NCBI GenBank assembly: GCA_017623115.1
Contig: JAGAPT010000044.1
Location: forward strand, 1-53,620
Length of the DNA: 53,620 bases
Direction of reading: 5' to 3'
Source of the DNA: Alistipes sp.
GTDB taxonomy: Bacteria > Bacteroidota > Bacteroidia > Bacteroidales > Rikenellaceae
Part shown: in pieces, positions 1 through 53,620 of the stretch
Layout: every line of letters starts with the position of its first letter
Numbering within the stretch: the stretch's first letter is position 1
Notes under the pieces: model-generated
What the model was told of the DNA's origin: nothing
Database searches by the model: none
Seen by the model: the letters and a program-made list of their open reading frames with translations, nothing else
Program-made: the position numbers and the translations under genes

Positions 1-221
1 ATCCTGCCGGCGATGCCGACCGATGCTTACGATGTAGACATCACCTTCTGCACGGCTAACGAGGCCAAGCAGTACTCGGTACCGACCTTTGCAGGTGTCA
101 CCTTCGAGCGCAACCACCGCACGAACATCATGGGTTCGCTCTTGACCGATCCCGGTAAGTTCGTCATCGAGATTGACGAGGAGTTTGACGACGAGGATTA
201 CAACATCCTTCCGTGGGATGG
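1..221 (+). repeat. Left arm of long inverted paralogous repeat
   Basis: This segment aligns without gaps to the reverse complement of 53052-53272. Positions 94-191 are identical to 53082-53179 reversed (98 bp). It encodes the conserved end of the N-terminal domain of both edge surface proteins. Confidence 0.9.
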
Positions 222-2574
222 TAAGACGGTAACGGCTCCCGTAGCCAACGCTGCCGGTGTATACGAGATTTCGGCTGCTGCCGAGTTGGCTTATATCGTT
301 CAGAATGGTGGCCCGAATACGCAGTTTATCCTGATGGAGGATATCGACATGGGTGGCTATTCGGTTCCTGCACGTCCGGCCGATAAGGCAACAAACGGCT
401 ACATTGGCGGCATGGATTTCAATGGTAATGGCAAGACCATCCGTAACTACAAGAACGGAGAGATTGGCATGGCCGGTTTGTTCCCCGTCTTCGCAGGTCA
501 CACGAAGGTGTACAACCTTACGTTGGAGGGTGCCGACATCAGCCCCATCATGGGACGTGCTGCTACGTACGACGGCCACTGTTTCGCCGGTGCGTTGGTA
601 GGTCAGATTTATGGCAAGGTAACCTTTGACAAGATTCATGTGAAGAGCTCGACGATTGTTGGTAACAACAAGATTGGTGCTATTGCCGGTCATGTGGGTG
701 ACAACGATGGTCATGTGATTACGAACTGCTCGTCGGCCGAGGATGTTTACCTGAAGAGCTGCTCGCCCGCTGATGGTGGTAGCGTAGGTGGTCTGATTGG
801 CTTCTTCGAGAGCGATGTAACGATCGAGAACTGTGTTTCGAAGTCGAAGGTTGAGAACTTTATGTATACGCCCGAGGGCAAGCGTGGTTGCGGTCTGTTG
901 ATTGGCTCGATTGGTGCTACCGGTGGTGTCAATGTTACGATTAACAACTGCGACATCTCGGGTGCCGAGTTCGTAGCTGTTACCGATCCCGACATGGTGG
1001 CTGCCAACAAGGCTGCGGAGTATACCTCGCCCTATGGTGCAATCATCGGTGGTACGCGCAACGACAAGAGCGTAGTGGTTATCGATGGTAACGAAATCAT
1101 GATTTCGAGCACTTCGCTGGCTGATGCCGCAAAAGAGCCGGGTGCAATCATCAATCTGGCTGCCGGCGAATATGAGTTCCCCGCCGAGTTTGCTGCCGGT
1201 GTAACGCTGAACTGCGCCGAGGGAACCATCTTCAATCGTCCGGAGGATGCTCCTATTTCGCTGGATATTAATGGTGCAACCATTATTGGCGCAACCTTCA
1301 AGGGTTCGAATGATGCCGGTGTTAATCTGGTCAAGAGCCCCATCAATGGTTCTTTCAAAGATTGTACGTTTGAGGGCTACAACACCTTGAGATATTGCTA
1401 CCCGGGTGGCCTTGTTGAGTTTGAGGGTTGCACCTTTAAGGCGTATGAGTATGCCGTACACTTTGACAGCGGTTCGGCCACCTTGTCGTTCAAAAATTGC
1501 GTATTCGAGGGTACTTATACCGTTGGCGCAGGCATGGAGTCGATTATCGACGAGTGCGAATTCCGTTCGGATTTGCGCAAGATGTTTAACATTCCCAACT
1601 TCTACGACAAGACAACGGTGACCAACTCGAAATTTGTCTTTGATGGTACCGCAACGGTGAAGCAGAGCATCCGTTTGCATGCTGCAAATGACGATGCTTC
1701 GAAGTATGTCTTCACCAACTGTAAGGTGAACGACGAGCCGTTGGCTGACCACACCAACTACCTGGCCGAGAAACTCGATGTGGGTGATAAACTGACCATC
1801 GATGGTGTTACCTATGAGTACAATGGCAATAATCAGTTCTACGTAGATGGTAAATTGGTGATTGTTCCGGGTCTGATGCTGGATGGTACTACCTATGTGG
1901 TTAGCTCGGTAAATGGTTTTGCCTATCTCTCGGGTAAGACGATTCCTGACACGGTAAAAGAGATTCGTTTGGATGCCGATATTGATATGCAGGGAGCTGA
2001 ATTTATGGGTATGGCTAACGCTAACTCGGCAAACGGTTCGCTGATCTTCAATGGCAACAACAAGACGATTTCGAATATCAAACTGGCACACGGTGGCCAC
2101 TATGGCATGACCGATGCTGCCGGCCTCTTCGATTCGGTAACCCAGCGTTGGGCTTCGGCTACGTTTGAGTGTAAAGATCTGACCATGTCGGGTGTGTCGT
2201 TGGCTAATCCCAATGCGGTATGGAGTGGAGCCATCATCGGTTATGCGCAATGCGAAGCCGGAAATACGTTCAAATTGACGAATGTAAAGGTCGTGGATTC
2301 GACCCTTGCCGGTAAAAAGTCGATTGGCGGTTTCATTGGCATGTTGGCAACACCGGCTTCATTGGTGGCTAAGGATTGCTCGATCTCGAATACGGCAATC
2401 AGCGCCAGCGAGAAGCGTGCTGCCGGTTTTATCGGTTGTTGGAACGGTGAGGCTCCGGCTTCGGTTACCTTCACCAACTGCACGGTGGGTGCTGATGTTA
2501 CCTATACCTCTCCCTCATTGACAGGTGAGTTTATTGGTGAGAATGTCAACAGCACGCCTGTGACCTTCAACTAA
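1..2574 (+). CDS. Large surface protein with beta-helix/GLUG-like repeats (5' partial)
   Basis: The reading frame is open from the first base, so the N-terminus lies outside the window; 857 codons are visible. The first ~70 residues match the end of the N-terminal domain of the opposite-strand protein at the other window edge (shared NHRTNIMGSLLTDPGKF). That domain resembles Bacteroidales fimbrillin-like/DUF6562-type surface modules, a tentative name. The rest is a string of short repeats of the GxIxGxxxGxVTxxNC type (for example GGLIGFF, GAIAGHV, GGFIGML), typical of GLUG or right-handed parallel beta-helix proteins. Many repeats carry a small residue-rich strand followed by an Asn-Cys turn. 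The role is probably cell-surface or extracellular binding; no catalytic site is visible. A strong terminator follows 22 bases after the stop. The family call is reasonably firm, the ligand unknown. Confidence 0.75.
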   Translation: MLPAMPTDAYDVDITFCTANEAKQYSVPTFAGVTFERNHRTNIMGSLLTDPGKFVIEIDEEFDDEDYNILPWDGKTVTAPVANAAGVYEISAAAELAYIVQNGGPNTQFILMEDIDMGGYSVPARPADKATNGYIGGMDFNGNGKTIRNYKNGEIGMAGLFPVFAGHTKVYNLTLEGADISPIMGRAATYDGHCFAGALVGQIYGKVTFDKIHVKSSTIVGNNKIGAIAGHVGDNDGHVITNCSSAEDVYLKSCSPADGGSVGGLIGFFESDVTIENCVSKSKVENFMYTPEGKRGCGLLIGSIGATGGVNVTINNCDISGAEFVAVTDPDMVAANKAAEYTSPYGAIIGGTRNDKSVVVIDGNEIMISSTSLADAAKEPGAIINLAAGEYEFPAEFAAGVTLNCAEGTIFNRPEDAPISLDINGATIIGATFKGSNDAGVNLVKSPINGSFKDCTFEGYNTLRYCYPGGLVEFEGCTFKAYEYAVHFDSGSATLSFKNCVFEGTYTVGAGMESIIDECEFRSDLRKMFNIPNFYDKTTVTNSKFVFDGTATVKQSIRLHAANDDASKYVFTNCKVNDEPLADHTNYLAEKLDVGDKLTIDGVTYEYNGNNQFYVDGKLVIVPGLMLDGTTYVVSSVNGFAYLSGKTIPDTVKEIRLDADIDMQGAEFMGMANANSANGSLIFNGNNKTISNIKLAHGGHYGMTDAAGLFDSVTQRWASATFECKDLTMSGVSLANPNAVWSGAIIGYAQCEAGNTFKLTNVKVVDSTLAGKKSIGGFIGMLATPASLVAKDCSISNTAISASEKRAAGFIGCWNGEAPASVTFTNCTVGADVTYTSPSLTGEFIGENVNSTPVTFN

Positions 2575-2595
2575 ACACGTTGATTGCAACTATAT

Positions 2596-2634
2596 GCAGC
2601 GGCTATCGGGTTTCGGTAGCCGCTGCTTTTTTTT
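2596..2634 (+). terminator. Rho-independent terminator after surface protein
   Basis: A 13-bp stem (2596-2608 with 2614-2626, one G-T pair) with a 5-nt loop is followed by a run of T from 2627. It lies 22 bases past the stop codon at 2574. Confidence 0.9.
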
Positions 2635-2651
2635 AAGCGGGAAGAGGTTTT

Positions 2652-2690
2652 GGGAGTTTGGGGCGTTTGGGGAGGATTGGGGATTTTGGG
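2652..2690 (+). other. Potential G-quadruplex motif upstream of eno promoter
   Basis: Five G-tracts lie at 2652-2654, 2660-2663, 2669-2672, 2679-2682 and 2688-2690, separated by 5-6 nt loops. This fits the classic G3+N1-7 pattern on the plus strand. It sits between the surface-protein terminator and the eno promoter, about 70 bases from the -33 element. No gene is visible in 2575-2845. Confidence 0.55.
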
Positions 2691-2760
2691 AATTTTGCGA
2701 GGCTCTCCACAATCGAAAGTTACCTGCAAATTCTCGACTGTTTCGTTTTTTTGCCAAATT

Positions 2761-2792
2761 TTTGGCAATGCGCTCGGCTTTCACTATCTTTG
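2761..2792 (+). promoter_or_regulatory. Bacteroidetes-type promoter of eno
   Basis: TTTG at 2761-2764 and TATCTTTG at 2785-2792 are spaced by 20 bases, matching the Bacteroidetes -33/-7 consensus. The predicted start is near 2796, giving a leader of about 50 nt. Confidence 0.85.
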
Positions 2793-2833
2793 TGTGCGAA
2801 ATTTGGAACAACGCTTAAAAACCATACATTTAA

Positions 2834-4132
<1,299 letters not shown>

Positions 4133-4157
4133 TCAGGCGTCGTAACCTCAATAAGAG

Positions 4158-4190
4158 AAGGGGGTGTCCATGGGACACTCCCTTTTCGTT
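4158..4190 (+). terminator. Terminator after eno
   Basis: A 12-bp stem (4158-4169 with 4173-4184, one G-T pair) with a tight 3-nt loop runs into TTTTCGTTT. Confidence 0.85.
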
Positions 4191-4217
4191 TGTCGCACAT
4201 GGTAAATTTTTAGCCGA

Positions 4218-4252
4218 TTTGCATCCGATTTGCAGATTTTTGCCTATATTTG
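4218..4252 (+). promoter_or_regulatory. Promoter of deoC
   Basis: TATATTTG at 4245-4252 matches the -7 element. TTTG at 4218-4221 is a possible -33 element with a longer 23-base spacer. The position argues that deoC starts at 4275 and not at an in-frame codon near 4230, which lies inside the promoter. Confidence 0.65.
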
Positions 4253-4274
4253 TAAAAATGCAAATCAGTGTCCT

Positions 4275-5153
4275 ATGGAATACGCCAAGCAACTTAACGA
4301 ATATGCACCTGCGTGGAGCGCACAGCAGGTAGATGAGGAGGTAGCCCGCATCCGCGAGGCCGCCCTGAAAAACCGAAACGTCGAGGTCTACAAATTCTGC
4401 TACTCGACGATCGACCTGACGACCCTCTCGTGCAACGACTCAGTGGAGTCGGTAACCGCCTTTGCACGCAAAGCGGCTGCCTTCTACCACGAGTTCCCCC
4501 ACATCCCCAATGTGGCCTCGATTTGCGTCTATCCGGCCTTTGTCGAGACGGTGGGTCTGGCCGTAGATGGCACACCGATGCGCATCACAAGCGTCTCGGG
4601 TGGTTTCCCCGCTTCGCAGACCTTCCTCGAGGTGAAGGCTCTCGAAACGGCGATGGCCGTAGAGAATGGTGCCGATGAAATCGACATCGTGATGAATGTC
4701 GGCAAGATGCTCACGGGGGCCTATGATGAGGCTGCTGCCGAGGTTGAACTGCTCGTCAAGGAGTGTGGCGAGGATGTGGTGCTGAAGGTCATCATCGAGT
4801 CGGGAGCACTCAAAACCCCCGACCTGATTCGCAAGGCTTCGCTTCTGTCGATGTTTGCCGAGGCGGATTTCGTGAAGACCTCGACCGGTAAGATTGATGT
4901 GGCTGCCACGCCTGAGGCAGCAGTGGTTATGTGCCAGGCTATCCGCGACTACTACGAGAAGACGGGGCGCAAGGTGGGCTTCAAGGCGGCAGGCGGTGTG
5001 CGCTCGGCCGAGGATGCAGCCCTCTACTACACCATCGTCGAGGAGATTCTCGGCAAGGAGTGGCTTACGCCCGAGTTGTTCCGCATCGGTGCGTCGTCGG
5101 TGGCCAATGCCCTGATTTCCGCCATCGAAGGTGCACCCGTGAAATACTATTAG
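4275..5153 (+). CDS. deoC: Deoxyribose-phosphate aldolase
   Basis: DeoC cleaves 2-deoxyribose 5-phosphate to glyceraldehyde 3-phosphate and acetaldehyde in deoxynucleoside catabolism. The product is 292 aa, the longer form of the family rather than the ~220-aa form. Visible landmarks are the NVASICVYP segment, EIDIVMNVGKML near the middle, VLKVIIESG, and FVKTSTGK, whose Lys forms the Schiff base; KAAGGVRSAEDA follows with the second conserved Lys. The ATG at 4275 is preferred because upstream in-frame starts overlap the promoter. The gene faces the S41 protease gene tail to tail across a shared terminator. No other nucleoside-catabolism gene lies nearby, so it appears to be a stand-alone unit. 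Confidence 0.96.
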   Translation: MEYAKQLNEYAPAWSAQQVDEEVARIREAALKNRNVEVYKFCYSTIDLTTLSCNDSVESVTAFARKAAAFYHEFPHIPNVASICVYPAFVETVGLAVDGTPMRITSVSGGFPASQTFLEVKALETAMAVENGADEIDIVMNVGKMLTGAYDEAAAEVELLVKECGEDVVLKVIIESGALKTPDLIRKASLLSMFAEADFVKTSTGKIDVAATPEAAVVMCQAIRDYYEKTGRKVGFKAAGGVRSAEDAALYYTIVEEILGKEWLTPELFRIGASSVANALISAIEGAPVKYY

Positions 5154-5212
5154 CCGACCCTCCCCCTTGAAGGGGCTTTGTGCGCCTTCGGGGCTGCGGG
5201 TCTCTATGCGCA

Positions 5213-5245
5213 AAAAAGGACTAACCGTGCGGTTAGTCCTTTTTC
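5213..5245. terminator. Bidirectional terminator between deoC and S41 protease
   Basis: A near-perfect palindrome (5214-5226 with 5231-5244, GTGC loop) has A-rich and T-rich flanks. It therefore serves both converging genes, and its right arm contains the S41 protease stop codon. Confidence 0.88.
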
Positions 5246-6861
5246 TTTAACTCCTCGATGGCGCGTGTCGTGACGTTGTCCACCGGATGTATCTGGTCGT
5301 AGAAGGCGTTGTCCTCGAGAATCGTGTTGCGACCGATGTAGGCACGGAGTTGAGCCTCCATCAAGGGACGTGAGCGGGCAATATCTCGACGACGAGGTGC
5401 AACCCCCTGCCGTGCAGCGTAGCGGATGAAATCCTCGAAGAGGCTCTTGTCGCTATCGAGCAACGTGCGCAGCTCGCTCAACGTGGTAACAGCATTGAGC
5501 GCATCGCGATGGCGGTCGGCATAGTCAATCGTATAGCGATAGAGGATGTTGCGACCCGAAACCTCCAGGAAGTAGGGGGTGATATCGGTCGTGTCGGCCG
5601 GAATGAAGAGGTCGGGCATGATGCCGCCACCGCCATAGACCACCTTCCCCTTGGGGGTTACCCGCTTGAGCGAGTCGGCAAAGCGAATCGAATCGGCCGA
5701 GAAAAATTCGTTGTTCTGGAAACGATTCCAGAGGTCGAGTTCATACCCTTCGTCATCGCCAATCGTGTAGGGTTTCTGGATCGAGCGACCTGTGGGGGTG
5801 TAGTAGCGGGCTGTGGTGAGGCGCAGGGCCGAGCCGTCGGCGTAGGGAATCTGGCGTTGCACGAGCCCCTTGCCAAACGAGCGACGACCGATAATCGTGC
5901 CACGATCGTTATCCTGCAGGGCTCCGGCCAAAATCTCACTCGACGAGGCACTATACTCGTCAATCAGTACGGCAACCTCCAAATCCTGCGCCGTGCCCAT
6001 GCCGTCGGCATACTCACGCAGTTGACGATGGTGGCGATCCTCGGTGTAGACAATCAGCTGCTCCTTGTGCAGGAACTCGTTGGCGATGAGGATGGCCTGA
6101 TCGAGGAACCCGCCCGAGTTGCCGCGTAGGTCGAAAATAAGTTTCGTCATCCCCTCACTACGCAGTTTCAGCAACGCTAAGAGCAACTCCTGATGCGAGG
6201 TCTTGGCAAACTGCCCCAATTTGATGTAGCCGATGCTGTCGGCAATGAGTATCGAGGCCTCAATGCTCTTGATGGGGATGGCACCGCGTGTCACCTCCAC
6301 CTCGACCAACTCGTTGATGTGTTGGCGTTCGAGGCCCAGGCGTACCTTCGTGCCACGAGGGCCACGCAGCCGTTTGACAATGCGATTTTGGGGAATCTTC
6401 TGTCCCGCTACGAGTGAGTCGTCAATCTCGATGATGCGATCACCGGCCTTGATGCCGGCCTTGTCGCTCGGCCCTTGGGGGATGACATTGAGCACGATGA
6501 CCGTGTCTGTGGCCATGTTGAAGACCACACCAATACCGTCGAACTCCCCCTCGAGGGGTTCGTTCAGTTCGGCCATCTCCGAGGCCGGGATATAGACCGA
6601 GTGCGGGTCTAACTCCTTCAACACGACGGGAATCAGATGCTCGGCGAGTGTATCCATCGAAATCGAATCGACATATTCGCGCTCGATGAGTGCCAGCGTA
6701 TGGGTCAGCTTATTCTGCGAGCCGGCCATCTGTTGCAGCAGCCCACGCAGGCGGTAGGCACTGCGGTTGCTCCCCAGGTAGTTGCCGAAGAGGATGCCGC
6801 CGACGATACCTGCGGCCAGCAGCAACGGATAGAGAATCGTGCGGAGCGAGTAGCGTCTCAT
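5233..6861 (-). CDS. S41 family C-terminal processing protease
   Basis: This 542-aa periplasmic or membrane-anchored serine protease belongs to the tail-specific (CtpA/Tsp) family. An N-terminal signal anchor (about residues 8-28, LYPLLLAAGIVGGILFGNYL) is followed by a PDZ domain (around 95-190, with GIGVVFNM and AGIKAGDRIIEIDD). The peptidase domain has the nucleophile region EYSASSSEILAGAL (about residue 305) and the general-base Lys in RRSFGKGLVQ (about 329). A ~130-residue C-terminal extension follows. Its start codon overlaps the stop of the upstream DUF3078-like gene by one base (TAATG), so the two are probably translationally coupled. A role in processing or degrading envelope proteins is inferred from the family. 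Confidence 0.93.
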   Translation of the reverse strand: MRRYSLRTILYPLLLAAGIVGGILFGNYLGSNRSAYRLRGLLQQMAGSQNKLTHTLALIEREYVDSISMDTLAEHLIPVVLKELDPHSVYIPASEMAELNEPLEGEFDGIGVVFNMATDTVIVLNVIPQGPSDKAGIKAGDRIIEIDDSLVAGQKIPQNRIVKRLRGPRGTKVRLGLERQHINELVEVEVTRGAIPIKSIEASILIADSIGYIKLGQFAKTSHQELLLALLKLRSEGMTKLIFDLRGNSGGFLDQAILIANEFLHKEQLIVYTEDRHHRQLREYADGMGTAQDLEVAVLIDEYSASSSEILAGALQDNDRGTIIGRRSFGKGLVQRQIPYADGSALRLTTARYYTPTGRSIQKPYTIGDDEGYELDLWNRFQNNEFFSADSIRFADSLKRVTPKGKVVYGGGGIMPDLFIPADTTDITPYFLEVSGRNILYRYTIDYADRHRDALNAVTTLSELRTLLDSDKSLFEDFIRYAARQGVAPRRRDIARSRPLMEAQLRAYIGRNTILEDNAFYDQIHPVDNVTTRAIEELKKKD

Positions 6862-8066
6862 TACTTATTCTTAAAGGTGTAACTCAAACCGACGCTGAGC
6901 AACGTCTTGGTCTGAATATGCGTGTTCTGTGCGCGGTTGTAGTAGAGTTGGAACGAGAGGGTGGTGGTCAGGAAACGGGTCGCCTTGATATCGACGGTAT
7001 TTTCCCAACGCACCGTGGGGTGAATCGGCAGACGCGGTTTCTCCTTGATGTTGCTGCCGGCGGCCTCCCACTCGCGGTAAGCATCGCGGTAGGCCTCGTA
7101 ATCCTTGATTTTATTATCCAATCCCATGTTGGTAATCCAGCCCCAGAACGAGAAGAGCGTCGTGCGGTAGCGCAGGTAGCCCGTCTTGCCAAAGGTGCGG
7201 TCGAAGCCGACCTGAATCGAAGAACCTCCCTCATATTTCGAACTCTTGTCGGGGTCCTCGATACCATAGGCGAAGGCCTTCTTGATGCGGTTGCCCTCCT
7301 CGTCGAATTGCTCGCGGCGAATCCACTCATTCGAAGCGTAGACGGCACTCAAGGCGATGGGCGAAAGATCGATGACAAAGGGGAGTTTCGGATGGGGACA
7401 CTTATACTTCAAACCCACCGAGAGATCGAGGTAACCCGGGGTCATGAAGGCACTCTTGAGGTCCTCACGCTCCTGCTCCGTACGCGAGAGATAACCCTTG
7501 GCAATCTGGCTGCGGAACTTTACAGAGGCACCATACGACCAGTTCTTCGACATCTTCCACGAAGGGTCGATGGAGATGTAAAACTCATCCTGATTCTTGA
7601 ACCAGATACCTTCACGCTCGACACCCTGCTGCTCGACGCCCTCGCTGTCGACATACGTATAGGGGGTCTCGACCTTCATGCGGTTGTAGCCGAACTTACC
7701 CTCGAATTTGGTCTCAAGCGTAAAGAGATTCTTCGTGAAGGTGTGCTTCAGGAAGACGTGAGCGACGGTGGCTATCGAGTTATCACCGCCCGACACATCG
7801 ACCCAAGGGTCGTTGTACGAGGTGAGCGAGGCTTGCAACGAGGTGGTGATTTCCAGTGTGTTGCGCTCCTTGCGAATAGCGGCACGTTCGGCCTTATGGC
7901 GTGCCAGGCTGAAGTAGTCGGTCGAGGCCGAACTCTGCTTCATCGTGTCGCGGAAGGAGATCTTCTCGGGCTTGGCCTCCACCTTGTCGATGGAGATTTG
8001 TGCGGTGGCGGTGTGTGTCATGGTGAGTGTCGCCAACGCAATTATTGTGCAAAGGAGGTGCTTCAT
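6861..8066 (-). CDS. DUF3078-like outer-membrane beta-barrel protein
   Basis: The 401-aa product begins with a signal peptide (MKHLLCTIIALATLTMTHTATA, cut before QIS). Beyond about residue 70 it shows alternating aromatic/polar strands (TSLQASLTSYNDPW, FTLETKFEGKFGYNRMK, LSVGLKYKC, VGLSYTFKNK) ending in an aromatic-rich final strand, as expected of an outer-membrane barrel. The pattern resembles the Bacteroidetes DUF3078 family, whose function is unknown; this naming is from memory of the family. It is the first gene of a two-gene minus-strand unit with the S41 protease, overlapping it by one base, which suggests that the protease and the barrel act in the same envelope process. Confidence 0.75.
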   Translation of the reverse strand: MKHLLCTIIALATLTMTHTATAQISIDKVEAKPEKISFRDTMKQSSASTDYFSLARHKAERAAIRKERNTLEITTSLQASLTSYNDPWVDVSGGDNSIATVAHVFLKHTFTKNLFTLETKFEGKFGYNRMKVETPYTYVDSEGVEQQGVEREGIWFKNQDEFYISIDPSWKMSKNWSYGASVKFRSQIAKGYLSRTEQEREDLKSAFMTPGYLDLSVGLKYKCPHPKLPFVIDLSPIALSAVYASNEWIRREQFDEEGNRIKKAFAYGIEDPDKSSKYEGGSSIQVGFDRTFGKTGYLRYRTTLFSFWGWITNMGLDNKIKDYEAYRDAYREWEAAGSNIKEKPRLPIHPTVRWENTVDIKATRFLTTTLSFQLYYNRAQNTHIQTKTLLSVGLSYTFKNK

Positions 8067-8099
8067 ACGCTAAAGGGTCTATAAACTGTTTCGATTGCA

Positions 8100-8107
8100 C
8101 AAAGGTA
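8100..8107 (-). promoter_or_regulatory. -7 element upstream of DUF3078-like gene
   Basis: CAAAGGTA on the plus strand reads TACCTTTG on the minus strand, 33 bases before the start at 8066. No good -33 TTTG is seen at the usual distance. Confidence 0.55.
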
Positions 8108-8153
8108 AGCAATAAAAACGAGAAAAAATGTGACGTGGCAACTCTTGCGCCAT

Positions 8154-8190
8154 AAAAAACCACCAACCCTTTGCAGGAGTTGGTGGCTTT
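8154..8190 (-). terminator. Terminator of the glycogen gene cluster
   Basis: An 8-bp GC-rich stem (8161-8168 with 8180-8187) is followed, in the minus direction, by a T6 run (plus-strand A at 8155-8160). It lies just past the GH57 stop. Confidence 0.85.
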
Positions 8191-8208
8191 GGTGTGTTCG
8201 CAAGTGCC

Positions 8209-9429
8209 TTAAGCCTTCTTGCTCTTGCGTTTCGACTTGGCCTCCAGAGCCTTCTCCACCTCGATTTGGAAGTCCGACAGCACATTCATGTAGTTGATGA
8301 ATGCGTCGTAAGCCGAATCGTAGGGGTTGAAGTAGGAGTGTACGTCACCGTCCGACAGCCACTTCGTAGCCATGTAGTAGAAGTGGTCCGAGGTCTGCAT
8401 GAAGTTCCATACATAGTCGAAATCGGCACTCTTGAGCTTGGCAATCTTCTCCTTCAAGCCATAGAGCTTCGAGAATGCCTCGTTCTGCAACTCGTTACCG
8501 AGCCATGCCGTAACGTCGCGCTCCTCGTCGGCCCACGACATCACGTGCGGGCAGTGCAACACCGATACGGGCTGGTACTTCTTTGCTGCCTCGCTTACCG
8601 TGGCAAACTCCAGCTGACCCGAGCCCAAAGCAACCTTCGGCAGGGCCTTCATGAAGTCGAAGATACCGGTCTCGATACCCTGGTGCTCACCAAAGGTCTC
8701 GTAGTCCATGAAGAGGTTGATTACCTCACCCGGCGTATCCTCGGCCGTGAGCCACGATACATACTTGTCAGCCGTCAGCGGATACTCATCCCAACCCTGA
8801 TTCGAGAAGCGGAAAGCGATGTCATCCGAGAGTTTGTAGTTGCGTAGCAAGAGACGCATCTTCTGGTCGATGGCGTTGGCATAGATGTAGTTGGGCGACT
8901 TCCATCCCAGGATGTGGCGAGCACCCTCGGCCAGCATCGTCTTGAAGCCCAGCTCCGATACCATGGCACCAATCTCATCCGAGTAGATCAGCTCCGTATT
9001 GCGGAAGGCGGTAGGCTTCACACCAAACTCCTTCTTAATCATCGCTGCGTGCAACTTCACCTGCTGGGCGAAATCCTCCTTCGAGGCCAAAGCAGCCAGC
9101 GAGTGCGAGTAGGTCTCGGCCAAGAACTCGACACAGCCCGTAGCGGCCAGTGCCTTGAACGAATCGAGCACCTCGGGCGCATAGGCCTTGAACTGCTCAA
9201 CAGCAATACCCGTAATCGAGAACGAGCAACGGAACTTACCCTTGTTCTCCTGGATAAGCTTCAGAAGCAGGGCGTTCATCGGCAGGTAGCACTGGCGAGC
9301 CACCTTCTGCATAATCGAGCGGTTGGCCAGGTCGTCCAAATAGTTGTGGTCCTTACCCATGTTGAAGAAGCGATACTTCTTCAGACGCCACGGCTGGTGA
9401 ACCTGAAAATAAAGACAAACGGTTTTCAT
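8209..9429 (-). CDS. Glycoside hydrolase family 57 alpha-glucan enzyme
   Basis: This 406-aa protein is a GH57 enzyme acting on alpha-1,4-glucans (amylase or glucanotransferase type). It opens with the GH57 signature VCLYFQVHQPWR, and has SITGIAVEQFKAYAP and the AETYSHSLAAL block. The nucleophile region FRNTELIYSDEI lies near residue 140 and the acid/base Asp is expected in the FMDYETFGEH block. There is no signal peptide, so it is cytosolic and fits storage-glycogen metabolism rather than dietary starch. It is the last gene of a minus-strand run, 18 bases after the GT4 gene. A lysine-rich tail (about residues 395-406) ends the chain. GH57 followed by GT4 and a debranching enzyme is, to my knowledge, a recurring Bacteroidetes grouping. 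Exact specificity is not decided by sequence. Confidence 0.9.
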   Translation of the reverse strand: MKTVCLYFQVHQPWRLKKYRFFNMGKDHNYLDDLANRSIMQKVARQCYLPMNALLLKLIQENKGKFRCSFSITGIAVEQFKAYAPEVLDSFKALAATGCVEFLAETYSHSLAALASKEDFAQQVKLHAAMIKKEFGVKPTAFRNTELIYSDEIGAMVSELGFKTMLAEGARHILGWKSPNYIYANAIDQKMRLLLRNYKLSDDIAFRFSNQGWDEYPLTADKYVSWLTAEDTPGEVINLFMDYETFGEHQGIETGIFDFMKALPKVALGSGQLEFATVSEAAKKYQPVSVLHCPHVMSWADEERDVTAWLGNELQNEAFSKLYGLKEKIAKLKSADFDYVWNFMQTSDHFYYMATKWLSDGDVHSYFNPYDSAYDAFINYMNVLSDFQIEVEKALEAKSKRKSKKA

Positions 9430-9447
9430 ATCTTTCTATCTCTTTTT

Positions 9448-10761
9448 TTATTTGTTTTGACTCTCTTCAACAATACGCTCGTAGATGGTCTTCATCTTGG
9501 CAGCTACATTGTTCCATTTGAGGTTGGTAACCTCCTCCAGGCCCTTCGACGAGAACATATTCGCCAAAGCCGGATACTTAATCAGGGCGTACATGGCATC
9601 GGCCAGGGCGTCGACATCCCAGTAATCGACCTTCACGGCATAGTCCAACACCTCGGCTACACCACTCTGCTTCGAGATAATCACCGGTACGTTCGAGCGC
9701 ATAGCCTCCAGCGGCGAGATACCGAAGGGCTCCGAAACCGAAGGCATGACGTATACATCCGACAACTGGAACATCTTGTGTACATCCTCACCACGCAGGA
9801 AGCCCGTGAAGTGGAAGCGATCGGCGATACCCAGACGAGCCACACGACGAATCACATGGTTCATCATATCACCCGAACCGGCCATCACGAAGCGCACGTT
9901 GGGCACACGCTTCAGCACCTTGGCAGCAGCCTCGACAAAGTAGTCGGGACCCTTCTGATAGGTGATACGACCCAGGAAGGTGATGATCTTATCCTCGACA
10001 CCACGCTCGGGGGCTGCCGACTGTTTCTCGGCAAAGCGTACTGCGTTGTGTACCGTTACAACCTTCTCGGCAGGGATGCCGTAGCGGTTGATGACGATGT
10101 TGCGCGTGAGGTTTGATACGGCCATCACGCAATCGGCAGCCTGCATACCGGTCTTCTCGATGGCGTGTACCTGCGTATTGACATTCTCACCCGAACGGTC
10201 GTACTCGGTAGCGTGCATGTGGACCACGAGCGGCTTGCCCGAGACACGTTTGGCGGCGATACCGGCATAGTAGGTGAGCCAGTCGTGGGCGTGAATCACG
10301 TCGAATTGACCCTCCAAATCCTTGGCTACCTGTGCGGCAACCACCGCATAGCGGGCTACCTCCTCCATCAGGTTTGCTCCATACTTACCCGAGAAGGTGT
10401 AACGCTGTTTCCAGCAATCACTCTTCGACCAGACACGTTGCCCCGATTTTACAAACTCCTCGTGGTACGATTCGTACTCCTCGGGAGAGATGTAGGGCAC
10501 CATGTTCGAGTCGATGTGGATGAACGAAATCTTGTCGAGGATGTCGTCTGCACCGCTCTCGGTCGAGCCATAGACGGCCTCCACGTCGCTGGCATTCACC
10601 ACGCGAATGAAACGCTGATCCTCATCACCATAGGCATGAGGCACGATGAATGTCACATCCACTCCGTTGCGAGCCAGTCCACGCGTCATGCCATAGCACG
10701 CCGTACCCAGACCACCGGCAATGTGAGGCGGGAACTCCCAGCCGAACATTAAAACTCTCAT
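9448..10761 (-). CDS. GT4 glycosyltransferase, glycogen synthase-like
   Basis: The 437-aa cytosolic GT-B fold glycosyltransferase starts with MRVLMFGWEFPPHIAGGLGT, the nucleotide-sugar binding N-terminus of GT4/GT5-like enzymes. Conserved HAHDWLTYYAG, VHMHATEYDRSG, ITYQKGPDYFVEAA and the GT-B donor motif EPFGISPLEAM are all visible. It sits between the debranching enzyme (15-base gap) and the GH57 gene (18-base gap), so the three are almost certainly co-transcribed. From context it probably transfers glucose or short glucan chains in glycogen metabolism, but GT4 enzymes are diverse and donor and acceptor cannot be read from the sequence. The genuine GT3-type synthase domain is in the fusion gene just upstream. 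Confidence 0.88.
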   Translation of the reverse strand: MRVLMFGWEFPPHIAGGLGTACYGMTRGLARNGVDVTFIVPHAYGDEDQRFIRVVNASDVEAVYGSTESGADDILDKISFIHIDSNMVPYISPEEYESYHEEFVKSGQRVWSKSDCWKQRYTFSGKYGANLMEEVARYAVVAAQVAKDLEGQFDVIHAHDWLTYYAGIAAKRVSGKPLVVHMHATEYDRSGENVNTQVHAIEKTGMQAADCVMAVSNLTRNIVINRYGIPAEKVVTVHNAVRFAEKQSAAPERGVEDKIITFLGRITYQKGPDYFVEAAAKVLKRVPNVRFVMAGSGDMMNHVIRRVARLGIADRFHFTGFLRGEDVHKMFQLSDVYVMPSVSEPFGISPLEAMRSNVPVIISKQSGVAEVLDYAVKVDYWDVDALADAMYALIKYPALANMFSSKGLEEVTNLKWNNVAAKMKTIYERIVEESQNK

Positions 10762-10776
10762 AGTGATGTATCTTTT

Positions 10777-12819
10777 TTATTTTTTTGTTTCCTTCTTTTT
10801 CGGGGCTGCCTTCTTGGCAGGAGCCTTCTTCTCCGTGGTCTTCTTCTCGGCCTTCGGGGCTTTGGCAGCCTTCTTCGGAGCAGGCTTCTCCTCACCCTTG
10901 CGCTCGCGAATCATGGCGTGGATGTCCAGCACGGCACTTACCGACCAAGCCTGCGAGATAGCACCACGCGAAGCATACGGCGGGTCTGCATCGTAGAGCT
11001 CGCAAATCGAGCCGATGCCATAGCTCTGGATATCCTCCTCGAAGTACTCGAGAATCTCCTCGGCCGTCGGCAGGTAGCGGTCGCCATTGATGTCGAAGGC
11101 GGCAGCCACATAGAACGAGAGCATCCACGGCCATACCGAACCATTCTTACCGGCGAAGTCGCGCTCGGCGGGAGTACCCTCCTGCGAACCGCGGTAGAGC
11201 GGGTTGCGCGGCGAGAGCGTGCGCAGACCACGTGGGGTCAGCAGGTGCTGGCGAATCGTGCGCAGCGTGTCGAGAATCATCTCCGACGAGAGCATCTTGT
11301 AGGGAAGACCGCAGGCGATGACCATATTCGGACGGATGAAGGTGTTCGGACCCTCCTCACCGATGTAGTCGGCCAGGTAACCCTCCTTCAGCGGGAACAG
11401 GGCGTTGAACGACGCCTTGGTGAGCTCGGGAACACCCTCCCAAGCCTTTACAAACTCCTTATCCTTGTTCGTCTTGGCCAATTCGAGGGCATACATCACG
11501 GCGTTGTACCACAAGGCCTGTACCTCGACCTGATAGCCGTTACGAGGCGTTACGGCTTTGCCGTCGATGACCGAGTCCATCCACGATACGGGGAAACCCT
11601 CCGAGGTGGCCCAAATCAGGCCATTCTCGTTCATCACGATGCGACCGTCGATACCCTTGCGGTAGTTCTCCAGAATACCCTTCATAGCGGCACCATAACG
11701 CTTCCACACCTCCTTGGCACCGATGTGCTTCTCGAGGCGTTGCAGTGTCCAGAAGAACCACAGCGGAGCATCTACAGCCTCGCGGGCCGAAGCCGAACCG
11801 ACGAACATGCCATCCTGCATCTCGCCAACGAGCGTGTCGAGGGCATCAATGCAGTCCTCTTTGTGGTTCTGCTCGAGCGTGATACCGGGCAGCGAAACAA
11901 AGGTCTGGCGACCCTGCGGGCCATGCCACGGATAGCCCTTGATGACCTCCGTGCGACCACCGCGACGGATGACAAACTGACGGGCTGCGTGCTCCAGGCA
12001 GCTGATGAAGTCGATTTTGTGTGTACGGCGGGCAATCGACTGCTCGAACTTCTCCTCAATCTCCTTGGCCGACTGCATCTCATCGAGCGAGGCGGAGAAG
12101 ATGATGCTTTCGCCCTTCTTCAACTCGCACTCGAAATAGCCCGTCGTGAGCAGATCCTCGTAGCCATCATAGCCGCGTGCGAGGTCCTGCAGGTATTCGA
12201 AGTTGTAGTACCAATCGGGAGCCGGAACAAACTCGGCATCGGCCTTGCTCGTCTGCATATAGAGCCAGGGGAACGAGTCGTACATGCGGCACTTTACACC
12301 ATTTACGGCCGGGTAGGAGTGACCGTCAGCCTCCATGTTGGCGTGCGTCAGTGCGTGCTTGTCGCGGAAAGCGAGGAAGGGACGCAGACGCAACTTCGTC
12401 TCCGAGTGGGCATCCACGAGCGTGTAGCGAATCATGAGCTGCGTGCGTTTGTGAATCCACAGCAACTCCTTCTTCAGAATCACGCCACCGACACGATAGG
12501 TAATGGTCGGAGTGGGGGTGTACTCGAAGTCGGTGATGTACTTGTGACCACGTGGCTCGTAAACCCCTTTGAAGCGGTGGAGAGCCAGGTTGAACGACTG
12601 ATCATGCTGCACGATGGTCTCGTCGAGCGACGAGAGTAGCACATAGGTCCGGTCGCTCTGGTCGATGGGTGCCACAATCAAACCGTGGTACTTACGGGTG
12701 TTGCAGCAGACAATCGTCGTGCTCATGTAACCGCCGATACGGTCGGTCGAGAGCATCTCGCGCTGGAGTGAGTATTCCAGGTTACCAAGCGAGGCTTTGT
12801 CGAATGTTAAGGCTGACAT
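10777..12819 (-). CDS. Glycogen debranching enzyme (amylo-alpha-1,6-glucosidase) with Lys/Ala-rich tail
   Basis: The 680-aa product matches the bacterial GH133-type debranching enzyme that removes alpha-1,6 branch glucose from glycogen. The N-terminal domain carries DRIGGYMSTT and NTRKYHGLIVAP. The catalytic (alpha/alpha) barrel carries KGYPWHGPQGRQTFVSLPG, DAPLWFFWTLQ, EGFPVSWMDSV and QVEVQALWYNA. The C-terminus is unusual: the last ~35 residues are almost only Lys, Ala, Pro, Glu and Thr, like a histone H1-type tail. I chose the ATG at 12819 (MSALTFDKASLGN), because the open frame to 12921 adds 34 residues of low-complexity sequence with no family match. It is the first gene of the GH133-GT4-GH57 run; a 266-bp gap separates it from the upstream fusion gene. 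Confidence 0.93.
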   Translation of the reverse strand: MSALTFDKASLGNLEYSLQREMLSTDRIGGYMSTTIVCCNTRKYHGLIVAPIDQSDRTYVLLSSLDETIVQHDQSFNLALHRFKGVYEPRGHKYITDFEYTPTPTITYRVGGVILKKELLWIHKRTQLMIRYTLVDAHSETKLRLRPFLAFRDKHALTHANMEADGHSYPAVNGVKCRMYDSFPWLYMQTSKADAEFVPAPDWYYNFEYLQDLARGYDGYEDLLTTGYFECELKKGESIIFSASLDEMQSAKEIEEKFEQSIARRTHKIDFISCLEHAARQFVIRRGGRTEVIKGYPWHGPQGRQTFVSLPGITLEQNHKEDCIDALDTLVGEMQDGMFVGSASAREAVDAPLWFFWTLQRLEKHIGAKEVWKRYGAAMKGILENYRKGIDGRIVMNENGLIWATSEGFPVSWMDSVIDGKAVTPRNGYQVEVQALWYNAVMYALELAKTNKDKEFVKAWEGVPELTKASFNALFPLKEGYLADYIGEEGPNTFIRPNMVIACGLPYKMLSSEMILDTLRTIRQHLLTPRGLRTLSPRNPLYRGSQEGTPAERDFAGKNGSVWPWMLSFYVAAAFDINGDRYLPTAEEILEYFEEDIQSYGIGSICELYDADPPYASRGAISQAWSVSAVLDIHAMIRERKGEEKPAPKKAAKAPKAEKKTTEKKAPAKKAAPKKKETKK

Positions 12820-13020
12820 ATTCTGTGTATAAATCTGTTCGTTCGTTAAAGTTAATAAAAAAATCGGTACATTGTACTCCATTTCGTGAAAAATTCTTTT
12901 TTTGTTCACTCTTTTGTACAATTTGCATAGCGAGCTGTGCCGATTTTTGCCTGTTATGGCCTATTTGGAGCAGGCAGTTCTCTATATATAATAGGTATCC
13001 GTTCCAAAAGTTCATAAGAT

Positions 13021-13056
13021 GAGCCCGACGGAAACGTACTCCGTTTCGCCGGGCTC
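13021..13056 (-). terminator. Strong hairpin after the glycogen fusion gene
   Basis: GAGCCCG (13021-13027) pairs with CGGGCTC (13050-13056), and an inner arm pairs 13031-13036 with 13042-13047. In the minus direction only a weak T-rich stretch follows, so it may be an imperfect terminator or a processing/attenuation hairpin. No gene is visible in 12820-13085. Confidence 0.5.
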
Positions 13057-13085
13057 ACGCTTCGGGTTTATCGCTACTCAATGCG

Positions 13086-16000
13086 CTATGCCCACTTCAC
13101 CAATGCGAAGTCCATGCGATGAGCCAGGTGCTCGTTCTGCGGGAAGATACGCAGTGCGTAGTCGAACGTACCGGCCTCATCGGGCGTGTACTCCAACGTG
13201 TAGGTTACCTGCGTACCCTCGACCTGCGTGCGCTCGAGAGCAATCGTGCGCTTCACGTCAACCGACTCGCGACCGACAATCTGCTGAGCGACAACCATCT
13301 CAACGCCGATATCCTCGGGCTGGAGGTTCTGGATGTCGAGTGTTACCGAGAAACGGTACTTCGAACCGACGAAGATAGCCTCCTGGTCGAGCTGCACACG
13401 CTCCGTGTTCACTACGCGAACACCATCCCAGGCAGCCGAAACCTTGCGCTTCCAGGCGGCCAACTCGCGGGCGAGCTGATAGCCACCGGCCGTAATCTCG
13501 CGCTTGCGGGCAGCCAGCTTGTTGTAGAAACGCTCCTCGTAGTCGATGAGCATGCGGTTTGTCGTGAAGTTCGAGGCGATATCGGCCACGCAGCTCTTCA
13601 CCGACTCCACCCACTCATGCGGAATACCGTCAGACGAGCGGTTGTAGTATTTCGGGGCGATCTGATCCTCGATGGTGTTGTAAATCATCTCGGCATCGAG
13701 CTCATCCTGGAAGTGCTGGTCGGTGAAGGTGCGCTCCATCGGAAGCATCCAGCCGGCACCCTCCTTGTAGCCCTCAACCCACCATCCGTCGAGTACCGAG
13801 AACTGCATCACACCATTCATGACGCACTTCTCGCCCGATGTACCCGAGGCCTCCAAGGGTCGGGTCGGCGTGTTGAGCCATACGTCAACGCCCTGTACCA
13901 TGCGGCGAGCCAACTCCATATCGTAGTTCTGCAGGAAGAGAATCTTACCTACGAACTCCGGCATAGCCGAAACCTCGACGATGCGCTTGATCAGATCCTG
14001 GCCCGGCTTGTCGTGCGGGTGAGCTTTACCGGCAAAGATGAACTGCACGGGACGCTCCTTATTGTTTACAATGGCCGACAGACGCTCTAGGTTCGTGAAG
14101 AGCAGGTGTGCACGCTTGTAGGTGGCAAAGCGACGTGCGAAACCAATCGTCAGCACCTCGGGCTTGATGCCCTCGATGATTTGTACCATCTGGCGCGGCG
14201 AGTCGAGGCGTACCTGACGCGGATCGCTGTAGCGACGACGGATGTGGTGAATCAGACGCTCCTTGAGCTTCATGCGCTCCGACCAGAGCTCCTCATCGGG
14301 AATCTGTTTTACCTTCTGCCATGCCGGAATGTCATATACGTGGCCTTCGAAACCATCTGCAAAGTAGCGCGAGTAGAGGCGACGCAACGACGTGGCAATC
14401 CAGGTCGGGAAGTGTACACCGTTCGTAACATAGCCGATGTGGAGCTCGTTCTTGAAGTAGCCCGGCCACATGTTGCCTAAGATATCCTTCGATACCTCAC
14501 CGTGCAACCACGACACGCCATTTACCTCCTGCGAGAGGTTGCAGGCCAATACCGACATCGAGAACTTCTCGTTCGGGTCGTTCGGGTTGGTCTTACCGAG
14601 GTTGATGTACTGCTCCCAGGTGATGCCCAGCACGTCGGGATAGTGCGACATGTACTGACGAATCATCGACTCGGGGAAGGCATCGTGACCTGCCGGAACG
14701 GGGGTGTGGGTCGTAAAGAGCGACGAGGAACGAATCACCTCCAAGGCCTCCGAGAACGAAAGACGCTTGTGGTTCACCAGGTCGCGGATACGCTCGATGC
14801 CGATGAAGGCGGCGTGACCCTCGTTGCAGTGGTATACGTCGTGCTTGATGCCCATCTGGCGCAGGGCGCGGATGCCACCGATGCCGAGCAGAATCTCCTG
14901 CTTGAGGCGGTTCTCCCAGTCGCCACCATAGAGGTAGTGGGTAATTTGACGATCCTCCTCGAGGTTGGCCTCGTAGTCCGTATCGAGCAGGTAGAGGTTC
15001 GTGCGACCTACCTGGCAGAGCCATACACGAGCCGACAACGTACGACCCGGCAGGGCGATATCGACCGTCACCCAGCCACCTGCGGCATCACGCACGGGCG
15101 AGATGGGCAGCTTGTAGAAGTTCTGGGCCTCGTAGGTAGCCTCCTGGGCACCCTGCGACGAGAGACGCTGCGTGAAATAACCATAGCGATAGAGCAGACC
15201 GACGGCTGCCATCGGAACATTCTTATCCGAAGCCTCCTTCAGGTAGTCTCCGGCCAGAATACCGAGACCTCCCGAGTAAATCTTGAGCGACGAGTGCAGA
15301 CCGTACTCCATCGAGAAGTAGGAGATGGTCGTGGCACCCTCGGCCGGCTTCTCCTCCATGTAGGCGCGGAACTGGCCATATACAGCATCGAGCTGTGCGA
15401 GGAACTCCTTGCTCTGCTCCAACTGCTTGAGACGCTCCATCGGCAATTTGTCGAGGAAGGCGATAGGATTCTGGTCGCAAGCCAACCACAGCTGCTGATC
15501 GATACCCTCGAACAGGTCGCGGGCACTCGGATTCCAGCACCACCAGAGGTTGCGCGAAAGCTCCTCCAAGGCGTGCAGACGCTGCGGAAGGGTCTTGTCA
15601 ATCATCATGCGATTCCAGCTCGGCTTCTCCACGAAGAGCTGCTGACGCACGAAGTTAATCTGCTCGGTGCGGGCACCACCCTCACCCAGCAGGGCGCGGT
15701 TCGTGCGGATGACCGAACTCTCGAGAGCCTCGGCATAGGCCTGCTCGTAGTAGGGATAGAGGCTCTTCCAGAGGGCGGTCTTCGAAATATCGAAGGCCGA
15801 CTTGCGTACCTCGGCAATCTGCTCGGCATTCAGCTGGCTGAAACGCAGCAGCGCATCGGCAATCTTGATGGTTACCTCGATGTCGTTGTAGTCGTCGCGA
15901 CGGATAACCTCTACACCGGCGTGGTCGATCTTCTTGTCAACCCACATGCCGAAGCCGGCCAGTGTCGTTGTGATGGTCGGCACCGAGAAGGCTACCGACT

Positions 16001-17336
16001 CCAGCGGCGTGTAGCCCCACGGCTCGTAGTACGATGGGTAGACCGTTACGTCCATACCTACCAACAACTCGTAGTAGTGCTTGTTGAAGATGCCATCCTG
16101 GGCATTGAGGTAGGTCGGCACGAAGATGACCTTCACCTTCGACTGCTCGGTCGTCAGAATCGAGCCACTGATGGCGTTGACAACCTGGTCGGTCGACTGA
16201 TACTCCAAGCGGTGGGTCGAATATTTGTATTGGCTCTGGTCAATCGGGTTCTTGGCATCGGCCAGGTGTGCCTGCAAATCCTGACGGGCACCATAGTTGG
16301 CGGCCGGTACGGTGATGTAAGCCAGCACCTCACGCTGCAGCTGATCCGACGTGGCCAGACGCTTGAGCGACTCGATGAAGAGATCCAGACCCTTGTTGCG
16401 GAACTCGTAGCGACCGCTCGTGCCCACGATCAGGGGCTCGGTTGCGAACTTCTGTCCGAGGCAGGCCTCAGCCACCTCAATCATCGCCTTGCGAGCCTCT
16501 TTACGCTTCTTGTCGAACTCCTTGCCACTCCATACGATGTCGTTCTCGAACCCATTGGGCGTTACGCCATCCGGCTCACGGCCGATCAGGTATTTGCACT
16601 CGTTGGCCGTGATGTCGCTCACGGTGAGGAACGAGTCGGTGTAGGTGGCGGCCATCTTCTCGATCGAATGCTTGGCCATGACGTTGAACTGGCGAGCCAG
16701 GTCATCGGCGTTGAACTTCGTCAAGTCGTTGTAGAGCGGCAGACGATTGCCGGCAATGCAGCGGCCCATCACCGTGGCGTGGGTCGTGAAGAGGGTAGCG
16801 ATGTAGGGAGCGTAGGAGCGCAGGTAGAGGGCTCCGGCAGCCGTCATCCACTCGTGGAAGTGGGCAGCTACCTTCTCCGTGGCGGTGCAGAAGGTGTCGA
16901 CATAAGAGGCGATTACCTGTCCTGCAGCCCAACCGAAGAGTACCGGCTCGACATAATCCCACTGACCCGAAATCGAGTCTACGTGGTACTCGTCCCACAA
17001 CTTCTTCAAAATCTCGTCCTTCTTGGCGAAGAGCGACGTAAAGTCAATCAGAATGGCCAACGGCTCGCCCTGAATCTTCCAGCGACCTACGCGGATGCGG
17101 ATACCCTCCTCGTAGACGCTCTGACGCCAGGCGCGCAGCAGCGTCGAATCCTCTTCGAACTCGGGGTTCTTCCCCTCGTGCTGCAGGTCAGGGCCAATCA
17201 GTACATAGTGGTCGTTGAATTTGCGCAGCGCGGTCTTGGCTTTGGTTGCAATGACGGTGTGAATACCGCCAACTTTGTTGCATACCTCCCAGCTCACCTC
17301 AAACAAGTGATCGGGAGTCATTTTCGTGTTGCTCAT
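13086..17336 (-). CDS. Fused glycogen synthase (GT3) - alpha-glucan phosphorylase (GT35)
   Basis: This 1416-aa protein joins two opposing glycogen enzymes. Residues ~1-575 are a eukaryote-type GT3 glycogen synthase: FEVSWEVCNKVGGIHTV at the N-terminus and the GT-B donor motif YEPWGYTPLESVAF near residue 440. From ~582 (LPQRLHALEELSRNLWWCWNP) a DUF3417-like leader begins, followed by an alpha-glucan phosphorylase domain (SMEYGLHSSLKIYSGGLGILAGD). The pyridoxal-phosphate Lys lies in GTSGEKCVMNG near residue 1169. A C-terminal beta-rich domain covers about 1320-1416. Synthesis from nucleotide-glucose and phosphorolysis to glucose 1-phosphate would thus sit on one chain. There is no frameshift or stop between the halves. 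A good minus-strand promoter precedes it, and the debranching operon lies downstream. Both domain calls are strong; how the two activities are balanced is unknown. Confidence 0.93.
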   Translation of the reverse strand: MSNTKMTPDHLFEVSWEVCNKVGGIHTVIATKAKTALRKFNDHYVLIGPDLQHEGKNPEFEEDSTLLRAWRQSVYEEGIRIRVGRWKIQGEPLAILIDFTSLFAKKDEILKKLWDEYHVDSISGQWDYVEPVLFGWAAGQVIASYVDTFCTATEKVAAHFHEWMTAAGALYLRSYAPYIATLFTTHATVMGRCIAGNRLPLYNDLTKFNADDLARQFNVMAKHSIEKMAATYTDSFLTVSDITANECKYLIGREPDGVTPNGFENDIVWSGKEFDKKRKEARKAMIEVAEACLGQKFATEPLIVGTSGRYEFRNKGLDLFIESLKRLATSDQLQREVLAYITVPAANYGARQDLQAHLADAKNPIDQSQYKYSTHRLEYQSTDQVVNAISGSILTTEQSKVKVIFVPTYLNAQDGIFNKHYYELLVGMDVTVYPSYYEPWGYTPLESVAFSVPTITTTLAGFGMWVDKKIDHAGVEVIRRDDYNDIEVTIKIADALLRFSQLNAEQIAEVRKSAFDISKTALWKSLYPYYEQAYAEALESSVIRTNRALLGEGGARTEQINFVRQQLFVEKPSWNRMMIDKTLPQRLHALEELSRNLWWCWNPSARDLFEGIDQQLWLACDQNPIAFLDKLPMERLKQLEQSKEFLAQLDAVYGQFRAYMEEKPAEGATTISYFSMEYGLHSSLKIYSGGLGILAGDYLKEASDKNVPMAAVGLLYRYGYFTQRLSSQGAQEATYEAQNFYKLPISPVRDAAGGWVTVDIALPGRTLSARVWLCQVGRTNLYLLDTDYEANLEEDRQITHYLYGGDWENRLKQEILLGIGGIRALRQMGIKHDVYHCNEGHAAFIGIERIRDLVNHKRLSFSEALEVIRSSSLFTTHTPVPAGHDAFPESMIRQYMSHYPDVLGITWEQYINLGKTNPNDPNEKFSMSVLACNLSQEVNGVSWLHGEVSKDILGNMWPGYFKNELHIGYVTNGVHFPTWIATSLRRLYSRYFADGFEGHVYDIPAWQKVKQIPDEELWSERMKLKERLIHHIRRRYSDPRQVRLDSPRQMVQIIEGIKPEVLTIGFARRFATYKRAHLLFTNLERLSAIVNNKERPVQFIFAGKAHPHDKPGQDLIKRIVEVSAMPEFVGKILFLQNYDMELARRMVQGVDVWLNTPTRPLEASGTSGEKCVMNGVMQFSVLDGWWVEGYKEGAGWMLPMERTFTDQHFQDELDAEMIYNTIEDQIAPKYYNRSSDGIPHEWVESVKSCVADIASNFTTNRMLIDYEERFYNKLAARKREITAGGYQLARELAAWKRKVSAAWDGVRVVNTERVQLDQEAIFVGSKYRFSVTLDIQNLQPEDIGVEMVVAQQIVGRESVDVKRTIALERTQVEGTQVTYTLEYTPDEAGTFDYALRIFPQNEHLAHRMDFALVKWA

Positions 17337-17382
17337 ATAGGGTTTTTAATTGTGTTATTTCGCTAACTGAAAATTTCGGTCG

Positions 17383-17414
17383 CAAAAGTACTACTTATAT
17401 TTATATATTCCAAT
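17383..17414 (-). promoter_or_regulatory. Promoter of the synthase-phosphorylase fusion gene
   Basis: Read on the minus strand, TACTTTTG (plus 17383-17390) is the -7 element and ATTG (plus 17411-17414) a near -33 element, 20 bases apart. The leader would be about 43 nt. Confidence 0.75.
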
Positions 17415-17470
17415 ATTTTCAATTTTTTTAATAATATTTTGTCAATATTCGACACTTTTTCGCAAAAGTG

Positions 17471-18583
17471 TTAATCGGCAAATAATGAGGAGATTATACT
17501 ATCGGACACGAGTAGGTGTTCGATGGGGATGGATAGCCGTTCGTCGGTTTGAATCAACCGCTCGGCAGCCATTTCCTGCCGTGCGTCTGCTTCGAGGCGC
17601 TTTCGCTCGCCGGAGCCAAATCGAGCCTCGAAATCGGGGAGTGAAAGTCCCTCGACGGTACGCAGGCGGGTCATGATGTATTCGTCGATGCGGTTCCTTG
17701 TGGTAAGTTTCTCCTGCTCAGGAGATTGCCCTTTAATGTAACCCTCGACCGACGCCACATTCCATTGGCGTGAATCCCCATCGAAGGAGTGGGCTGCAGG
17801 GCCGATACCGAGGTAGGGAATCCCTTGCCAATAGTTGCCATTGTGGCGAGCCCGATAACCCGGAAGAGCGTAGTTCGAAATTTCGTAGTGGTCGAATCTC
17901 GCCTCGCTGAGCCGTTCGTGCAGGCGCATAAACTCCTCCTCGCACACCGTGTCGGCTACCTCTGTGAGTTCCCCTTTGGCGGCCATCACGCCAAAGCGTG
18001 TGCGCGGCTCGATGGTCAAAAGGTATGCCGAAATGTGCTGTACGCCAAGCTCGAGAGCCTGGTCGATGCTCCGCTCCCAGGCGGCACCGCCATACCCCGG
18101 CACACCGAAGATGAGGTCGATGGTCAGGTTGTCGAAGCCGGCTGCTTGGGCGTCTTTGACCGCACGGATGGCTTGGGCTGCCGTATGGCGACGATTCATC
18201 AGGCGAAGGCATCCATCGTCGAAGGATTGGATGCCGATGGAGAGACGGTCGATGCCTATCGTGCGTAAGTCGTTCAGATATTGCGGGTTGAGGTCGTCCG
18301 GATTAGCCTCGAGGGTGCTCTCCTCGAGCCCCGTGCAATCGAAGTGGCGGGCGGTGGTGTCGAGCAGGCTCTTCAGTTGCTCGATGGTGCAGAGCGAGGG
18401 GGTGCCCCCTCCGAAATAGCGGGTGCGAATCGGCTCGCCCCGCAGATAGTCGTGGCGTTGCTCGATTTCGCGACACATCGCCTCGATGAGTTGGGGTAGG
18501 CGGCCGATTTGTGCCGTGCGATAGAAGTCGCAGTAGCTGCAAATCCGCTTGCAAAAGGGAATATGGTAGTAAATGCCGGCCAT
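17471..18583 (-). CDS. hemW: HemW-type radical SAM protein
   Basis: This is a 370-aa cytosolic radical SAM protein of the HemW (formerly HemN-like) family, thought to act in heme delivery rather than as a coproporphyrinogen dehydrogenase. The N-terminus GIYYHIPFCKRICSYCDFY contains the CxxxCxxC cluster motif followed by Asp-Phe, and YFGGGTPSL, ANPDDL, RLSIGIQSFDD and DLIFGVPG follow as expected. The C-terminal HemW domain has YEISNYALPG and GIGPAAHSFDG. The start at 18583 (MAGIYYHIPFC) is chosen because the longer frame to 18607 runs through the -7 promoter element. The promoter leaves only about 8 bases before this ATG, so the mRNA should be leaderless or nearly so. The stop overlaps a small hairpin before the fusion gene's promoter. 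Confidence 0.93.
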   Translation of the reverse strand: MAGIYYHIPFCKRICSYCDFYRTAQIGRLPQLIEAMCREIEQRHDYLRGEPIRTRYFGGGTPSLCTIEQLKSLLDTTARHFDCTGLEESTLEANPDDLNPQYLNDLRTIGIDRLSIGIQSFDDGCLRLMNRRHTAAQAIRAVKDAQAAGFDNLTIDLIFGVPGYGGAAWERSIDQALELGVQHISAYLLTIEPRTRFGVMAAKGELTEVADTVCEEEFMRLHERLSEARFDHYEISNYALPGYRARHNGNYWQGIPYLGIGPAAHSFDGDSRQWNVASVEGYIKGQSPEQEKLTTRNRIDEYIMTRLRTVEGLSLPDFEARFGSGERKRLEADARQEMAAERLIQTDERLSIPIEHLLVSDSIISSLFAD

Positions 18584-18591
18584 TGGGACAC

Positions 18592-18623
18592 CAAAGATAA
18601 AATTCAAAATCGGGAATGCAAAA
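18592..18623 (-). promoter_or_regulatory. Promoter of hemW, almost abutting the start codon
   Basis: On the minus strand, TTTG (plus 18620-18623), a 20-base spacer and TATCTTTG (plus 18592-18599) form a perfect Bacteroidetes promoter. The ATG of hemW begins only 8 bases downstream. Confidence 0.88.
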
Positions 18624-18754
18624 TTTAGCCTGCAAAATTCAGTGAATTAGCGGGAAAATGGGTTGGTAGGCGGGCGATTTTGGGGTGTGATTGCTTCCCT
18701 CGGGCGGGTAAATGTTACCAAATTGTTAAATTTATTTATTTTATTCCTAAAAAA

Positions 18755-18786
18755 TTTGCATAATTCGAAAAGTGGCCTTATCTTTG
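18755..18786 (+). promoter_or_regulatory. Perfect promoter of a non-coding transcript
   Basis: TTTG at 18755-18758 and TATCTTTG at 18779-18786 are spaced by exactly 20 bases. No credible coding frame follows before two terminator-like T-runs. Confidence 0.88.
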
Positions 18787-18790
18787 CATC

Positions 18791-18998
18791 GAAGTTTTAA
18801 GGTTCATTTAGGTTAGTAGTTTTAGGTTGGTTGAGGAGAACGGCAGGTTGCGACGCAACGGGCGTTGCTAAGATTCCTCGGCGGTGCTCGTCGAAAGAAT
18901 CGAATACCTACCGCTCGACTCGTTTTTTTTTGACCCGAGGGGGTCTCCCCTTAAGTCGAAAAAAGGTTCAATGTCTAAGGCATTGAACCTTTTTTTTG
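18791..18998 (+). ncRNA. Candidate structured small RNA or leader RNA
   Basis: A perfect promoter starts a transcript near 18791 that has no plausible protein frame and ends at a strong terminator (18961-18997); an earlier T9 run lies at 18923-18931. Internal pairing is visible: a GAGGA/TCCTC helix (18833-18837 with 18875-18879) enclosing a GTTGC-type hairpin, flanked by an imperfect GGTTGGT/ACCTACC helix. The 5' AAGGTTCA at 18799-18806 repeats the left arm of the terminator. It can therefore pair with the terminator's right arm (18984-18991), closing a long rod or acting as an antiterminator. A 6S-like RNA or an attenuated leader is possible; I see no SRP, RNase P or tmRNA signature. Apart from this RNA and the porin promoter region, 18608-19224 holds no gene that I can see. 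Confidence 0.6.
18961..18997 (+). terminator. Terminator of the candidate small RNA
   Basis: A 13-bp perfect stem (18961-18973 with 18981-18993), a 7-nt loop and a T-run make this one of the best terminators in the window. Confidence 0.92.
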
Positions 18999-19098
18999 TG
19001 CTTGCAAGGGGCGGGTGTATCCGCGGTGGATAATTGGCGTTTTTATCGACGGCGATACCTCCTGTTGTAAATTCATGAACATAAAAATCTCATAAAAT

Positions 19099-19130
19099 CT
19101 TGTTTTTTTCGTGTAATTAAACTATATTTG
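19099..19130 (+). promoter_or_regulatory. Promoter of the porin operon
   Basis: TATATTTG at 19123-19130 is preceded by CTTG at 19099-19102 with a 20-base spacer. The transcript would start near 19135, giving a leader of about 90 nt. Confidence 0.75.
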
Positions 19131-19142
19131 TTATGAGAAATC

Positions 19143-19189
19143 CGCAAATATAGGCTTTGGGGGCAAACCCAAAGCCCGTATTCTTTGCG
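19143..19189 (+). promoter_or_regulatory. Long hairpin in the porin leader
   Basis: A 9-bp perfect stem (19153-19161 with 19168-19176) is extended by CGCAAA/TTTGCG (19143-19148 with 19184-19189). There is no following T-run, so it is not a terminator. It may stabilise the message or bind a regulator. Confidence 0.6.
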
Positions 19190-19224
19190 ACAAAAACAAC
19201 TATTCACTTAAATTTTAAGTATTT

Positions 19225-20721
19225 ATGAAAAAACTTTTACTTTCGATGGCACTTGTATGCTTCGGCGTGGGTGCATTTGCTCAGCAGGAGACTGCAAAGG
19301 CTGTGAATCAGTATGGCCAAGAGGTGAAGTCGTTGCCCGTTGAGGCTACGGTTCAGGATGGTATCCTCGTGTTCCAGAACAAGAATGCCAACTACAAGAT
19401 GTGGTTCGACGTTCGTCTGCAGGCTGATGCTGCCGTATTCTTCGATGAGCCGGGTTATGCTGACAAGATTGGTAACGGTATGTCGTTGCGTCGTACCCGT
19501 TTCGCCATCAAGGCACAGCTCGACAAGAACTGGTATGGTGAGTTCGACACCGACTGGACGAGCGGTACGCCCGAGATTAAGGACGCTATCATCGCCTTCA
19601 CGGGTTTGAAGAACTTCGAGTTCAAGGCCGGTAACTTCAAGGAGAACTTCTCGATTCAGCGTAACACGACCTCGCGCTACCTCGTATTCATGGAGCGTCC
19701 GATGGTAACTTCGCTGGCTCCTTCGCGCCACCTTGGTTTCAATGTACGCTATGCCAATAAGTTCTTCTGGGCTTCGGCCGGTATCTTCGGTCCCGAGCTG
19801 AAGGATTCGGAGGCAATGGGCTTCATGCAGGACTACAACAAGGACTTCGGTATGAACGAGGGTCTGTCGTACACGGGTAAGGTTGTCTTCCGTCCGATCA
19901 ACAACCCTGATGCTTCGTTGCACATTGGTGCTGCTTTCTCGTATCGCAACCCCAAGACCACGGGCTTCAAGTTCAAGGATTTCGAGGAGCTGCTCGATGA
20001 GGAGGAGAATCCCGACATCGTTGAGGCTATCGACAATGGCGAGTTCGGTGAGCTCGATGTAATCGGTACCGCTATGGACGCTCGCAACTCGACCGACATC
20101 AACCGCAAGAAATATGTAAACTCGGGTGACCTGATTGGTGTTGACTATGAGACGGCTTGGACGATTGAGTTGGCCGGTCACTACAAGGGTCTGCGCTATG
20201 AGGCTGCTTACATCGCTCGCACGGCTCACATGAACGAGGCTGTCAACAAGGTGGTTTATGCCAAGAATCCGTTCAGCAGCTACACCGGTGACGGTTGGTA
20301 TGCACAGGCTTCGTACATGCTCTTTGGTGGTTCGCAGTCGTACGACTCGAATGGTGCTAAGTACAACCGCACGACTTCGGGTCGCAGCTGGGGTGACCTT
20401 GAGGTGGCTGCCCGCTACCAGGAGATGGACCTCACCGATGCCAAGTTCGATGGTGACAAACTCGTCAGCGGTATCACCGGTGGTAAGGCCAAGATGTTCG
20501 AGCTCGGTCTGAACTACTATCCCATCAAGAACGTGAAGATCATGCTCAACTGGGCTTTGGTTGACCAGGATAAGTTCGCCAACGGTAAGGGTAAGGACAA
20601 GGGTAAGTTCAATGTAGGTTACGACAAGAACGGCGAACCTACGAAGAAGTGGTCGGAGGTTGTCGGCAAGGGTGGTGTTGACTACCAGATGCTGATGATG
20701 CGTTTCCAGGTTGCATTCTAA
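19225..20721 (+). CDS. OprP/OprO-type anion porin
   Basis: This is a 498-aa outer-membrane beta-barrel of the phosphate/polyphosphate-selective porin (Porin_O_P) type. A clear signal peptide (MKKLLLSMALVCFGVGAFAQ, cut near AQ-QE) is followed by alternating strands. The family-typical start is MSLRRTRFAIKAQLDKNWYG, then GEFDTDW, EFKAGNFKENFSI and FMERP. The chain ends in an aromatic strand with a terminal Phe (QMLMMRFQVAF), as required for barrel assembly. Codon bias is strong (TTC, GGT, AAG), suggesting high expression. It leads a tight run with two cytosolic proteins, the second a CYTH triphosphatase type. That context favours phosphate, pyrophosphate or polyphosphate as solute, but carboxylates or other anions remain possible since Bacteroidetes homologues are poorly studied. 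Confidence 0.87.
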   Translation: MKKLLLSMALVCFGVGAFAQQETAKAVNQYGQEVKSLPVEATVQDGILVFQNKNANYKMWFDVRLQADAAVFFDEPGYADKIGNGMSLRRTRFAIKAQLDKNWYGEFDTDWTSGTPEIKDAIIAFTGLKNFEFKAGNFKENFSIQRNTTSRYLVFMERPMVTSLAPSRHLGFNVRYANKFFWASAGIFGPELKDSEAMGFMQDYNKDFGMNEGLSYTGKVVFRPINNPDASLHIGAAFSYRNPKTTGFKFKDFEELLDEEENPDIVEAIDNGEFGELDVIGTAMDARNSTDINRKKYVNSGDLIGVDYETAWTIELAGHYKGLRYEAAYIARTAHMNEAVNKVVYAKNPFSSYTGDGWYAQASYMLFGGSQSYDSNGAKYNRTTSGRSWGDLEVAARYQEMDLTDAKFDGDKLVSGITGGKAKMFELGLNYYPIKNVKIMLNWALVDQDKFANGKGKDKGKFNVGYDKNGEPTKKWSEVVGKGGVDYQMLMMRFQVAF

Positions 20722-20739
20722 TCATACCATATTATAATT

Positions 20740-21384
20740 ATGGCTAAAGAGAAGATGGAGATTGGTGCCATCTCGAAACCGCGTTTCGAGTTCCGCTCGT
20801 TTGGTCAGTGCTTCTGTGAGGCACACAAGCGTATGGCACGTCTGTCGGTGCCCGTACCCGAGAAGGTGTGGGAGCGCGAGAGCGACGAAATCTATATCAT
20901 TTCGCGCACGAACGATATCAACAACACGAAGATTCGTGATGGCAAGATGGATATCAAGACCTATGTGCAGACCGTTGACGGCCTCGAACAGTGGAATCCG
21001 CTGATGAAGGGCGAGTTCCCGATCGCCGCATCGGTACTCAAAGAGGAGGTATTCCCCGCATTCATGGTCGAGATGCCCGAGCTGACGAAGGAGGTCTACA
21101 CCTACGAGGAGTTTATCTCGATGGTGGAGCAACACCCCGACTTGGCCGCTGTCCGCGTACACAAGCAGCGTTTCGGCTATATGGTCAATGATACGATCTG
21201 CGAGGTAGGTAATGTCCTGATCAACGGCGCAAAGGTCGTTACGATCAACTCCGAATCGACCGAGATCGAGGATATCAAGAAGACGATTGCCGACGTCGGC
21301 TTGGAGGGTGTCGAGAACATCAACTACCTGCAAGCCATCAAGCGCGTGATCGGTATGTCGAACAAACCTTTGGCTAACGAATAA
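20740..21384 (+). CDS. Unrecognised cytosolic protein, possibly CYTH-like
   Basis: A 214-aa soluble protein with no signal peptide or membrane segment, 18 bases after the porin and 5 bases before the CYTH gene, so clearly in the same operon. I do not recognise it with certainty. The N-terminal strand PRFEFRSFGQCF, the pattern SDEIYIISRTND and the Lys/Arg-rich strand TKIRDGKMDIKTYVQ resemble the alternating charged strands of CYTH-type tunnel folds. However, the classic ExExK start is not intact (it reads F-E-F-R). A C-terminal helix-rich part (about residues 150-214) follows. If the resemblance holds, it would be a second, divergent tunnel protein beside the canonical one; otherwise it is simply a conserved operon partner. 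Codon use matches its neighbours. Confidence 0.6.
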   Translation: MAKEKMEIGAISKPRFEFRSFGQCFCEAHKRMARLSVPVPEKVWERESDEIYIISRTNDINNTKIRDGKMDIKTYVQTVDGLEQWNPLMKGEFPIAASVLKEEVFPAFMVEMPELTKEVYTYEEFISMVEQHPDLAAVRVHKQRFGYMVNDTICEVGNVLINGAKVVTINSESTEIEDIKKTIADVGLEGVENINYLQAIKRVIGMSNKPLANE

Positions 21385-21389
21385 GCACT

Positions 21390-21860
21390 ATGGCACAGGA
21401 GATTGAAAGAAAATTCCTCGTGGTGGGCGATTTCAAGCCGGAGGCATTCAAGGCAACCCGCATCATTCAGGGTTACCTGAGTTCGGTTCCCGAGCGCACG
21501 GTACGCGTTCGCGTAAAGGGCGAGAAGGGCTTTATTACCATCAAGGGTATCGGTAGCGCAAGCGGTGCAAGCCGTTTCGAGTGGGAGAAGGAGATCCCCA
21601 CCGAGGAGGCCGAGCAGTTGCTGGCGATTTGCGAGCCGGGCGTGATCGACAAGACGCGCTATCTCGTAAAGTCGGGCGAGCATACCTTCGAAGTAGACGA
21701 GTTCTACGGTGATAACGATGGTTTGACGGTAGCCGAGGTAGAACTTGCATCCGAAGAGGAGGCCTTCGTGAAGCCGGCATGGCTGGGCGAGGAGGTAACG
21801 GGTGATGTGAAGTACTACAACTCGATGCTGATGAAGAACCCCTACAAAAATTGGAAATAA
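21390..21860 (+). CDS. CYTH domain protein (inorganic triphosphatase type)
   Basis: The 156-aa product is a single-domain CYTH/TTM protein. Family members hydrolyse tripolyphosphate or related triphosphates in a metal-dependent tunnel. The hallmark ExExK is present at residues 4-8 (EIERK). The expected charged strands follow: RTVRVRVKGEKGFITIKG, FEWEKEIP, DKTRYLV, FEVDEFYG and VAEVELASEEE. The length is standard for the short bacterial group. It is the third gene of the porin operon and is followed by a strong terminator. Location is cytosolic. In this context a role in breaking down imported or internal short-chain polyphosphate is an inference; the fold assignment is firm. Confidence 0.92.
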   Translation: MAQEIERKFLVVGDFKPEAFKATRIIQGYLSSVPERTVRVRVKGEKGFITIKGIGSASGASRFEWEKEIPTEEAEQLLAICEPGVIDKTRYLVKSGEHTFEVDEFYGDNDGLTVAEVELASEEEAFVKPAWLGEEVTGDVKYYNSMLMKNPYKNWK

Positions 21861-21874
21861 CCAACGACTATGAC

Positions 21875-21908
21875 AACGGAGGGGAGAATTGCTCCCCTCC
21901 GTTTTTTA
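21875..21908 (+). terminator. Terminator after the CYTH gene
   Basis: A 12-bp perfect stem (21875-21886 with 21892-21903) with a 5-nt loop is followed by TTTTT. No clear promoter is seen between it and the SLC13 gene, so that gene may depend on read-through. Confidence 0.9.
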
Positions 21909-21930
21909 ATCCAACAAACTTCCCGCAACG

Positions 21931-23610
21931 ATGAAGGAGCAAGAGAAACAGCAACCTGCGGTGTTCGATCCGCTGGATATGAACAACTATAAAATCGAGA
22001 AGCTGCCCAAAATGGAAAAATCCACTTTTGAGAAGTGGATGGCTCGCTGGGGAGGACCATTGGCAATCCTTGCCTTTATCCTGGTCTATTGGGTTGTGGA
22101 TATACCATTTATCGACAACTTAAAAGAGAGTGATTTTATTCCGGCTGAGGTTGTTGTGGAGCAGGCTGACGGTACGACGATTACCACACAGCCGGCACCC
22201 GACAAGAGTGTCAAAAAGGCGGTGCAGTTTATCCAGACGAATGGCATGGAGGACTTTACGCGTGCCAACTATGCCATGCTCGCCATCTTCTTGGCTGCCA
22301 TCATTTTGTGGATTACGGAGGCAATCCCCAACTATTTGACGGCTCTGCTGGTCATCCTGGGATTGGTGCTCACCGAGGTGACCTCCCAAAAGGAGGCCTT
22401 TGCGCAGCTCGGACACCCCGTTATGTGGCTCAACATCCTTTCGTTTGTCTTGGCTTCGATGCTCGTGAAGACCAAGGCCGCCCGACGATTGGCTCTGTGG
22501 TTTGTCATCCGCTTCGGCCATTCGGCAAGCGGTGTCTTTTTCAGCTTCCTCATTATCAATGTCATCTTGTCGGCATTTATCTCGGCCACGACCGTGAAGG
22601 CTGCGATTCTGTTGCCTATCTTTATGGTTGTCGCCGCTGTGTATGGTGCCTCGAACGGCAATCGCAACAACTTTGGTCGCAACATCGTGCTGCAGAACCT
22701 CTTCCAGGTGAATATCGGTGCCAGCGGATTCCTGACCGGCTCGGGTGCCAACCTGCTGGCTGCATCGCTTATCGGTGGTGCGCTGGGTATCACCTCGATT
22801 AGTTATAGCGATTGGTTTGTGGCGGCCTTCCCGCTGGCTATCCTGCTGCTCTTCATCGGCTGGTGGATTGGCGTGAAGGTCATCTTCCCGATTCCGGAGG
22901 AGGAGCGCAAGCCGCAAATCGAGGGTGGCCTGGCCAAATTGCGGGTCGAACTCGAGTCGATGGGTAAGATGGACCTGGAAGAGATCAAATCGATTGTCAT
23001 CTTCGTGGGTGTCTTGGCAATGTGGGCCACGGATAAACTCCACGGCATTGATGCTACGACCGTCGCCTTCATCGGTGCGGTGATTGCCCTGCTGCCGGGT
23101 GTCGGTGTGGTCAAATGGAATGATGTCGATATTCCGTGGCACCTGATGTTGTTCTCGGCCGGTGCCTACGCCATTGGTGCCGGACTGGATGCTACGGCAC
23201 TCCCGAAGAGCATGGTGGATGTCCTCTTCAACAGCCTCGGCGTGACGGAAGCAACCCCCTTCTGGGTATTGTATTTGCTTTTGACGGCTATGATGCTCTT
23301 CTCGGCGCTGCTCTTCCAGTCGAAGACGATGCGTGCCCTGATTTTCATCCCGATTGCCATTGGTGTGGCGCAGAAGTTCGGCTATCCCATCATGAGTCTG
23401 GCATTCCCCGTAGCCCTCTTGATTGAGCATGTCTATGTGCTGCCCTTCAACTCGAAGCCGGCAGCCCTGCTCTACACGACCAACCACTATAGCTGGAGCG
23501 ATACCTTCCGCTTTGGCTTTACGATGATGATGATTGGCTGGGTGATGATTATCATCTGGGGTGAGACCGTACTGCGTTGGTTGGGATACACGGAGGGGCT
23601 GTTCTTCTAA
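21931..23610 (+). CDS. SLC13/DASS-family anion permease
   Basis: This 559-aa inner-membrane protein has about 12 hydrophobic segments and the layout of divalent-anion:Na+ symporters. A cytosolic N-terminus (~45 residues) precedes the first segment, and a hydrophilic loop (about residues 60-105) precedes FLAAIILWITEAIP, the DASS landmark. The two SNT motifs that hold Na+ and substrate are altered: the first reads ISATTVKAAILLPI (S-A-T) and the second FQSKTMRALIFIPI (S-K-T), so both Asn are missing and a Lys appears in the second. This hints at changed ion coupling. Family substrates include sulfate, phosphate and dicarboxylates. It follows the CYTH gene by 70 bases, across a terminator, and precedes the unknown membrane protein by 32 bases. 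Confidence 0.88.
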   Translation: MKEQEKQQPAVFDPLDMNNYKIEKLPKMEKSTFEKWMARWGGPLAILAFILVYWVVDIPFIDNLKESDFIPAEVVVEQADGTTITTQPAPDKSVKKAVQFIQTNGMEDFTRANYAMLAIFLAAIILWITEAIPNYLTALLVILGLVLTEVTSQKEAFAQLGHPVMWLNILSFVLASMLVKTKAARRLALWFVIRFGHSASGVFFSFLIINVILSAFISATTVKAAILLPIFMVVAAVYGASNGNRNNFGRNIVLQNLFQVNIGASGFLTGSGANLLAASLIGGALGITSISYSDWFVAAFPLAILLLFIGWWIGVKVIFPIPEEERKPQIEGGLAKLRVELESMGKMDLEEIKSIVIFVGVLAMWATDKLHGIDATTVAFIGAVIALLPGVGVVKWNDVDIPWHLMLFSAGAYAIGAGLDATALPKSMVDVLFNSLGVTEATPFWVLYLLLTAMMLFSALLFQSKTMRALIFIPIAIGVAQKFGYPIMSLAFPVALLIEHVYVLPFNSKPAALLYTTNHYSWSDTFRFGFTMMMIGWVMIIIWGETVLRWLGYTEGLFF

Positions 23611-23642
23611 TGCATAGATAGCAAGCGAAATAAGGCGAAACG

Positions 23643-25106
23643 ATGATTGACATTACGACCAAAATACACGATCAGTTTTCGATCGAGTTTAAGGTGGGCT
23701 TTGTGACCCGTCGCAAGATGCGTCACAACGACTTCTCGGTCTATATGTGGATTTTTGTGCCCAATTCGCTGGATATCAACCCGTCGACCTACTCGAAAGC
23801 GAACTTCTATCGGGATGTGAAATCGAATGTGCGCTTGATTACGCCTCGCTATCTGATGCGCGATATTGTCAATGGGAAGGAGTCTCCGGCCGAACGGGTG
23901 CGGCAGGCTATGACCCATATGGCTAGCGATCCGACCCGCACGGCCATTGCCGAATACGAGAGCCAAATCAAGATCTTTGCGGCGATTGTGAAGAGCGCAT
24001 TGCGTGAGGAGGTGCTCCATATCTGCTCGGGCAATCAACAGTGCGAGGATGTATGCCTCCTCTGCCAAGCCTATTGCAGCAATGCCAAGCAGATTCTCGA
24101 TACCTACCGCTCGCTGCGGCAGATTATCAACACCCCGACCATTACGGAACAGGTGCGGGGCTCGTTCCGCTATGGGGATGAGTTTATGAGTTACACGCTC
24201 AATCAGTCGACCTACCGACTCATCAAATGGTTGGCGCAAAACAGGGAACTTTTTGCCGAGCAGATTGAGCAACTATCGCAACTCCTGCGACGGGAAGGGG
24301 AGTATCGGAAGAAGATGAACTACCAGGTGGTCGACAAGGAGGATCGCTTGGAGAATCGCAACTTGATATATACGCACGGAGTGCTGAAAAAATATGTCGA
24401 AAGTGCACTCTATCTGCGTGTCCCCAAGAAGCGCGATGGCGTGATGATTGAGCAGATCTACCTGAGTATTGCCGCCGGCTTGTCGATGATTTTTGCGACC
24501 ATCATCAGCTTCTATTTCCAACAACGATACGGTAATTTTACCTGGCCCTTCTTTGTGGTGCTGGTCATCAGTTACATGGGCAAGGATCGTATCAAGGAGT
24601 TGGCACGCTACTACTTTGCACACCGCAAGGGGAGCAAATATTTCGATAATAAGGCCCGTATCTCGATTGGCGAACGGACGATTGGTTGGATTAAGGAGGG
24701 TGTGGACTTCCTGCAACGGACGAATATTCCACAGGAGGTGATGCGCCTGCGCCAACAACACCCTATCGCCCCGGCCGAACAATTGATTATGGATGATAAG
24801 GTGCTGCTGTATCGAAAATGGGTGCATATCGACCGCGAGCAACTTGTGGCACACAATGTCTACCATACGGATGGTATTAACGATATTATTCGCCTCAATG
24901 TCAACAATTTCATCCACAAGATGGACAACCCGTATATCTCGTTGCCGCAGATTGACGAGGCGAATAACCTCTATCGCGTGAATTGCAAGAAGGTTTACTT
25001 CCTCAATATCATCATGCAGTATCAGTATGATGGCAAAACAGACTATAAACGGTTTCGTGTTTCGCTGTCACGGGCCGGCATAGAATCTATCAAGGAGATG
25101 GAATAA
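23643..25106 (+). CDS. Unrecognised membrane protein paired with the SLC13 permease
   Basis: I do not recognise this 487-aa protein. It has a soluble N-terminal half (about residues 1-275) with a strand-rich start, a run of helices and a cysteine-rich patch (CSGNQQCEDVCLLCQAYC, near residue 130). Two adjacent membrane segments follow (IYLSIAAGLSMIFATIISFY and FTWPFFVVLVISYMG, about 280-320). A basic cytosolic C-terminal half of about 165 residues ends in strands YQYDGKTDYKRFRVSLSR. The four cysteines in CxxxxxCxxxCxxC spacing could bind metal. It lies 32 bases after the permease and is probably co-transcribed with it, suggesting a regulatory or accessory part in transport. Nothing indicates a catalytic site. 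Downstream is the tRNA-Glu promoter. Confidence 0.75.
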   Translation: MIDITTKIHDQFSIEFKVGFVTRRKMRHNDFSVYMWIFVPNSLDINPSTYSKANFYRDVKSNVRLITPRYLMRDIVNGKESPAERVRQAMTHMASDPTRTAIAEYESQIKIFAAIVKSALREEVLHICSGNQQCEDVCLLCQAYCSNAKQILDTYRSLRQIINTPTITEQVRGSFRYGDEFMSYTLNQSTYRLIKWLAQNRELFAEQIEQLSQLLRREGEYRKKMNYQVVDKEDRLENRNLIYTHGVLKKYVESALYLRVPKKRDGVMIEQIYLSIAAGLSMIFATIISFYFQQRYGNFTWPFFVVLVISYMGKDRIKELARYYFAHRKGSKYFDNKARISIGERTIGWIKEGVDFLQRTNIPQEVMRLRQQHPIAPAEQLIMDDKVLLYRKWVHIDREQLVAHNVYHTDGINDIIRLNVNNFIHKMDNPYISLPQIDEANNLYRVNCKKVYFLNIIMQYQYDGKTDYKRFRVSLSRAGIESIKEME

Positions 25107-25225
25107 CGGACCTGCGAAGGGATAGATGCGGATTTTTGCCGGATGATGATAAAAAATCTTGTTGCTGAAAATCAAATTGATAGCGTTTGTTTGATGGATT
25201 TTTTGTAATTTTTTTTCAGAAAAGG

Positions 25226-25257
25226 TTTGCAGGAACGAAAAACTTGCCTTATCTTTG
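25226..25257 (+). promoter_or_regulatory. Promoter of tRNA-Glu
   Basis: TTTG at 25226-25229, a 20-base spacer and TATCTTTG at 25250-25257 form a perfect promoter ending 15 bases before the tRNA. Confidence 0.88.
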
Positions 25258-25272
25258 CACCATCAAACCAAT

Positions 25273-25344
25273 GGTGGATTCATCTAAGGGCTAGGATACG
25301 TGCCTCTCACGCACGACATAGGGGTTCGAATCCCCTATCCACTA
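25273..25344 (+). tRNA. tRNA-Glu (anticodon CUC)
   Basis: The 72-nt cloverleaf folds cleanly: acceptor GGTGGAT with ATCCACT (first pair G-U), D-arm ATCT/GGAT, anticodon stem CGTGC/GCACG with loop CTCTCAC (anticodon CTC), 4-nt variable loop, and T-arm AGGGG-TTCGAAT-CCCCT. The CCA end is not encoded. It reads GAG codons, which are very frequent in this window. Its 3' end is duplicated 214 bases downstream. Confidence 0.93.
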
Positions 25345-25347
25345 CAA
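25329..25347 (+). repeat. tRNA 3'-end direct repeat, copy 1 (att-like)
   Basis: AATCCCCTATCCACTACAA spans the T-loop end through the discriminator base and 3 further bases. It is identical to 25543-25561. Confidence 0.85.
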
Positions 25348-25360
25348 CAACGAAGCAAGA

Positions 25361-25386
25361 AGATGTCGAATTTCGACATCTTTTTG
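25361..25386 (+). terminator. Terminator after tRNA-Glu
   Basis: A 9-bp stem (25361-25369 with 25373-25381), a 3-nt loop and a T-run follow the tRNA by 16 bases. Confidence 0.85.
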
Positions 25387-25542
25387 TTTTTTGGTCTATG
25401 GCGCAAATTGATTTGCTGCCATTAGGCCAAAAAATAAAAAAGGAGATTTATCGGCTACTTGCGGAGTGTCTGTTGTGAAGGCCCCTGCGGCGAGCAGAGG
25501 GGAAAGGCGTAATACGGAGCGACTGTAAGGAGCGCAGTAGTC

Positions 25543-25561
25543 AATCCCCTATCCACTACAA
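25543..25561 (+). repeat. tRNA 3'-end direct repeat, copy 2 (att-like)
   Basis: An exact 19-bp copy of the tRNA-Glu 3' end stands without the rest of the tRNA. Such duplications arise when elements integrate into tRNA genes. The 195 bp between the copies hold the tRNA terminator, a weak 26-codon frame (25398-25478) and small hairpins, but no integrase. Confidence 0.8.
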
Positions 25562-25574
25562 AAGAAACAAAAAA

Positions 25575-25708
25575 TATAAGGAGTGCTAATCGCACTCCTT
25601 TATTTTTTATTCATTCTGAAGCAGTTAGGGCGATTCGCCCCCAATCAAAAACTGTGAAAAATCGGGCGAAATACCGTCCAATCTTCGAAAAATCCTCTGA
25701 GAAGGGGA
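25575..25708 (+). repeat. Left inverted repeat of the B12 cassette
   Basis: Positions 25597-25708 match the reverse complement of the right copy with only two mismatches over about 112 bp. The outer end adds a similar hairpin. The repeat contains the palindrome GGGCGATTCGCCC and carries a terminator at its outer end. The inner end stops 75-100 bases before the B12 promoter. Confidence 0.92.
25580..25611. terminator. Terminator at the outer end of the left inverted repeat
   Basis: GGAGTGC/GCACTCC stem (25580-25586 with 25592-25598), 5-nt loop, then a T-rich tail; A-rich upstream sequence may allow function on both strands. Confidence 0.75.
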
Positions 25709-25806
25709 AGGGGATTGGAGTGATAAATGGGAAGGATGCGATGGGGTGGGTTGGCCAAGTTGCGATTTTTTTCGGCTATTGTGTGCATCCAATAAAAATA
25801 AATTAC

Positions 25807-25814
25807 TATCTTTG
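25807..25814 (+). promoter_or_regulatory. -7 element of the B12 uptake operon
   Basis: TATCTTTG lies about 12 bases before the riboswitch. The -33 position is weak (ATTG/TTGTG near 25778-25784). Confidence 0.75.
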
Positions 25815-25826
25815 CATTACATAAGG

Positions 25827-25996
25827 AGCCTTTACGGACTACGCGTTACGAAAGGTGAAAAGGGAATCCGGTGAGAAACCGGGACAATACCAGTTGCTGT
25901 AAATCCCACTCCGTCAGGAGGTTTTTATCGCACTCTTTGCCACTGATTATAAATCGGGAAGGCGCGATAAAAGGGACAAGTCAGAAGACCTGCCTT
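25827..25996 (+). promoter_or_regulatory. Cobalamin riboswitch
   Basis: The conserved blocks of an adenosylcobalamin-class aptamer occur in order: GGTGAAAAGGGAATCCGGTG, AAACCGGGACAATACC, a GCTGTAAATCC variant, GCCACTG, GGGAAGG, and the B12 box AGTCAGAAGACCTGCC (25979-25994). It sits directly behind a promoter and ahead of a B12 transport operon, so high cobalamin should repress the operon. The downstream 25997-26233 stretch is A/T-rich leader and must contain the expression platform; no clear intrinsic terminator is visible there, favouring translational control. Confidence 0.95.
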
Positions 25997-26233
25997 ATGT
26001 TTTAATGGATCTCTACCTGCTGGGATACGGGTCGAAATCAACATTTTTTAATTGCTTATTTTTTACGATTGTGCGTGGATGGCAAGGGCATATTGCATCT
26101 TGTTATCGCGTAGTTACCACTCCTATTTTTTGTGCGGAGCGGTTTGCTTTGTCCATAGGTATATAGGGCAATCTCGCAGGGGATAAGCAATTAAAACCTA
26201 CTGATTTAGTTGCAACATAACCCGCCCGAGTGC

Positions 26234-26734
26234 ATGGAGACTACCGGTAACCACAAGCAGGATCATCATATCCTGAAAAGTAATATGTGGAAGTTTTTTA
26301 AGGCCCTGCGTGCGCAAGCAAACCCGATCTATTGTTTGCTTGCGGCAAGCCCTATGCGCTATGCGTGGATCTCCATCCACGACAAGGCCGATTCTGCCAA
26401 TCAGCGTCGCATCACCATTGCGCAGTTCGTTAATTCGCTGAAAAAGATCCCTGCGACCGATAAGCACTATCGACTCTCAATCCGCCTCTACGATCCATTA
26501 ACAGACCGAAGCAGCACCTACGAAGCGACCCTTTTGCAGGAGCTCTCGGTCGAGTTGATGCGTAAAATGTTACCATCGATGATCGCCTTTCACTGCGAGG
26601 AGGGCGCTCGGCAGGGCGAGCCTTTCGAGCTTACGCCCCAAATGATCGGGCACTACAAATTCAAGACGCGCTATATCGAAGAATTACAAGAAAACATCAA
26701 CAATTACAACAAGTCAAAAACAACTAAAAACTAA
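26234..26734 (+). CDS. Unknown soluble protein, first gene of the B12 operon
   Basis: The first ATG of this frame is at 26234, giving 166 aa; another candidate start is the ATG at 26285 (MWKFFKALRAQ), and an open TTG precedes at 26210. I do not recognise the product. It has no signal peptide or membrane span and is rich in Arg, Gln and charged helices, with a middle segment HYRLSIRLYDPLTDRSSTYE and a helical C-terminus (FKTRYIEELQENINNYNK). It lies downstream of the cobalamin riboswitch and 6 bases before the micropeptide gene, so it should be B12-controlled. It could be a cytosolic factor specific to this operon or a remnant gene; a function cannot be assigned. Confidence 0.6.
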   Translation: METTGNHKQDHHILKSNMWKFFKALRAQANPIYCLLAASPMRYAWISIHDKADSANQRRITIAQFVNSLKKIPATDKHYRLSIRLYDPLTDRSSTYEATLLQELSVELMRKMLPSMIAFHCEEGARQGEPFELTPQMIGHYKFKTRYIEELQENINNYNKSKTTKN

Positions 26735-26740
26735 CACGTT

Positions 26741-26854
26741 ATGGAGAAACAAAGCTACGAATCTCCCATAATGGAGATCCTGGAAATTGCCGTTGAACAA
26801 GGTTTTGCGGCATCTGAAGAGCAGCAGAACCCCTCGGATTGGGAGGATATGTAA
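26741..26854 (+). CDS. 37-aa acidic micropeptide in the B12 operon
   Basis: A 37-codon frame (MEKQSYESPIMEILEIAVEQ... ending NPSDWEDM) lies 6 bases after the preceding gene and 39 before the lipoprotein gene. It has the look of a Bacteroidales small-peptide group that I know from lipoprotein and fimbrillin-type loci: an N-terminal SPxxEILEIxVEQGFAAS-like helix followed by a short acidic, Pro/Trp-containing tail. There is no signal peptide. It is probably translated because the pattern is protein-like and the spacing operonic. The role is unknown; a modified-peptide precursor, a partner of the surface lipoproteins or a regulator are all guesses. Confidence 0.65.
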   Translation: MEKQSYESPIMEILEIAVEQGFAASEEQQNPSDWEDM

Positions 26855-26893
26855 GGTCAATAATTGTGTATTAAATTAAGGAAATAAACTACT

Positions 26894-28588
26894 ATGAAAA
26901 AGTTATTTACAGCGATGCTGCTATTGGTATCAGCCGTAGCGTGCAACAAGAGCGAAGAATTTACCCGCCAAACAACCGAGCCGCTTGTGCTCACCGGTTA
27001 CTGTGCCGCCGAATCGCGCACCCATTTTGGCACTCCAGGAGCAAGCCAAATCCCCTATTTTTGGAGTGCAGGCGACTATATCTGGCTTGGGAGCGTACAG
27101 AGTAACCCTCTCTCGGAGGATTGTCGTCAAGCGCAGTTTGTGTGGAACAATCCGCCTTCAACGATTGGCGATTTCCACCTTTTCTACAATATGACAGGCA
27201 GCAACAAGACCGCGAAGGTACTTGCCGAGCAGAGTGCCGATGGCAATTTGGGCAACGATGGCGACTTTGGTTATGCGGTTGCCGACGAGTTTGGCATCTT
27301 CTGCCTGGATCATAAGACCTCCTACATCTGGTTTGATACGAAATCGAATGAGCAGTTGCCGATGCTCACGACCATCACCGTTACCGTAGCCGAGGGCTTG
27401 GCATTGGCGGGCGAGTGTGTATTCGACTATGAGAACAACGCCTGGGAGAGTTCGGTTGTGAATGGCACCAATCAGATTACGCTCGATTTTGGCGAGGGTG
27501 TTGCCTTGCAATCGGCCAATGAAGGTGTATTTGCCGCCATGGTTACGCTGCCCGCTGCTATCGGTGGTACGGAGCTGACCGTGGTCTATACCTTTGCCGA
27601 CGGCTCGACATACAGCGAAGTCAAGCAGCCCCAAAAGGACCTTACGGCAGGTGATACGCAGCGTATCAGCACTACCATTGCATTGGCCGATTTGACAAAG
27701 CCAGAACCAGAACTCCCTTACGAGTTGCGTATCTTGACCTTCGAGGATCAGGATGTCAAGTTCTACCCATACACTTTGGACTACGCCGGAGTGGAGATTA
27801 CAAAATGGAGCGAATTGATTGACAATCCTCAGTATGGCGGTCCGCTGACCTATGGAGATTATTCGAATACGGCCTACACCTGGTGGGATGAGGGCAATAC
27901 CGAGCTTTGCCACACCTTCCCGTATAACTACGCCTACTGCTTCTGGGGCGGTGGTCACGCCATCTCAAACTATTGGGGCGAGGGCTGGAGCGACGAAGAC
28001 AGAGATAAGCACATCGCAAAATACTATGGTGAAGACTATGTTACGGAGAATGCAGGCAACGACCAGATGCTTGGTTGGTTCAATCTCCAACTTATGATCC
28101 CGGTAGAGGCCCATTCGGGTAGCAACTTTGCGGTACATTACGGCTATAAAGATGACAACTCGTATGTCGAGAATCTTCCCGAACTTTCGTTCGGTGACGA
28201 TATGGCTCGTGTAATCGACCACATGTGGGTAACCAATACGAACTACACCTTGAATCAATTATACAATGGTGTGAAGAGCGAGGCCGGCAATAGCTTTGGC
28301 GGCAATTGGGAGGGTCTCACAGAGGATGCTTGGTTGAAGCTTGTTGCACAGGGATTTGACGATGTGAATGCCGATGCTTATGCCGAGCCAATCAGCGAGG
28401 TAGAGTTCTACTTGGTGCAGGGCGAAGAGGTTGTGACCGATTGGCAGAAGTGGGACCTGTCGGGTCTTGGGGCTGTCAAAAAGGTTCGCTTCAACTTCCT
28501 CTACTCCGATGAGATGGGTGGCCGCTATGGCTTTACAATCCCTGGTTACTTTGCGTATGATGATATTGCAGTACGCTTTGAAAAATAA
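26894..28588 (+). CDS. DUF4465-like surface lipoprotein of the B12 locus
   Basis: The 564-aa product has a lipoprotein signal (MKKLFTAMLLLVSAVAC, lipidation at Cys17) and so is a membrane-anchored, probably surface-exposed protein. The N-terminal half (about 25-275) is a beta-rich fimbrillin-like domain (SRTHFGTPG...FWSAGDYIWLGS). After a Pro-rich hinge (TKPEPELPYE) the C-terminal half resembles DUF4465: LTFEDQDVKFY, GHAISNYWGEGWSD, FAVHYGYKDD, MWVTNTNYTLNQL and a final GFTIPGYFAYDDIAVRF. DUF4465-like proteins are, to my knowledge, common in Bacteroides cobalamin loci. A role in binding cobalamin or assisting BtuG is inferred from context. The gap to the next gene is 3 bases. Confidence 0.83.
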   Translation: MKKLFTAMLLLVSAVACNKSEEFTRQTTEPLVLTGYCAAESRTHFGTPGASQIPYFWSAGDYIWLGSVQSNPLSEDCRQAQFVWNNPPSTIGDFHLFYNMTGSNKTAKVLAEQSADGNLGNDGDFGYAVADEFGIFCLDHKTSYIWFDTKSNEQLPMLTTITVTVAEGLALAGECVFDYENNAWESSVVNGTNQITLDFGEGVALQSANEGVFAAMVTLPAAIGGTELTVVYTFADGSTYSEVKQPQKDLTAGDTQRISTTIALADLTKPEPELPYELRILTFEDQDVKFYPYTLDYAGVEITKWSELIDNPQYGGPLTYGDYSNTAYTWWDEGNTELCHTFPYNYAYCFWGGGHAISNYWGEGWSDEDRDKHIAKYYGEDYVTENAGNDQMLGWFNLQLMIPVEAHSGSNFAVHYGYKDDNSYVENLPELSFGDDMARVIDHMWVTNTNYTLNQLYNGVKSEAGNSFGGNWEGLTEDAWLKLVAQGFDDVNADAYAEPISEVEFYLVQGEEVVTDWQKWDLSGLGAVKKVRFNFLYSDEMGGRYGFTIPGYFAYDDIAVRFEK

Positions 28589-28591
28589 GCT

Positions 28592-29587
28592 ATGAAAAGA
28601 CTCATAGGATATTTTGTAATAGGTATCGCCCTTGTTATCTCGTCGTCGTGTAATGTGGACGACGAGATAACCACGGATTTGGGTAAAGGCAAATATTACC
28701 GTGCGAGAACGGCTGCATCGAAGGCCGATTGGAACAAGGTTTACGAATACACACCCGCCCCTGGGCAGTTTATCAATGAGCTGAAAACCGGAGGTTTTGA
28801 TGGCACACAGACCACCCCCGAAGCGGCTATCGCCTACGCTGAAACACGCATGGGGGAGGTTGATAAGCAAGGTAATCCCTATCCTAATTGGGTGTCGTTG
28901 GGTGGTTTTGGCGGCTATATTGTAGTAGGCTTTGACCATAGTATCGACAACTCTGGCGGCTATGATATTGGAATCCTTGGCAACTCGTTTAGTGGTTCAT
29001 CCGAGCCGGGTATTGTATGGGTTATGCAAGACGAGAATGGCAATGGTCTGCCCGATGATACTTGGTATGAATTGGCAGGCTCGGAGACAGGCAAGCCCGA
29101 AACAATTCAAAATTATGCCGTAACCTACTATCGCCCAAGCGAGCCAAAGCAGCCCGTAAAGTGGACAGATAATCAGGGTAATAGTGGCGAAATCGATTAC
29201 CTCAAGCAGTTCCACCGACAGGAGTACTACTATCCGTTGTGGATTGAGGAGGATAGTTACACCCTTACGGGTACTTGCTTGGCGGCCCGCAACCATGACG
29301 CTTCGGGTAATGGCTCTTATTGGGTCAATGCGGAGTATGATTGGGGATATGCCGATAACTTTAGCCCTATCGACCGCTTGACCGATGAGGATAATGCCTC
29401 TGCAGGAGCCAATGCCAACCATTTCAGAATTTCGGATGCAATAGACGCCAATGGCAAACATAAAGACCTGGAATACATTGACTTTGTAAAGGTGCAGGTA
29501 GGCGTAAATGCCAAGAGCGGTTGGCTCGGAGAGCTATCTACCGAGGTGCTGGGCTTCTACGATTACAACATGAAAAAAGAGCTGTAA
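28592..29587 (+). CDS. Surface lipoprotein with calcium-type loop, B12 locus
   Basis: The 331-aa protein begins with a lipoprotein signal (MKRLIGYFVIGIALVISSSC, lipidation at Cys20). The body is a compact beta-rich domain: GGFGGYIVVGFDHSIDN, YDIGILGNSFSGSSEPG, and the loop DENGNGLPDDTWYEL, whose D-x-N-x-N-G-x-x-D-D spacing is that of a calcium-binding loop. A conserved C-terminal part has AISDAID-like and YIDFVKVQVGV segments. It lies 3 bases after the DUF4465-like gene and 3 bases before btuG, so the three are translated as a block. I know similar proteins only as cell-surface proteins of unknown function near Bacteroidetes B12 receptors. Cobalamin capture is plausible but unproven. Confidence 0.8.
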   Translation: MKRLIGYFVIGIALVISSSCNVDDEITTDLGKGKYYRARTAASKADWNKVYEYTPAPGQFINELKTGGFDGTQTTPEAAIAYAETRMGEVDKQGNPYPNWVSLGGFGGYIVVGFDHSIDNSGGYDIGILGNSFSGSSEPGIVWVMQDENGNGLPDDTWYELAGSETGKPETIQNYAVTYYRPSEPKQPVKWTDNQGNSGEIDYLKQFHRQEYYYPLWIEEDSYTLTGTCLAARNHDASGNGSYWVNAEYDWGYADNFSPIDRLTDEDNASAGANANHFRISDAIDANGKHKDLEYIDFVKVQVGVNAKSGWLGELSTEVLGFYDYNMKKEL

Positions 29588-29590
29588 AGA

Positions 29591-30664
29591 ATGAACCTGA
29601 AAACTGCAATCAAAGAGCTCTTGCTGCTGCTACTCCTACTCCCTGCCTCATGCATGGAGTGGGAGTATGGACTGCAGGAGAGTTTCAATACGTCGAACTC
29701 GCCCGAGGGGCTGTTTATTACCAACGAGGGAAATTTCCAATATGGCAACGCCACGCTTTCGTATTACAACCCCACCACCAAGGAGGTCGAAAACGAGGTC
29801 TTTTATCGCGCCAATGCGATGAAACTGGGCGATGTAGCGCAGTCGATGGTTATCCGTGACGGCATCGGGTGGGTAGTGGTGAATAACTCGCATGTGGTCT
29901 TTGCCATTGACATCAACACCTTCAAAGAGGTAGGGCGCATCACCAACCTCACCTCGCCACGCTACATCCATTTCCTCTCCGACGAAAAGGCCTATATCAC
30001 GCAAATTTGGGATAACCGCATCTTTATCGTAAACCCCAAACTATATAAAATTACTGGCTATATCGAAGTGCCAAATATGACAATGGAGTCGGGCTCAACG
30101 GAGCAGATGGTGCAGTATGGCAAATATGTATATGTAAACTGTTGGTCGTACCAAAATCGCATTCTGAAAATAGATACCGAGACCGACAAAGTTGTTGACG
30201 AACTTGTTGTAGGCATTCAACCCACTTCGCTTGTTATGGACTGCAACAACAAACTATGGACCGTAACCGATGGTGGCTACGAGGGATCACCCTATGGGCA
30301 CGAGGCACCCTCGCTCTATCGCATTGATGCCGAAACCTTCACCATCGAAAAACAGTTTAGGTTCGACTTTGGCGATTGGCCCTCGGAGGTGCAACTTAAT
30401 GGTACGAAGGACAAACTCTATTGGCTCAACGATGATGTTTGGATGTTGGATTTAACCAAAGAGCATGCGCAGCCCGAAGTCTTTTTGCCCTACGACGGCA
30501 CCTTATATTATGGTCTGACTATCTGCCCGCATACGGGCGATGTCTACATTGCCGATGCCATCGACTATGTGCAGCAGGGGATGGTCTATCGCTACTCCAA
30601 AGAGCGCAAACTCGTTGATAGTTTTTATGTGGGTATCATCCCGGGAGCATTTTGCTGGAAATAA
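29591..30664 (+). CDS. btuG: BtuG-type surface cobalamin-binding beta-propeller lipoprotein
   Basis: The 357-aa product has a lipoprotein signal (Leu-rich, LLLLPASC, lipidation at Cys21) and repeated propeller blades recognisable as GLFITNEGNFQYGNATLSYY, VVNNSHVVFAIDINTFKEVG, KAYITQIWDNRIFIVNP, VYVNCWSYQNRILKIDTETD, LWTVTDGGYEG, LYWLNDDVWMLDL and DVYIADAIDYVQQGMVYRY. Among Bacteroidetes this DUF5074/YncE-like propeller immediately upstream of btuB is BtuG, which captures cobalamin at the surface with very high affinity and hands it to BtuB. The context (riboswitch, btuB 10 bases downstream) supports that role strongly. The start is fixed by the 3-base gap to the previous gene and the signal sequence. 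Confidence 0.9.
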   Translation: MNLKTAIKELLLLLLLLPASCMEWEYGLQESFNTSNSPEGLFITNEGNFQYGNATLSYYNPTTKEVENEVFYRANAMKLGDVAQSMVIRDGIGWVVVNNSHVVFAIDINTFKEVGRITNLTSPRYIHFLSDEKAYITQIWDNRIFIVNPKLYKITGYIEVPNMTMESGSTEQMVQYGKYVYVNCWSYQNRILKIDTETDKVVDELVVGIQPTSLVMDCNNKLWTVTDGGYEGSPYGHEAPSLYRIDAETFTIEKQFRFDFGDWPSEVQLNGTKDKLYWLNDDVWMLDLTKEHAQPEVFLPYDGTLYYGLTICPHTGDVYIADAIDYVQQGMVYRYSKERKLVDSFYVGIIPGAFCWK

Positions 30665-30674
30665 AACGCGTTGC

Positions 30675-32741
30675 ATGATGAAGAGACTGCTATTTATCCT
30701 ATGCACGGCACTGATCCCTTGCGTTGCAGCGTCACAAGAAACGAACACGAGGGATTGGGCAAAAAGAGGGATTCACATCAAAGAGGTAACGGTCTATGGG
30801 CGGCGACCCATGAAAGAGATTGGCACCCAGCAGACCAAATTCGACTCCGTGGTGTTGAAAGAGAACATAGCCCTTTCGATGGCTGATGTGCTGACCTTCA
30901 ACTCCTCGATTTTCGTCAAGAACTATGGCCGAGCTACCCTCTCCACGGTCGCTTTTCGAGGCACTTCGCCCTCGCATACGCAGGTATCATGGAACGGCAT
31001 GAAGATCAATAATCCGATGCTCGGAATGACCGACTTCTCGATGATTCCCGCCTACTTTATCGACGATGCATCGCTGCTGCACGGTACCTCGTCGGTCAAC
31101 GAAACAGGCGGCGGTCTGGGTGGCGCGGTAAAGCTATCGACCAAGCCTGCCAATGCCGACGGCTTTGGGTTGCAGTATATTCAGGGCATCGGCTCGTTCA
31201 AGACCTTTGACGAATTCTTGCGTCTGACCTACGGCAATGAGCATTGGCAAAGCTCGACGCGCGTGGTATTTTCTTCGTCGCCAAATGATTACAAATATCG
31301 CAACCACGATAAGAAGGAGAACATCTACGATGAAAACATGCAGATCATCGACCAATACTACCCCACAGAGCGCAACCGTAGCGGAGCCTACAAAGATCTG
31401 CACCTCTTGCAGGAGGTCTATTACAATACGGGGCGAGGGGATCGATTCGGTCTGAATGCGTGGTATGTCAATTCTAACCGCGAATTGGCGATGCTGACGG
31501 TCGATCACGGCAACGAGACCGACTTCGAGAACCGTCAGCGTGAGCAGACTTTTCGAGGTGTCCTTTCGTGGGACCACCTGCACTCAGATTGGAAGGTGGG
31601 TGCCAAAGCGGGTTATATCCGCACTTGGATGGCCTACGACTATAAACGCGATGTCGGCAATGGTATTATGGCCCACATGACACGCTCACGCAGCCGCATC
31701 AACACCTTCTATGGGCAGGTGGAGGGCGAGTACCATATCGGCAACAAGTGGCTCTTCTCGGCCAACCTCTCCCTGCATCAACACCTTGTTGAGAGCGAGG
31801 ATAAAAATATTTTACGACAAGACGGAAACAAGGCGATTGTGGGCTACCGCAAAGGTCGTCCCGAACTCTCGGGCTCGCTCTCGGCAAAGTGGCGACCAAT
31901 AGATAGATTGGGACTCTCGGTGGTGGTGCGTGAAGAGCTGTTCGGACGGGAGTGGACTCCGATTATACCCGCATTTTTTGTTGATGGTGTGCTTTCGAAT
32001 GTTGGCAATATAACAGCCAAAGCCTCGGTTTCACGCAACTTCCGCTTTCCGACACTCAACGATCTCTACTTCTTGCCGGGCGGTAATCCTGACCTCAGAA
32101 AGGAGAGCGGCTGGACCTACGATGCAGGTCTTTCGTTTGCCATTGGCAAGGAGGGTAGCTATTCACTGAGTGGCTCGGCCAACTGGTTTGAGTCCTTTAT
32201 CAAGGATTGGATTATCTGGCTACCCACCACCAAGGGATTCTTCTCGCCCGAAAATATCAAGGATGTACACGCCTACGGAGTAGAGATGAAGGCAAATTTG
32301 GATATTGTCCTTGCCAAAGAGTGGCAGTTGGGGCTGAATGGCACCTTCTCGTGGACCCCCTCCATCAACCGAGGCGAACCCCGTACCCCTGCCGACCAAT
32401 CGGTAGGCAAGCAGCTACCCTATGTCCCCGAATTCTCTTCGACCCTTAGTGGCAACCTCTCGTGGCGCCGATGGACCTTGCTTTATAAGTGGTGCTACTA
32501 CTCCGAGCGATTCACAATGTCCTCGAACGATCTTTCGCTGACGGGCAAACTGCCCCCTTACTTTATGTCAAACTTTTCGCTCGAAAAGGTCTTGACGTTC
32601 CCATGGGCAGACATTTCCTTGAAAGGTGCGATTAACAACCTCTTCAACGAGGAGTACCTTTCAGTTCTCTCCCGCCCCATGCCGGGCATCCACTTCGAGA
32701 TATTTATAGGTATCACTCCAAAGTGGGGCAAGCATAAGTAG
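30675..32741 (+). CDS. btuB: BtuB-type TonB-dependent cobalamin receptor
   Basis: This 688-aa outer-membrane receptor imports cobalamin using TonB energy. After a signal peptide (MMKRLLFILCTALIPCVAASQ) comes a TonB-box-like strand HIKEVTVYGRRP. The plug domain follows (MADVLTFNSSIFVKNYG, TVAFRGTSPSHTQVSWNG, GGGLGGAVKLSTKP), then a barrel with FPTLNDLYFLPGGNPDLR, the landmark seen in most TonB receptors, ending NNLFNEEYL...GIHFEIFIGITP. I chose the ATG at 30675 (30678 is equally possible), because the open frame back to 30540 overlaps btuG and lacks a signal. It closes the riboswitch-controlled operon, and the right inverted repeat begins 75 bases beyond the stop. Inner-membrane BtuCDF genes are not in the window. 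Confidence 0.92.
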   Translation: MMKRLLFILCTALIPCVAASQETNTRDWAKRGIHIKEVTVYGRRPMKEIGTQQTKFDSVVLKENIALSMADVLTFNSSIFVKNYGRATLSTVAFRGTSPSHTQVSWNGMKINNPMLGMTDFSMIPAYFIDDASLLHGTSSVNETGGGLGGAVKLSTKPANADGFGLQYIQGIGSFKTFDEFLRLTYGNEHWQSSTRVVFSSSPNDYKYRNHDKKENIYDENMQIIDQYYPTERNRSGAYKDLHLLQEVYYNTGRGDRFGLNAWYVNSNRELAMLTVDHGNETDFENRQREQTFRGVLSWDHLHSDWKVGAKAGYIRTWMAYDYKRDVGNGIMAHMTRSRSRINTFYGQVEGEYHIGNKWLFSANLSLHQHLVESEDKNILRQDGNKAIVGYRKGRPELSGSLSAKWRPIDRLGLSVVVREELFGREWTPIIPAFFVDGVLSNVGNITAKASVSRNFRFPTLNDLYFLPGGNPDLRKESGWTYDAGLSFAIGKEGSYSLSGSANWFESFIKDWIIWLPTTKGFFSPENIKDVHAYGVEMKANLDIVLAKEWQLGLNGTFSWTPSINRGEPRTPADQSVGKQLPYVPEFSSTLSGNLSWRRWTLLYKWCYYSERFTMSSNDLSLTGKLPPYFMSNFSLEKVLTFPWADISLKGAINNLFNEEYLSVLSRPMPGIHFEIFIGITPKWGKHK

Positions 32742-32815
32742 TATCATTTCAGGGGCTATAATCGTGTTCCGTGGGGCATCATACGGCTCTCGCTAAGTAA
32801 ACCTGTTCATCCCCA

Positions 32816-32950
32816 TCCCCTTCTCAGAGGATTTTTCGAGGATTGGACGGTATTTCGCCCGATTTTTCACAGTTTTTGATTGGGGGCGAATCGCCCTAAC
32901 TGTTTCAGAATGAATAAAAAATAAAGGAGTGCCAATTGCACTCCTTTATT
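32816..32950 (-). repeat. Right inverted repeat of the B12 cassette
   Basis: The reverse complement matches 25575-25708 with two mismatches over the 112-bp core plus a related terminal hairpin. The terminator end faces outward, so the pair encloses promoter, riboswitch and all B12 genes (about 7.1 kb). The remainder of 32742-33183 holds the pckA promoter and leader, and no gene. Confidence 0.92.
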
Positions 32951-32959
32951 TTTTTTTGA
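32926..32959. terminator. Terminator at the outer end of the right inverted repeat
   Basis: GGAGTGC/GCACTCC stem (32926-32932 with 32938-32944), 5-nt loop and a long T-run; the preceding A-run makes it potentially bidirectional. It would end the B12 operon transcript. Confidence 0.82.
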
Positions 32960-33041
32960 TTACTCCCGCGAGATGTGCATCATTTTTTCTTTTCGGTTAA
33001 TTTTTTAATTGTTATTTTTTTCACAAATGTAAAACTTTTCC

Positions 33042-33049
33042 TATCTTTG
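33042..33049 (+). promoter_or_regulatory. -7 element of pckA
   Basis: TATCTTTG with only a T-run at the -33 distance; the leader would be about 130 nt. Confidence 0.7.
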
Positions 33050-33066
33050 TACCGATGAAAAAGGGG

Positions 33067-33137
33067 CTTTTGCGAAGGTGATGGGGCGCGAGGCGTAATA
33101 AGCTGAGGGTCAGTCGCAAAAGGAAGGCTCGTTTTTT
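33067..33137 (+). promoter_or_regulatory. Structured leader of pckA
   Basis: A 9-bp stem pairs CTTTTGCGA (33067-33075) with TCGCAAAAG (33114-33122), enclosing about 38 nt. A T6 run follows at 33132-33137, 9 bases after the stem. It could be an attenuator or a regulator-binding leader; it matches no riboswitch I know. Confidence 0.5.
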
Positions 33138-33183
33138 GATAGGTTAGTAAACAGAAAGAGGTTTAATTTAATAACATACAACT

Positions 33184-34794
33184 ATGATCGACAAGAAAGA
33201 TTTGAAGAAGTACGGTATTACCGGCGTAGAGGAGATTGTCTACAACCCCTCGTACGACGAGCTCTACCGTGAGGAGACGAAGAAGGGTCTGCGTGGCTTT
33301 GAGAAGGGTCAGGAGACCGAGATGGGTGCTGTGAACGTGATGACGGGTGTCTACACCGGCCGTTCGCCCAAGGATAAGTTCTTCGTGATGGACGAGACGA
33401 CGAAGGATACCGTATGGTGGACATCGCCCGAGTATAAGAACGACAACAAGCCCGTAACGAAGAAGGCTTGGAAGGAGTTGAAGAAGATTGCCGTGAATGA
33501 GCTTTCGGGCAAGAAACTCTACGTCGTAGATACCTTCTGCGGTGCCAACGAGAATACGCGCCTCAAGATTCGCTTCATCATGGAGGTGGCTTGGCAGGCA
33601 CACTTCGTGAAGAACATGTTCATCCGTCCGACCGATGCCGAGCTCGAAACCTATGGTGAGCCTGACTTCGTGGTGCTCAACGCCTCGAAGGCCAAGGTGA
33701 AGAACTACAAGGAGCTGGGTCTGAACTCGGAGACGGCCGTTGTCTTCAACCTCACGGAGAAGATGCAGGTAATCATCAACACCTGGTATGGTGGTGAGAT
33801 GAAGAAGGGTATGTTCTCGTACATGAACTACCTGCTTCCGCTGCAGGGTATCGCCTCGATGCACTGCTCGGCCAACACGAACGAGAAGGGTGAGACGGCT
33901 ATCTTCTTCGGCCTGTCGGGTACGGGTAAGACGACGCTGTCGACCGACCCGAAGCGTCAGCTCATCGGTGACGACGAGCACGGCTGGGACGATGATGGTG
34001 TATTCAACTTCGAGGGTGGCTGCTATGCCAAGGTGATCAACCTCTCGAAGGAGAACGAGCCCGACATCTGGAACGCTATCCGTCGCAACGCCCTGTTGGA
34101 GAACGTAACGGTGGACAAGAAGGGTAAGATCGACTTCTCGGATAAGTCGGTTACGGAGAACACCCGCGTATCGTACCCCATCTTCCACATTGACAACATC
34201 GTGAAGCCCATCTCGAAGGCTCCGGCTGCCAAGAAGGTGATCTTCCTCTCGGCCGACGCATTCGGTGTGCTGCCTCCGGTGTCGATTCTCACGCCCGAGC
34301 AGACGAAGTACTACTTCCTGTCGGGCTTCACGGCCAAGTTGGCCGGTACGGAGCGCGGTATCACGGAGCCCACGCCGACCTTCTCGGCTTGCTTCGGTGC
34401 TGCCTACCTGTCGCTGCACCCCACCAAGTACGGTGAGGAGCTCGTGAAGCGCATGGAGAAGTCGGGTGCTACGGCCTACCTCGTAAATACGGGTTGGAAT
34501 GGTACGGGCAAGCGTATCTCGATTAAGGATACGCGCGGTATCATCGACGCCATCCTCGATGGTTCGATCGATAACGCTCCGACGAAGCAGATCCCGATGT
34601 TCGACTTCAAGGTGCCGACCGCTCTGCCGGGTGTTGATCCCACAATTCTCGACCCGCGCGACACCTACGCTGACGCTGCTCAGTGGGAGGTGAAGGCCAA
34701 GGATCTCGCAGGTCGCTTCGTGAAGAACTTCCAGAAGTTCACGGGTAACGAGGAGGGTAAGAGCCTTGTTGCTGCCGGTCCGAAGATTGACTAA
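33184..34794 (+). CDS. pckA: Phosphoenolpyruvate carboxykinase (ATP)
   Basis: The 536-aa cytosolic enzyme interconverts oxaloacetate and phosphoenolpyruvate with ATP/ADP. In anaerobic Bacteroidales it usually runs toward oxaloacetate, fixing CO2 and making ATP on the way to succinate. The kinase P-loop [16 protein letters not shown], the metal site region [13 protein letters not shown] and the R-G-I-T-E-P block near the C-terminal third are all present. Also visible are [11 protein letters not shown] at the N-terminus and [18 protein letters not shown] before the P-loop. Length is standard and codon bias indicates high expression. It has its own promoter and a structured leader, and is followed by a strong terminator, so it is monocistronic. 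Confidence 0.98.
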
Positions 34795-34812
34795 GGGTGA
34801 GCCTACGATAGG

Positions 34813-34848
34813 AAAAATGGTTGCGGTTTATACCGCAACCATTTTTTT
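34813..34848 (+). terminator. Terminator after pckA
   Basis: A long stem built on ATGGTTGCGGT with ACCGCAACCAT and A/T extensions, 4-nt loop, then T7; 18 bases past the stop. Confidence 0.92.
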
Positions 34849-34918
34849 CTTCTATGAGTTTTCTTCTTTTTGCGCATTTCCCAACGCTGTTCGTGTGCCT
34901 CTGCGGGAAATGATTATC

Positions 34919-34950
34919 TAAAAAAAAACGACCCCGTGTTTTCACGGGGC
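34919..34950 (-). terminator. Terminator of the pyrH-tlpA-frr operon
   Basis: CCCCGTG/CACGGGG stem (34932-34938 with 34943-34949); the A-run at 34921-34928 gives a T-tract in the minus direction. Confidence 0.88.
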
Positions 34951-35001
34951 CGGATGTTTTGGTAAAAGTGATTGGCAAAAAGCTTTTTGCTTAACACGTT
35001 G

Positions 35002-35559
35002 TTATACGGTCATAATCTCTTTTTCCTTCTTGGCCAGAATCTCATCCAGCGACTTCGAGAATTTGTCGAGGATTTTCTGTACTTGCGTTTCGCCATCTTT
35101 GGCCTCATCCTCGGGCATGCCCTCCTTCTGTGCCTTCTTGAAGGTCTCGATGGCATCACGACGTGCATTGCGCAGGCTGACACGAGCCGTCTCGGCCTCG
35201 CCACGCGAACGCTTTACGAGCTCCTTACGACGCTCCTCCGTGAGGGGCGGCATCGTCAGACGAATCTGCTCGCCATTGTTCGAGGGGGTCAGGCCGATAT
35301 TCGAGTCGATGATGGCCTTCTCGATGACACGAATCAGGTTTTTATCCCAGGGCTGAATCAGGATAGTCTTGGCATCGGGTACGGTCACCGAGGCGGCACC
35401 CGACACGGGTACCTGCGAACCGTAGTACTCGACCATCACGCCATTCAGCACGTTGACCGAAGCCTTGCCGGCACGGATGTTCAGCAGCTCCTCTTCGAGG
35501 TGGTCGACCGCCTTCTGCATGCGGGTCGAAGCATCATTCAGAATCGTTTTGGTATCCAT
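35002..35559 (-). CDS. frr: Ribosome recycling factor
   Basis: The 185-aa cytosolic factor splits post-termination ribosomes together with EF-G. Full-length family features are seen: MQKAVDHLEEELLNIRAGKASVNVLNGVMVEYYG split over helix 1 and the strand region, then IQPWDKNLIRVIEKAI, the turn LTPSNNGEQIRLTMPPLTEERRKE, and a long C-terminal helix ending near the stop. It is the last gene of a three-gene minus-strand unit after pyrH and a TlpA-like gene (11-base gap). The pyrH-frr association is common in bacteria, though here a thioredoxin-like gene separates them. An outward terminator follows. Confidence 0.98.
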   Translation of the reverse strand: MDTKTILNDASTRMQKAVDHLEEELLNIRAGKASVNVLNGVMVEYYGSQVPVSGAASVTVPDAKTILIQPWDKNLIRVIEKAIIDSNIGLTPSNNGEQIRLTMPPLTEERRKELVKRSRGEAETARVSLRNARRDAIETFKKAQKEGMPEDEAKDGETQVQKILDKFSKSLDEILAKKEKEIMTV

Positions 35560-35570
35560 AGTTTTGCTGT

Positions 35571-36188
35571 TTATTTGTTGTTCAAGGTTGATTCAATCGC
35601 TACAAGCAGTGCATCAAACTCCTCGGGCTCATAGCCTACCGAGGCCAGCACCACCGTACCCTCACGGTCGATGAGGAAGTTGCGCGGGATGTAGTTCGAG
35701 GCGTAGAGGTCGTAGATAGCACGCTCGGGGTCGAGGCCCATGGCGAATGTGTAGCTCATCTGCTCACGGAAGGCGGCTACGGCTTCGCGGGTCTCGCCAC
35801 GCGAGATGGGGAGGAAGATGAACTCCTGACCGCGGAATCGGTCTATCAGGTCGCTCTGTACACGTGCCAACTCCTCACGGCAGGGCGGGCACCACGTAGC
35901 CCAGAAATTGACCAGCACTACGCTACCACGGAGCGACGAGAGGGTTACCTGTCGGCCATCGAACATCGTAACGGTGAAATCGGGGGCGGGCATGCCGGCC
36001 TTCACCAGCGTCGTAGCCTCCAGATCGTCACGCTCGGACTCCTCCATGACCACCGGCTCGGCAGCCTCGTTTGAGTTGTCGCCACCGCCCATCGGGAGGA
36101 CGAGCACCACCATAATCACGACAATCAGAGCCAGCATGAGCCACATCTGAAAGCCGCTTTTTCTCTTTTTGCGAGTTTGAATTGCCAT
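35571..36188 (-). CDS. TlpA/ResA-like membrane-anchored thiol-disulfide protein
   Basis: The 205-aa protein has a basic N-terminus and one membrane anchor (about residues 15-33, WLMLALIVVIMVVLVLPM). An acidic linker and a periplasmic thioredoxin-fold domain follow, with DFTVTMFDGRQVTLSSLRG, VVLVNFWATWCPPCREEL (redox CPPC near residue 105), and the cis-Pro region SNYIPRNFLIDREG. Such proteins reduce or exchange disulfides in envelope proteins or cytochrome maturation. It is placed between pyrH (3-base gap) and frr (11-base gap), an odd position for a redox protein in a translation/nucleotide operon. The start is set by the tight spacing and the positive-inside N-terminus. Confidence 0.92.
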   Translation of the reverse strand: MAIQTRKKRKSGFQMWLMLALIVVIMVVLVLPMGGGDNSNEAAEPVVMEESERDDLEATTLVKAGMPAPDFTVTMFDGRQVTLSSLRGSVVLVNFWATWCPPCREELARVQSDLIDRFRGQEFIFLPISRGETREAVAAFREQMSYTFAMGLDPERAIYDLYASNYIPRNFLIDREGTVVLASVGYEPEEFDALLVAIESTLNNK

Positions 36189-36191
36189 AGT

Positions 36192-36899
36192 TTACAATTT
36201 TACGAGTGTACCTATCTGCTCACCGGCAAGCAGGCGACCCAGGTTGCCGGGCGTATCCATGTCGAAGACGATGATTTGCAGTTTGTTTTCACGGCACAGC
36301 GTAAAGGCCGTCTGATCCATCACCTTCAAACGACGGGCCAAAACCTCATCGAAGGTAATCTCGTCGAACTTCACGGCCGTGGGGTCTTTCTCGGGGTCAG
36401 CCGTGTAGACACCGTCGACACGCGTACCCTTCAACATCACTTCGGCTTCAATCTCGATACCACGCAGTGCCGATGCCGTATCGGTCGTGAAGTAGGGATT
36501 CGACGTGCCACCGCCGATGATGACCACGTAGCCGGCCTCCAGGTACTCAATCGCCTTGGCCTTCGAGAAATACTCGCCGATAGGCTCCATGCGAATCGAG
36601 GTCAGGACTTTGCACTTCACACCGTTATCCTCCAAAGCCGAATGCAGGGCCAGCGAGTTGATAATCGTAGCCAGCATACCCATCTGGTCGCCCTTGACAC
36701 GGTCGAAACCACGCTTGGCACCCGACATGCCACGGAAGATGTTACCGCCGCCGATGACGATGCCGACCTGTACGCCGGCCTCGGCTACTGCCTTGATTTG
36801 TTCGGCATAAGATTGCAGCACGGCCGGGTCGAGACCATATTTTTGCGCTCCCTGGAGCGACTCACCGCTCAACTTGAGAAGAATACGTTGATATTTCAT
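36192..36899 (-). CDS. pyrH: UMP kinase
   Basis: The 235-aa cytosolic enzyme phosphorylates UMP to UDP in pyrimidine synthesis. It shows the bacterial amino-acid-kinase-fold landmarks: YQRILLKLSGESL at the N-terminus, VGIVIGGGNIFRG, MGMLATIINSLAL, VVIIGGGTSNPYFTTDTASALR and KGTRVDGVYTADPEKDPTA. Length is typical of the hexameric bacterial enzyme. It heads the minus-strand pyrH-tlpA-frr unit; a TATCTTCG sequence (plus 36933-36940 reversed) is a weak -7 candidate in the short region shared with the divergent dxs promoter. Confidence 0.98.
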   Translation of the reverse strand: MKYQRILLKLSGESLQGAQKYGLDPAVLQSYAEQIKAVAEAGVQVGIVIGGGNIFRGMSGAKRGFDRVKGDQMGMLATIINSLALHSALEDNGVKCKVLTSIRMEPIGEYFSKAKAIEYLEAGYVVIIGGGTSNPYFTTDTASALRGIEIEAEVMLKGTRVDGVYTADPEKDPTAVKFDEITFDEVLARRLKVMDQTAFTLCRENKLQIIVFDMDTPGNLGRLLAGEQIGTLVKL

Positions 36900-36949
36900 C
36901 GTCCGAAAAGTTTAATTCATTGGTTCGTAATGCGAAGATATAAATTTTC

Positions 36950-36981
36950 TTTGAAAAAACACGCATAAATCCCTATCTTTG
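36950..36981 (+). promoter_or_regulatory. Promoter of dxs, ending 7 bases before its ATG
   Basis: TTTG at 36950-36953, exactly 20 bases, then TATCTTTG at 36974-36981. The dxs ATG starts at 36989, so the transcript should be leaderless or have only a few leader bases. Confidence 0.9.
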
Positions 36982-36988
36982 TGCAGTC

Positions 36989-38863
36989 ATGAAGCAACAA
37001 AACGCAACATATCTCGATAAGATTGACTCCCCTGAGGCCCTCAAGCAGCTTTCGGTGGAGGAGTTGCGTGGCTATTGTGACGAACTGCGCCACTACATCA
37101 TCGAGGCCTGCTCGGTCAACCCCGGCCACCTCGCGTCGAGCCTCGGTACGGTCGAGTTGGCTGCTGCGTTGCACTATGTCTACAACACCCCGAAGGATAA
37201 GTTGGTGTGGGATGTGGGTCACCAGACCTATCCCCATAAAATTATTACGGGGCGTCGAGAGGCTTTCCTCTCGCAGCGTAAATTGGGCGGTATCAGCGGT
37301 TTTCCGCGCATGGCCGAAAGCCCCTACGATGCCTTTGGCGGAGGACATGCTTCGGTCTCGATATCGGCTGCCTTCGGTATGGCCAAAGCTGCCGAGTTGC
37401 AGGGTAGCGACGAGAAGATTGTTGCCGTGATCGGCGACGGCTCGATGACCGGAGGCCTGGCCTTCGAGGGGTTAAACAATGCCGGAGCCAATCGTTCGAC
37501 GGATCTGCTCGTTATCTTGAATGATAACCAGATGGCCATCGACCAGGCGACGGGTGCTCTGAAGAGTTATCTGCTGAAAATCACCTCCTCGGTGCACTAC
37601 AACCGCTTCAAGCAGACCCTTTGGGGGTGGCTGTCGCATACGCCTCGTCTGCTGCGTATGTGCCAGAAGATGGGCAACGCCCTGAAGCAGGTGCTGCTCG
37701 GACGCAGCAACCTCTTCGAGAGCCTCAATTTCCGCTATTTCGGCCCCATTGACGGTCATAATCTGCCCGAGCTGGTGCGCACGCTGCGAGCGTTGCGTGA
37801 CATCCCGGGCCCCAAGTTGCTGCACGTGCTGACGGTCAAGGGTAAGGGCTATACCCCTGCCGAGCAGAATCAAACCGTGTGGCACGCTCCGGGGTGTTTC
37901 AACCCCGATACGGGCGAACGTATTGCATCGCCCAAAGAGGCTGCCCGTTACCAGGATGTCTTTGGCGAGACGCTGGTCGATTTGGCCCGTGCCGATCGAC
38001 GGGTGGTGGGTATCACCGCCGCCATGCCCTCGGGGTGTGGCATGAGCCGCCTGATGGAGGAGATGCCCGAGCGCACCTTCGATGTCGGCATTGCCGAGGG
38101 ACATGCCGTTACCTTTGCTGCCGGATTGGCCGCTTCGGGCATGGTGCCCTTCTGTGCCATCTACTCGACCTTTATGCAGCGCGCCTATGACAATGTGATT
38201 CATGACGTGGCGATTCAGGGCCTTCCGGTTGTCTTCTGCCTCGACCGAGGCGGTATCGTTGGCGAGGATGGCGTTACGCACCATGGTCTGTTTGATATGG
38301 CCGCCTTTGGTGCTATCCCCGGTTTGACAATTGCCGCACCGGCCAATGAACGGGAGTTGCGCAACTTGATGTACACGGCCTTGCATGCCGGAAAACCCTG
38401 GATGATTCGCTATCCGCGTGGTACGGGCGAGGGAGTTGCGTGGCGCAATGAACCCTTCGAGCCGATTACCGAGGGGCGGGGTCGTTGCTTGCGTGAAGGC
38501 TCGGATGTGGCGATTCTCTCGGTCGGAACAACGGCACATGCCGCTGCCGAGGCGGTGGCTCTTGCCGCAAAGGAGGGCCTTTCGGTGGCGCACTACGATC
38601 TTCGCTTCGTGAAACCGCTTGACACGAGACTCGTGGAGGAGGTGGGACGACGCTTCCGCCGCATCATCACGATTGAGGATGGGTCGCTCCGTGGCGGCGT
38701 GGGCGAGGCTGTGGCTGCCCAGCTGGCCGACTGCGGTCTGCATCCCGAAATCATCCGTCTGGGTATTGCCGACCAGTGGGTCGAGCATGGCACACCGGCC
38801 GAACTGCACGCTCAATGCGGTTACGATACGGAGGCTCTGCTGCGAGCCTTAGGGCTAAGGTAG
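36989..38863 (+). CDS. dxs: 1-deoxy-D-xylulose-5-phosphate synthase
   Basis: This 624-aa thiamin-diphosphate enzyme condenses pyruvate and glyceraldehyde 3-phosphate in the first step of the MEP isoprenoid pathway. It shows VNPGHLASSLGTVELAAALH, WDVGHQTYPHKIITGR, GGGHASVSISAAFGMA and the ThDP motif VIGDGSMTGGLAFEGLNNAG. The transketolase pyrimidine-binding domain (AEGHAVTFAAGLA, DRGGIVGEDGVTHHG) and a C-terminal domain with ITIEDGSLRGGVG complete it. Length is normal. It has a perfect promoter placed so close that no leader exists. The lipocalin gene follows by 43 bases and could be co-transcribed. Confidence 0.97.
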   Translation: MKQQNATYLDKIDSPEALKQLSVEELRGYCDELRHYIIEACSVNPGHLASSLGTVELAAALHYVYNTPKDKLVWDVGHQTYPHKIITGRREAFLSQRKLGGISGFPRMAESPYDAFGGGHASVSISAAFGMAKAAELQGSDEKIVAVIGDGSMTGGLAFEGLNNAGANRSTDLLVILNDNQMAIDQATGALKSYLLKITSSVHYNRFKQTLWGWLSHTPRLLRMCQKMGNALKQVLLGRSNLFESLNFRYFGPIDGHNLPELVRTLRALRDIPGPKLLHVLTVKGKGYTPAEQNQTVWHAPGCFNPDTGERIASPKEAARYQDVFGETLVDLARADRRVVGITAAMPSGCGMSRLMEEMPERTFDVGIAEGHAVTFAAGLAASGMVPFCAIYSTFMQRAYDNVIHDVAIQGLPVVFCLDRGGIVGEDGVTHHGLFDMAAFGAIPGLTIAAPANERELRNLMYTALHAGKPWMIRYPRGTGEGVAWRNEPFEPITEGRGRCLREGSDVAILSVGTTAHAAAEAVALAAKEGLSVAHYDLRFVKPLDTRLVEEVGRRFRRIITIEDGSLRGGVGEAVAAQLADCGLHPEIIRLGIADQWVEHGTPAELHAQCGYDTEALLRALGLR

Positions 38864-38906
38864 TCGTTGCGCGATGTGGCACGGTCTGTGCTTCATCGTC
38901 TTTGCT

Positions 38907-39470
38907 ATGAAATACATCTTACTATCTTCGATTATGGTGGTGCTGGCGAGTTGCCTCTTCAGCGCTCCCGCCCACGGCATTGACCGACGCACGGTTCCCA
39001 CACTCGATTTGAACCGCTTCTTGGGCCATTGGTACGAAATTGCCCGCTTTGACCATCGCTTCGAGCGACACCTCGAGGCGGTCGAGACCGACTACAAACG
39101 CCTTCCCGACGGGAAAATAGAGGTGCTCAATCGGGGCATCGACAGCCGCACGGGCAAGGTGGAGACGGCCCGTGGCAAGGCACACACGACCGACGAGGCG
39201 GGTCGTCTGCGTGTCTCCTTCTTCTGGTTTTTCTATTCGGATTACAACATCCTGGAGATAGATGCCGATTATGAGTGGGCACTCATCGGAGGCCGCTCGC
39301 CCAAATACCTCTGGATTTTGGCACGTCAGCCCCATCTCGACCAGGCCACCCTCGACTACATCCTACGCTTGGCACAGCAGCGCGGATACCCGACGGGCGA
39401 ACTGATTTTTGTACGTCAGCCCGCCGCAGGTCATGCTACCGAGCAGCAGATTCCTCGTGCCTCGATCTGA
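38907..39470 (+). CDS. Blc-type lipocalin lipoprotein
   Basis: The 187-aa protein is a bacterial lipocalin, likely an outer-membrane lipoprotein that binds fatty acids or lysophospholipids and helps membrane repair. The lipobox is VVLASC (lipidation at Cys16 from the ATG at 38907). Lipocalin signature 1 is LDLNRFLGHWYEIARFDHRFER, followed by YDR-like strands, a SFFWFFYSDYNILEID segment and YLWILARQP, with the expected C-terminal helix (DQATLDYILRLAQQRGY). An in-frame ATG at 38874 lies upstream but would spoil the signal. Its last 40 bases overlap the convergent radical SAM gene, leaving no room for a private terminator. Confidence 0.9.
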   Translation: MKYILLSSIMVVLASCLFSAPAHGIDRRTVPTLDLNRFLGHWYEIARFDHRFERHLEAVETDYKRLPDGKIEVLNRGIDSRTGKVETARGKAHTTDEAGRLRVSFFWFFYSDYNILEIDADYEWALIGGRSPKYLWILARQPHLDQATLDYILRLAQQRGYPTGELIFVRQPAAGHATEQQIPRASI

Positions 39471-40204
39471 GCCGCAATCTGTTGCAACTCCTCGCGTGAT
39501 ACCCGCTCCAGTGTCCGGCAGGGGGTGTCGCGGTCGATGGAGTAGATCATTACCTGCCGCGGGTGCAGTTGCTCGACCAATGCGACCCATGCCGCCACCT
39601 CTTCGGGAGTGGTGTTGTCAATCGGTGTGCCGTCGCACTCGCCTCGCAGGAACATCGTCTGCAGGATGAAATCGCCGTCGAATTGTGCCAACTGCTCTAC
39701 GATGCGTGCCACCGTGTAGGAGGCTTGGTGGGGGCGGTTCATGCGCTGCACGGTGTGGTCAAAGGCAGAGTCGAGTTTGAGGATGTTGTTCTCGACCCGT
39801 TTCAAGGCCCGAACCACGTCGGCACGATGCAGTTGCGTGGCATTCGATAGGACCGAGATACGGGCCTTGGGGCAGTAGCGGTCGCGCAGTAGGCGTGTAT
39901 CCTCGATGATGGCCTCAAATTCGGGGTGCATCGTCGGCTCGCCATTGCCGGCAAAGGTAATCACATCGGGCAACAGCTCCTCCTCGACCATCTGTTGTAG
40001 TTTGGCCTCCAGTCGCTCGCTCACTACGGCCCGATGGGCAAAGGTGCGCTCTCCGCGACGTTCGGCATTCCATCCACATTCGCAGTAGATGCAGTCGAAG
40101 GTGCAGAGTTTGGCGTGTTGGGGCAGCAGATTGACACCCAGCGAAATGCCAAGTCGTCGTGAGCGAACGGGCCCGAAAATTACCTCTTCAAACAAAGCTG
40201 TCAT
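39431..40204 (-). CDS. Radical SAM protein of unknown substrate
   Basis: The 257-aa cytosolic protein has a radical SAM core: GPVRSRRLGISLGVNLLP, then CTFDCIYCECG, giving the CxxxCxxC iron-sulfur motif near residue 35. The GNGEPTMHPEF motif follows, then SVLSNATQL and a partial barrel. The pattern matches a family of small stand-alone radical SAM proteins common in anaerobes, whose substrate I do not know. The last ~85 residues include QVMIYSIDRDTPCRTLERVS and two C-terminal cysteines (GICCSVA). It lies 66 bases after the S9 peptidase gene on the same strand and overlaps the convergent lipocalin gene by 40 bases. Confidence 0.87.
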   Translation of the reverse strand: MTALFEEVIFGPVRSRRLGISLGVNLLPQHAKLCTFDCIYCECGWNAERRGERTFAHRAVVSERLEAKLQQMVEEELLPDVITFAGNGEPTMHPEFEAIIEDTRLLRDRYCPKARISVLSNATQLHRADVVRALKRVENNILKLDSAFDHTVQRMNRPHQASYTVARIVEQLAQFDGDFILQTMFLRGECDGTPIDNTTPEEVAAWVALVEQLHPRQVMIYSIDRDTPCRTLERVSREELQQIAAQIEARGICCSVA

Positions 40205-40270
40205 AGCACTTCTTGTTGAGTCGATTTGTACACAAATAAGGTACCGAGGTTGGTATAGACCGGATACTTG

Positions 40271-42391
40271 TTATAGATAATCGGCAAAGTAGTCGGTTAC
40301 CTTCTGCATCAGATGCACACGGTCCTTGCCTCGTACATTGTGCTCGTGAGTCGGGTAGGGGAAGTAGTCGACCTGTACCCCCTCCTCGATGCAGCAACGC
40401 ACGAAGTTCAGGCTGTGTTGCCATACCACCACGGGGTCGATGGCTCCCTGGCAAATCAGCAATTTCCCCTTCAGATGCTTGGCTTTTGTCAGGAGGCTTG
40501 TCGAGGCATATCCCTCGGGGTTAGCCTGCGGACTATCCATGTAGCGTTCGCCATACATCACTTCATACCACTTCCAGTCGATGACCGGTCCTCCGGCAAC
40601 CCCCACTTTGAAGCGGTCGGGGTAGTGGGTCATGAGCGAAATGGTCATAAAACCACCATACGACCAGCCATGTACACCGACACGCTCACGGTCGGCCCAA
40701 GGGTGCGACAACAGCCAATCGAGTCCTGCAATCTGGTCCTCCATCTCGCAGCGACCACACTGGCGGTGGATGGCCTGCTCAAATGCCAATCCACGGCGTG
40801 ACGTGCCTCGATTGTCCATCACAAAGACGATGTGTCCACGTTGAGCCATCAGCATCTCCCAACGACGCAGGAGCGCCTGGTGGCTGTTCTGTACCATCTG
40901 CGAGTGCGGACCGCCATAGACATAGAGGATGACGGGGTATTTCTTCGTCGGATCGAAGTCGTGGGGCTTGATGAGTCGGTAGTAGTTTTCGTAGCGACCG
41001 TCGGCACTCTTCACCGTGCCGAGCGTAATCTCGCCATAGTTGAGTGTTCGACTGGGGTCTTCGGCACGGAGCAGTTCACGATTCAGACGACCCTCGGTCG
41101 AGGCCAGTCGTACCACGCGGGGCACGTTGAGCGACGAGTAGTTGTCGATGAAGTAACGGCCGTCGGGGCTGACCAGGCAGGTGTGCCACCCAACATCGGG
41201 TGTCAGGCGACGACTCTTTCCCGTGCGCAAATCGAGACGGAAGAGGTGTTGCTCGACGGGAGATACCTCGGCCGAATAATAATAGAGGTGGCGTCCGTTG
41301 AGTTGCAACGGCTCGACATCGGCATCCACCTTGGTCAGTCGCTCAACCCACCCCTCGCTCAGCGAGCAGAGGTAGATGTTGCGATAGCCGTCGCGGTTGG
41401 CCGTCGTGTAGAGGTATTTATCGGCATCATCCTTCAGGAATTGGATGGGGTGCAGGGGCTCGACATACTTCGTGTTACGCTCCTCGAGCACCGTGCGCAA
41501 CAGACGACCATCCTCGACGGCATATTCATTCAGACGCATGTGCTTCTGGGTGCGGTCGAGCACCTGGATGTAGATGCGGTCCGAGGAGGGCCCCCATGCG
41601 ATGTTGGTCAGGTAACGCTCCTTGTCGAAGTCGACGGCCTTGATGGTGATGGTTTTCCCCGTCTCGAAGTTGTAAATGTCGAGAGCCACACGCTCCGAGG
41701 GCATACCGGCCATCGGGTATTTAATCTCGACGAGCGAGCCCGTGCGCGAGGTAACATCGAGGAGTGGGAAGTTTGTAACGTGGCTCTCATCCTTGCGGTA
41801 GAAGGCTACCTTCATCAGGTCGGGCGAGACAAACGTGCCGCTCGTGATACCAAATTCGTTGCGGCTCACGACCTGTCCGCAGACGATGTTCTTATCCGCA
41901 TAGTCGGTAATGGGATGCTCGGCACCATTGCGATCGCTCCAGTAGAGGTTGTTCGCACGGTTGTAGAGAAAACGTCCCTCGTCGGCATAGACGGCATGCT
42001 CTGCTCCTTCGGGTGCAGCATATTTGTGTACGAGCGTATCGGCTATGGGGTCAATGCCGATGAGGTAACGGCCAGCCTGAAAGCGCATCGTTCCCCGACG
42101 TGTGAGGCGGTGGGGGGGCAGTTGTTTCAGGTCGGTGCCTGCCGTGCGGTTGAGTCGCTCGAGGGTGGTTAGCAGTGTGCGGCGTGCCGTGCGCGGCTCT
42201 ACGGCGAAGAGCGAGTCGCCCTCTATAACGGTGTAGAGGGCTCCATCGGCTCGCCACGTGCAGTGCAGATTCTCGACACGGAGTCCGGTGCCCAGCACCG
42301 CCTCCTCCATGGTTAACAGGCGCAATGACTCCTGCGCCTCGATTGCCGGCATGCTCATCATGACCATCAATAGTAAGAGTAATCGTTTCAT
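40271..42391 (-). CDS. S9 family dipeptidyl-peptidase IV-like serine peptidase
   Basis: This exported 706-aa peptidase has a signal peptide (MKRLLLLLMVMMSMPAIEAQ), an N-terminal beta-propeller (about residues 30-450) and a C-terminal alpha/beta-hydrolase domain. The catalytic triad is readable as Ser in GVHGWSYGGFMT (about residue 577), Asp in GAIDPVV (about 653) and His in THEHNV (about 684). The family trims X-Pro or similar dipeptides from peptides in the periplasm of asaccharolytic and proteolytic Bacteroidetes. The ATG at 42391 is chosen; the open frame to 42631 has no signal sequence and would overrun the acpP promoter region. The 250-bp divergent gap to acpP includes CCATTCG/CGAATGG arms and a doubled CGCCAC(AC)ATTTGG motif. 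Confidence 0.93.
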   Translation of the reverse strand: MKRLLLLLMVMMSMPAIEAQESLRLLTMEEAVLGTGLRVENLHCTWRADGALYTVIEGDSLFAVEPRTARRTLLTTLERLNRTAGTDLKQLPPHRLTRRGTMRFQAGRYLIGIDPIADTLVHKYAAPEGAEHAVYADEGRFLYNRANNLYWSDRNGAEHPITDYADKNIVCGQVVSRNEFGITSGTFVSPDLMKVAFYRKDESHVTNFPLLDVTSRTGSLVEIKYPMAGMPSERVALDIYNFETGKTITIKAVDFDKERYLTNIAWGPSSDRIYIQVLDRTQKHMRLNEYAVEDGRLLRTVLEERNTKYVEPLHPIQFLKDDADKYLYTTANRDGYRNIYLCSLSEGWVERLTKVDADVEPLQLNGRHLYYYSAEVSPVEQHLFRLDLRTGKSRRLTPDVGWHTCLVSPDGRYFIDNYSSLNVPRVVRLASTEGRLNRELLRAEDPSRTLNYGEITLGTVKSADGRYENYYRLIKPHDFDPTKKYPVILYVYGGPHSQMVQNSHQALLRRWEMLMAQRGHIVFVMDNRGTSRRGLAFEQAIHRQCGRCEMEDQIAGLDWLLSHPWADRERVGVHGWSYGGFMTISLMTHYPDRFKVGVAGGPVIDWKWYEVMYGERYMDSPQANPEGYASTSLLTKAKHLKGKLLICQGAIDPVVVWQHSLNFVRCCIEEGVQVDYFPYPTHEHNVRGKDRVHLMQKVTDYFADYL

Positions 42392-42593
42392 GAATGAATG
42401 GTAGCGTTTAACGCTGTAAAAGTACATTTTATTCCTCGAATCTGCAATTTTACCCCCTCCCGAGCACACTTTTTTTTGCCCCATTCGCCACACATTTGGC
42501 CACCGAATGGGGCCATCGGCCACCCTCAAGCACCTGTTCGCCACATTTGGAGTCGAGAAGCGGAGGTTGGTGGCGTGTTGCGCTATCTTTGCC

Positions 42594-42601
42594 GCCGATA
42601 T
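42594..42601 (+). promoter_or_regulatory. -7 element of the acpP operon
   Basis: TATCTTTG lies 42 bases before the acpP ATG; the -33 region (TTGG near 42567) is weak. Upstream are inverted CCATTCG/CGAATGG arms that could bind a regulator. Confidence 0.65.
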
Positions 42602-42643
42602 CAGTTTTTCCAACTTATCAAATGTGTACAATTATGACGGAAA

Positions 42644-42870
42644 TTCAACGTAAAATCACGGAAATTGTCGTGAATAAATTGGGTGTAAATCCGGCGGAGG
42701 TAACCCCCGAGGCGAGCTTTACAAACCATCTTGGAGCCGATTCGCTCGATACGGTCGAGTTGATTATGGAGTTCGAGAAGGCCTTCAATATTCAGATTTC
42801 CGACGATGACGCACTGACCATCTCGACCGTAGGCGACGCTGTTGCCTACATCGAGCAGCATACGAAGTAG
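42644..42870 (+). CDS. acpP: Acyl carrier protein
   Basis: The 75-aa acidic protein carries the phosphopantetheine site [18 protein letters not shown], with Ser in DSL, and the family ending [12 protein letters not shown]. Length and charge are normal. An ATG at 42632 is also in frame, but 42644 ([12 protein letters not shown]) fits family starts best. It could be the housekeeping ACP, yet its start is unusually divergent and it leads a run with an acyl ligase, an ETF-like fusion and an acyl-CoA dehydrogenase, so it may instead be dedicated to that pathway. A GC-rich terminator-like hairpin follows before the ligase gene. Confidence 0.93.
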
Positions 42871-42887
42871 TCTGAAAGTGCGCTTGT

Positions 42888-42934
42888 GCCCGCGGGGAGG
42901 AACCCATCATCCACCTCTCGGGCCTCTTTTTTTC
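42888..42934 (+). terminator. Terminator after acpP
   Basis: GCCCG/CGGGC with inner GG-AGG/CCTC pairing and a long loop, followed by T8 at 42926-42933. It may be partial, allowing some transcription into the ligase gene. Confidence 0.65.
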
Positions 42935-42966
42935 TCGCCGTTTCACCTGATTTTTATTTATAAACG

Positions 42967-44610
42967 ATGAAATCTTTTATCAAACGCTTCGAAGAGTCGG
43001 TTCGTAGTTGCTGGAATCAACCTGCGCTGAACGACTTTCGATACGATTCGATTACTTACGGCCAATTGGCCGTCGAAATAAAGACCCTGCACCTGCTGTG
43101 GGAGCAGGCAGGCCTGCACCCGGGCGATAAAATCGCCCTCAATGCGGCCAGCTCGTCCAACTGGATCAGCCTCTTTATGGCAACCGTGTCAGGAGGTTAT
43201 GTGGCCGTTCCGCTGTTGAGCGGGTATCTGCCCACCGATACCCAGCGGCTGGTCGACCATTCGGATAGCCGCATCCTCTACACCGAGCGTGCCCTCTTCG
43301 AGAAGATGGATTTTGAGGCGATGCCCCAACTGCTGGCTGCTATCGACCTGCGTACGGGCGACCTGCTTGCTTCTCGTGGGGAGTTTGCCCGCCTTTATGC
43401 TGCACGTCGGGAGGCCTTTGCCTGTCGTTACCCCGAAGGGTTGCAGTCGGATATGCTCTGTTTCGAGGAGCGGCGTTTCGATGAGGTGTGTGTCATCAAC
43501 TACACCTCGGGTTCGACCGGCAACCCCAAGGGGGTGATGCTCACCGTGGGAAACTTTTCCGATCAAGCTGAGAAACTGCACATGCTGTTGCCCTTCACGG
43601 CCGGTGAGGGGTACTTGAGTATCTTGCCTTTGGCGCATATCTTCGGCCTGACGGTCGATGGTATTATGCCGCTCTGCTCGGGTATGCACCTGACGATTCT
43701 GACCTCGATGCCTATCCCGACCACCGTCAAGACGGCTTTGCGAACGGTCAATCCGCGCATGTTCTTTGCCGTGCCGCTGGTTGTGAATAAGTTGGTCGAG
43801 CATACGATTGGCGAGTTCGTGCATAGCAAGAGTGGTGCGGAGAAGTTGGCCGACTATCCAAATAATCCCGATTTTTGTGAGGCATTACGCTCGATCTTTA
43901 TGGCCGCCTTTGGCTCACGTTGTGAGATGATCTATACGGGCGGTGCCGCCATCCCGACCCAAATCGAGGAGTTGTTGGCCTTGAAGTTGAAGGTCCCCTT
44001 CATGACCGGTTACGGTATGACGGAGTGCACGCCGGTTATCTCGTTGGGTCTGCGGGGCGATTACCACCTCAAATCGTGTGGTCGTATCATCGATGGGTAT
44101 CAATACCGTATCGACTCGAGCAATCCGGCTCATTTGGCCGGTGAGTTGTTGGTGAAAGGACCGAGTGTCTTTGCCGGTTACTACAAGAATCCCGAGGCTA
44201 CAGCCGCTGCCTTTACCCAGGATGGATTCTTTCGCACGGGCGACCTCGGTATGGCTGATGCCGAGGGCCGGCTCTTTTTGGTGGGGCGTTGTAAGAGCAT
44301 GTTGCTCTCGACCAACGGACAAAACATCTTCCCCGAGGAGATTGAGGTGCTGCTCAATACGATGCCTTATGTGGGTGAGTCGCTGGTCGTGCAGCGGCAG
44401 AATACGTTGGTAGCCCTTGTGGTTCCCAATATAGATAAGGTGGCCAATGACCACATGAGTGCCGAAACTTTACAAGAGGTCATGCAGCATAATCTCGAGG
44501 AGCTGAATCGACGGCTTCCGGCCTATTCGCAGGTGGCCGAGTTTGAACTCCAACACGCCCCCTTTGCCAAAACCCCCAAGGGAAGTATCAAACGATTCCT
44601 CTATGCGTAG
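42967..44610 (+). CDS. AMP-forming acyl-CoA/acyl-ACP ligase
   Basis: The 547-aa ANL-superfamily enzyme activates a carboxylic (probably fatty) acid with ATP. The adenylate-forming motifs are seen: YTSGSTGNPKGVMLT near residue 180, the ILPLAHIFG segment, MTGYGMTECTPVIS, and FRTGDLGMADAEGRLFLVGR followed by the A10-type TPKGSIKRF, holding the catalytic Lys at the end. There is no signal peptide. Lying next to acpP and followed (8-base overlap) by the ETF-like fusion, it may load fatty acids onto ACP or CoA for the dehydrogenase two genes downstream. Acceptor and chain length cannot be told from sequence. Confidence 0.92.
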   Translation: MKSFIKRFEESVRSCWNQPALNDFRYDSITYGQLAVEIKTLHLLWEQAGLHPGDKIALNAASSSNWISLFMATVSGGYVAVPLLSGYLPTDTQRLVDHSDSRILYTERALFEKMDFEAMPQLLAAIDLRTGDLLASRGEFARLYAARREAFACRYPEGLQSDMLCFEERRFDEVCVINYTSGSTGNPKGVMLTVGNFSDQAEKLHMLLPFTAGEGYLSILPLAHIFGLTVDGIMPLCSGMHLTILTSMPIPTTVKTALRTVNPRMFFAVPLVVNKLVEHTIGEFVHSKSGAEKLADYPNNPDFCEALRSIFMAAFGSRCEMIYTGGAAIPTQIEELLALKLKVPFMTGYGMTECTPVISLGLRGDYHLKSCGRIIDGYQYRIDSSNPAHLAGELLVKGPSVFAGYYKNPEATAAAFTQDGFFRTGDLGMADAEGRLFLVGRCKSMLLSTNGQNIFPEEIEVLLNTMPYVGESLVVQRQNTLVALVVPNIDKVANDHMSAETLQEVMQHNLEELNRRLPAYSQVAEFELQHAPFAKTPKGSIKRFLYA

Positions 44611-45793
44611 TGAGGTGACGAATCGACAACCAAAGTGGGTTGTCCTTGTGAAGCAGGTGCCCGACACCTCGGCCTCGACATGCATGACCACCGAGGGGGC
44701 ACTCGACCGAACTTCGTTATCGGCCATGCCGAATCCCGATGATTTGGGGGCGTTGGAGCTGGCATTGGCTGTTCGAGACCGCCTGGGTGGTACGGTGACG
44801 GCCGTGTCAATGGGCCTCGAGCGGGCCGAGGAGGTGTTGCGAGCAATGATGGCTCGCGGAGCTGATGATGCTGTGGTGCTTGCTGATTGTCGTTATGCGG
44901 GAGCCGATGTGCCGGCTACGGCCTGCATGGTGGCTGCTGCTGCCCGTAAATTGGGGGCAGAGGCCCTCTTTGCGGGGTGTCAATCCATTGGTGGAGATCT
45001 GGCGCATGTCGGGTCGCAGGTTGCCGAGGAGTTAGGCATCCCACAAGTGACGGAGGTTGAGGCGTTGGTGGATTGTTCGAACGATGGCATTACTGTGCGT
45101 CGTCGCAAGGATGAGGCGATGGAGGTGGTGAAAGCACCCTTGTCATGCCTGTTCGCAGTTCGTGGTACGCTCCTGTGTCGTCCTGAAAATATACATCGCT
45201 TGTTGCAACAACGCCGTCGGCCGATTCGCCATTGGAAGGCCGATATGCTCGATATAGACCCTGCCAGGTTGTCCGCTGCAGCAGTGGCAACCGGCCGTGT
45301 CGCCTCGGAGGATACAGCTCATCGTGCGAGTGTCCAAGCAGGAGAAGAGGCGAAACTCTCCGAAGAGGAGCTCCTTCTGCAGCTTCTTGTACCGGCCGGC
45401 CAACCTCCTTCGGGAGGGTTGCAACAGGCGCAAATCGTGGTAGCTGGTGGGTATGGTGCGTGCAATGCAACCTGCTTTGCACGGCTCGAAGAGTTAGCCG
45501 CGCTGCTCGGAGCCGAATTGGGCGGTACGCGTGCGGCTGTCGATGCCGGATACCTGCCTCATGAACGGATGATTGGACAAACGGGGCTGACGGTTGCCCC
45601 TCGCCTTTATCTTGCGTTTGGTATCTCGGGGCAGGTGCAGCATACGGTCGGCATAGCGCGTGCGGGCATGATCGTGGCGGTGAACCGTGATCCCGAGGCT
45701 CCGATTTGTCGCATGGCAGACCATGTCATTACGGGTGATGCTGCCGAGGTGGCCGAACGGATGATTCGAATCTTGAAAACGTGCAAACGATGA
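44603..45793 (+). CDS. Single-chain ETF: EtfB fused to the FAD domain of EtfA
   Basis: The 396-aa protein begins as an electron-transfer flavoprotein beta subunit (WVVLVKQVPDTSA, NPDDLGALELALAVRD, MARGADDAVVLADC, DLAHVGSQVAEELG; about residues 10-240). After a charged linker it switches to the C-terminal, FAD-binding domain of the alpha subunit (IVVAGGYGACN, GTRAAVDAGYLPHERMIGQTG, LYLAFGISGQVQHTVGI, VAVNRDPEAPICRMADHVITGD; about 275-390). The N-terminal domain of EtfA is absent. It would accept electrons from the acyl-CoA dehydrogenase encoded next (4-base overlap). The ATG at 44603 is chosen; it overlaps the ligase stop by 8 bases. There is no frameshift at the junction, so the fusion looks real. 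Confidence 0.88.
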   Translation: MRSEVTNRQPKWVVLVKQVPDTSASTCMTTEGALDRTSLSAMPNPDDLGALELALAVRDRLGGTVTAVSMGLERAEEVLRAMMARGADDAVVLADCRYAGADVPATACMVAAAARKLGAEALFAGCQSIGGDLAHVGSQVAEELGIPQVTEVEALVDCSNDGITVRRRKDEAMEVVKAPLSCLFAVRGTLLCRPENIHRLLQQRRRPIRHWKADMLDIDPARLSAAAVATGRVASEDTAHRASVQAGEEAKLSEEELLLQLLVPAGQPPSGGLQQAQIVVAGGYGACNATCFARLEELAALLGAELGGTRAAVDAGYLPHERMIGQTGLTVAPRLYLAFGISGQVQHTVGIARAGMIVAVNRDPEAPICRMADHVITGDAAEVAERMIRILKTCKR

Positions 45794-47499
45794 AGAATTT
45801 TTTTACCGATAACGAGTGGTTGGGGCGACAGTTGCTCCATCCGGAGATGCACCGCATCGTAGAGCTCTATGAACAAGGTTACACCGCAGCGGAACACGAC
45901 GAGGAGGCTCCTCGCAATTTGGAGGAGGCGCGTGTGGGCTATTGGGAGGCCATGCGCATCCTGGGAGCACTCTGTGCCGAGCATATTGCTCCGTATGCCG
46001 CGAACGTCGACCGAGAGGGCCCTCGTTGTGAGGCGGGGCGGGTGACCTATGCCGTAGGTACAGCCGAGGCACATCGGTTGTTGGTCGAGAGTGGCCTCTA
46101 CGGGATGTCGCTCGAGCGTCGTTTTGGCGGGCTGAATTTCCCGGTAACCCTCTTTGTGATGGCTTCGGAATTGATTGCACGTGCCGATGCTTCGCTCAAC
46201 AACCTCTGGGCCTTGCAAAATTGTGCCGAAACGATTGCGACATTTGGCACCGAGGAGCAGTGCGAGCGGTTCTTGAAACGGGTTGCTGCGGGCGACACCT
46301 GCTCGATGGATCTCACCGAGCCCGAGGCCGGTAGCGATCTGCAATCAGCCATGTTACGAGCCTCGTGGAGCGAGGAGCAGGGGTGCTGGATGCTTGACGG
46401 CGTGAAACGCTTCATCACGAATGGTGATGCCGATATCCACCTGGTGCTGGCACGTACCGAAGCCGGCACGAACGATGCCCGTGGACTTTCGCTCTTTATC
46501 TACGACAAGCGGGATGGCGGAATGACGGTGCGACGTATCGAGCATAAGTTGGGTATCGTCGGGTCCCCTACCTGTGAGTTGGTGTTTGACCATGCTCGGG
46601 CCGAATTGGTGGGGGTGCAGCGGATGGGGCTCATTAAGTATGTGATGGCGTTGATGAACCAAGCCCGATTGGGCATTGGAGCCCAGTCGGTGGGTATTGC
46701 CGAGGCGGCCTGGCGACAAGCGCAACTCTATGCACAGCAACGACGTCAGTTTGGTCAACCGATAGCGACCTTTACGGCCGTAGCCGAACTGTTGGCTACG
46801 ATGCGTACGAAATTGGATGCCTCAAGAGCACTGCTTTATGCTACGGCTCGACAGGTCGATGTGGCGCAGGGCTTGGCTCGCCAAGCCAACCGGAAGGGTC
46901 TGGAGCCCGATGAGCGTGCTGCAATGAAGCAGGCACAGCAGCGAGCCGATATGTATACTCCTATTTTGAAGCTCATGAGTGGCGAGTACTGCAATCAAAT
47001 CACCTATGATGCCATGCAGGTCTTTGGTGGATCGGGCTATGTGAAGGATTTTGAGGTCGAGCGACTCTATCGCGATGCACGTGTGGTGACGATCTACGAG
47101 GGTACTTCCCAGTTGCAGGTGATTGCTGCGATGAAGTATATCACCAATGGAGCATTGGTCGGCGAGTTGCGTGCCCGAGCCGAGGAGGTGGCCGCACGAG
47201 GCGGACTGGACTATGAGCGTTGGGTGCTCACGGAGCTCACCGAGCGATTTGTGGAACTTATACAGCGTACCGAAGCCGAAGGGGATGCCTTTGTGGAGTT
47301 GCACGCTCGTCGGCTGGTCGAGTGTGGCGGGGCACTGTTGATGTGCTATCTGCTCCTGGCCGAGGCTGATGATGAACGCATGAGGTGTTCGATGCGCCAC
47401 TATGTGGCCATGACACGTTCGCTGGTGATGGCGCATATTGAGATGAATAACGCCCTCGCTCCGGAGATGGCGAAGGCGTTGTTGGCGAGCGTACAATAG
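45790..47499 (+). CDS. Acyl-CoA dehydrogenase family protein
   Basis: The 569-aa flavoprotein oxidises acyl thioesters at the alpha-beta position and passes electrons to ETF. Visible motifs are CSMDLTEPEAGSDL, the FAD-binding GVKRFITNGDADI, ARLGIGAQSVGIAEAAW, QVFGGSGYVKDFEVERLYRDARV and the catalytic base region IYEGTSQLQV. Relative to the ~380-aa short-chain enzymes it has an N-terminal extension and a helical C-terminal domain (about residues 445-569), as in longer members of the family. The ATG at 45790 overlaps the ETF-like stop by 4 bases (ATGA), a coupling that supports direct partnership. It ends 9 bases from the convergent LytTR gene without a visible terminator. Confidence 0.93.
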   Translation: MKNFFTDNEWLGRQLLHPEMHRIVELYEQGYTAAEHDEEAPRNLEEARVGYWEAMRILGALCAEHIAPYAANVDREGPRCEAGRVTYAVGTAEAHRLLVESGLYGMSLERRFGGLNFPVTLFVMASELIARADASLNNLWALQNCAETIATFGTEEQCERFLKRVAAGDTCSMDLTEPEAGSDLQSAMLRASWSEEQGCWMLDGVKRFITNGDADIHLVLARTEAGTNDARGLSLFIYDKRDGGMTVRRIEHKLGIVGSPTCELVFDHARAELVGVQRMGLIKYVMALMNQARLGIGAQSVGIAEAAWRQAQLYAQQRRQFGQPIATFTAVAELLATMRTKLDASRALLYATARQVDVAQGLARQANRKGLEPDERAAMKQAQQRADMYTPILKLMSGEYCNQITYDAMQVFGGSGYVKDFEVERLYRDARVVTIYEGTSQLQVIAAMKYITNGALVGELRARAEEVAARGGLDYERWVLTELTERFVELIQRTEAEGDAFVELHARRLVECGGALLMCYLLLAEADDERMRCSMRHYVAMTRSLVMAHIEMNNALAPEMAKALLASVQ

Positions 47500-47508
47500 C
47501 CGTAGCGG

Positions 47509-48363
47509 TTAGGCCTCTGTGGTCGGTTGTCGCTGTTCGACCAATTCGGTGATGGCGCGGAAATAGCTCTTTGAAACCGGAATCGGCTTGGCCGAAGGAT
47601 GGCTCAAGAAGATGGTGGCGTGGTCGTGTTCCTTGCGATAGAGTTTGATTTTCTTCGTATTGACAATGTGGGAACGGTGGCAACGCACTAACGAGGTGGC
47701 CGATAGCATCTCTTCGAGGTTCTGGGTCTTGCAACGCAGCATGTAACTGACCAGTTTACCCTCCAACTCGTAGTAGATACGCACATAATTGTCTTGCGAC
47801 TCGACGTAGTAGAGCGTCTCTTCGTCGATGGCCATCTTCTGCACGCCGTTGTTGTCATAGAGGTGTAGCAGTTTCGACCCTTCGGGCTCCTCGTGGGTCG
47901 TGCGGTTGAGTTTCATGAGGTTCAACTCCTCGTTCTTGACACGATAGGCTGAATAGAGCCAAATCATGACATAGGGGATAGCCAAGATGAGCGACACACA
48001 GAAAAAGACACGCACAATCCACATTGGCGTCATGGCCGGTCCTCCTTCAAAGGCATTGGAGAAGAGGATATAGAGCAGTGCAACAAGCAGGTATTCTCCG
48101 CCAATCCACCCCAGGTAGAGCGGCAGGGTCAGCGATCGCACGGCAAAGATGCGATAGAGCAGAATTTTACTAATGAGCAACCCGGCGATGGCTGTCAGGT
48201 AGAAGGAGAGGGTCGTGAGGGCTTTGGACAACGAGCTAAACCCAAACCATACGGTGGCCGAAAAGGGTTGATAGAGCAACATGAAGAGGAAGGAGAAGAG
48301 TGCTACGAAGAACACCGACTCCAACAAATATTTTTTACGCAACAAAAATTTTGGTACCTCCAT
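47509..48363 (-). CDS. Membrane-anchored LytTR DNA-binding regulator
   Basis: The 284-aa protein has about four membrane segments in residues 15-150 (for example VFFVALFSFLFMLLY, YLTAIAGLLISKILLY, WIVRVFFCVSLILAIPYVMIW). A cytosolic linker and a C-terminal LytTR domain follow (MAIDEETLYYVESQDNYVRIYY, LVRCHRSHIVNTKKIKLY, KPIPVSKSYFRAI). LytTR domains bind direct-repeat promoters; the membrane part presumably senses an envelope or lipid signal. No histidine kinase or response-regulator receiver is present, so it is a one-component regulator. The ATG at 48363 (MEVPKFLLRKKYLLES) is chosen over a long upstream frame without family character. It is divergent from fabF (117 bp apart) and convergent with the acyl-CoA dehydrogenase, suggesting control of the lipid genes. 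Confidence 0.9.
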   Translation of the reverse strand: MEVPKFLLRKKYLLESVFFVALFSFLFMLLYQPFSATVWFGFSSLSKALTTLSFYLTAIAGLLISKILLYRIFAVRSLTLPLYLGWIGGEYLLVALLYILFSNAFEGGPAMTPMWIVRVFFCVSLILAIPYVMIWLYSAYRVKNEELNLMKLNRTTHEEPEGSKLLHLYDNNGVQKMAIDEETLYYVESQDNYVRIYYELEGKLVSYMLRCKTQNLEEMLSATSLVRCHRSHIVNTKKIKLYRKEHDHATIFLSHPSAKPIPVSKSYFRAITELVEQRQPTTEA

Positions 48364-48480
48364 GATGGTAAAAATTAGGTTGCGAAGGTAATCATTTTTG
48401 CGGGAATTAAAAAACGACACCGTTGGTAGAAACGGAAGAGAAGAATTGAATGTATTGAATAACAAATGGATAGAGTGTAT

Positions 48481-49722
<1,242 letters not shown>

Positions 49723-49725
<3 letters not shown>

Positions 49726-49730
49726 CTTTG
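49723..49730 (+). promoter_or_regulatory. Internal promoter before fabG
   Basis: TAACTTTG fits TAnnTTTG and overlaps the fabF stop codon; GTTG at 49699-49702 is a weak -33 element 20 bases upstream. It would give fabG a leader of about 22 nt. Confidence 0.55.
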
Positions 49731-49756
49731 TAGCAACAAATTTTACGTTTTATACC

Positions 49757-50503
49757 ATGAAACTTCTCGAAGGAAAAGTCGCCCTCATCACGGGCGCAGC
49801 GCGAGGCATTGGTAAGGCTATCGCGCTCCGATTTGCAGCCGAGGGTGCCGATATCGCCTTCACGGACCTCGTTATCGACGACAATGGGAAGGCCACCGAG
49901 GCGGAGATTGCTGCGCTGGGTGTGCGTGTGAAGGGATATGCCTCGAATGCAGCCTCGTTCGATGAGTCGCATGAGGTGGTGAAACAGGTGGTCGAGGACT
50001 TCGGTCGCATCGATGTGCTGGTGAACAATGCCGGCATTACGAAGGATGGCTTGATGATGCGCATGACCGAGCAACAGTGGGATGCCGTGCTGACCGTAAA
50101 CCTCAAGTCGGCATTCAACTTTATCCACGCCGTGACCCCCATCATGGCACGTCAGCGTGGAGGTTCGATTATCAATATGTCGTCGGTAGTGGGTGTGAGC
50201 GGCAATGCTGGTCAGTGCAACTACTCGGCCTCGAAAGCCGGTATGATTGGTCTGGCCAAATCCATTGCCAAGGAGATGGGCCCGCGTGGCATCCGAGCCA
50301 ATGCCATTGCTCCGGGATTCATCATCACCGATATGACCGCTGCCCTCCCCGAGGAGGTGCGTGAGCAGTGGGCCAAGACGATTCCGTTGCGTCGCGGTGG
50401 CACGACCGAGGATGTGGCCAACGTGGCACTCTTCCTCGCCTCCGACCTTTCGGCTTATGTCAGCGGACAGGTCATTCACTGCTGCGGTGGCATGAATTGC
50501 TAA
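49757..50503 (+). CDS. fabG: 3-oxoacyl-ACP reductase
   Basis: The 248-aa short-chain dehydrogenase reduces 3-oxoacyl-ACP with NADPH in fatty-acid elongation. It has the TGxxxGIG cofactor motif (ALITGAARGIGKA), DVLVNNAGITKDGLMMRM, catalytic Ser in INMSSVVG, the YSASKAG pair (Tyr and Lys), and the FabG-typical IAPGFIITDMT and SDLSAYVSGQVIHCCGGM end. The ATG at 49757 is chosen because the frame upstream overlaps fabF and the internal promoter. It probably forms one unit with fabF and ends at a bidirectional terminator shared with the convergent surface-protein gene. Confidence 0.96.
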   Translation: MKLLEGKVALITGAARGIGKAIALRFAAEGADIAFTDLVIDDNGKATEAEIAALGVRVKGYASNAASFDESHEVVKQVVEDFGRIDVLVNNAGITKDGLMMRMTEQQWDAVLTVNLKSAFNFIHAVTPIMARQRGGSIINMSSVVGVSGNAGQCNYSASKAGMIGLAKSIAKEMGPRGIRANAIAPGFIITDMTAALPEEVREQWAKTIPLRRGGTTEDVANVALFLASDLSAYVSGQVIHCCGGMNC

Positions 50504-50521
50504 TCACATTTGCAGATACAA

Positions 50522-50560
50522 AAAGAGGAGCGGTCGCATAAGTGACCGCTCCTCTTTGTT
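50522..50560. terminator. Bidirectional terminator between fabG and the surface protein
   Basis: A 14-bp perfect stem (50522-50535 with 50544-50557) with an 8-nt loop; AAA and TTT flanks suit both converging genes. Confidence 0.9.
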
Positions 50561-50572
50561 CTTTAGGCAGGC

Positions 50573-53500
50573 TTATTTTACAATCACCTGACCCGGGCCT
50601 GATGCGCTATAAGCAGCACCGTGAATCTTGTTGTCCGAGAGGTCAACCTCCGGCAGATTTACTTTGAGCGTACCGCTGAACGAGCAACCATCGAAGGTTA
50701 CATTGGCACCACCATTGTTCCATACACCGGCGATACCACCAATCTCCTCAGCGCGTGTCGCACTAGGGGCATTCGTAAGCTCGATGTTACCGCTCGACGA
50801 GCAGTTGATGAACGAGTTACCATAGTGTGCGATACCCGTGATACCACCTACGTCGCAGGTCGAACCGCTTACGTCGATGTTCGACTTCACGTTGGTGAAC
50901 GAGTGGCCTCCCTCACCCATGAAACCGATAACACCACCTACATAGGTGCGATAAGCCGTCTCACCCGATACCGAGTTAGCCTTCACATAGCTGCCCTTCT
51001 CGACATCTACGGTGATATCCTTCCAGCTGGCATAGGCGTTCTTACCACCTACGGCGCCTACATATGCGAAACCGTTTACCTCTACCAGACCGCTCACCTT
51101 GATGTTGTTGTACTTCGAGGTGTAGGGCGTACCGGCAACAACGGCTACATCCAGATATCCGCTTACCTTGGCGTTGTGAATGTTGAGATTCTTGATCTCG
51201 CCATTCGAGGTGAAGCCGAAGAAACCTGCATCCGAGTTGTTGCCCTCGATGTTGAGGTTGCTGACTGTGAAGCCCATACCGTCGAATACCTTCGTGAATT
51301 GCTTCGACGAGTTGCCAATCGGCGTCCAGTTCTCGTTGTTGAGGTCGATGTCAGCCAGCAGTACTGCCGACGGACCTGCGAACGAGCCCTCGTTTACGGC
51401 AGCAGCAAAGGCCTTCAACTCATCAGCACTCTTAATCAGCGCCGACTGAGCGGTAATCTTCGTGCCGTCGATAATGAGGTTCGGGCTGGCATTCTCGAAC
51501 TCCGAGAGGTCGATCAACTCAATCACGCGCGATGCTACGGCACTGCGACCAGCCGACTCAACCGAGCAATTGGTGAACTCGATGGGCTGATTATTTACCG
51601 ACGTAGTGTTGTAATAGCCATTCTTGAAGTCGATGTTCATATCTGCACCGAATACGCAATTGGTCACCGATGCCTTCTGGTAGAAGCGCAACATACCATA
51701 GTTGCCGTTGTTGTAGAACTTGGTGTCTTTGATGATAATCTCATCGCCGGCGTTGTCGTTACCGAAGCTGTTCCAACCATAAATCTCGCAGCCTTCGATA
51801 TAGATATCGCCGGTACCACCCGTGTTGATACCATAAGCCCACGAAGCCTTGATGGTGCAGTTGATGAACTTCAGATCGCCATTCATGCTACCCTCGGTGC
51901 TGTAACCCTGATACAGGCCATTGACACCCTCGATGATGCAGTTCTCGAACGTACCGCTACCATTCAGGCGAATAGCAGCCTGCTGTTGAGCCTTGTCCGA
52001 CTCTACCTGCTTGAACGTCGCGTTCTTCACGGTCAGATTCGTAGCCTCGATGACCTCGGTGCACTGCAAGACCGTACCCTCCTCACACTCGAGTGTAACG
52101 CCCTCGGCAACCACTGCGGGCATCTCATATGTGCCGGCTACTACGGAAACTGTCGTGTTGGGGGTCGATACGGCCTCCTCCAGCGAGGCAACATTGACGA
52201 TGTAGGCACCAATCGTAGCCTCACCCGTACCCGAAACCGTAGCACCCTCGTTGCGACCTACAAAGCTGCCTACCTGGTGCTCAGCCTGCGTAGCGTAGTT
52301 CTTGTAGTTGTGCTCGTTGTTGATGAAGAGCTTCACGTCGGCACCAATCGTGTTGTTGGTGACGTTCGTCGTCGTTGTGTCGTCACCTGCATAACCGGCG
52401 ATACCACCCAGGTCGCGATATCCCGTGATGGTCGTATTCTCTACCACGCAATCCTTAATCGTACCGACAACGAAGTACCCGACGATACCACCGGCCTTGT
52501 CGCCATTGTCCCACTCGTCATTGACAAACTCGGGCTCTACCGTTACCGAGCAGTTGCGTACCGTAACACCCTCAATCGTCGGGTTCTTGTCGGTCGTGCC
52601 GATCCAACCGGCCACAACACCTGCATAGTGGGTGTGGGCTACCGTGAAGTCCTCAATCGTGACGTTCTTTACGACAGCCTGACCGCCCAGACCACCGAAC
52701 AGACCTGCCGAATTCTGCTGCCAGGGACCCAGGTTCACGGGCTTCACCGTAGCGTTCGAGATGGTGTAACCCTTACCGTCGAACGTACCCTCGAACATGT
52801 GGAAGTAGCCCTTCGTATCGCTCCAAGCGCACTCCAGACCACCCATCGGAATCCAGTTGTTGCCGGCCAGATCGATGTCGGCAGCCAACTCTACCGTGGC
52901 ATTCTTCAGCGACTCCTGCGCAGCGTAGGTGCTACGCGCATCCGACGGGAGCACACCATTTACCAGGGCACCAACCCATGCCAACTCGGCAGCCGTCGAG
53001 ACCGTATAGGTGTTCGTCGTAGCATCGTAAGCGGGCTTCGTGAGCGAAGCACCATCCCATGGCAGATAGTTGTAAGCCGGCTCGTCAAACTCCTCGTCAA
53101 TCTCGATGACGAACTTACCGGGATCGGTCAAGAGCGAACCCATGATGTTCGTGCGGTGGTTGCGCTCGAAGGTGACACCCGTGAAGGTCGGAACGACATA
53201 CGACTTGGCTTTGTTGGTCGTGTAGAAGGTGATGTCTACATCGTAAGCATCGGTCGGCATGGCCGGCAGGATGTAGTTCATCGATACATACTTGTAGGCC
53301 GTACCCTTGATCGTAATCGTCTCGTCAGCACCCGTCATCGGAGCGGCAGCAGCAAACGCAACAGCCACCTCCTGACCTGCGGGCATACCATAGTCGCCCG
53401 TGCCGTCAGCCTTCGAGTAGGCCTCACCACCGAAGAAGTTAATCTGGTCGTAGCTGTCAACCGACACCTGCGTCATAGCCAACTCAAAACCTGCCTTCTT

Positions 53501-53620
53501 AGCAGCCTCGAAATCCGAGATACCGATGTTGAGCTGTGCGAAGGGACGCTTCAGCGTGATGGTCTCCTGAATCGAGCCGTTTACCTCCAAAGCCTTGCGC
53601 ACGAAGATAAAGGCATCACG
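50573..53620 (-). CDS. Large surface protein with beta-helix/GLUG-like repeats (5' partial)
   Basis: The minus-strand frame is open to the window edge (first visible residues RDAFIFVRKALEVNG), so the signal sequence and start lie outside; 1015 codons are visible. The first ~200 residues form the fimbrillin-like/DUF6562-type N-terminal module (tentative name) with TLKRPFAQLNIGI, NYILPAMPTDAYDVDITF, NHRTNIMGSLLTDPGKF and LPWDG. The rest is GLUG/right-handed beta-helix repeats (GGIVGYF, GGIAGYAGDD, GVIGFMGEGG, GGITGIAHYG, GGIAGVWNNGG) alternating with Asn-Cys turns. It is a paralogue of the protein at the left edge, with the same domain order but different repeats. The stop is 13 bases from a shared terminator. 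It is probably cell-surface, with ligand unknown. Confidence 0.78.
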   Translation of the reverse strand, partial: RDAFIFVRKALEVNGSIQETITLKRPFAQLNIGISDFEAAKKAGFELAMTQVSVDSYDQINFFGGEAYSKADGTGDYGMPAGQEVAVAFAAAAPMTGADETITIKGTAYKYVSMNYILPAMPTDAYDVDITFYTTNKAKSYVVPTFTGVTFERNHRTNIMGSLLTDPGKFVIEIDEEFDEPAYNYLPWDGASLTKPAYDATTNTYTVSTAAELAWVGALVNGVLPSDARSTYAAQESLKNATVELAADIDLAGNNWIPMGGLECAWSDTKGYFHMFEGTFDGKGYTISNATVKPVNLGPWQQNSAGLFGGLGGQAVVKNVTIEDFTVAHTHYAGVVAGWIGTTDKNPTIEGVTVRNCSVTVEPEFVNDEWDNGDKAGGIVGYFVVGTIKDCVVENTTITGYRDLGGIAGYAGDDTTTTNVTNNTIGADVKLFINNEHNYKNYATQAEHQVGSFVGRNEGATVSGTGEATIGAYIVNVASLEEAVSTPNTTVSVVAGTYEMPAVVAEGVTLECEEGTVLQCTEVIEATNLTVKNATFKQVESDKAQQQAAIRLNGSGTFENCIIEGVNGLYQGYSTEGSMNGDLKFINCTIKASWAYGINTGGTGDIYIEGCEIYGWNSFGNDNAGDEIIIKDTKFYNNGNYGMLRFYQKASVTNCVFGADMNIDFKNGYYNTTSVNNQPIEFTNCSVESAGRSAVASRVIELIDLSEFENASPNLIIDGTKITAQSALIKSADELKAFAAAVNEGSFAGPSAVLLADIDLNNENWTPIGNSSKQFTKVFDGMGFTVSNLNIEGNNSDAGFFGFTSNGEIKNLNIHNAKVSGYLDVAVVAGTPYTSKYNNIKVSGLVEVNGFAYVGAVGGKNAYASWKDITVDVEKGSYVKANSVSGETAYRTYVGGVIGFMGEGGHSFTNVKSNIDVSGSTCDVGGITGIAHYGNSFINCSSSGNIELTNAPSATRAEEIGGIAGVWNNGGANVTFDGCSFSGTLKVNLPEVDLSDNKIHGAAYSASGPGQVIVK
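53052..53272 (-). repeat. Right arm of long inverted paralogous repeat
   Basis: This is the reverse-complement counterpart of 1-221, gap-free, with a 98-bp identical core at 53082-53179. It lies inside the second surface-protein gene. Confidence 0.9.

Follow-up and report, generated by a model that had tools for sequence, protein, structure and literature searches.

A B12 uptake operon enclosed by two inverted repeats, hereafter called arms, lies between a tRNA-Glu gene and the gene encoding phosphoenolpyruvate carboxykinase (PEPCK) in the window, i.e., the whole stretch of 53,620 nucleotides of Alistipes sp. DNA that was analysed (Table 1). The operon contains the parts by which a Bacteroidota B12 transport locus is recognised, namely a cobalamin riboswitch, a BtuB-type receptor, and a B12-binding protein, and its DUF5074 product is BtuG-like. 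In many related loci, the gene for the 331-aa lipoprotein-like protein likewise lies between those for the DUF4465 and DUF5074 proteins. The receptor gave a weak match to TIGR01779, below the cut-off of that model; the true start of btuB is probably near 30675, since many homologues match only from around residue 45. DUF4465 is described as a B12-binding domain in PMC13398666. The riboswitch begins 92 bp after the left arm, and btuB stops (32741) 68 bp ahead of the right arm. As the sequence-only reading had stated, no transposase or recombinase is encoded inside: the five ORFs between the arms had no Pfam match of this kind, and a scan of 30 further main ORFs of the window (35 in all) gave none either. 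PF00589 (tyrosine recombinase) had no match in the window and seven matches elsewhere in the genome.

Table 1 Features of the B12 cassette and its flanks in the window
Feature	Position	Strand	Remark
tRNA-Glu (CTC)	25273..25345	+	hotspot anchor; one match in own genome
Small unit, 197 bp	25346..25542	+	own terminator-like hairpin; between tRNA and repeat of tRNA 3' end
tRNA-Glu 3'-end copy, 19 nt	25543..25561	+	identical to 25329-25347, core-type repeat
Left arm	25560..25715	+	outer edge touches tRNA 3'-end copy; predicted bidirectional terminator stem 25578-25600
Cobalamin riboswitch	25807..26011	+	RF00174, 91.4 bits
Possible small gene, 174 aa	26210..26734	+	no family match; weak homologues in 7 of 80 other btuB loci
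DUF4465 protein	26894..28588	+	BtuH-like, name by analogy
331-aa lipoprotein-like protein	28592..29587	+	no family match
DUF5074 protein, BtuG-like	29591..30664	+	
BtuB-like TonB-dependent receptor	30540..32741	+	many homologues align only from around residue 45
Right arm	32809..32955	-	inverted copy of left arm; predicted terminator stem 32916-32954, 17 pairs
PEPCK gene conserved upstream region	33014..33077	+	native right flank
PEPCK	33184..34794	+	right neighbour

The arms (25569-25715 and 32809-32955) are 147 nt each, inverted, and 94% complementary, with 7093 nt between them; blastn aligned them as 25565-25715 and 32957-32809 at 94.7%. Their longest exact match was 62 nt, against 14 to 20 nt for the longest exact inverted match in 20 block-shuffled windows, and blastn with a word size of 20 gave two inverted pairs in the window, these arms and one pair at the contig ends. 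The inner 107 nt past the terminator were 97% alike, so that for the core the earlier description (near-identical repeats of about 112 bp, two mismatches) is fair. A predicted terminator-like hairpin, readable on both strands, was found at the outer end of each arm, just where terminators had been claimed, and folds of four arm pieces gave z-scores of -4.45 to -6.67. The similarity between the window arms runs about 100 nt beyond the hairpin. A known RNA family in 25340-25760 was rejected, as all six cmscan matches were below the gathering score. RNAalifold gave no consensus pair for a conserved arm fold, and this is no strong negative because the aligner misplaced some hairpins. The arm had no match in plasmids and phages, for which reason a phage or plasmid end was rejected, and one exact degenerate arm pattern had no match in viral contigs. 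Comparison of the flanks by eye showed no target-site duplication at the cassette.

The tRNA-Glu gene and the copy of its 3' end that touches the left arm had been overlooked in the sequence-only reading. Seventeen of the 19 repeated nucleotides (25329-25347) fall inside the tRNA gene. A copy was absent from the right (distal) end of the cassette, and the window held two copies at up to 3 mismatches. Second copies less than 650 bp from tRNA-Glu were seen at 5 of the 30 tRNA-Glu loci scanned, window included. Relatives of the 197-bp small unit occur 3' of tRNA-Glu in other genomes, and this unit may have been added later between the tRNA and the cassette, in the manner of an additive genomic island.

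The same slot was found with other cargo in a sister species (G024). Its two arms have sharp ends and show no difference over 167 nt, the outer edge coincides exactly with the 3' end of this tRNA-Glu, and the arms enclose an AbiEii-type toxin-antitoxin pair (AbiEii and HTH/DUF6922 genes); neither of these two genes encodes a transposase, and PF00589 had no match there. At alignment columns 79, 94, 97, 153, and 156, both arms agree within a genome but differ between the window genome (G000) and G024, and the two arms of a pair were therefore acquired together or homogenised with each other. The arms of the window are unlike each other at columns 62, 125, and 150. Since G024 has the same arms and the same tRNA with different genes, the locus is best read as an exchangeable cargo slot and not as an on/off switch. 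The arm repeat matched just two places in its own genome, the left and the right arm, and neither many unrelated copies nor one common place in all strains was seen among the relatives, which are strains of other species.

Based on these results, we consider it rather probable that the locus is a horizontally acquired, exchangeable cargo cassette with terminator-bearing terminal repeats, placed in a hotspot for insertions at the tRNA-Glu 3' end. The B12 operon of the window was itself probably gained by transfer, as had been proposed; the other cargo held by the same arms in G024, the confinement of the repeat to this cassette in its own genome, and the differing places of the B12 riboswitch locus in sister species agree with this origin. 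Each boundary would consist of an arm of about 150-167 nt, the outer part of which would act as a bidirectional terminator, and because of this the left terminator would shield the cargo from tRNA read-through and the right one would shield the PEPCK promoter from the B12 operon. The arm hairpins presumably terminate transcription in the cell. The arm pair appears to move or to be exchanged as a unit, for which a recombinase might be supplied in trans or homologous recombination might occur in the arms; the cargo would be a second B12 uptake operon in the window and a toxin-antitoxin pair in G024. In the competition among gut Bacteroidota, B12 transporters play an important part. Through a small tRNA-anchored slot that brings its own terminators, single operons could be swapped with the neighbours undisturbed, and nutrient uptake and phage defence would share one exchange system; strains of one species are predicted to differ in content between the two arms.

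Among three sister species, the B12 riboswitch locus differed in its site and in whether it had an arm. In G027, the arm and the riboswitch lie beside a gene of the bile-acid-symporter family, and in G008 the riboswitch lies beside another gene without the arm. Five relatives with PEPCK at 96-97% had only a distant btuB (55-56%), although in G027 and G008 the locus is cut off by a contig edge. None of 80 fetched btuB loci had the arm by blastn, and a flanking inverted match of any kind (16-74 nt) was found at 9 of the 70 loci that were testable, the other 10 having too little flank. Long arms are therefore not usual at B12 loci, and inverted repeats as a general trait of such loci were rejected. 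The longest of these matches was in L071, part of whose operon is inverted. The suggestion that repeat-bounded cassettes move B12 transport loci is supported for this locus but does not extend to the fetched btuB loci or to the armless one of G008. A search for btuB on plasmids gave 16 records, the best at 75%.

Across the genus, 29 arms from 23 genomes were classified. An intact tRNA is immediately followed on its 3' side by 14 of them and a tRNA 3' fragment by 7, and 8 adjoin neither, so that 21 adjoin tRNA-Glu or one of two kinds of tRNA-Arg, whole or fragmentary. The majority of arms were unpaired. Only three genomes (G000, G024, and G063) had clear inverted pairs on a single contig, that of G063 being about 60 nt long and 61% over 112 nt. 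G086 and one contig of G142 (C99) had weaker inverted partners, mostly hairpin, and G084 and G161 had two arm matches in the same orientation. The other two G142 arms are at contig ends, and a cargo contig joining them was not found; the second arm of G113 is on another contig, with gene neighbours hinting at direct orientation. Truncated arms in G034, G110, and G127 stop at different points, which looks like decay. PF00589 had no match between paired arms, and no integrase was consistently present beside the arms in 14 genomes searched: an integrase match lay 1.1 kb from the 5' side of the tRNA-Arg in G086, and the best match in G110 was XerD-like, about 10 kb inside its single arm. Among hand-picked genes adjoining arms elsewhere, 7 of 10 proteins matched PADLOC defence models. 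We tentatively suggest that the arms mark a new family of recombinase-less, terminator-capped cassettes of the genus that home to several tRNA genes, precisely at their 3' ends, carry B12 uptake, toxin-antitoxin, restriction, or other defence genes as interchangeable cargo, and are moved by a recombinase encoded elsewhere.

Two mechanisms may be envisaged for the exchangeable cassette. The arm may be native to certain tRNA genes as their 3' tail, with the far arm made by inverted duplication or rearrangement, the cargo swapped by homologous recombination in the hotspot, and the arms kept alike by gene conversion. This is quite possible, though short of probable. It accords with the mostly single arms beside tRNAs and with the rearranged gene order near the hotspot between G024 and G027. 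The B12-side arm of G027 agrees with G024 at columns 94 and 97, but with the B12-cargo arms of G000 at columns 153 and 156. The same outer edge also occurs at several different tRNAs, and some arms lack a tRNA; some mobility of the arm itself is therefore needed. Alternatively, the arms could be long terminal inverted repeats of a non-autonomous element of the mobile insertion cassette type, moved by a transposase or recombinase encoded elsewhere that prefers tRNA 3' ends. The perfect, sharp-edged arms of G024 and the lack of an internal recombinase favour this, as does a precise outer edge in G015 and G036, which have 1.09 kb in common at 94% from the arm edge inward and different outer flanks (tRNA-Arg in one, unrelated in the other). 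However, the absence of a target duplication, the failure to find a parent element with arms and a transposase, and the prevalence of single arms make it rather unlikely.

That recombination between the arms flips the B12 operon on and off is very improbable. Inverted arms of 147 nt could recombine, and insertion sequences are reported to undergo inversion between their terminal repeats (PMC3004938), but the riboswitch lies inside the stretch to be flipped, and a flip would therefore not part it from its genes. Moreover, no recombinase was found in the 35 window ORFs, and the inverted form was not seen among the few comparable loci with B12 genes beside an arm (G000 and G027). Thus, of the earlier proposal of a mobile or invertible cassette or of insulated boundaries left by a transfer, the discrete, insulated, transferred cassette is supported and invertibility is not. 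Hardly credible are an ordinary intergenic repeat or two unrelated terminators, since the hairpin alone recurs in the genus as a short match but the similarity continues past it, the repeat is confined to two places in its genome, and in G024 this pair has other genes between its arms; and, to a like degree, an assembly artefact, as the draft has 60 contigs and 3.1% estimated contamination but the arms differ at several sites and G024, a separate assembly, has the same architecture.

The exchangeable cassette resembles several known systems. In the Methylophilaceae additive flexible genomic island, the final 20 bp of tRNA-Lys recur as a mark (PMC10872708). The window likewise has a succession of units at the 3' end of a tRNA, delimited by repeats of its last ~17-20 bp, with variable cargo, but the cassette closes distally with the near arm in inverted form instead of a tRNA copy, and the arms bear predicted bidirectional terminators. 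Tycheposons, tRNA-anchored cargo elements described in the same source, share the tRNA at the border and nutrient-related cargo, whereas the window cassette has inverted arms and no tyrosine recombinase inside. Like the mobile insertion cassettes MIC231 and mic-qnrD (PMC3913671), it has inverted repeats bracketing passenger genes and no transposase; unlike mic-qnrD, its arms are 147-167 nt and not 24 bp, it shows no target-site duplication, and it is tied to tRNA 3' ends. A B12 transport locus is also spread by transfer on BoCTn, a Bacteroides conjugative transposon (Frye et al. 2021, as cited in PMC11005914), but the window locus is bounded by arms at a tRNA and the window has no conjugation or integrase genes.

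SCC-type cassettes exchange cargo at one chromosomal site by means of Ccr serine recombinases. Exchange at one site is shared, and G024 encodes, 289 bp outside its far arm, a serine recombinase that matches Ccr weakly, with scores far below the cut-off; the window, in contrast, has no serine recombinase gene of this kind. The G024 recombinase was rejected as a common mover, as no full relative was present among the fetched loci, where the sole other match was a 47-residue fragment in L084. Two relatives of this recombinase were observed in viral contigs, at 39-40%.

The sequence-only reading had claimed that near-identical inverted repeats enclose the B12 uptake unit, and this was borne out: the two arms are 147 nt long, 94% complementary and 7093 nt apart. 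A blastn search (word size 20) of the whole window found two inverted pairs, these arms and one pair at the contig ends. The arms match exactly over a stretch of up to 62 nt, and the longest exact inverted match in 20 block-shuffled copies of the window was 14-20 nt. Terminator-like hairpins were also found at both outer ends, as had been read; each has a T-run whichever strand is taken, and four pieces of the arms folded better than shuffled sequences by 4.45 to 6.67 standard deviations. When the repeat was searched, as had been proposed, against the 2.19-Mb genome (60 contigs) to which the window belongs, it matched only its two places in the window; a third match was the right-arm hairpin, which is palindromic and was read in reverse. 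A tRNA-Glu(CTC) and a second copy of its 3' end, which abuts the left arm, had been overlooked.

Features of the B12 cassette and its tRNA-Glu boundary in the window
Feature	Position	Remark
tRNA-Glu(CTC), 3' end	25345	
Small unit	25346-25542	197 bp, own hairpin, between tRNA-Glu and the copy of the tRNA 3' end
Copy of tRNA-Glu 3' end	25543-25561	
Left arm	25569-25715	
Left-arm terminator stem	25578-25600	readable on both strands
Cobalamin riboswitch	25807-26011	inside arms
Right arm	32809-32955	
Right-arm terminator stem	32916-32954	17 pairs, readable on both strands

The arms enclose genes for a DUF4465 protein, a 331-aa protein without family, a DUF5074 protein, which we take to be BtuG-like, and a TonB-dependent receptor whose weak TIGR01779 match is consistent with BtuB. 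The abstract of PMC13398666 describes the binding of B12 by DUF4465 domains. As previously claimed, no recombinase was found among the ORFs between the arms; none was found among the main ORFs of the window either (35 scanned in all).

The arm was searched for in 61 genomes and then in 180 genomes of the genus (G numbers; G000 is the genome of the window). The best match outside G000 was in G024, a sister species (PEPCK 96%), which carries two inverted arms 1.3 kb apart, with 167 nt of complete identity and abrupt divergence on either side. One arm has its outer edge exactly at the 3' end of tRNA-Glu, which has one match per genome in G000 and in G024. The genes between the G024 arms encode an AbiEii nucleotidyltransferase and an HTH/DUF6922 protein, which look by family and gene order like a type IV toxin-antitoxin pair. 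Beyond the tRNA-Glu, the genes of the window and G024 correspond (378-aa radical SAM/HemN_C protein, 61%; 1416-aa glycogen synthase/phosphorylase, 90%). One boundary pair thus holds B12 uptake or toxin-antitoxin cargo according to the species. The architecture, the edges and the difference in cargo were observed directly. In G024, a 500-aa serine recombinase gene with weak Ccr-like matches (locus L097:8072-9574) lies 289 bp outside the far arm and adjoins a Fic-domain gene. The other side of the tRNA is variable too, since porin, CYTH, sodium:sulfate-symporter-type and 487-aa genes occupy 19225-25106 of the window, the interval from the radical SAM gene to tRNA-Glu, and only a 230-aa ORF without family match occupies the matching position in G024.

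At E <= 0.001, a sequence-only model made from 20 arms (R1) matched 52 of the 180 genomes, in many cases through nothing but the hairpin. We classified 29 arms from 23 genomes that matched past the hairpin or lay in an informative place, leaving out hairpin-only matches and G027, which is without the outer half of the arm. The match begins 1-3 bases past an intact tRNA (tRNA-Glu or two kinds of tRNA-Arg) in 14 of the 29; seven adjoin a tRNA 3' fragment, and eight, including the right arm of the window and the far arm of G024, adjoin neither. Between G015 and G036, the arm and the following 1.09 kb are 94% alike up to the contig end, whereas on the outer side G015 has tRNA-Arg and G036 has unrelated DNA; this likeness inside and unlikeness outside indicates that the arm has a precise outer edge. 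Over the first 112 nt (14 arms, 9 genomes), arm identity was 100% within G024, 95% within G142, 94% within G000, 88% within G113 and 61% within G063, and 51-96% between genomes. At five columns of the arm alignment both G000 arms agree against both G024 arms, and at three further columns the G000 arms differ from each other. PADLOC models matched seven of 10 arm-adjacent proteins elsewhere (AbiEii, type I restriction with an OLD/AriA-like ATPase, FRG, Fic/BRO and GIY-YIG), a count that is no enrichment test because the proteins were picked by hand from five loci. In G063, 10 kb between inverted arms at a tRNA-Arg fragment (L217:7416-17549) encodes a Tubulin_2 protein and a papain-like-protease-domain protein, neither with a PADLOC match, and is a candidate novel conflict system. 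In G126 (L219:9780-10500), a reversed arm abuts a tRNA-Glu 3' copy with its inner end and has no near arm, a layout suggesting that modules of the tRNA-Glu hotspot are shuffled.

Several observations argue against a simple mobile cassette. No target duplication was found, and no tRNA copy lies at the right end of the cassette in the window. Clear inverted pairs within one contig occur in three genomes, G000, G024 and G063 (the last over about 60 nt); the inverted partners in G086 and G142:C99 are hairpin-dominated, and the two matches in each of G084 and G161 share one orientation. The second arm of G113 is on a different contig, the gene neighbours hinting at direct orientation. No partner arm was reported in G015, G064 and G110 despite long inner sequence, and the shortened arms of G034, G110 and G127 have different end points. 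At columns 94 and 97 the B12-side arm of G027 agrees with G024, and at inner columns 153 and 156 with G000; thus, arms track neither host nor cargo cleanly. Hotspot gene order is rearranged between G024 and G027, in G024 the far arm and PEPCK are 39 kb apart, and PEPCK and tRNA-Glu are on separate contigs in G020, G027 and G034. PF00589 had no match between paired arms; in G110, which has a single arm, a XerD-like match lies about 10 kb inside it.

The B12 locus itself was then compared as cargo. In the five relatives with PEPCK at 96-97% (G008, G020, G024, G027 and G034), btuB is only 55-56% like that of the window; G000 has a second btuB of a distant kind (53%), and btuB at 80-89% occurs in 30 of the 179 other genus genomes, counted from the rows listed. 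The riboswitch end of the locus was found in G027 (95%), where the arm's inner 112 bp are present too and a bile-acid-symporter-family gene adjoins, and in G008 (91%), with no arm and a different neighbour gene. Since both break off at contig edges, the absence of a close btuB there may be an assembly gap. The locus, or at least its start, thus occupies a different site in each of three sister species. In PMC8941943, btuH is proposed to have spread horizontally among gut Bacteroidetes, as had been proposed before for btuB. No arm was found by blastn in 80 btuB loci from named genomes. Six of the 79 loci with sufficient sequence (L021, L023, L065, L081, L090 and L095) have a tRNA within 400 bp after btuB, and the seven tRNAs, every 3' end toward btuB, stand against 0.38 expected (from the density in these loci, 17 tRNAs per 1.41 Mb), which is no formal test because the loci are related. 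This suggests that settling at tRNA 3' ends is more widespread among B12 loci.

The tRNA-Glu 3' end is most likely an additive insertion site. An arm with its two-way terminator would act as terminator for the tRNA and insulate the following sequence, and the inverted far arm would close the cassette and shield the gene that follows. In the window this gene is PEPCK, and its conserved upstream region starts at about 33014. We infer that the cassette moves as a unit, and likewise its agent: we lean slightly towards exchange by homologous recombination, with a recombinase acting on the arms a little less favoured. Islands marked by tRNA-end copies have been described (PMC10872708), as have cassettes that lack a transposase and lie between inverted repeats (PMC3913671), and a B12 locus is carried by a conjugative transposon (cited in PMC11005914); among the open-licence papers covered, no description of tRNA-anchored, terminator-capped inverted arms was found.

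Relatives of the small unit lie 3' of tRNA-Glu in G093 and G005 (74-75%), partly in G015 and G028, and as two copies in G029; they may form a family of tiny tRNA-targeted units. On an additive-island reading, the small unit would have been inserted later and the B12 cassette earlier. The second inverted pair of the window (1-222 and 53051-53272, 89-90% alike) falls within two large ORFs, of which one has a beta-helix match, and is perhaps the reason that the contig stops there.
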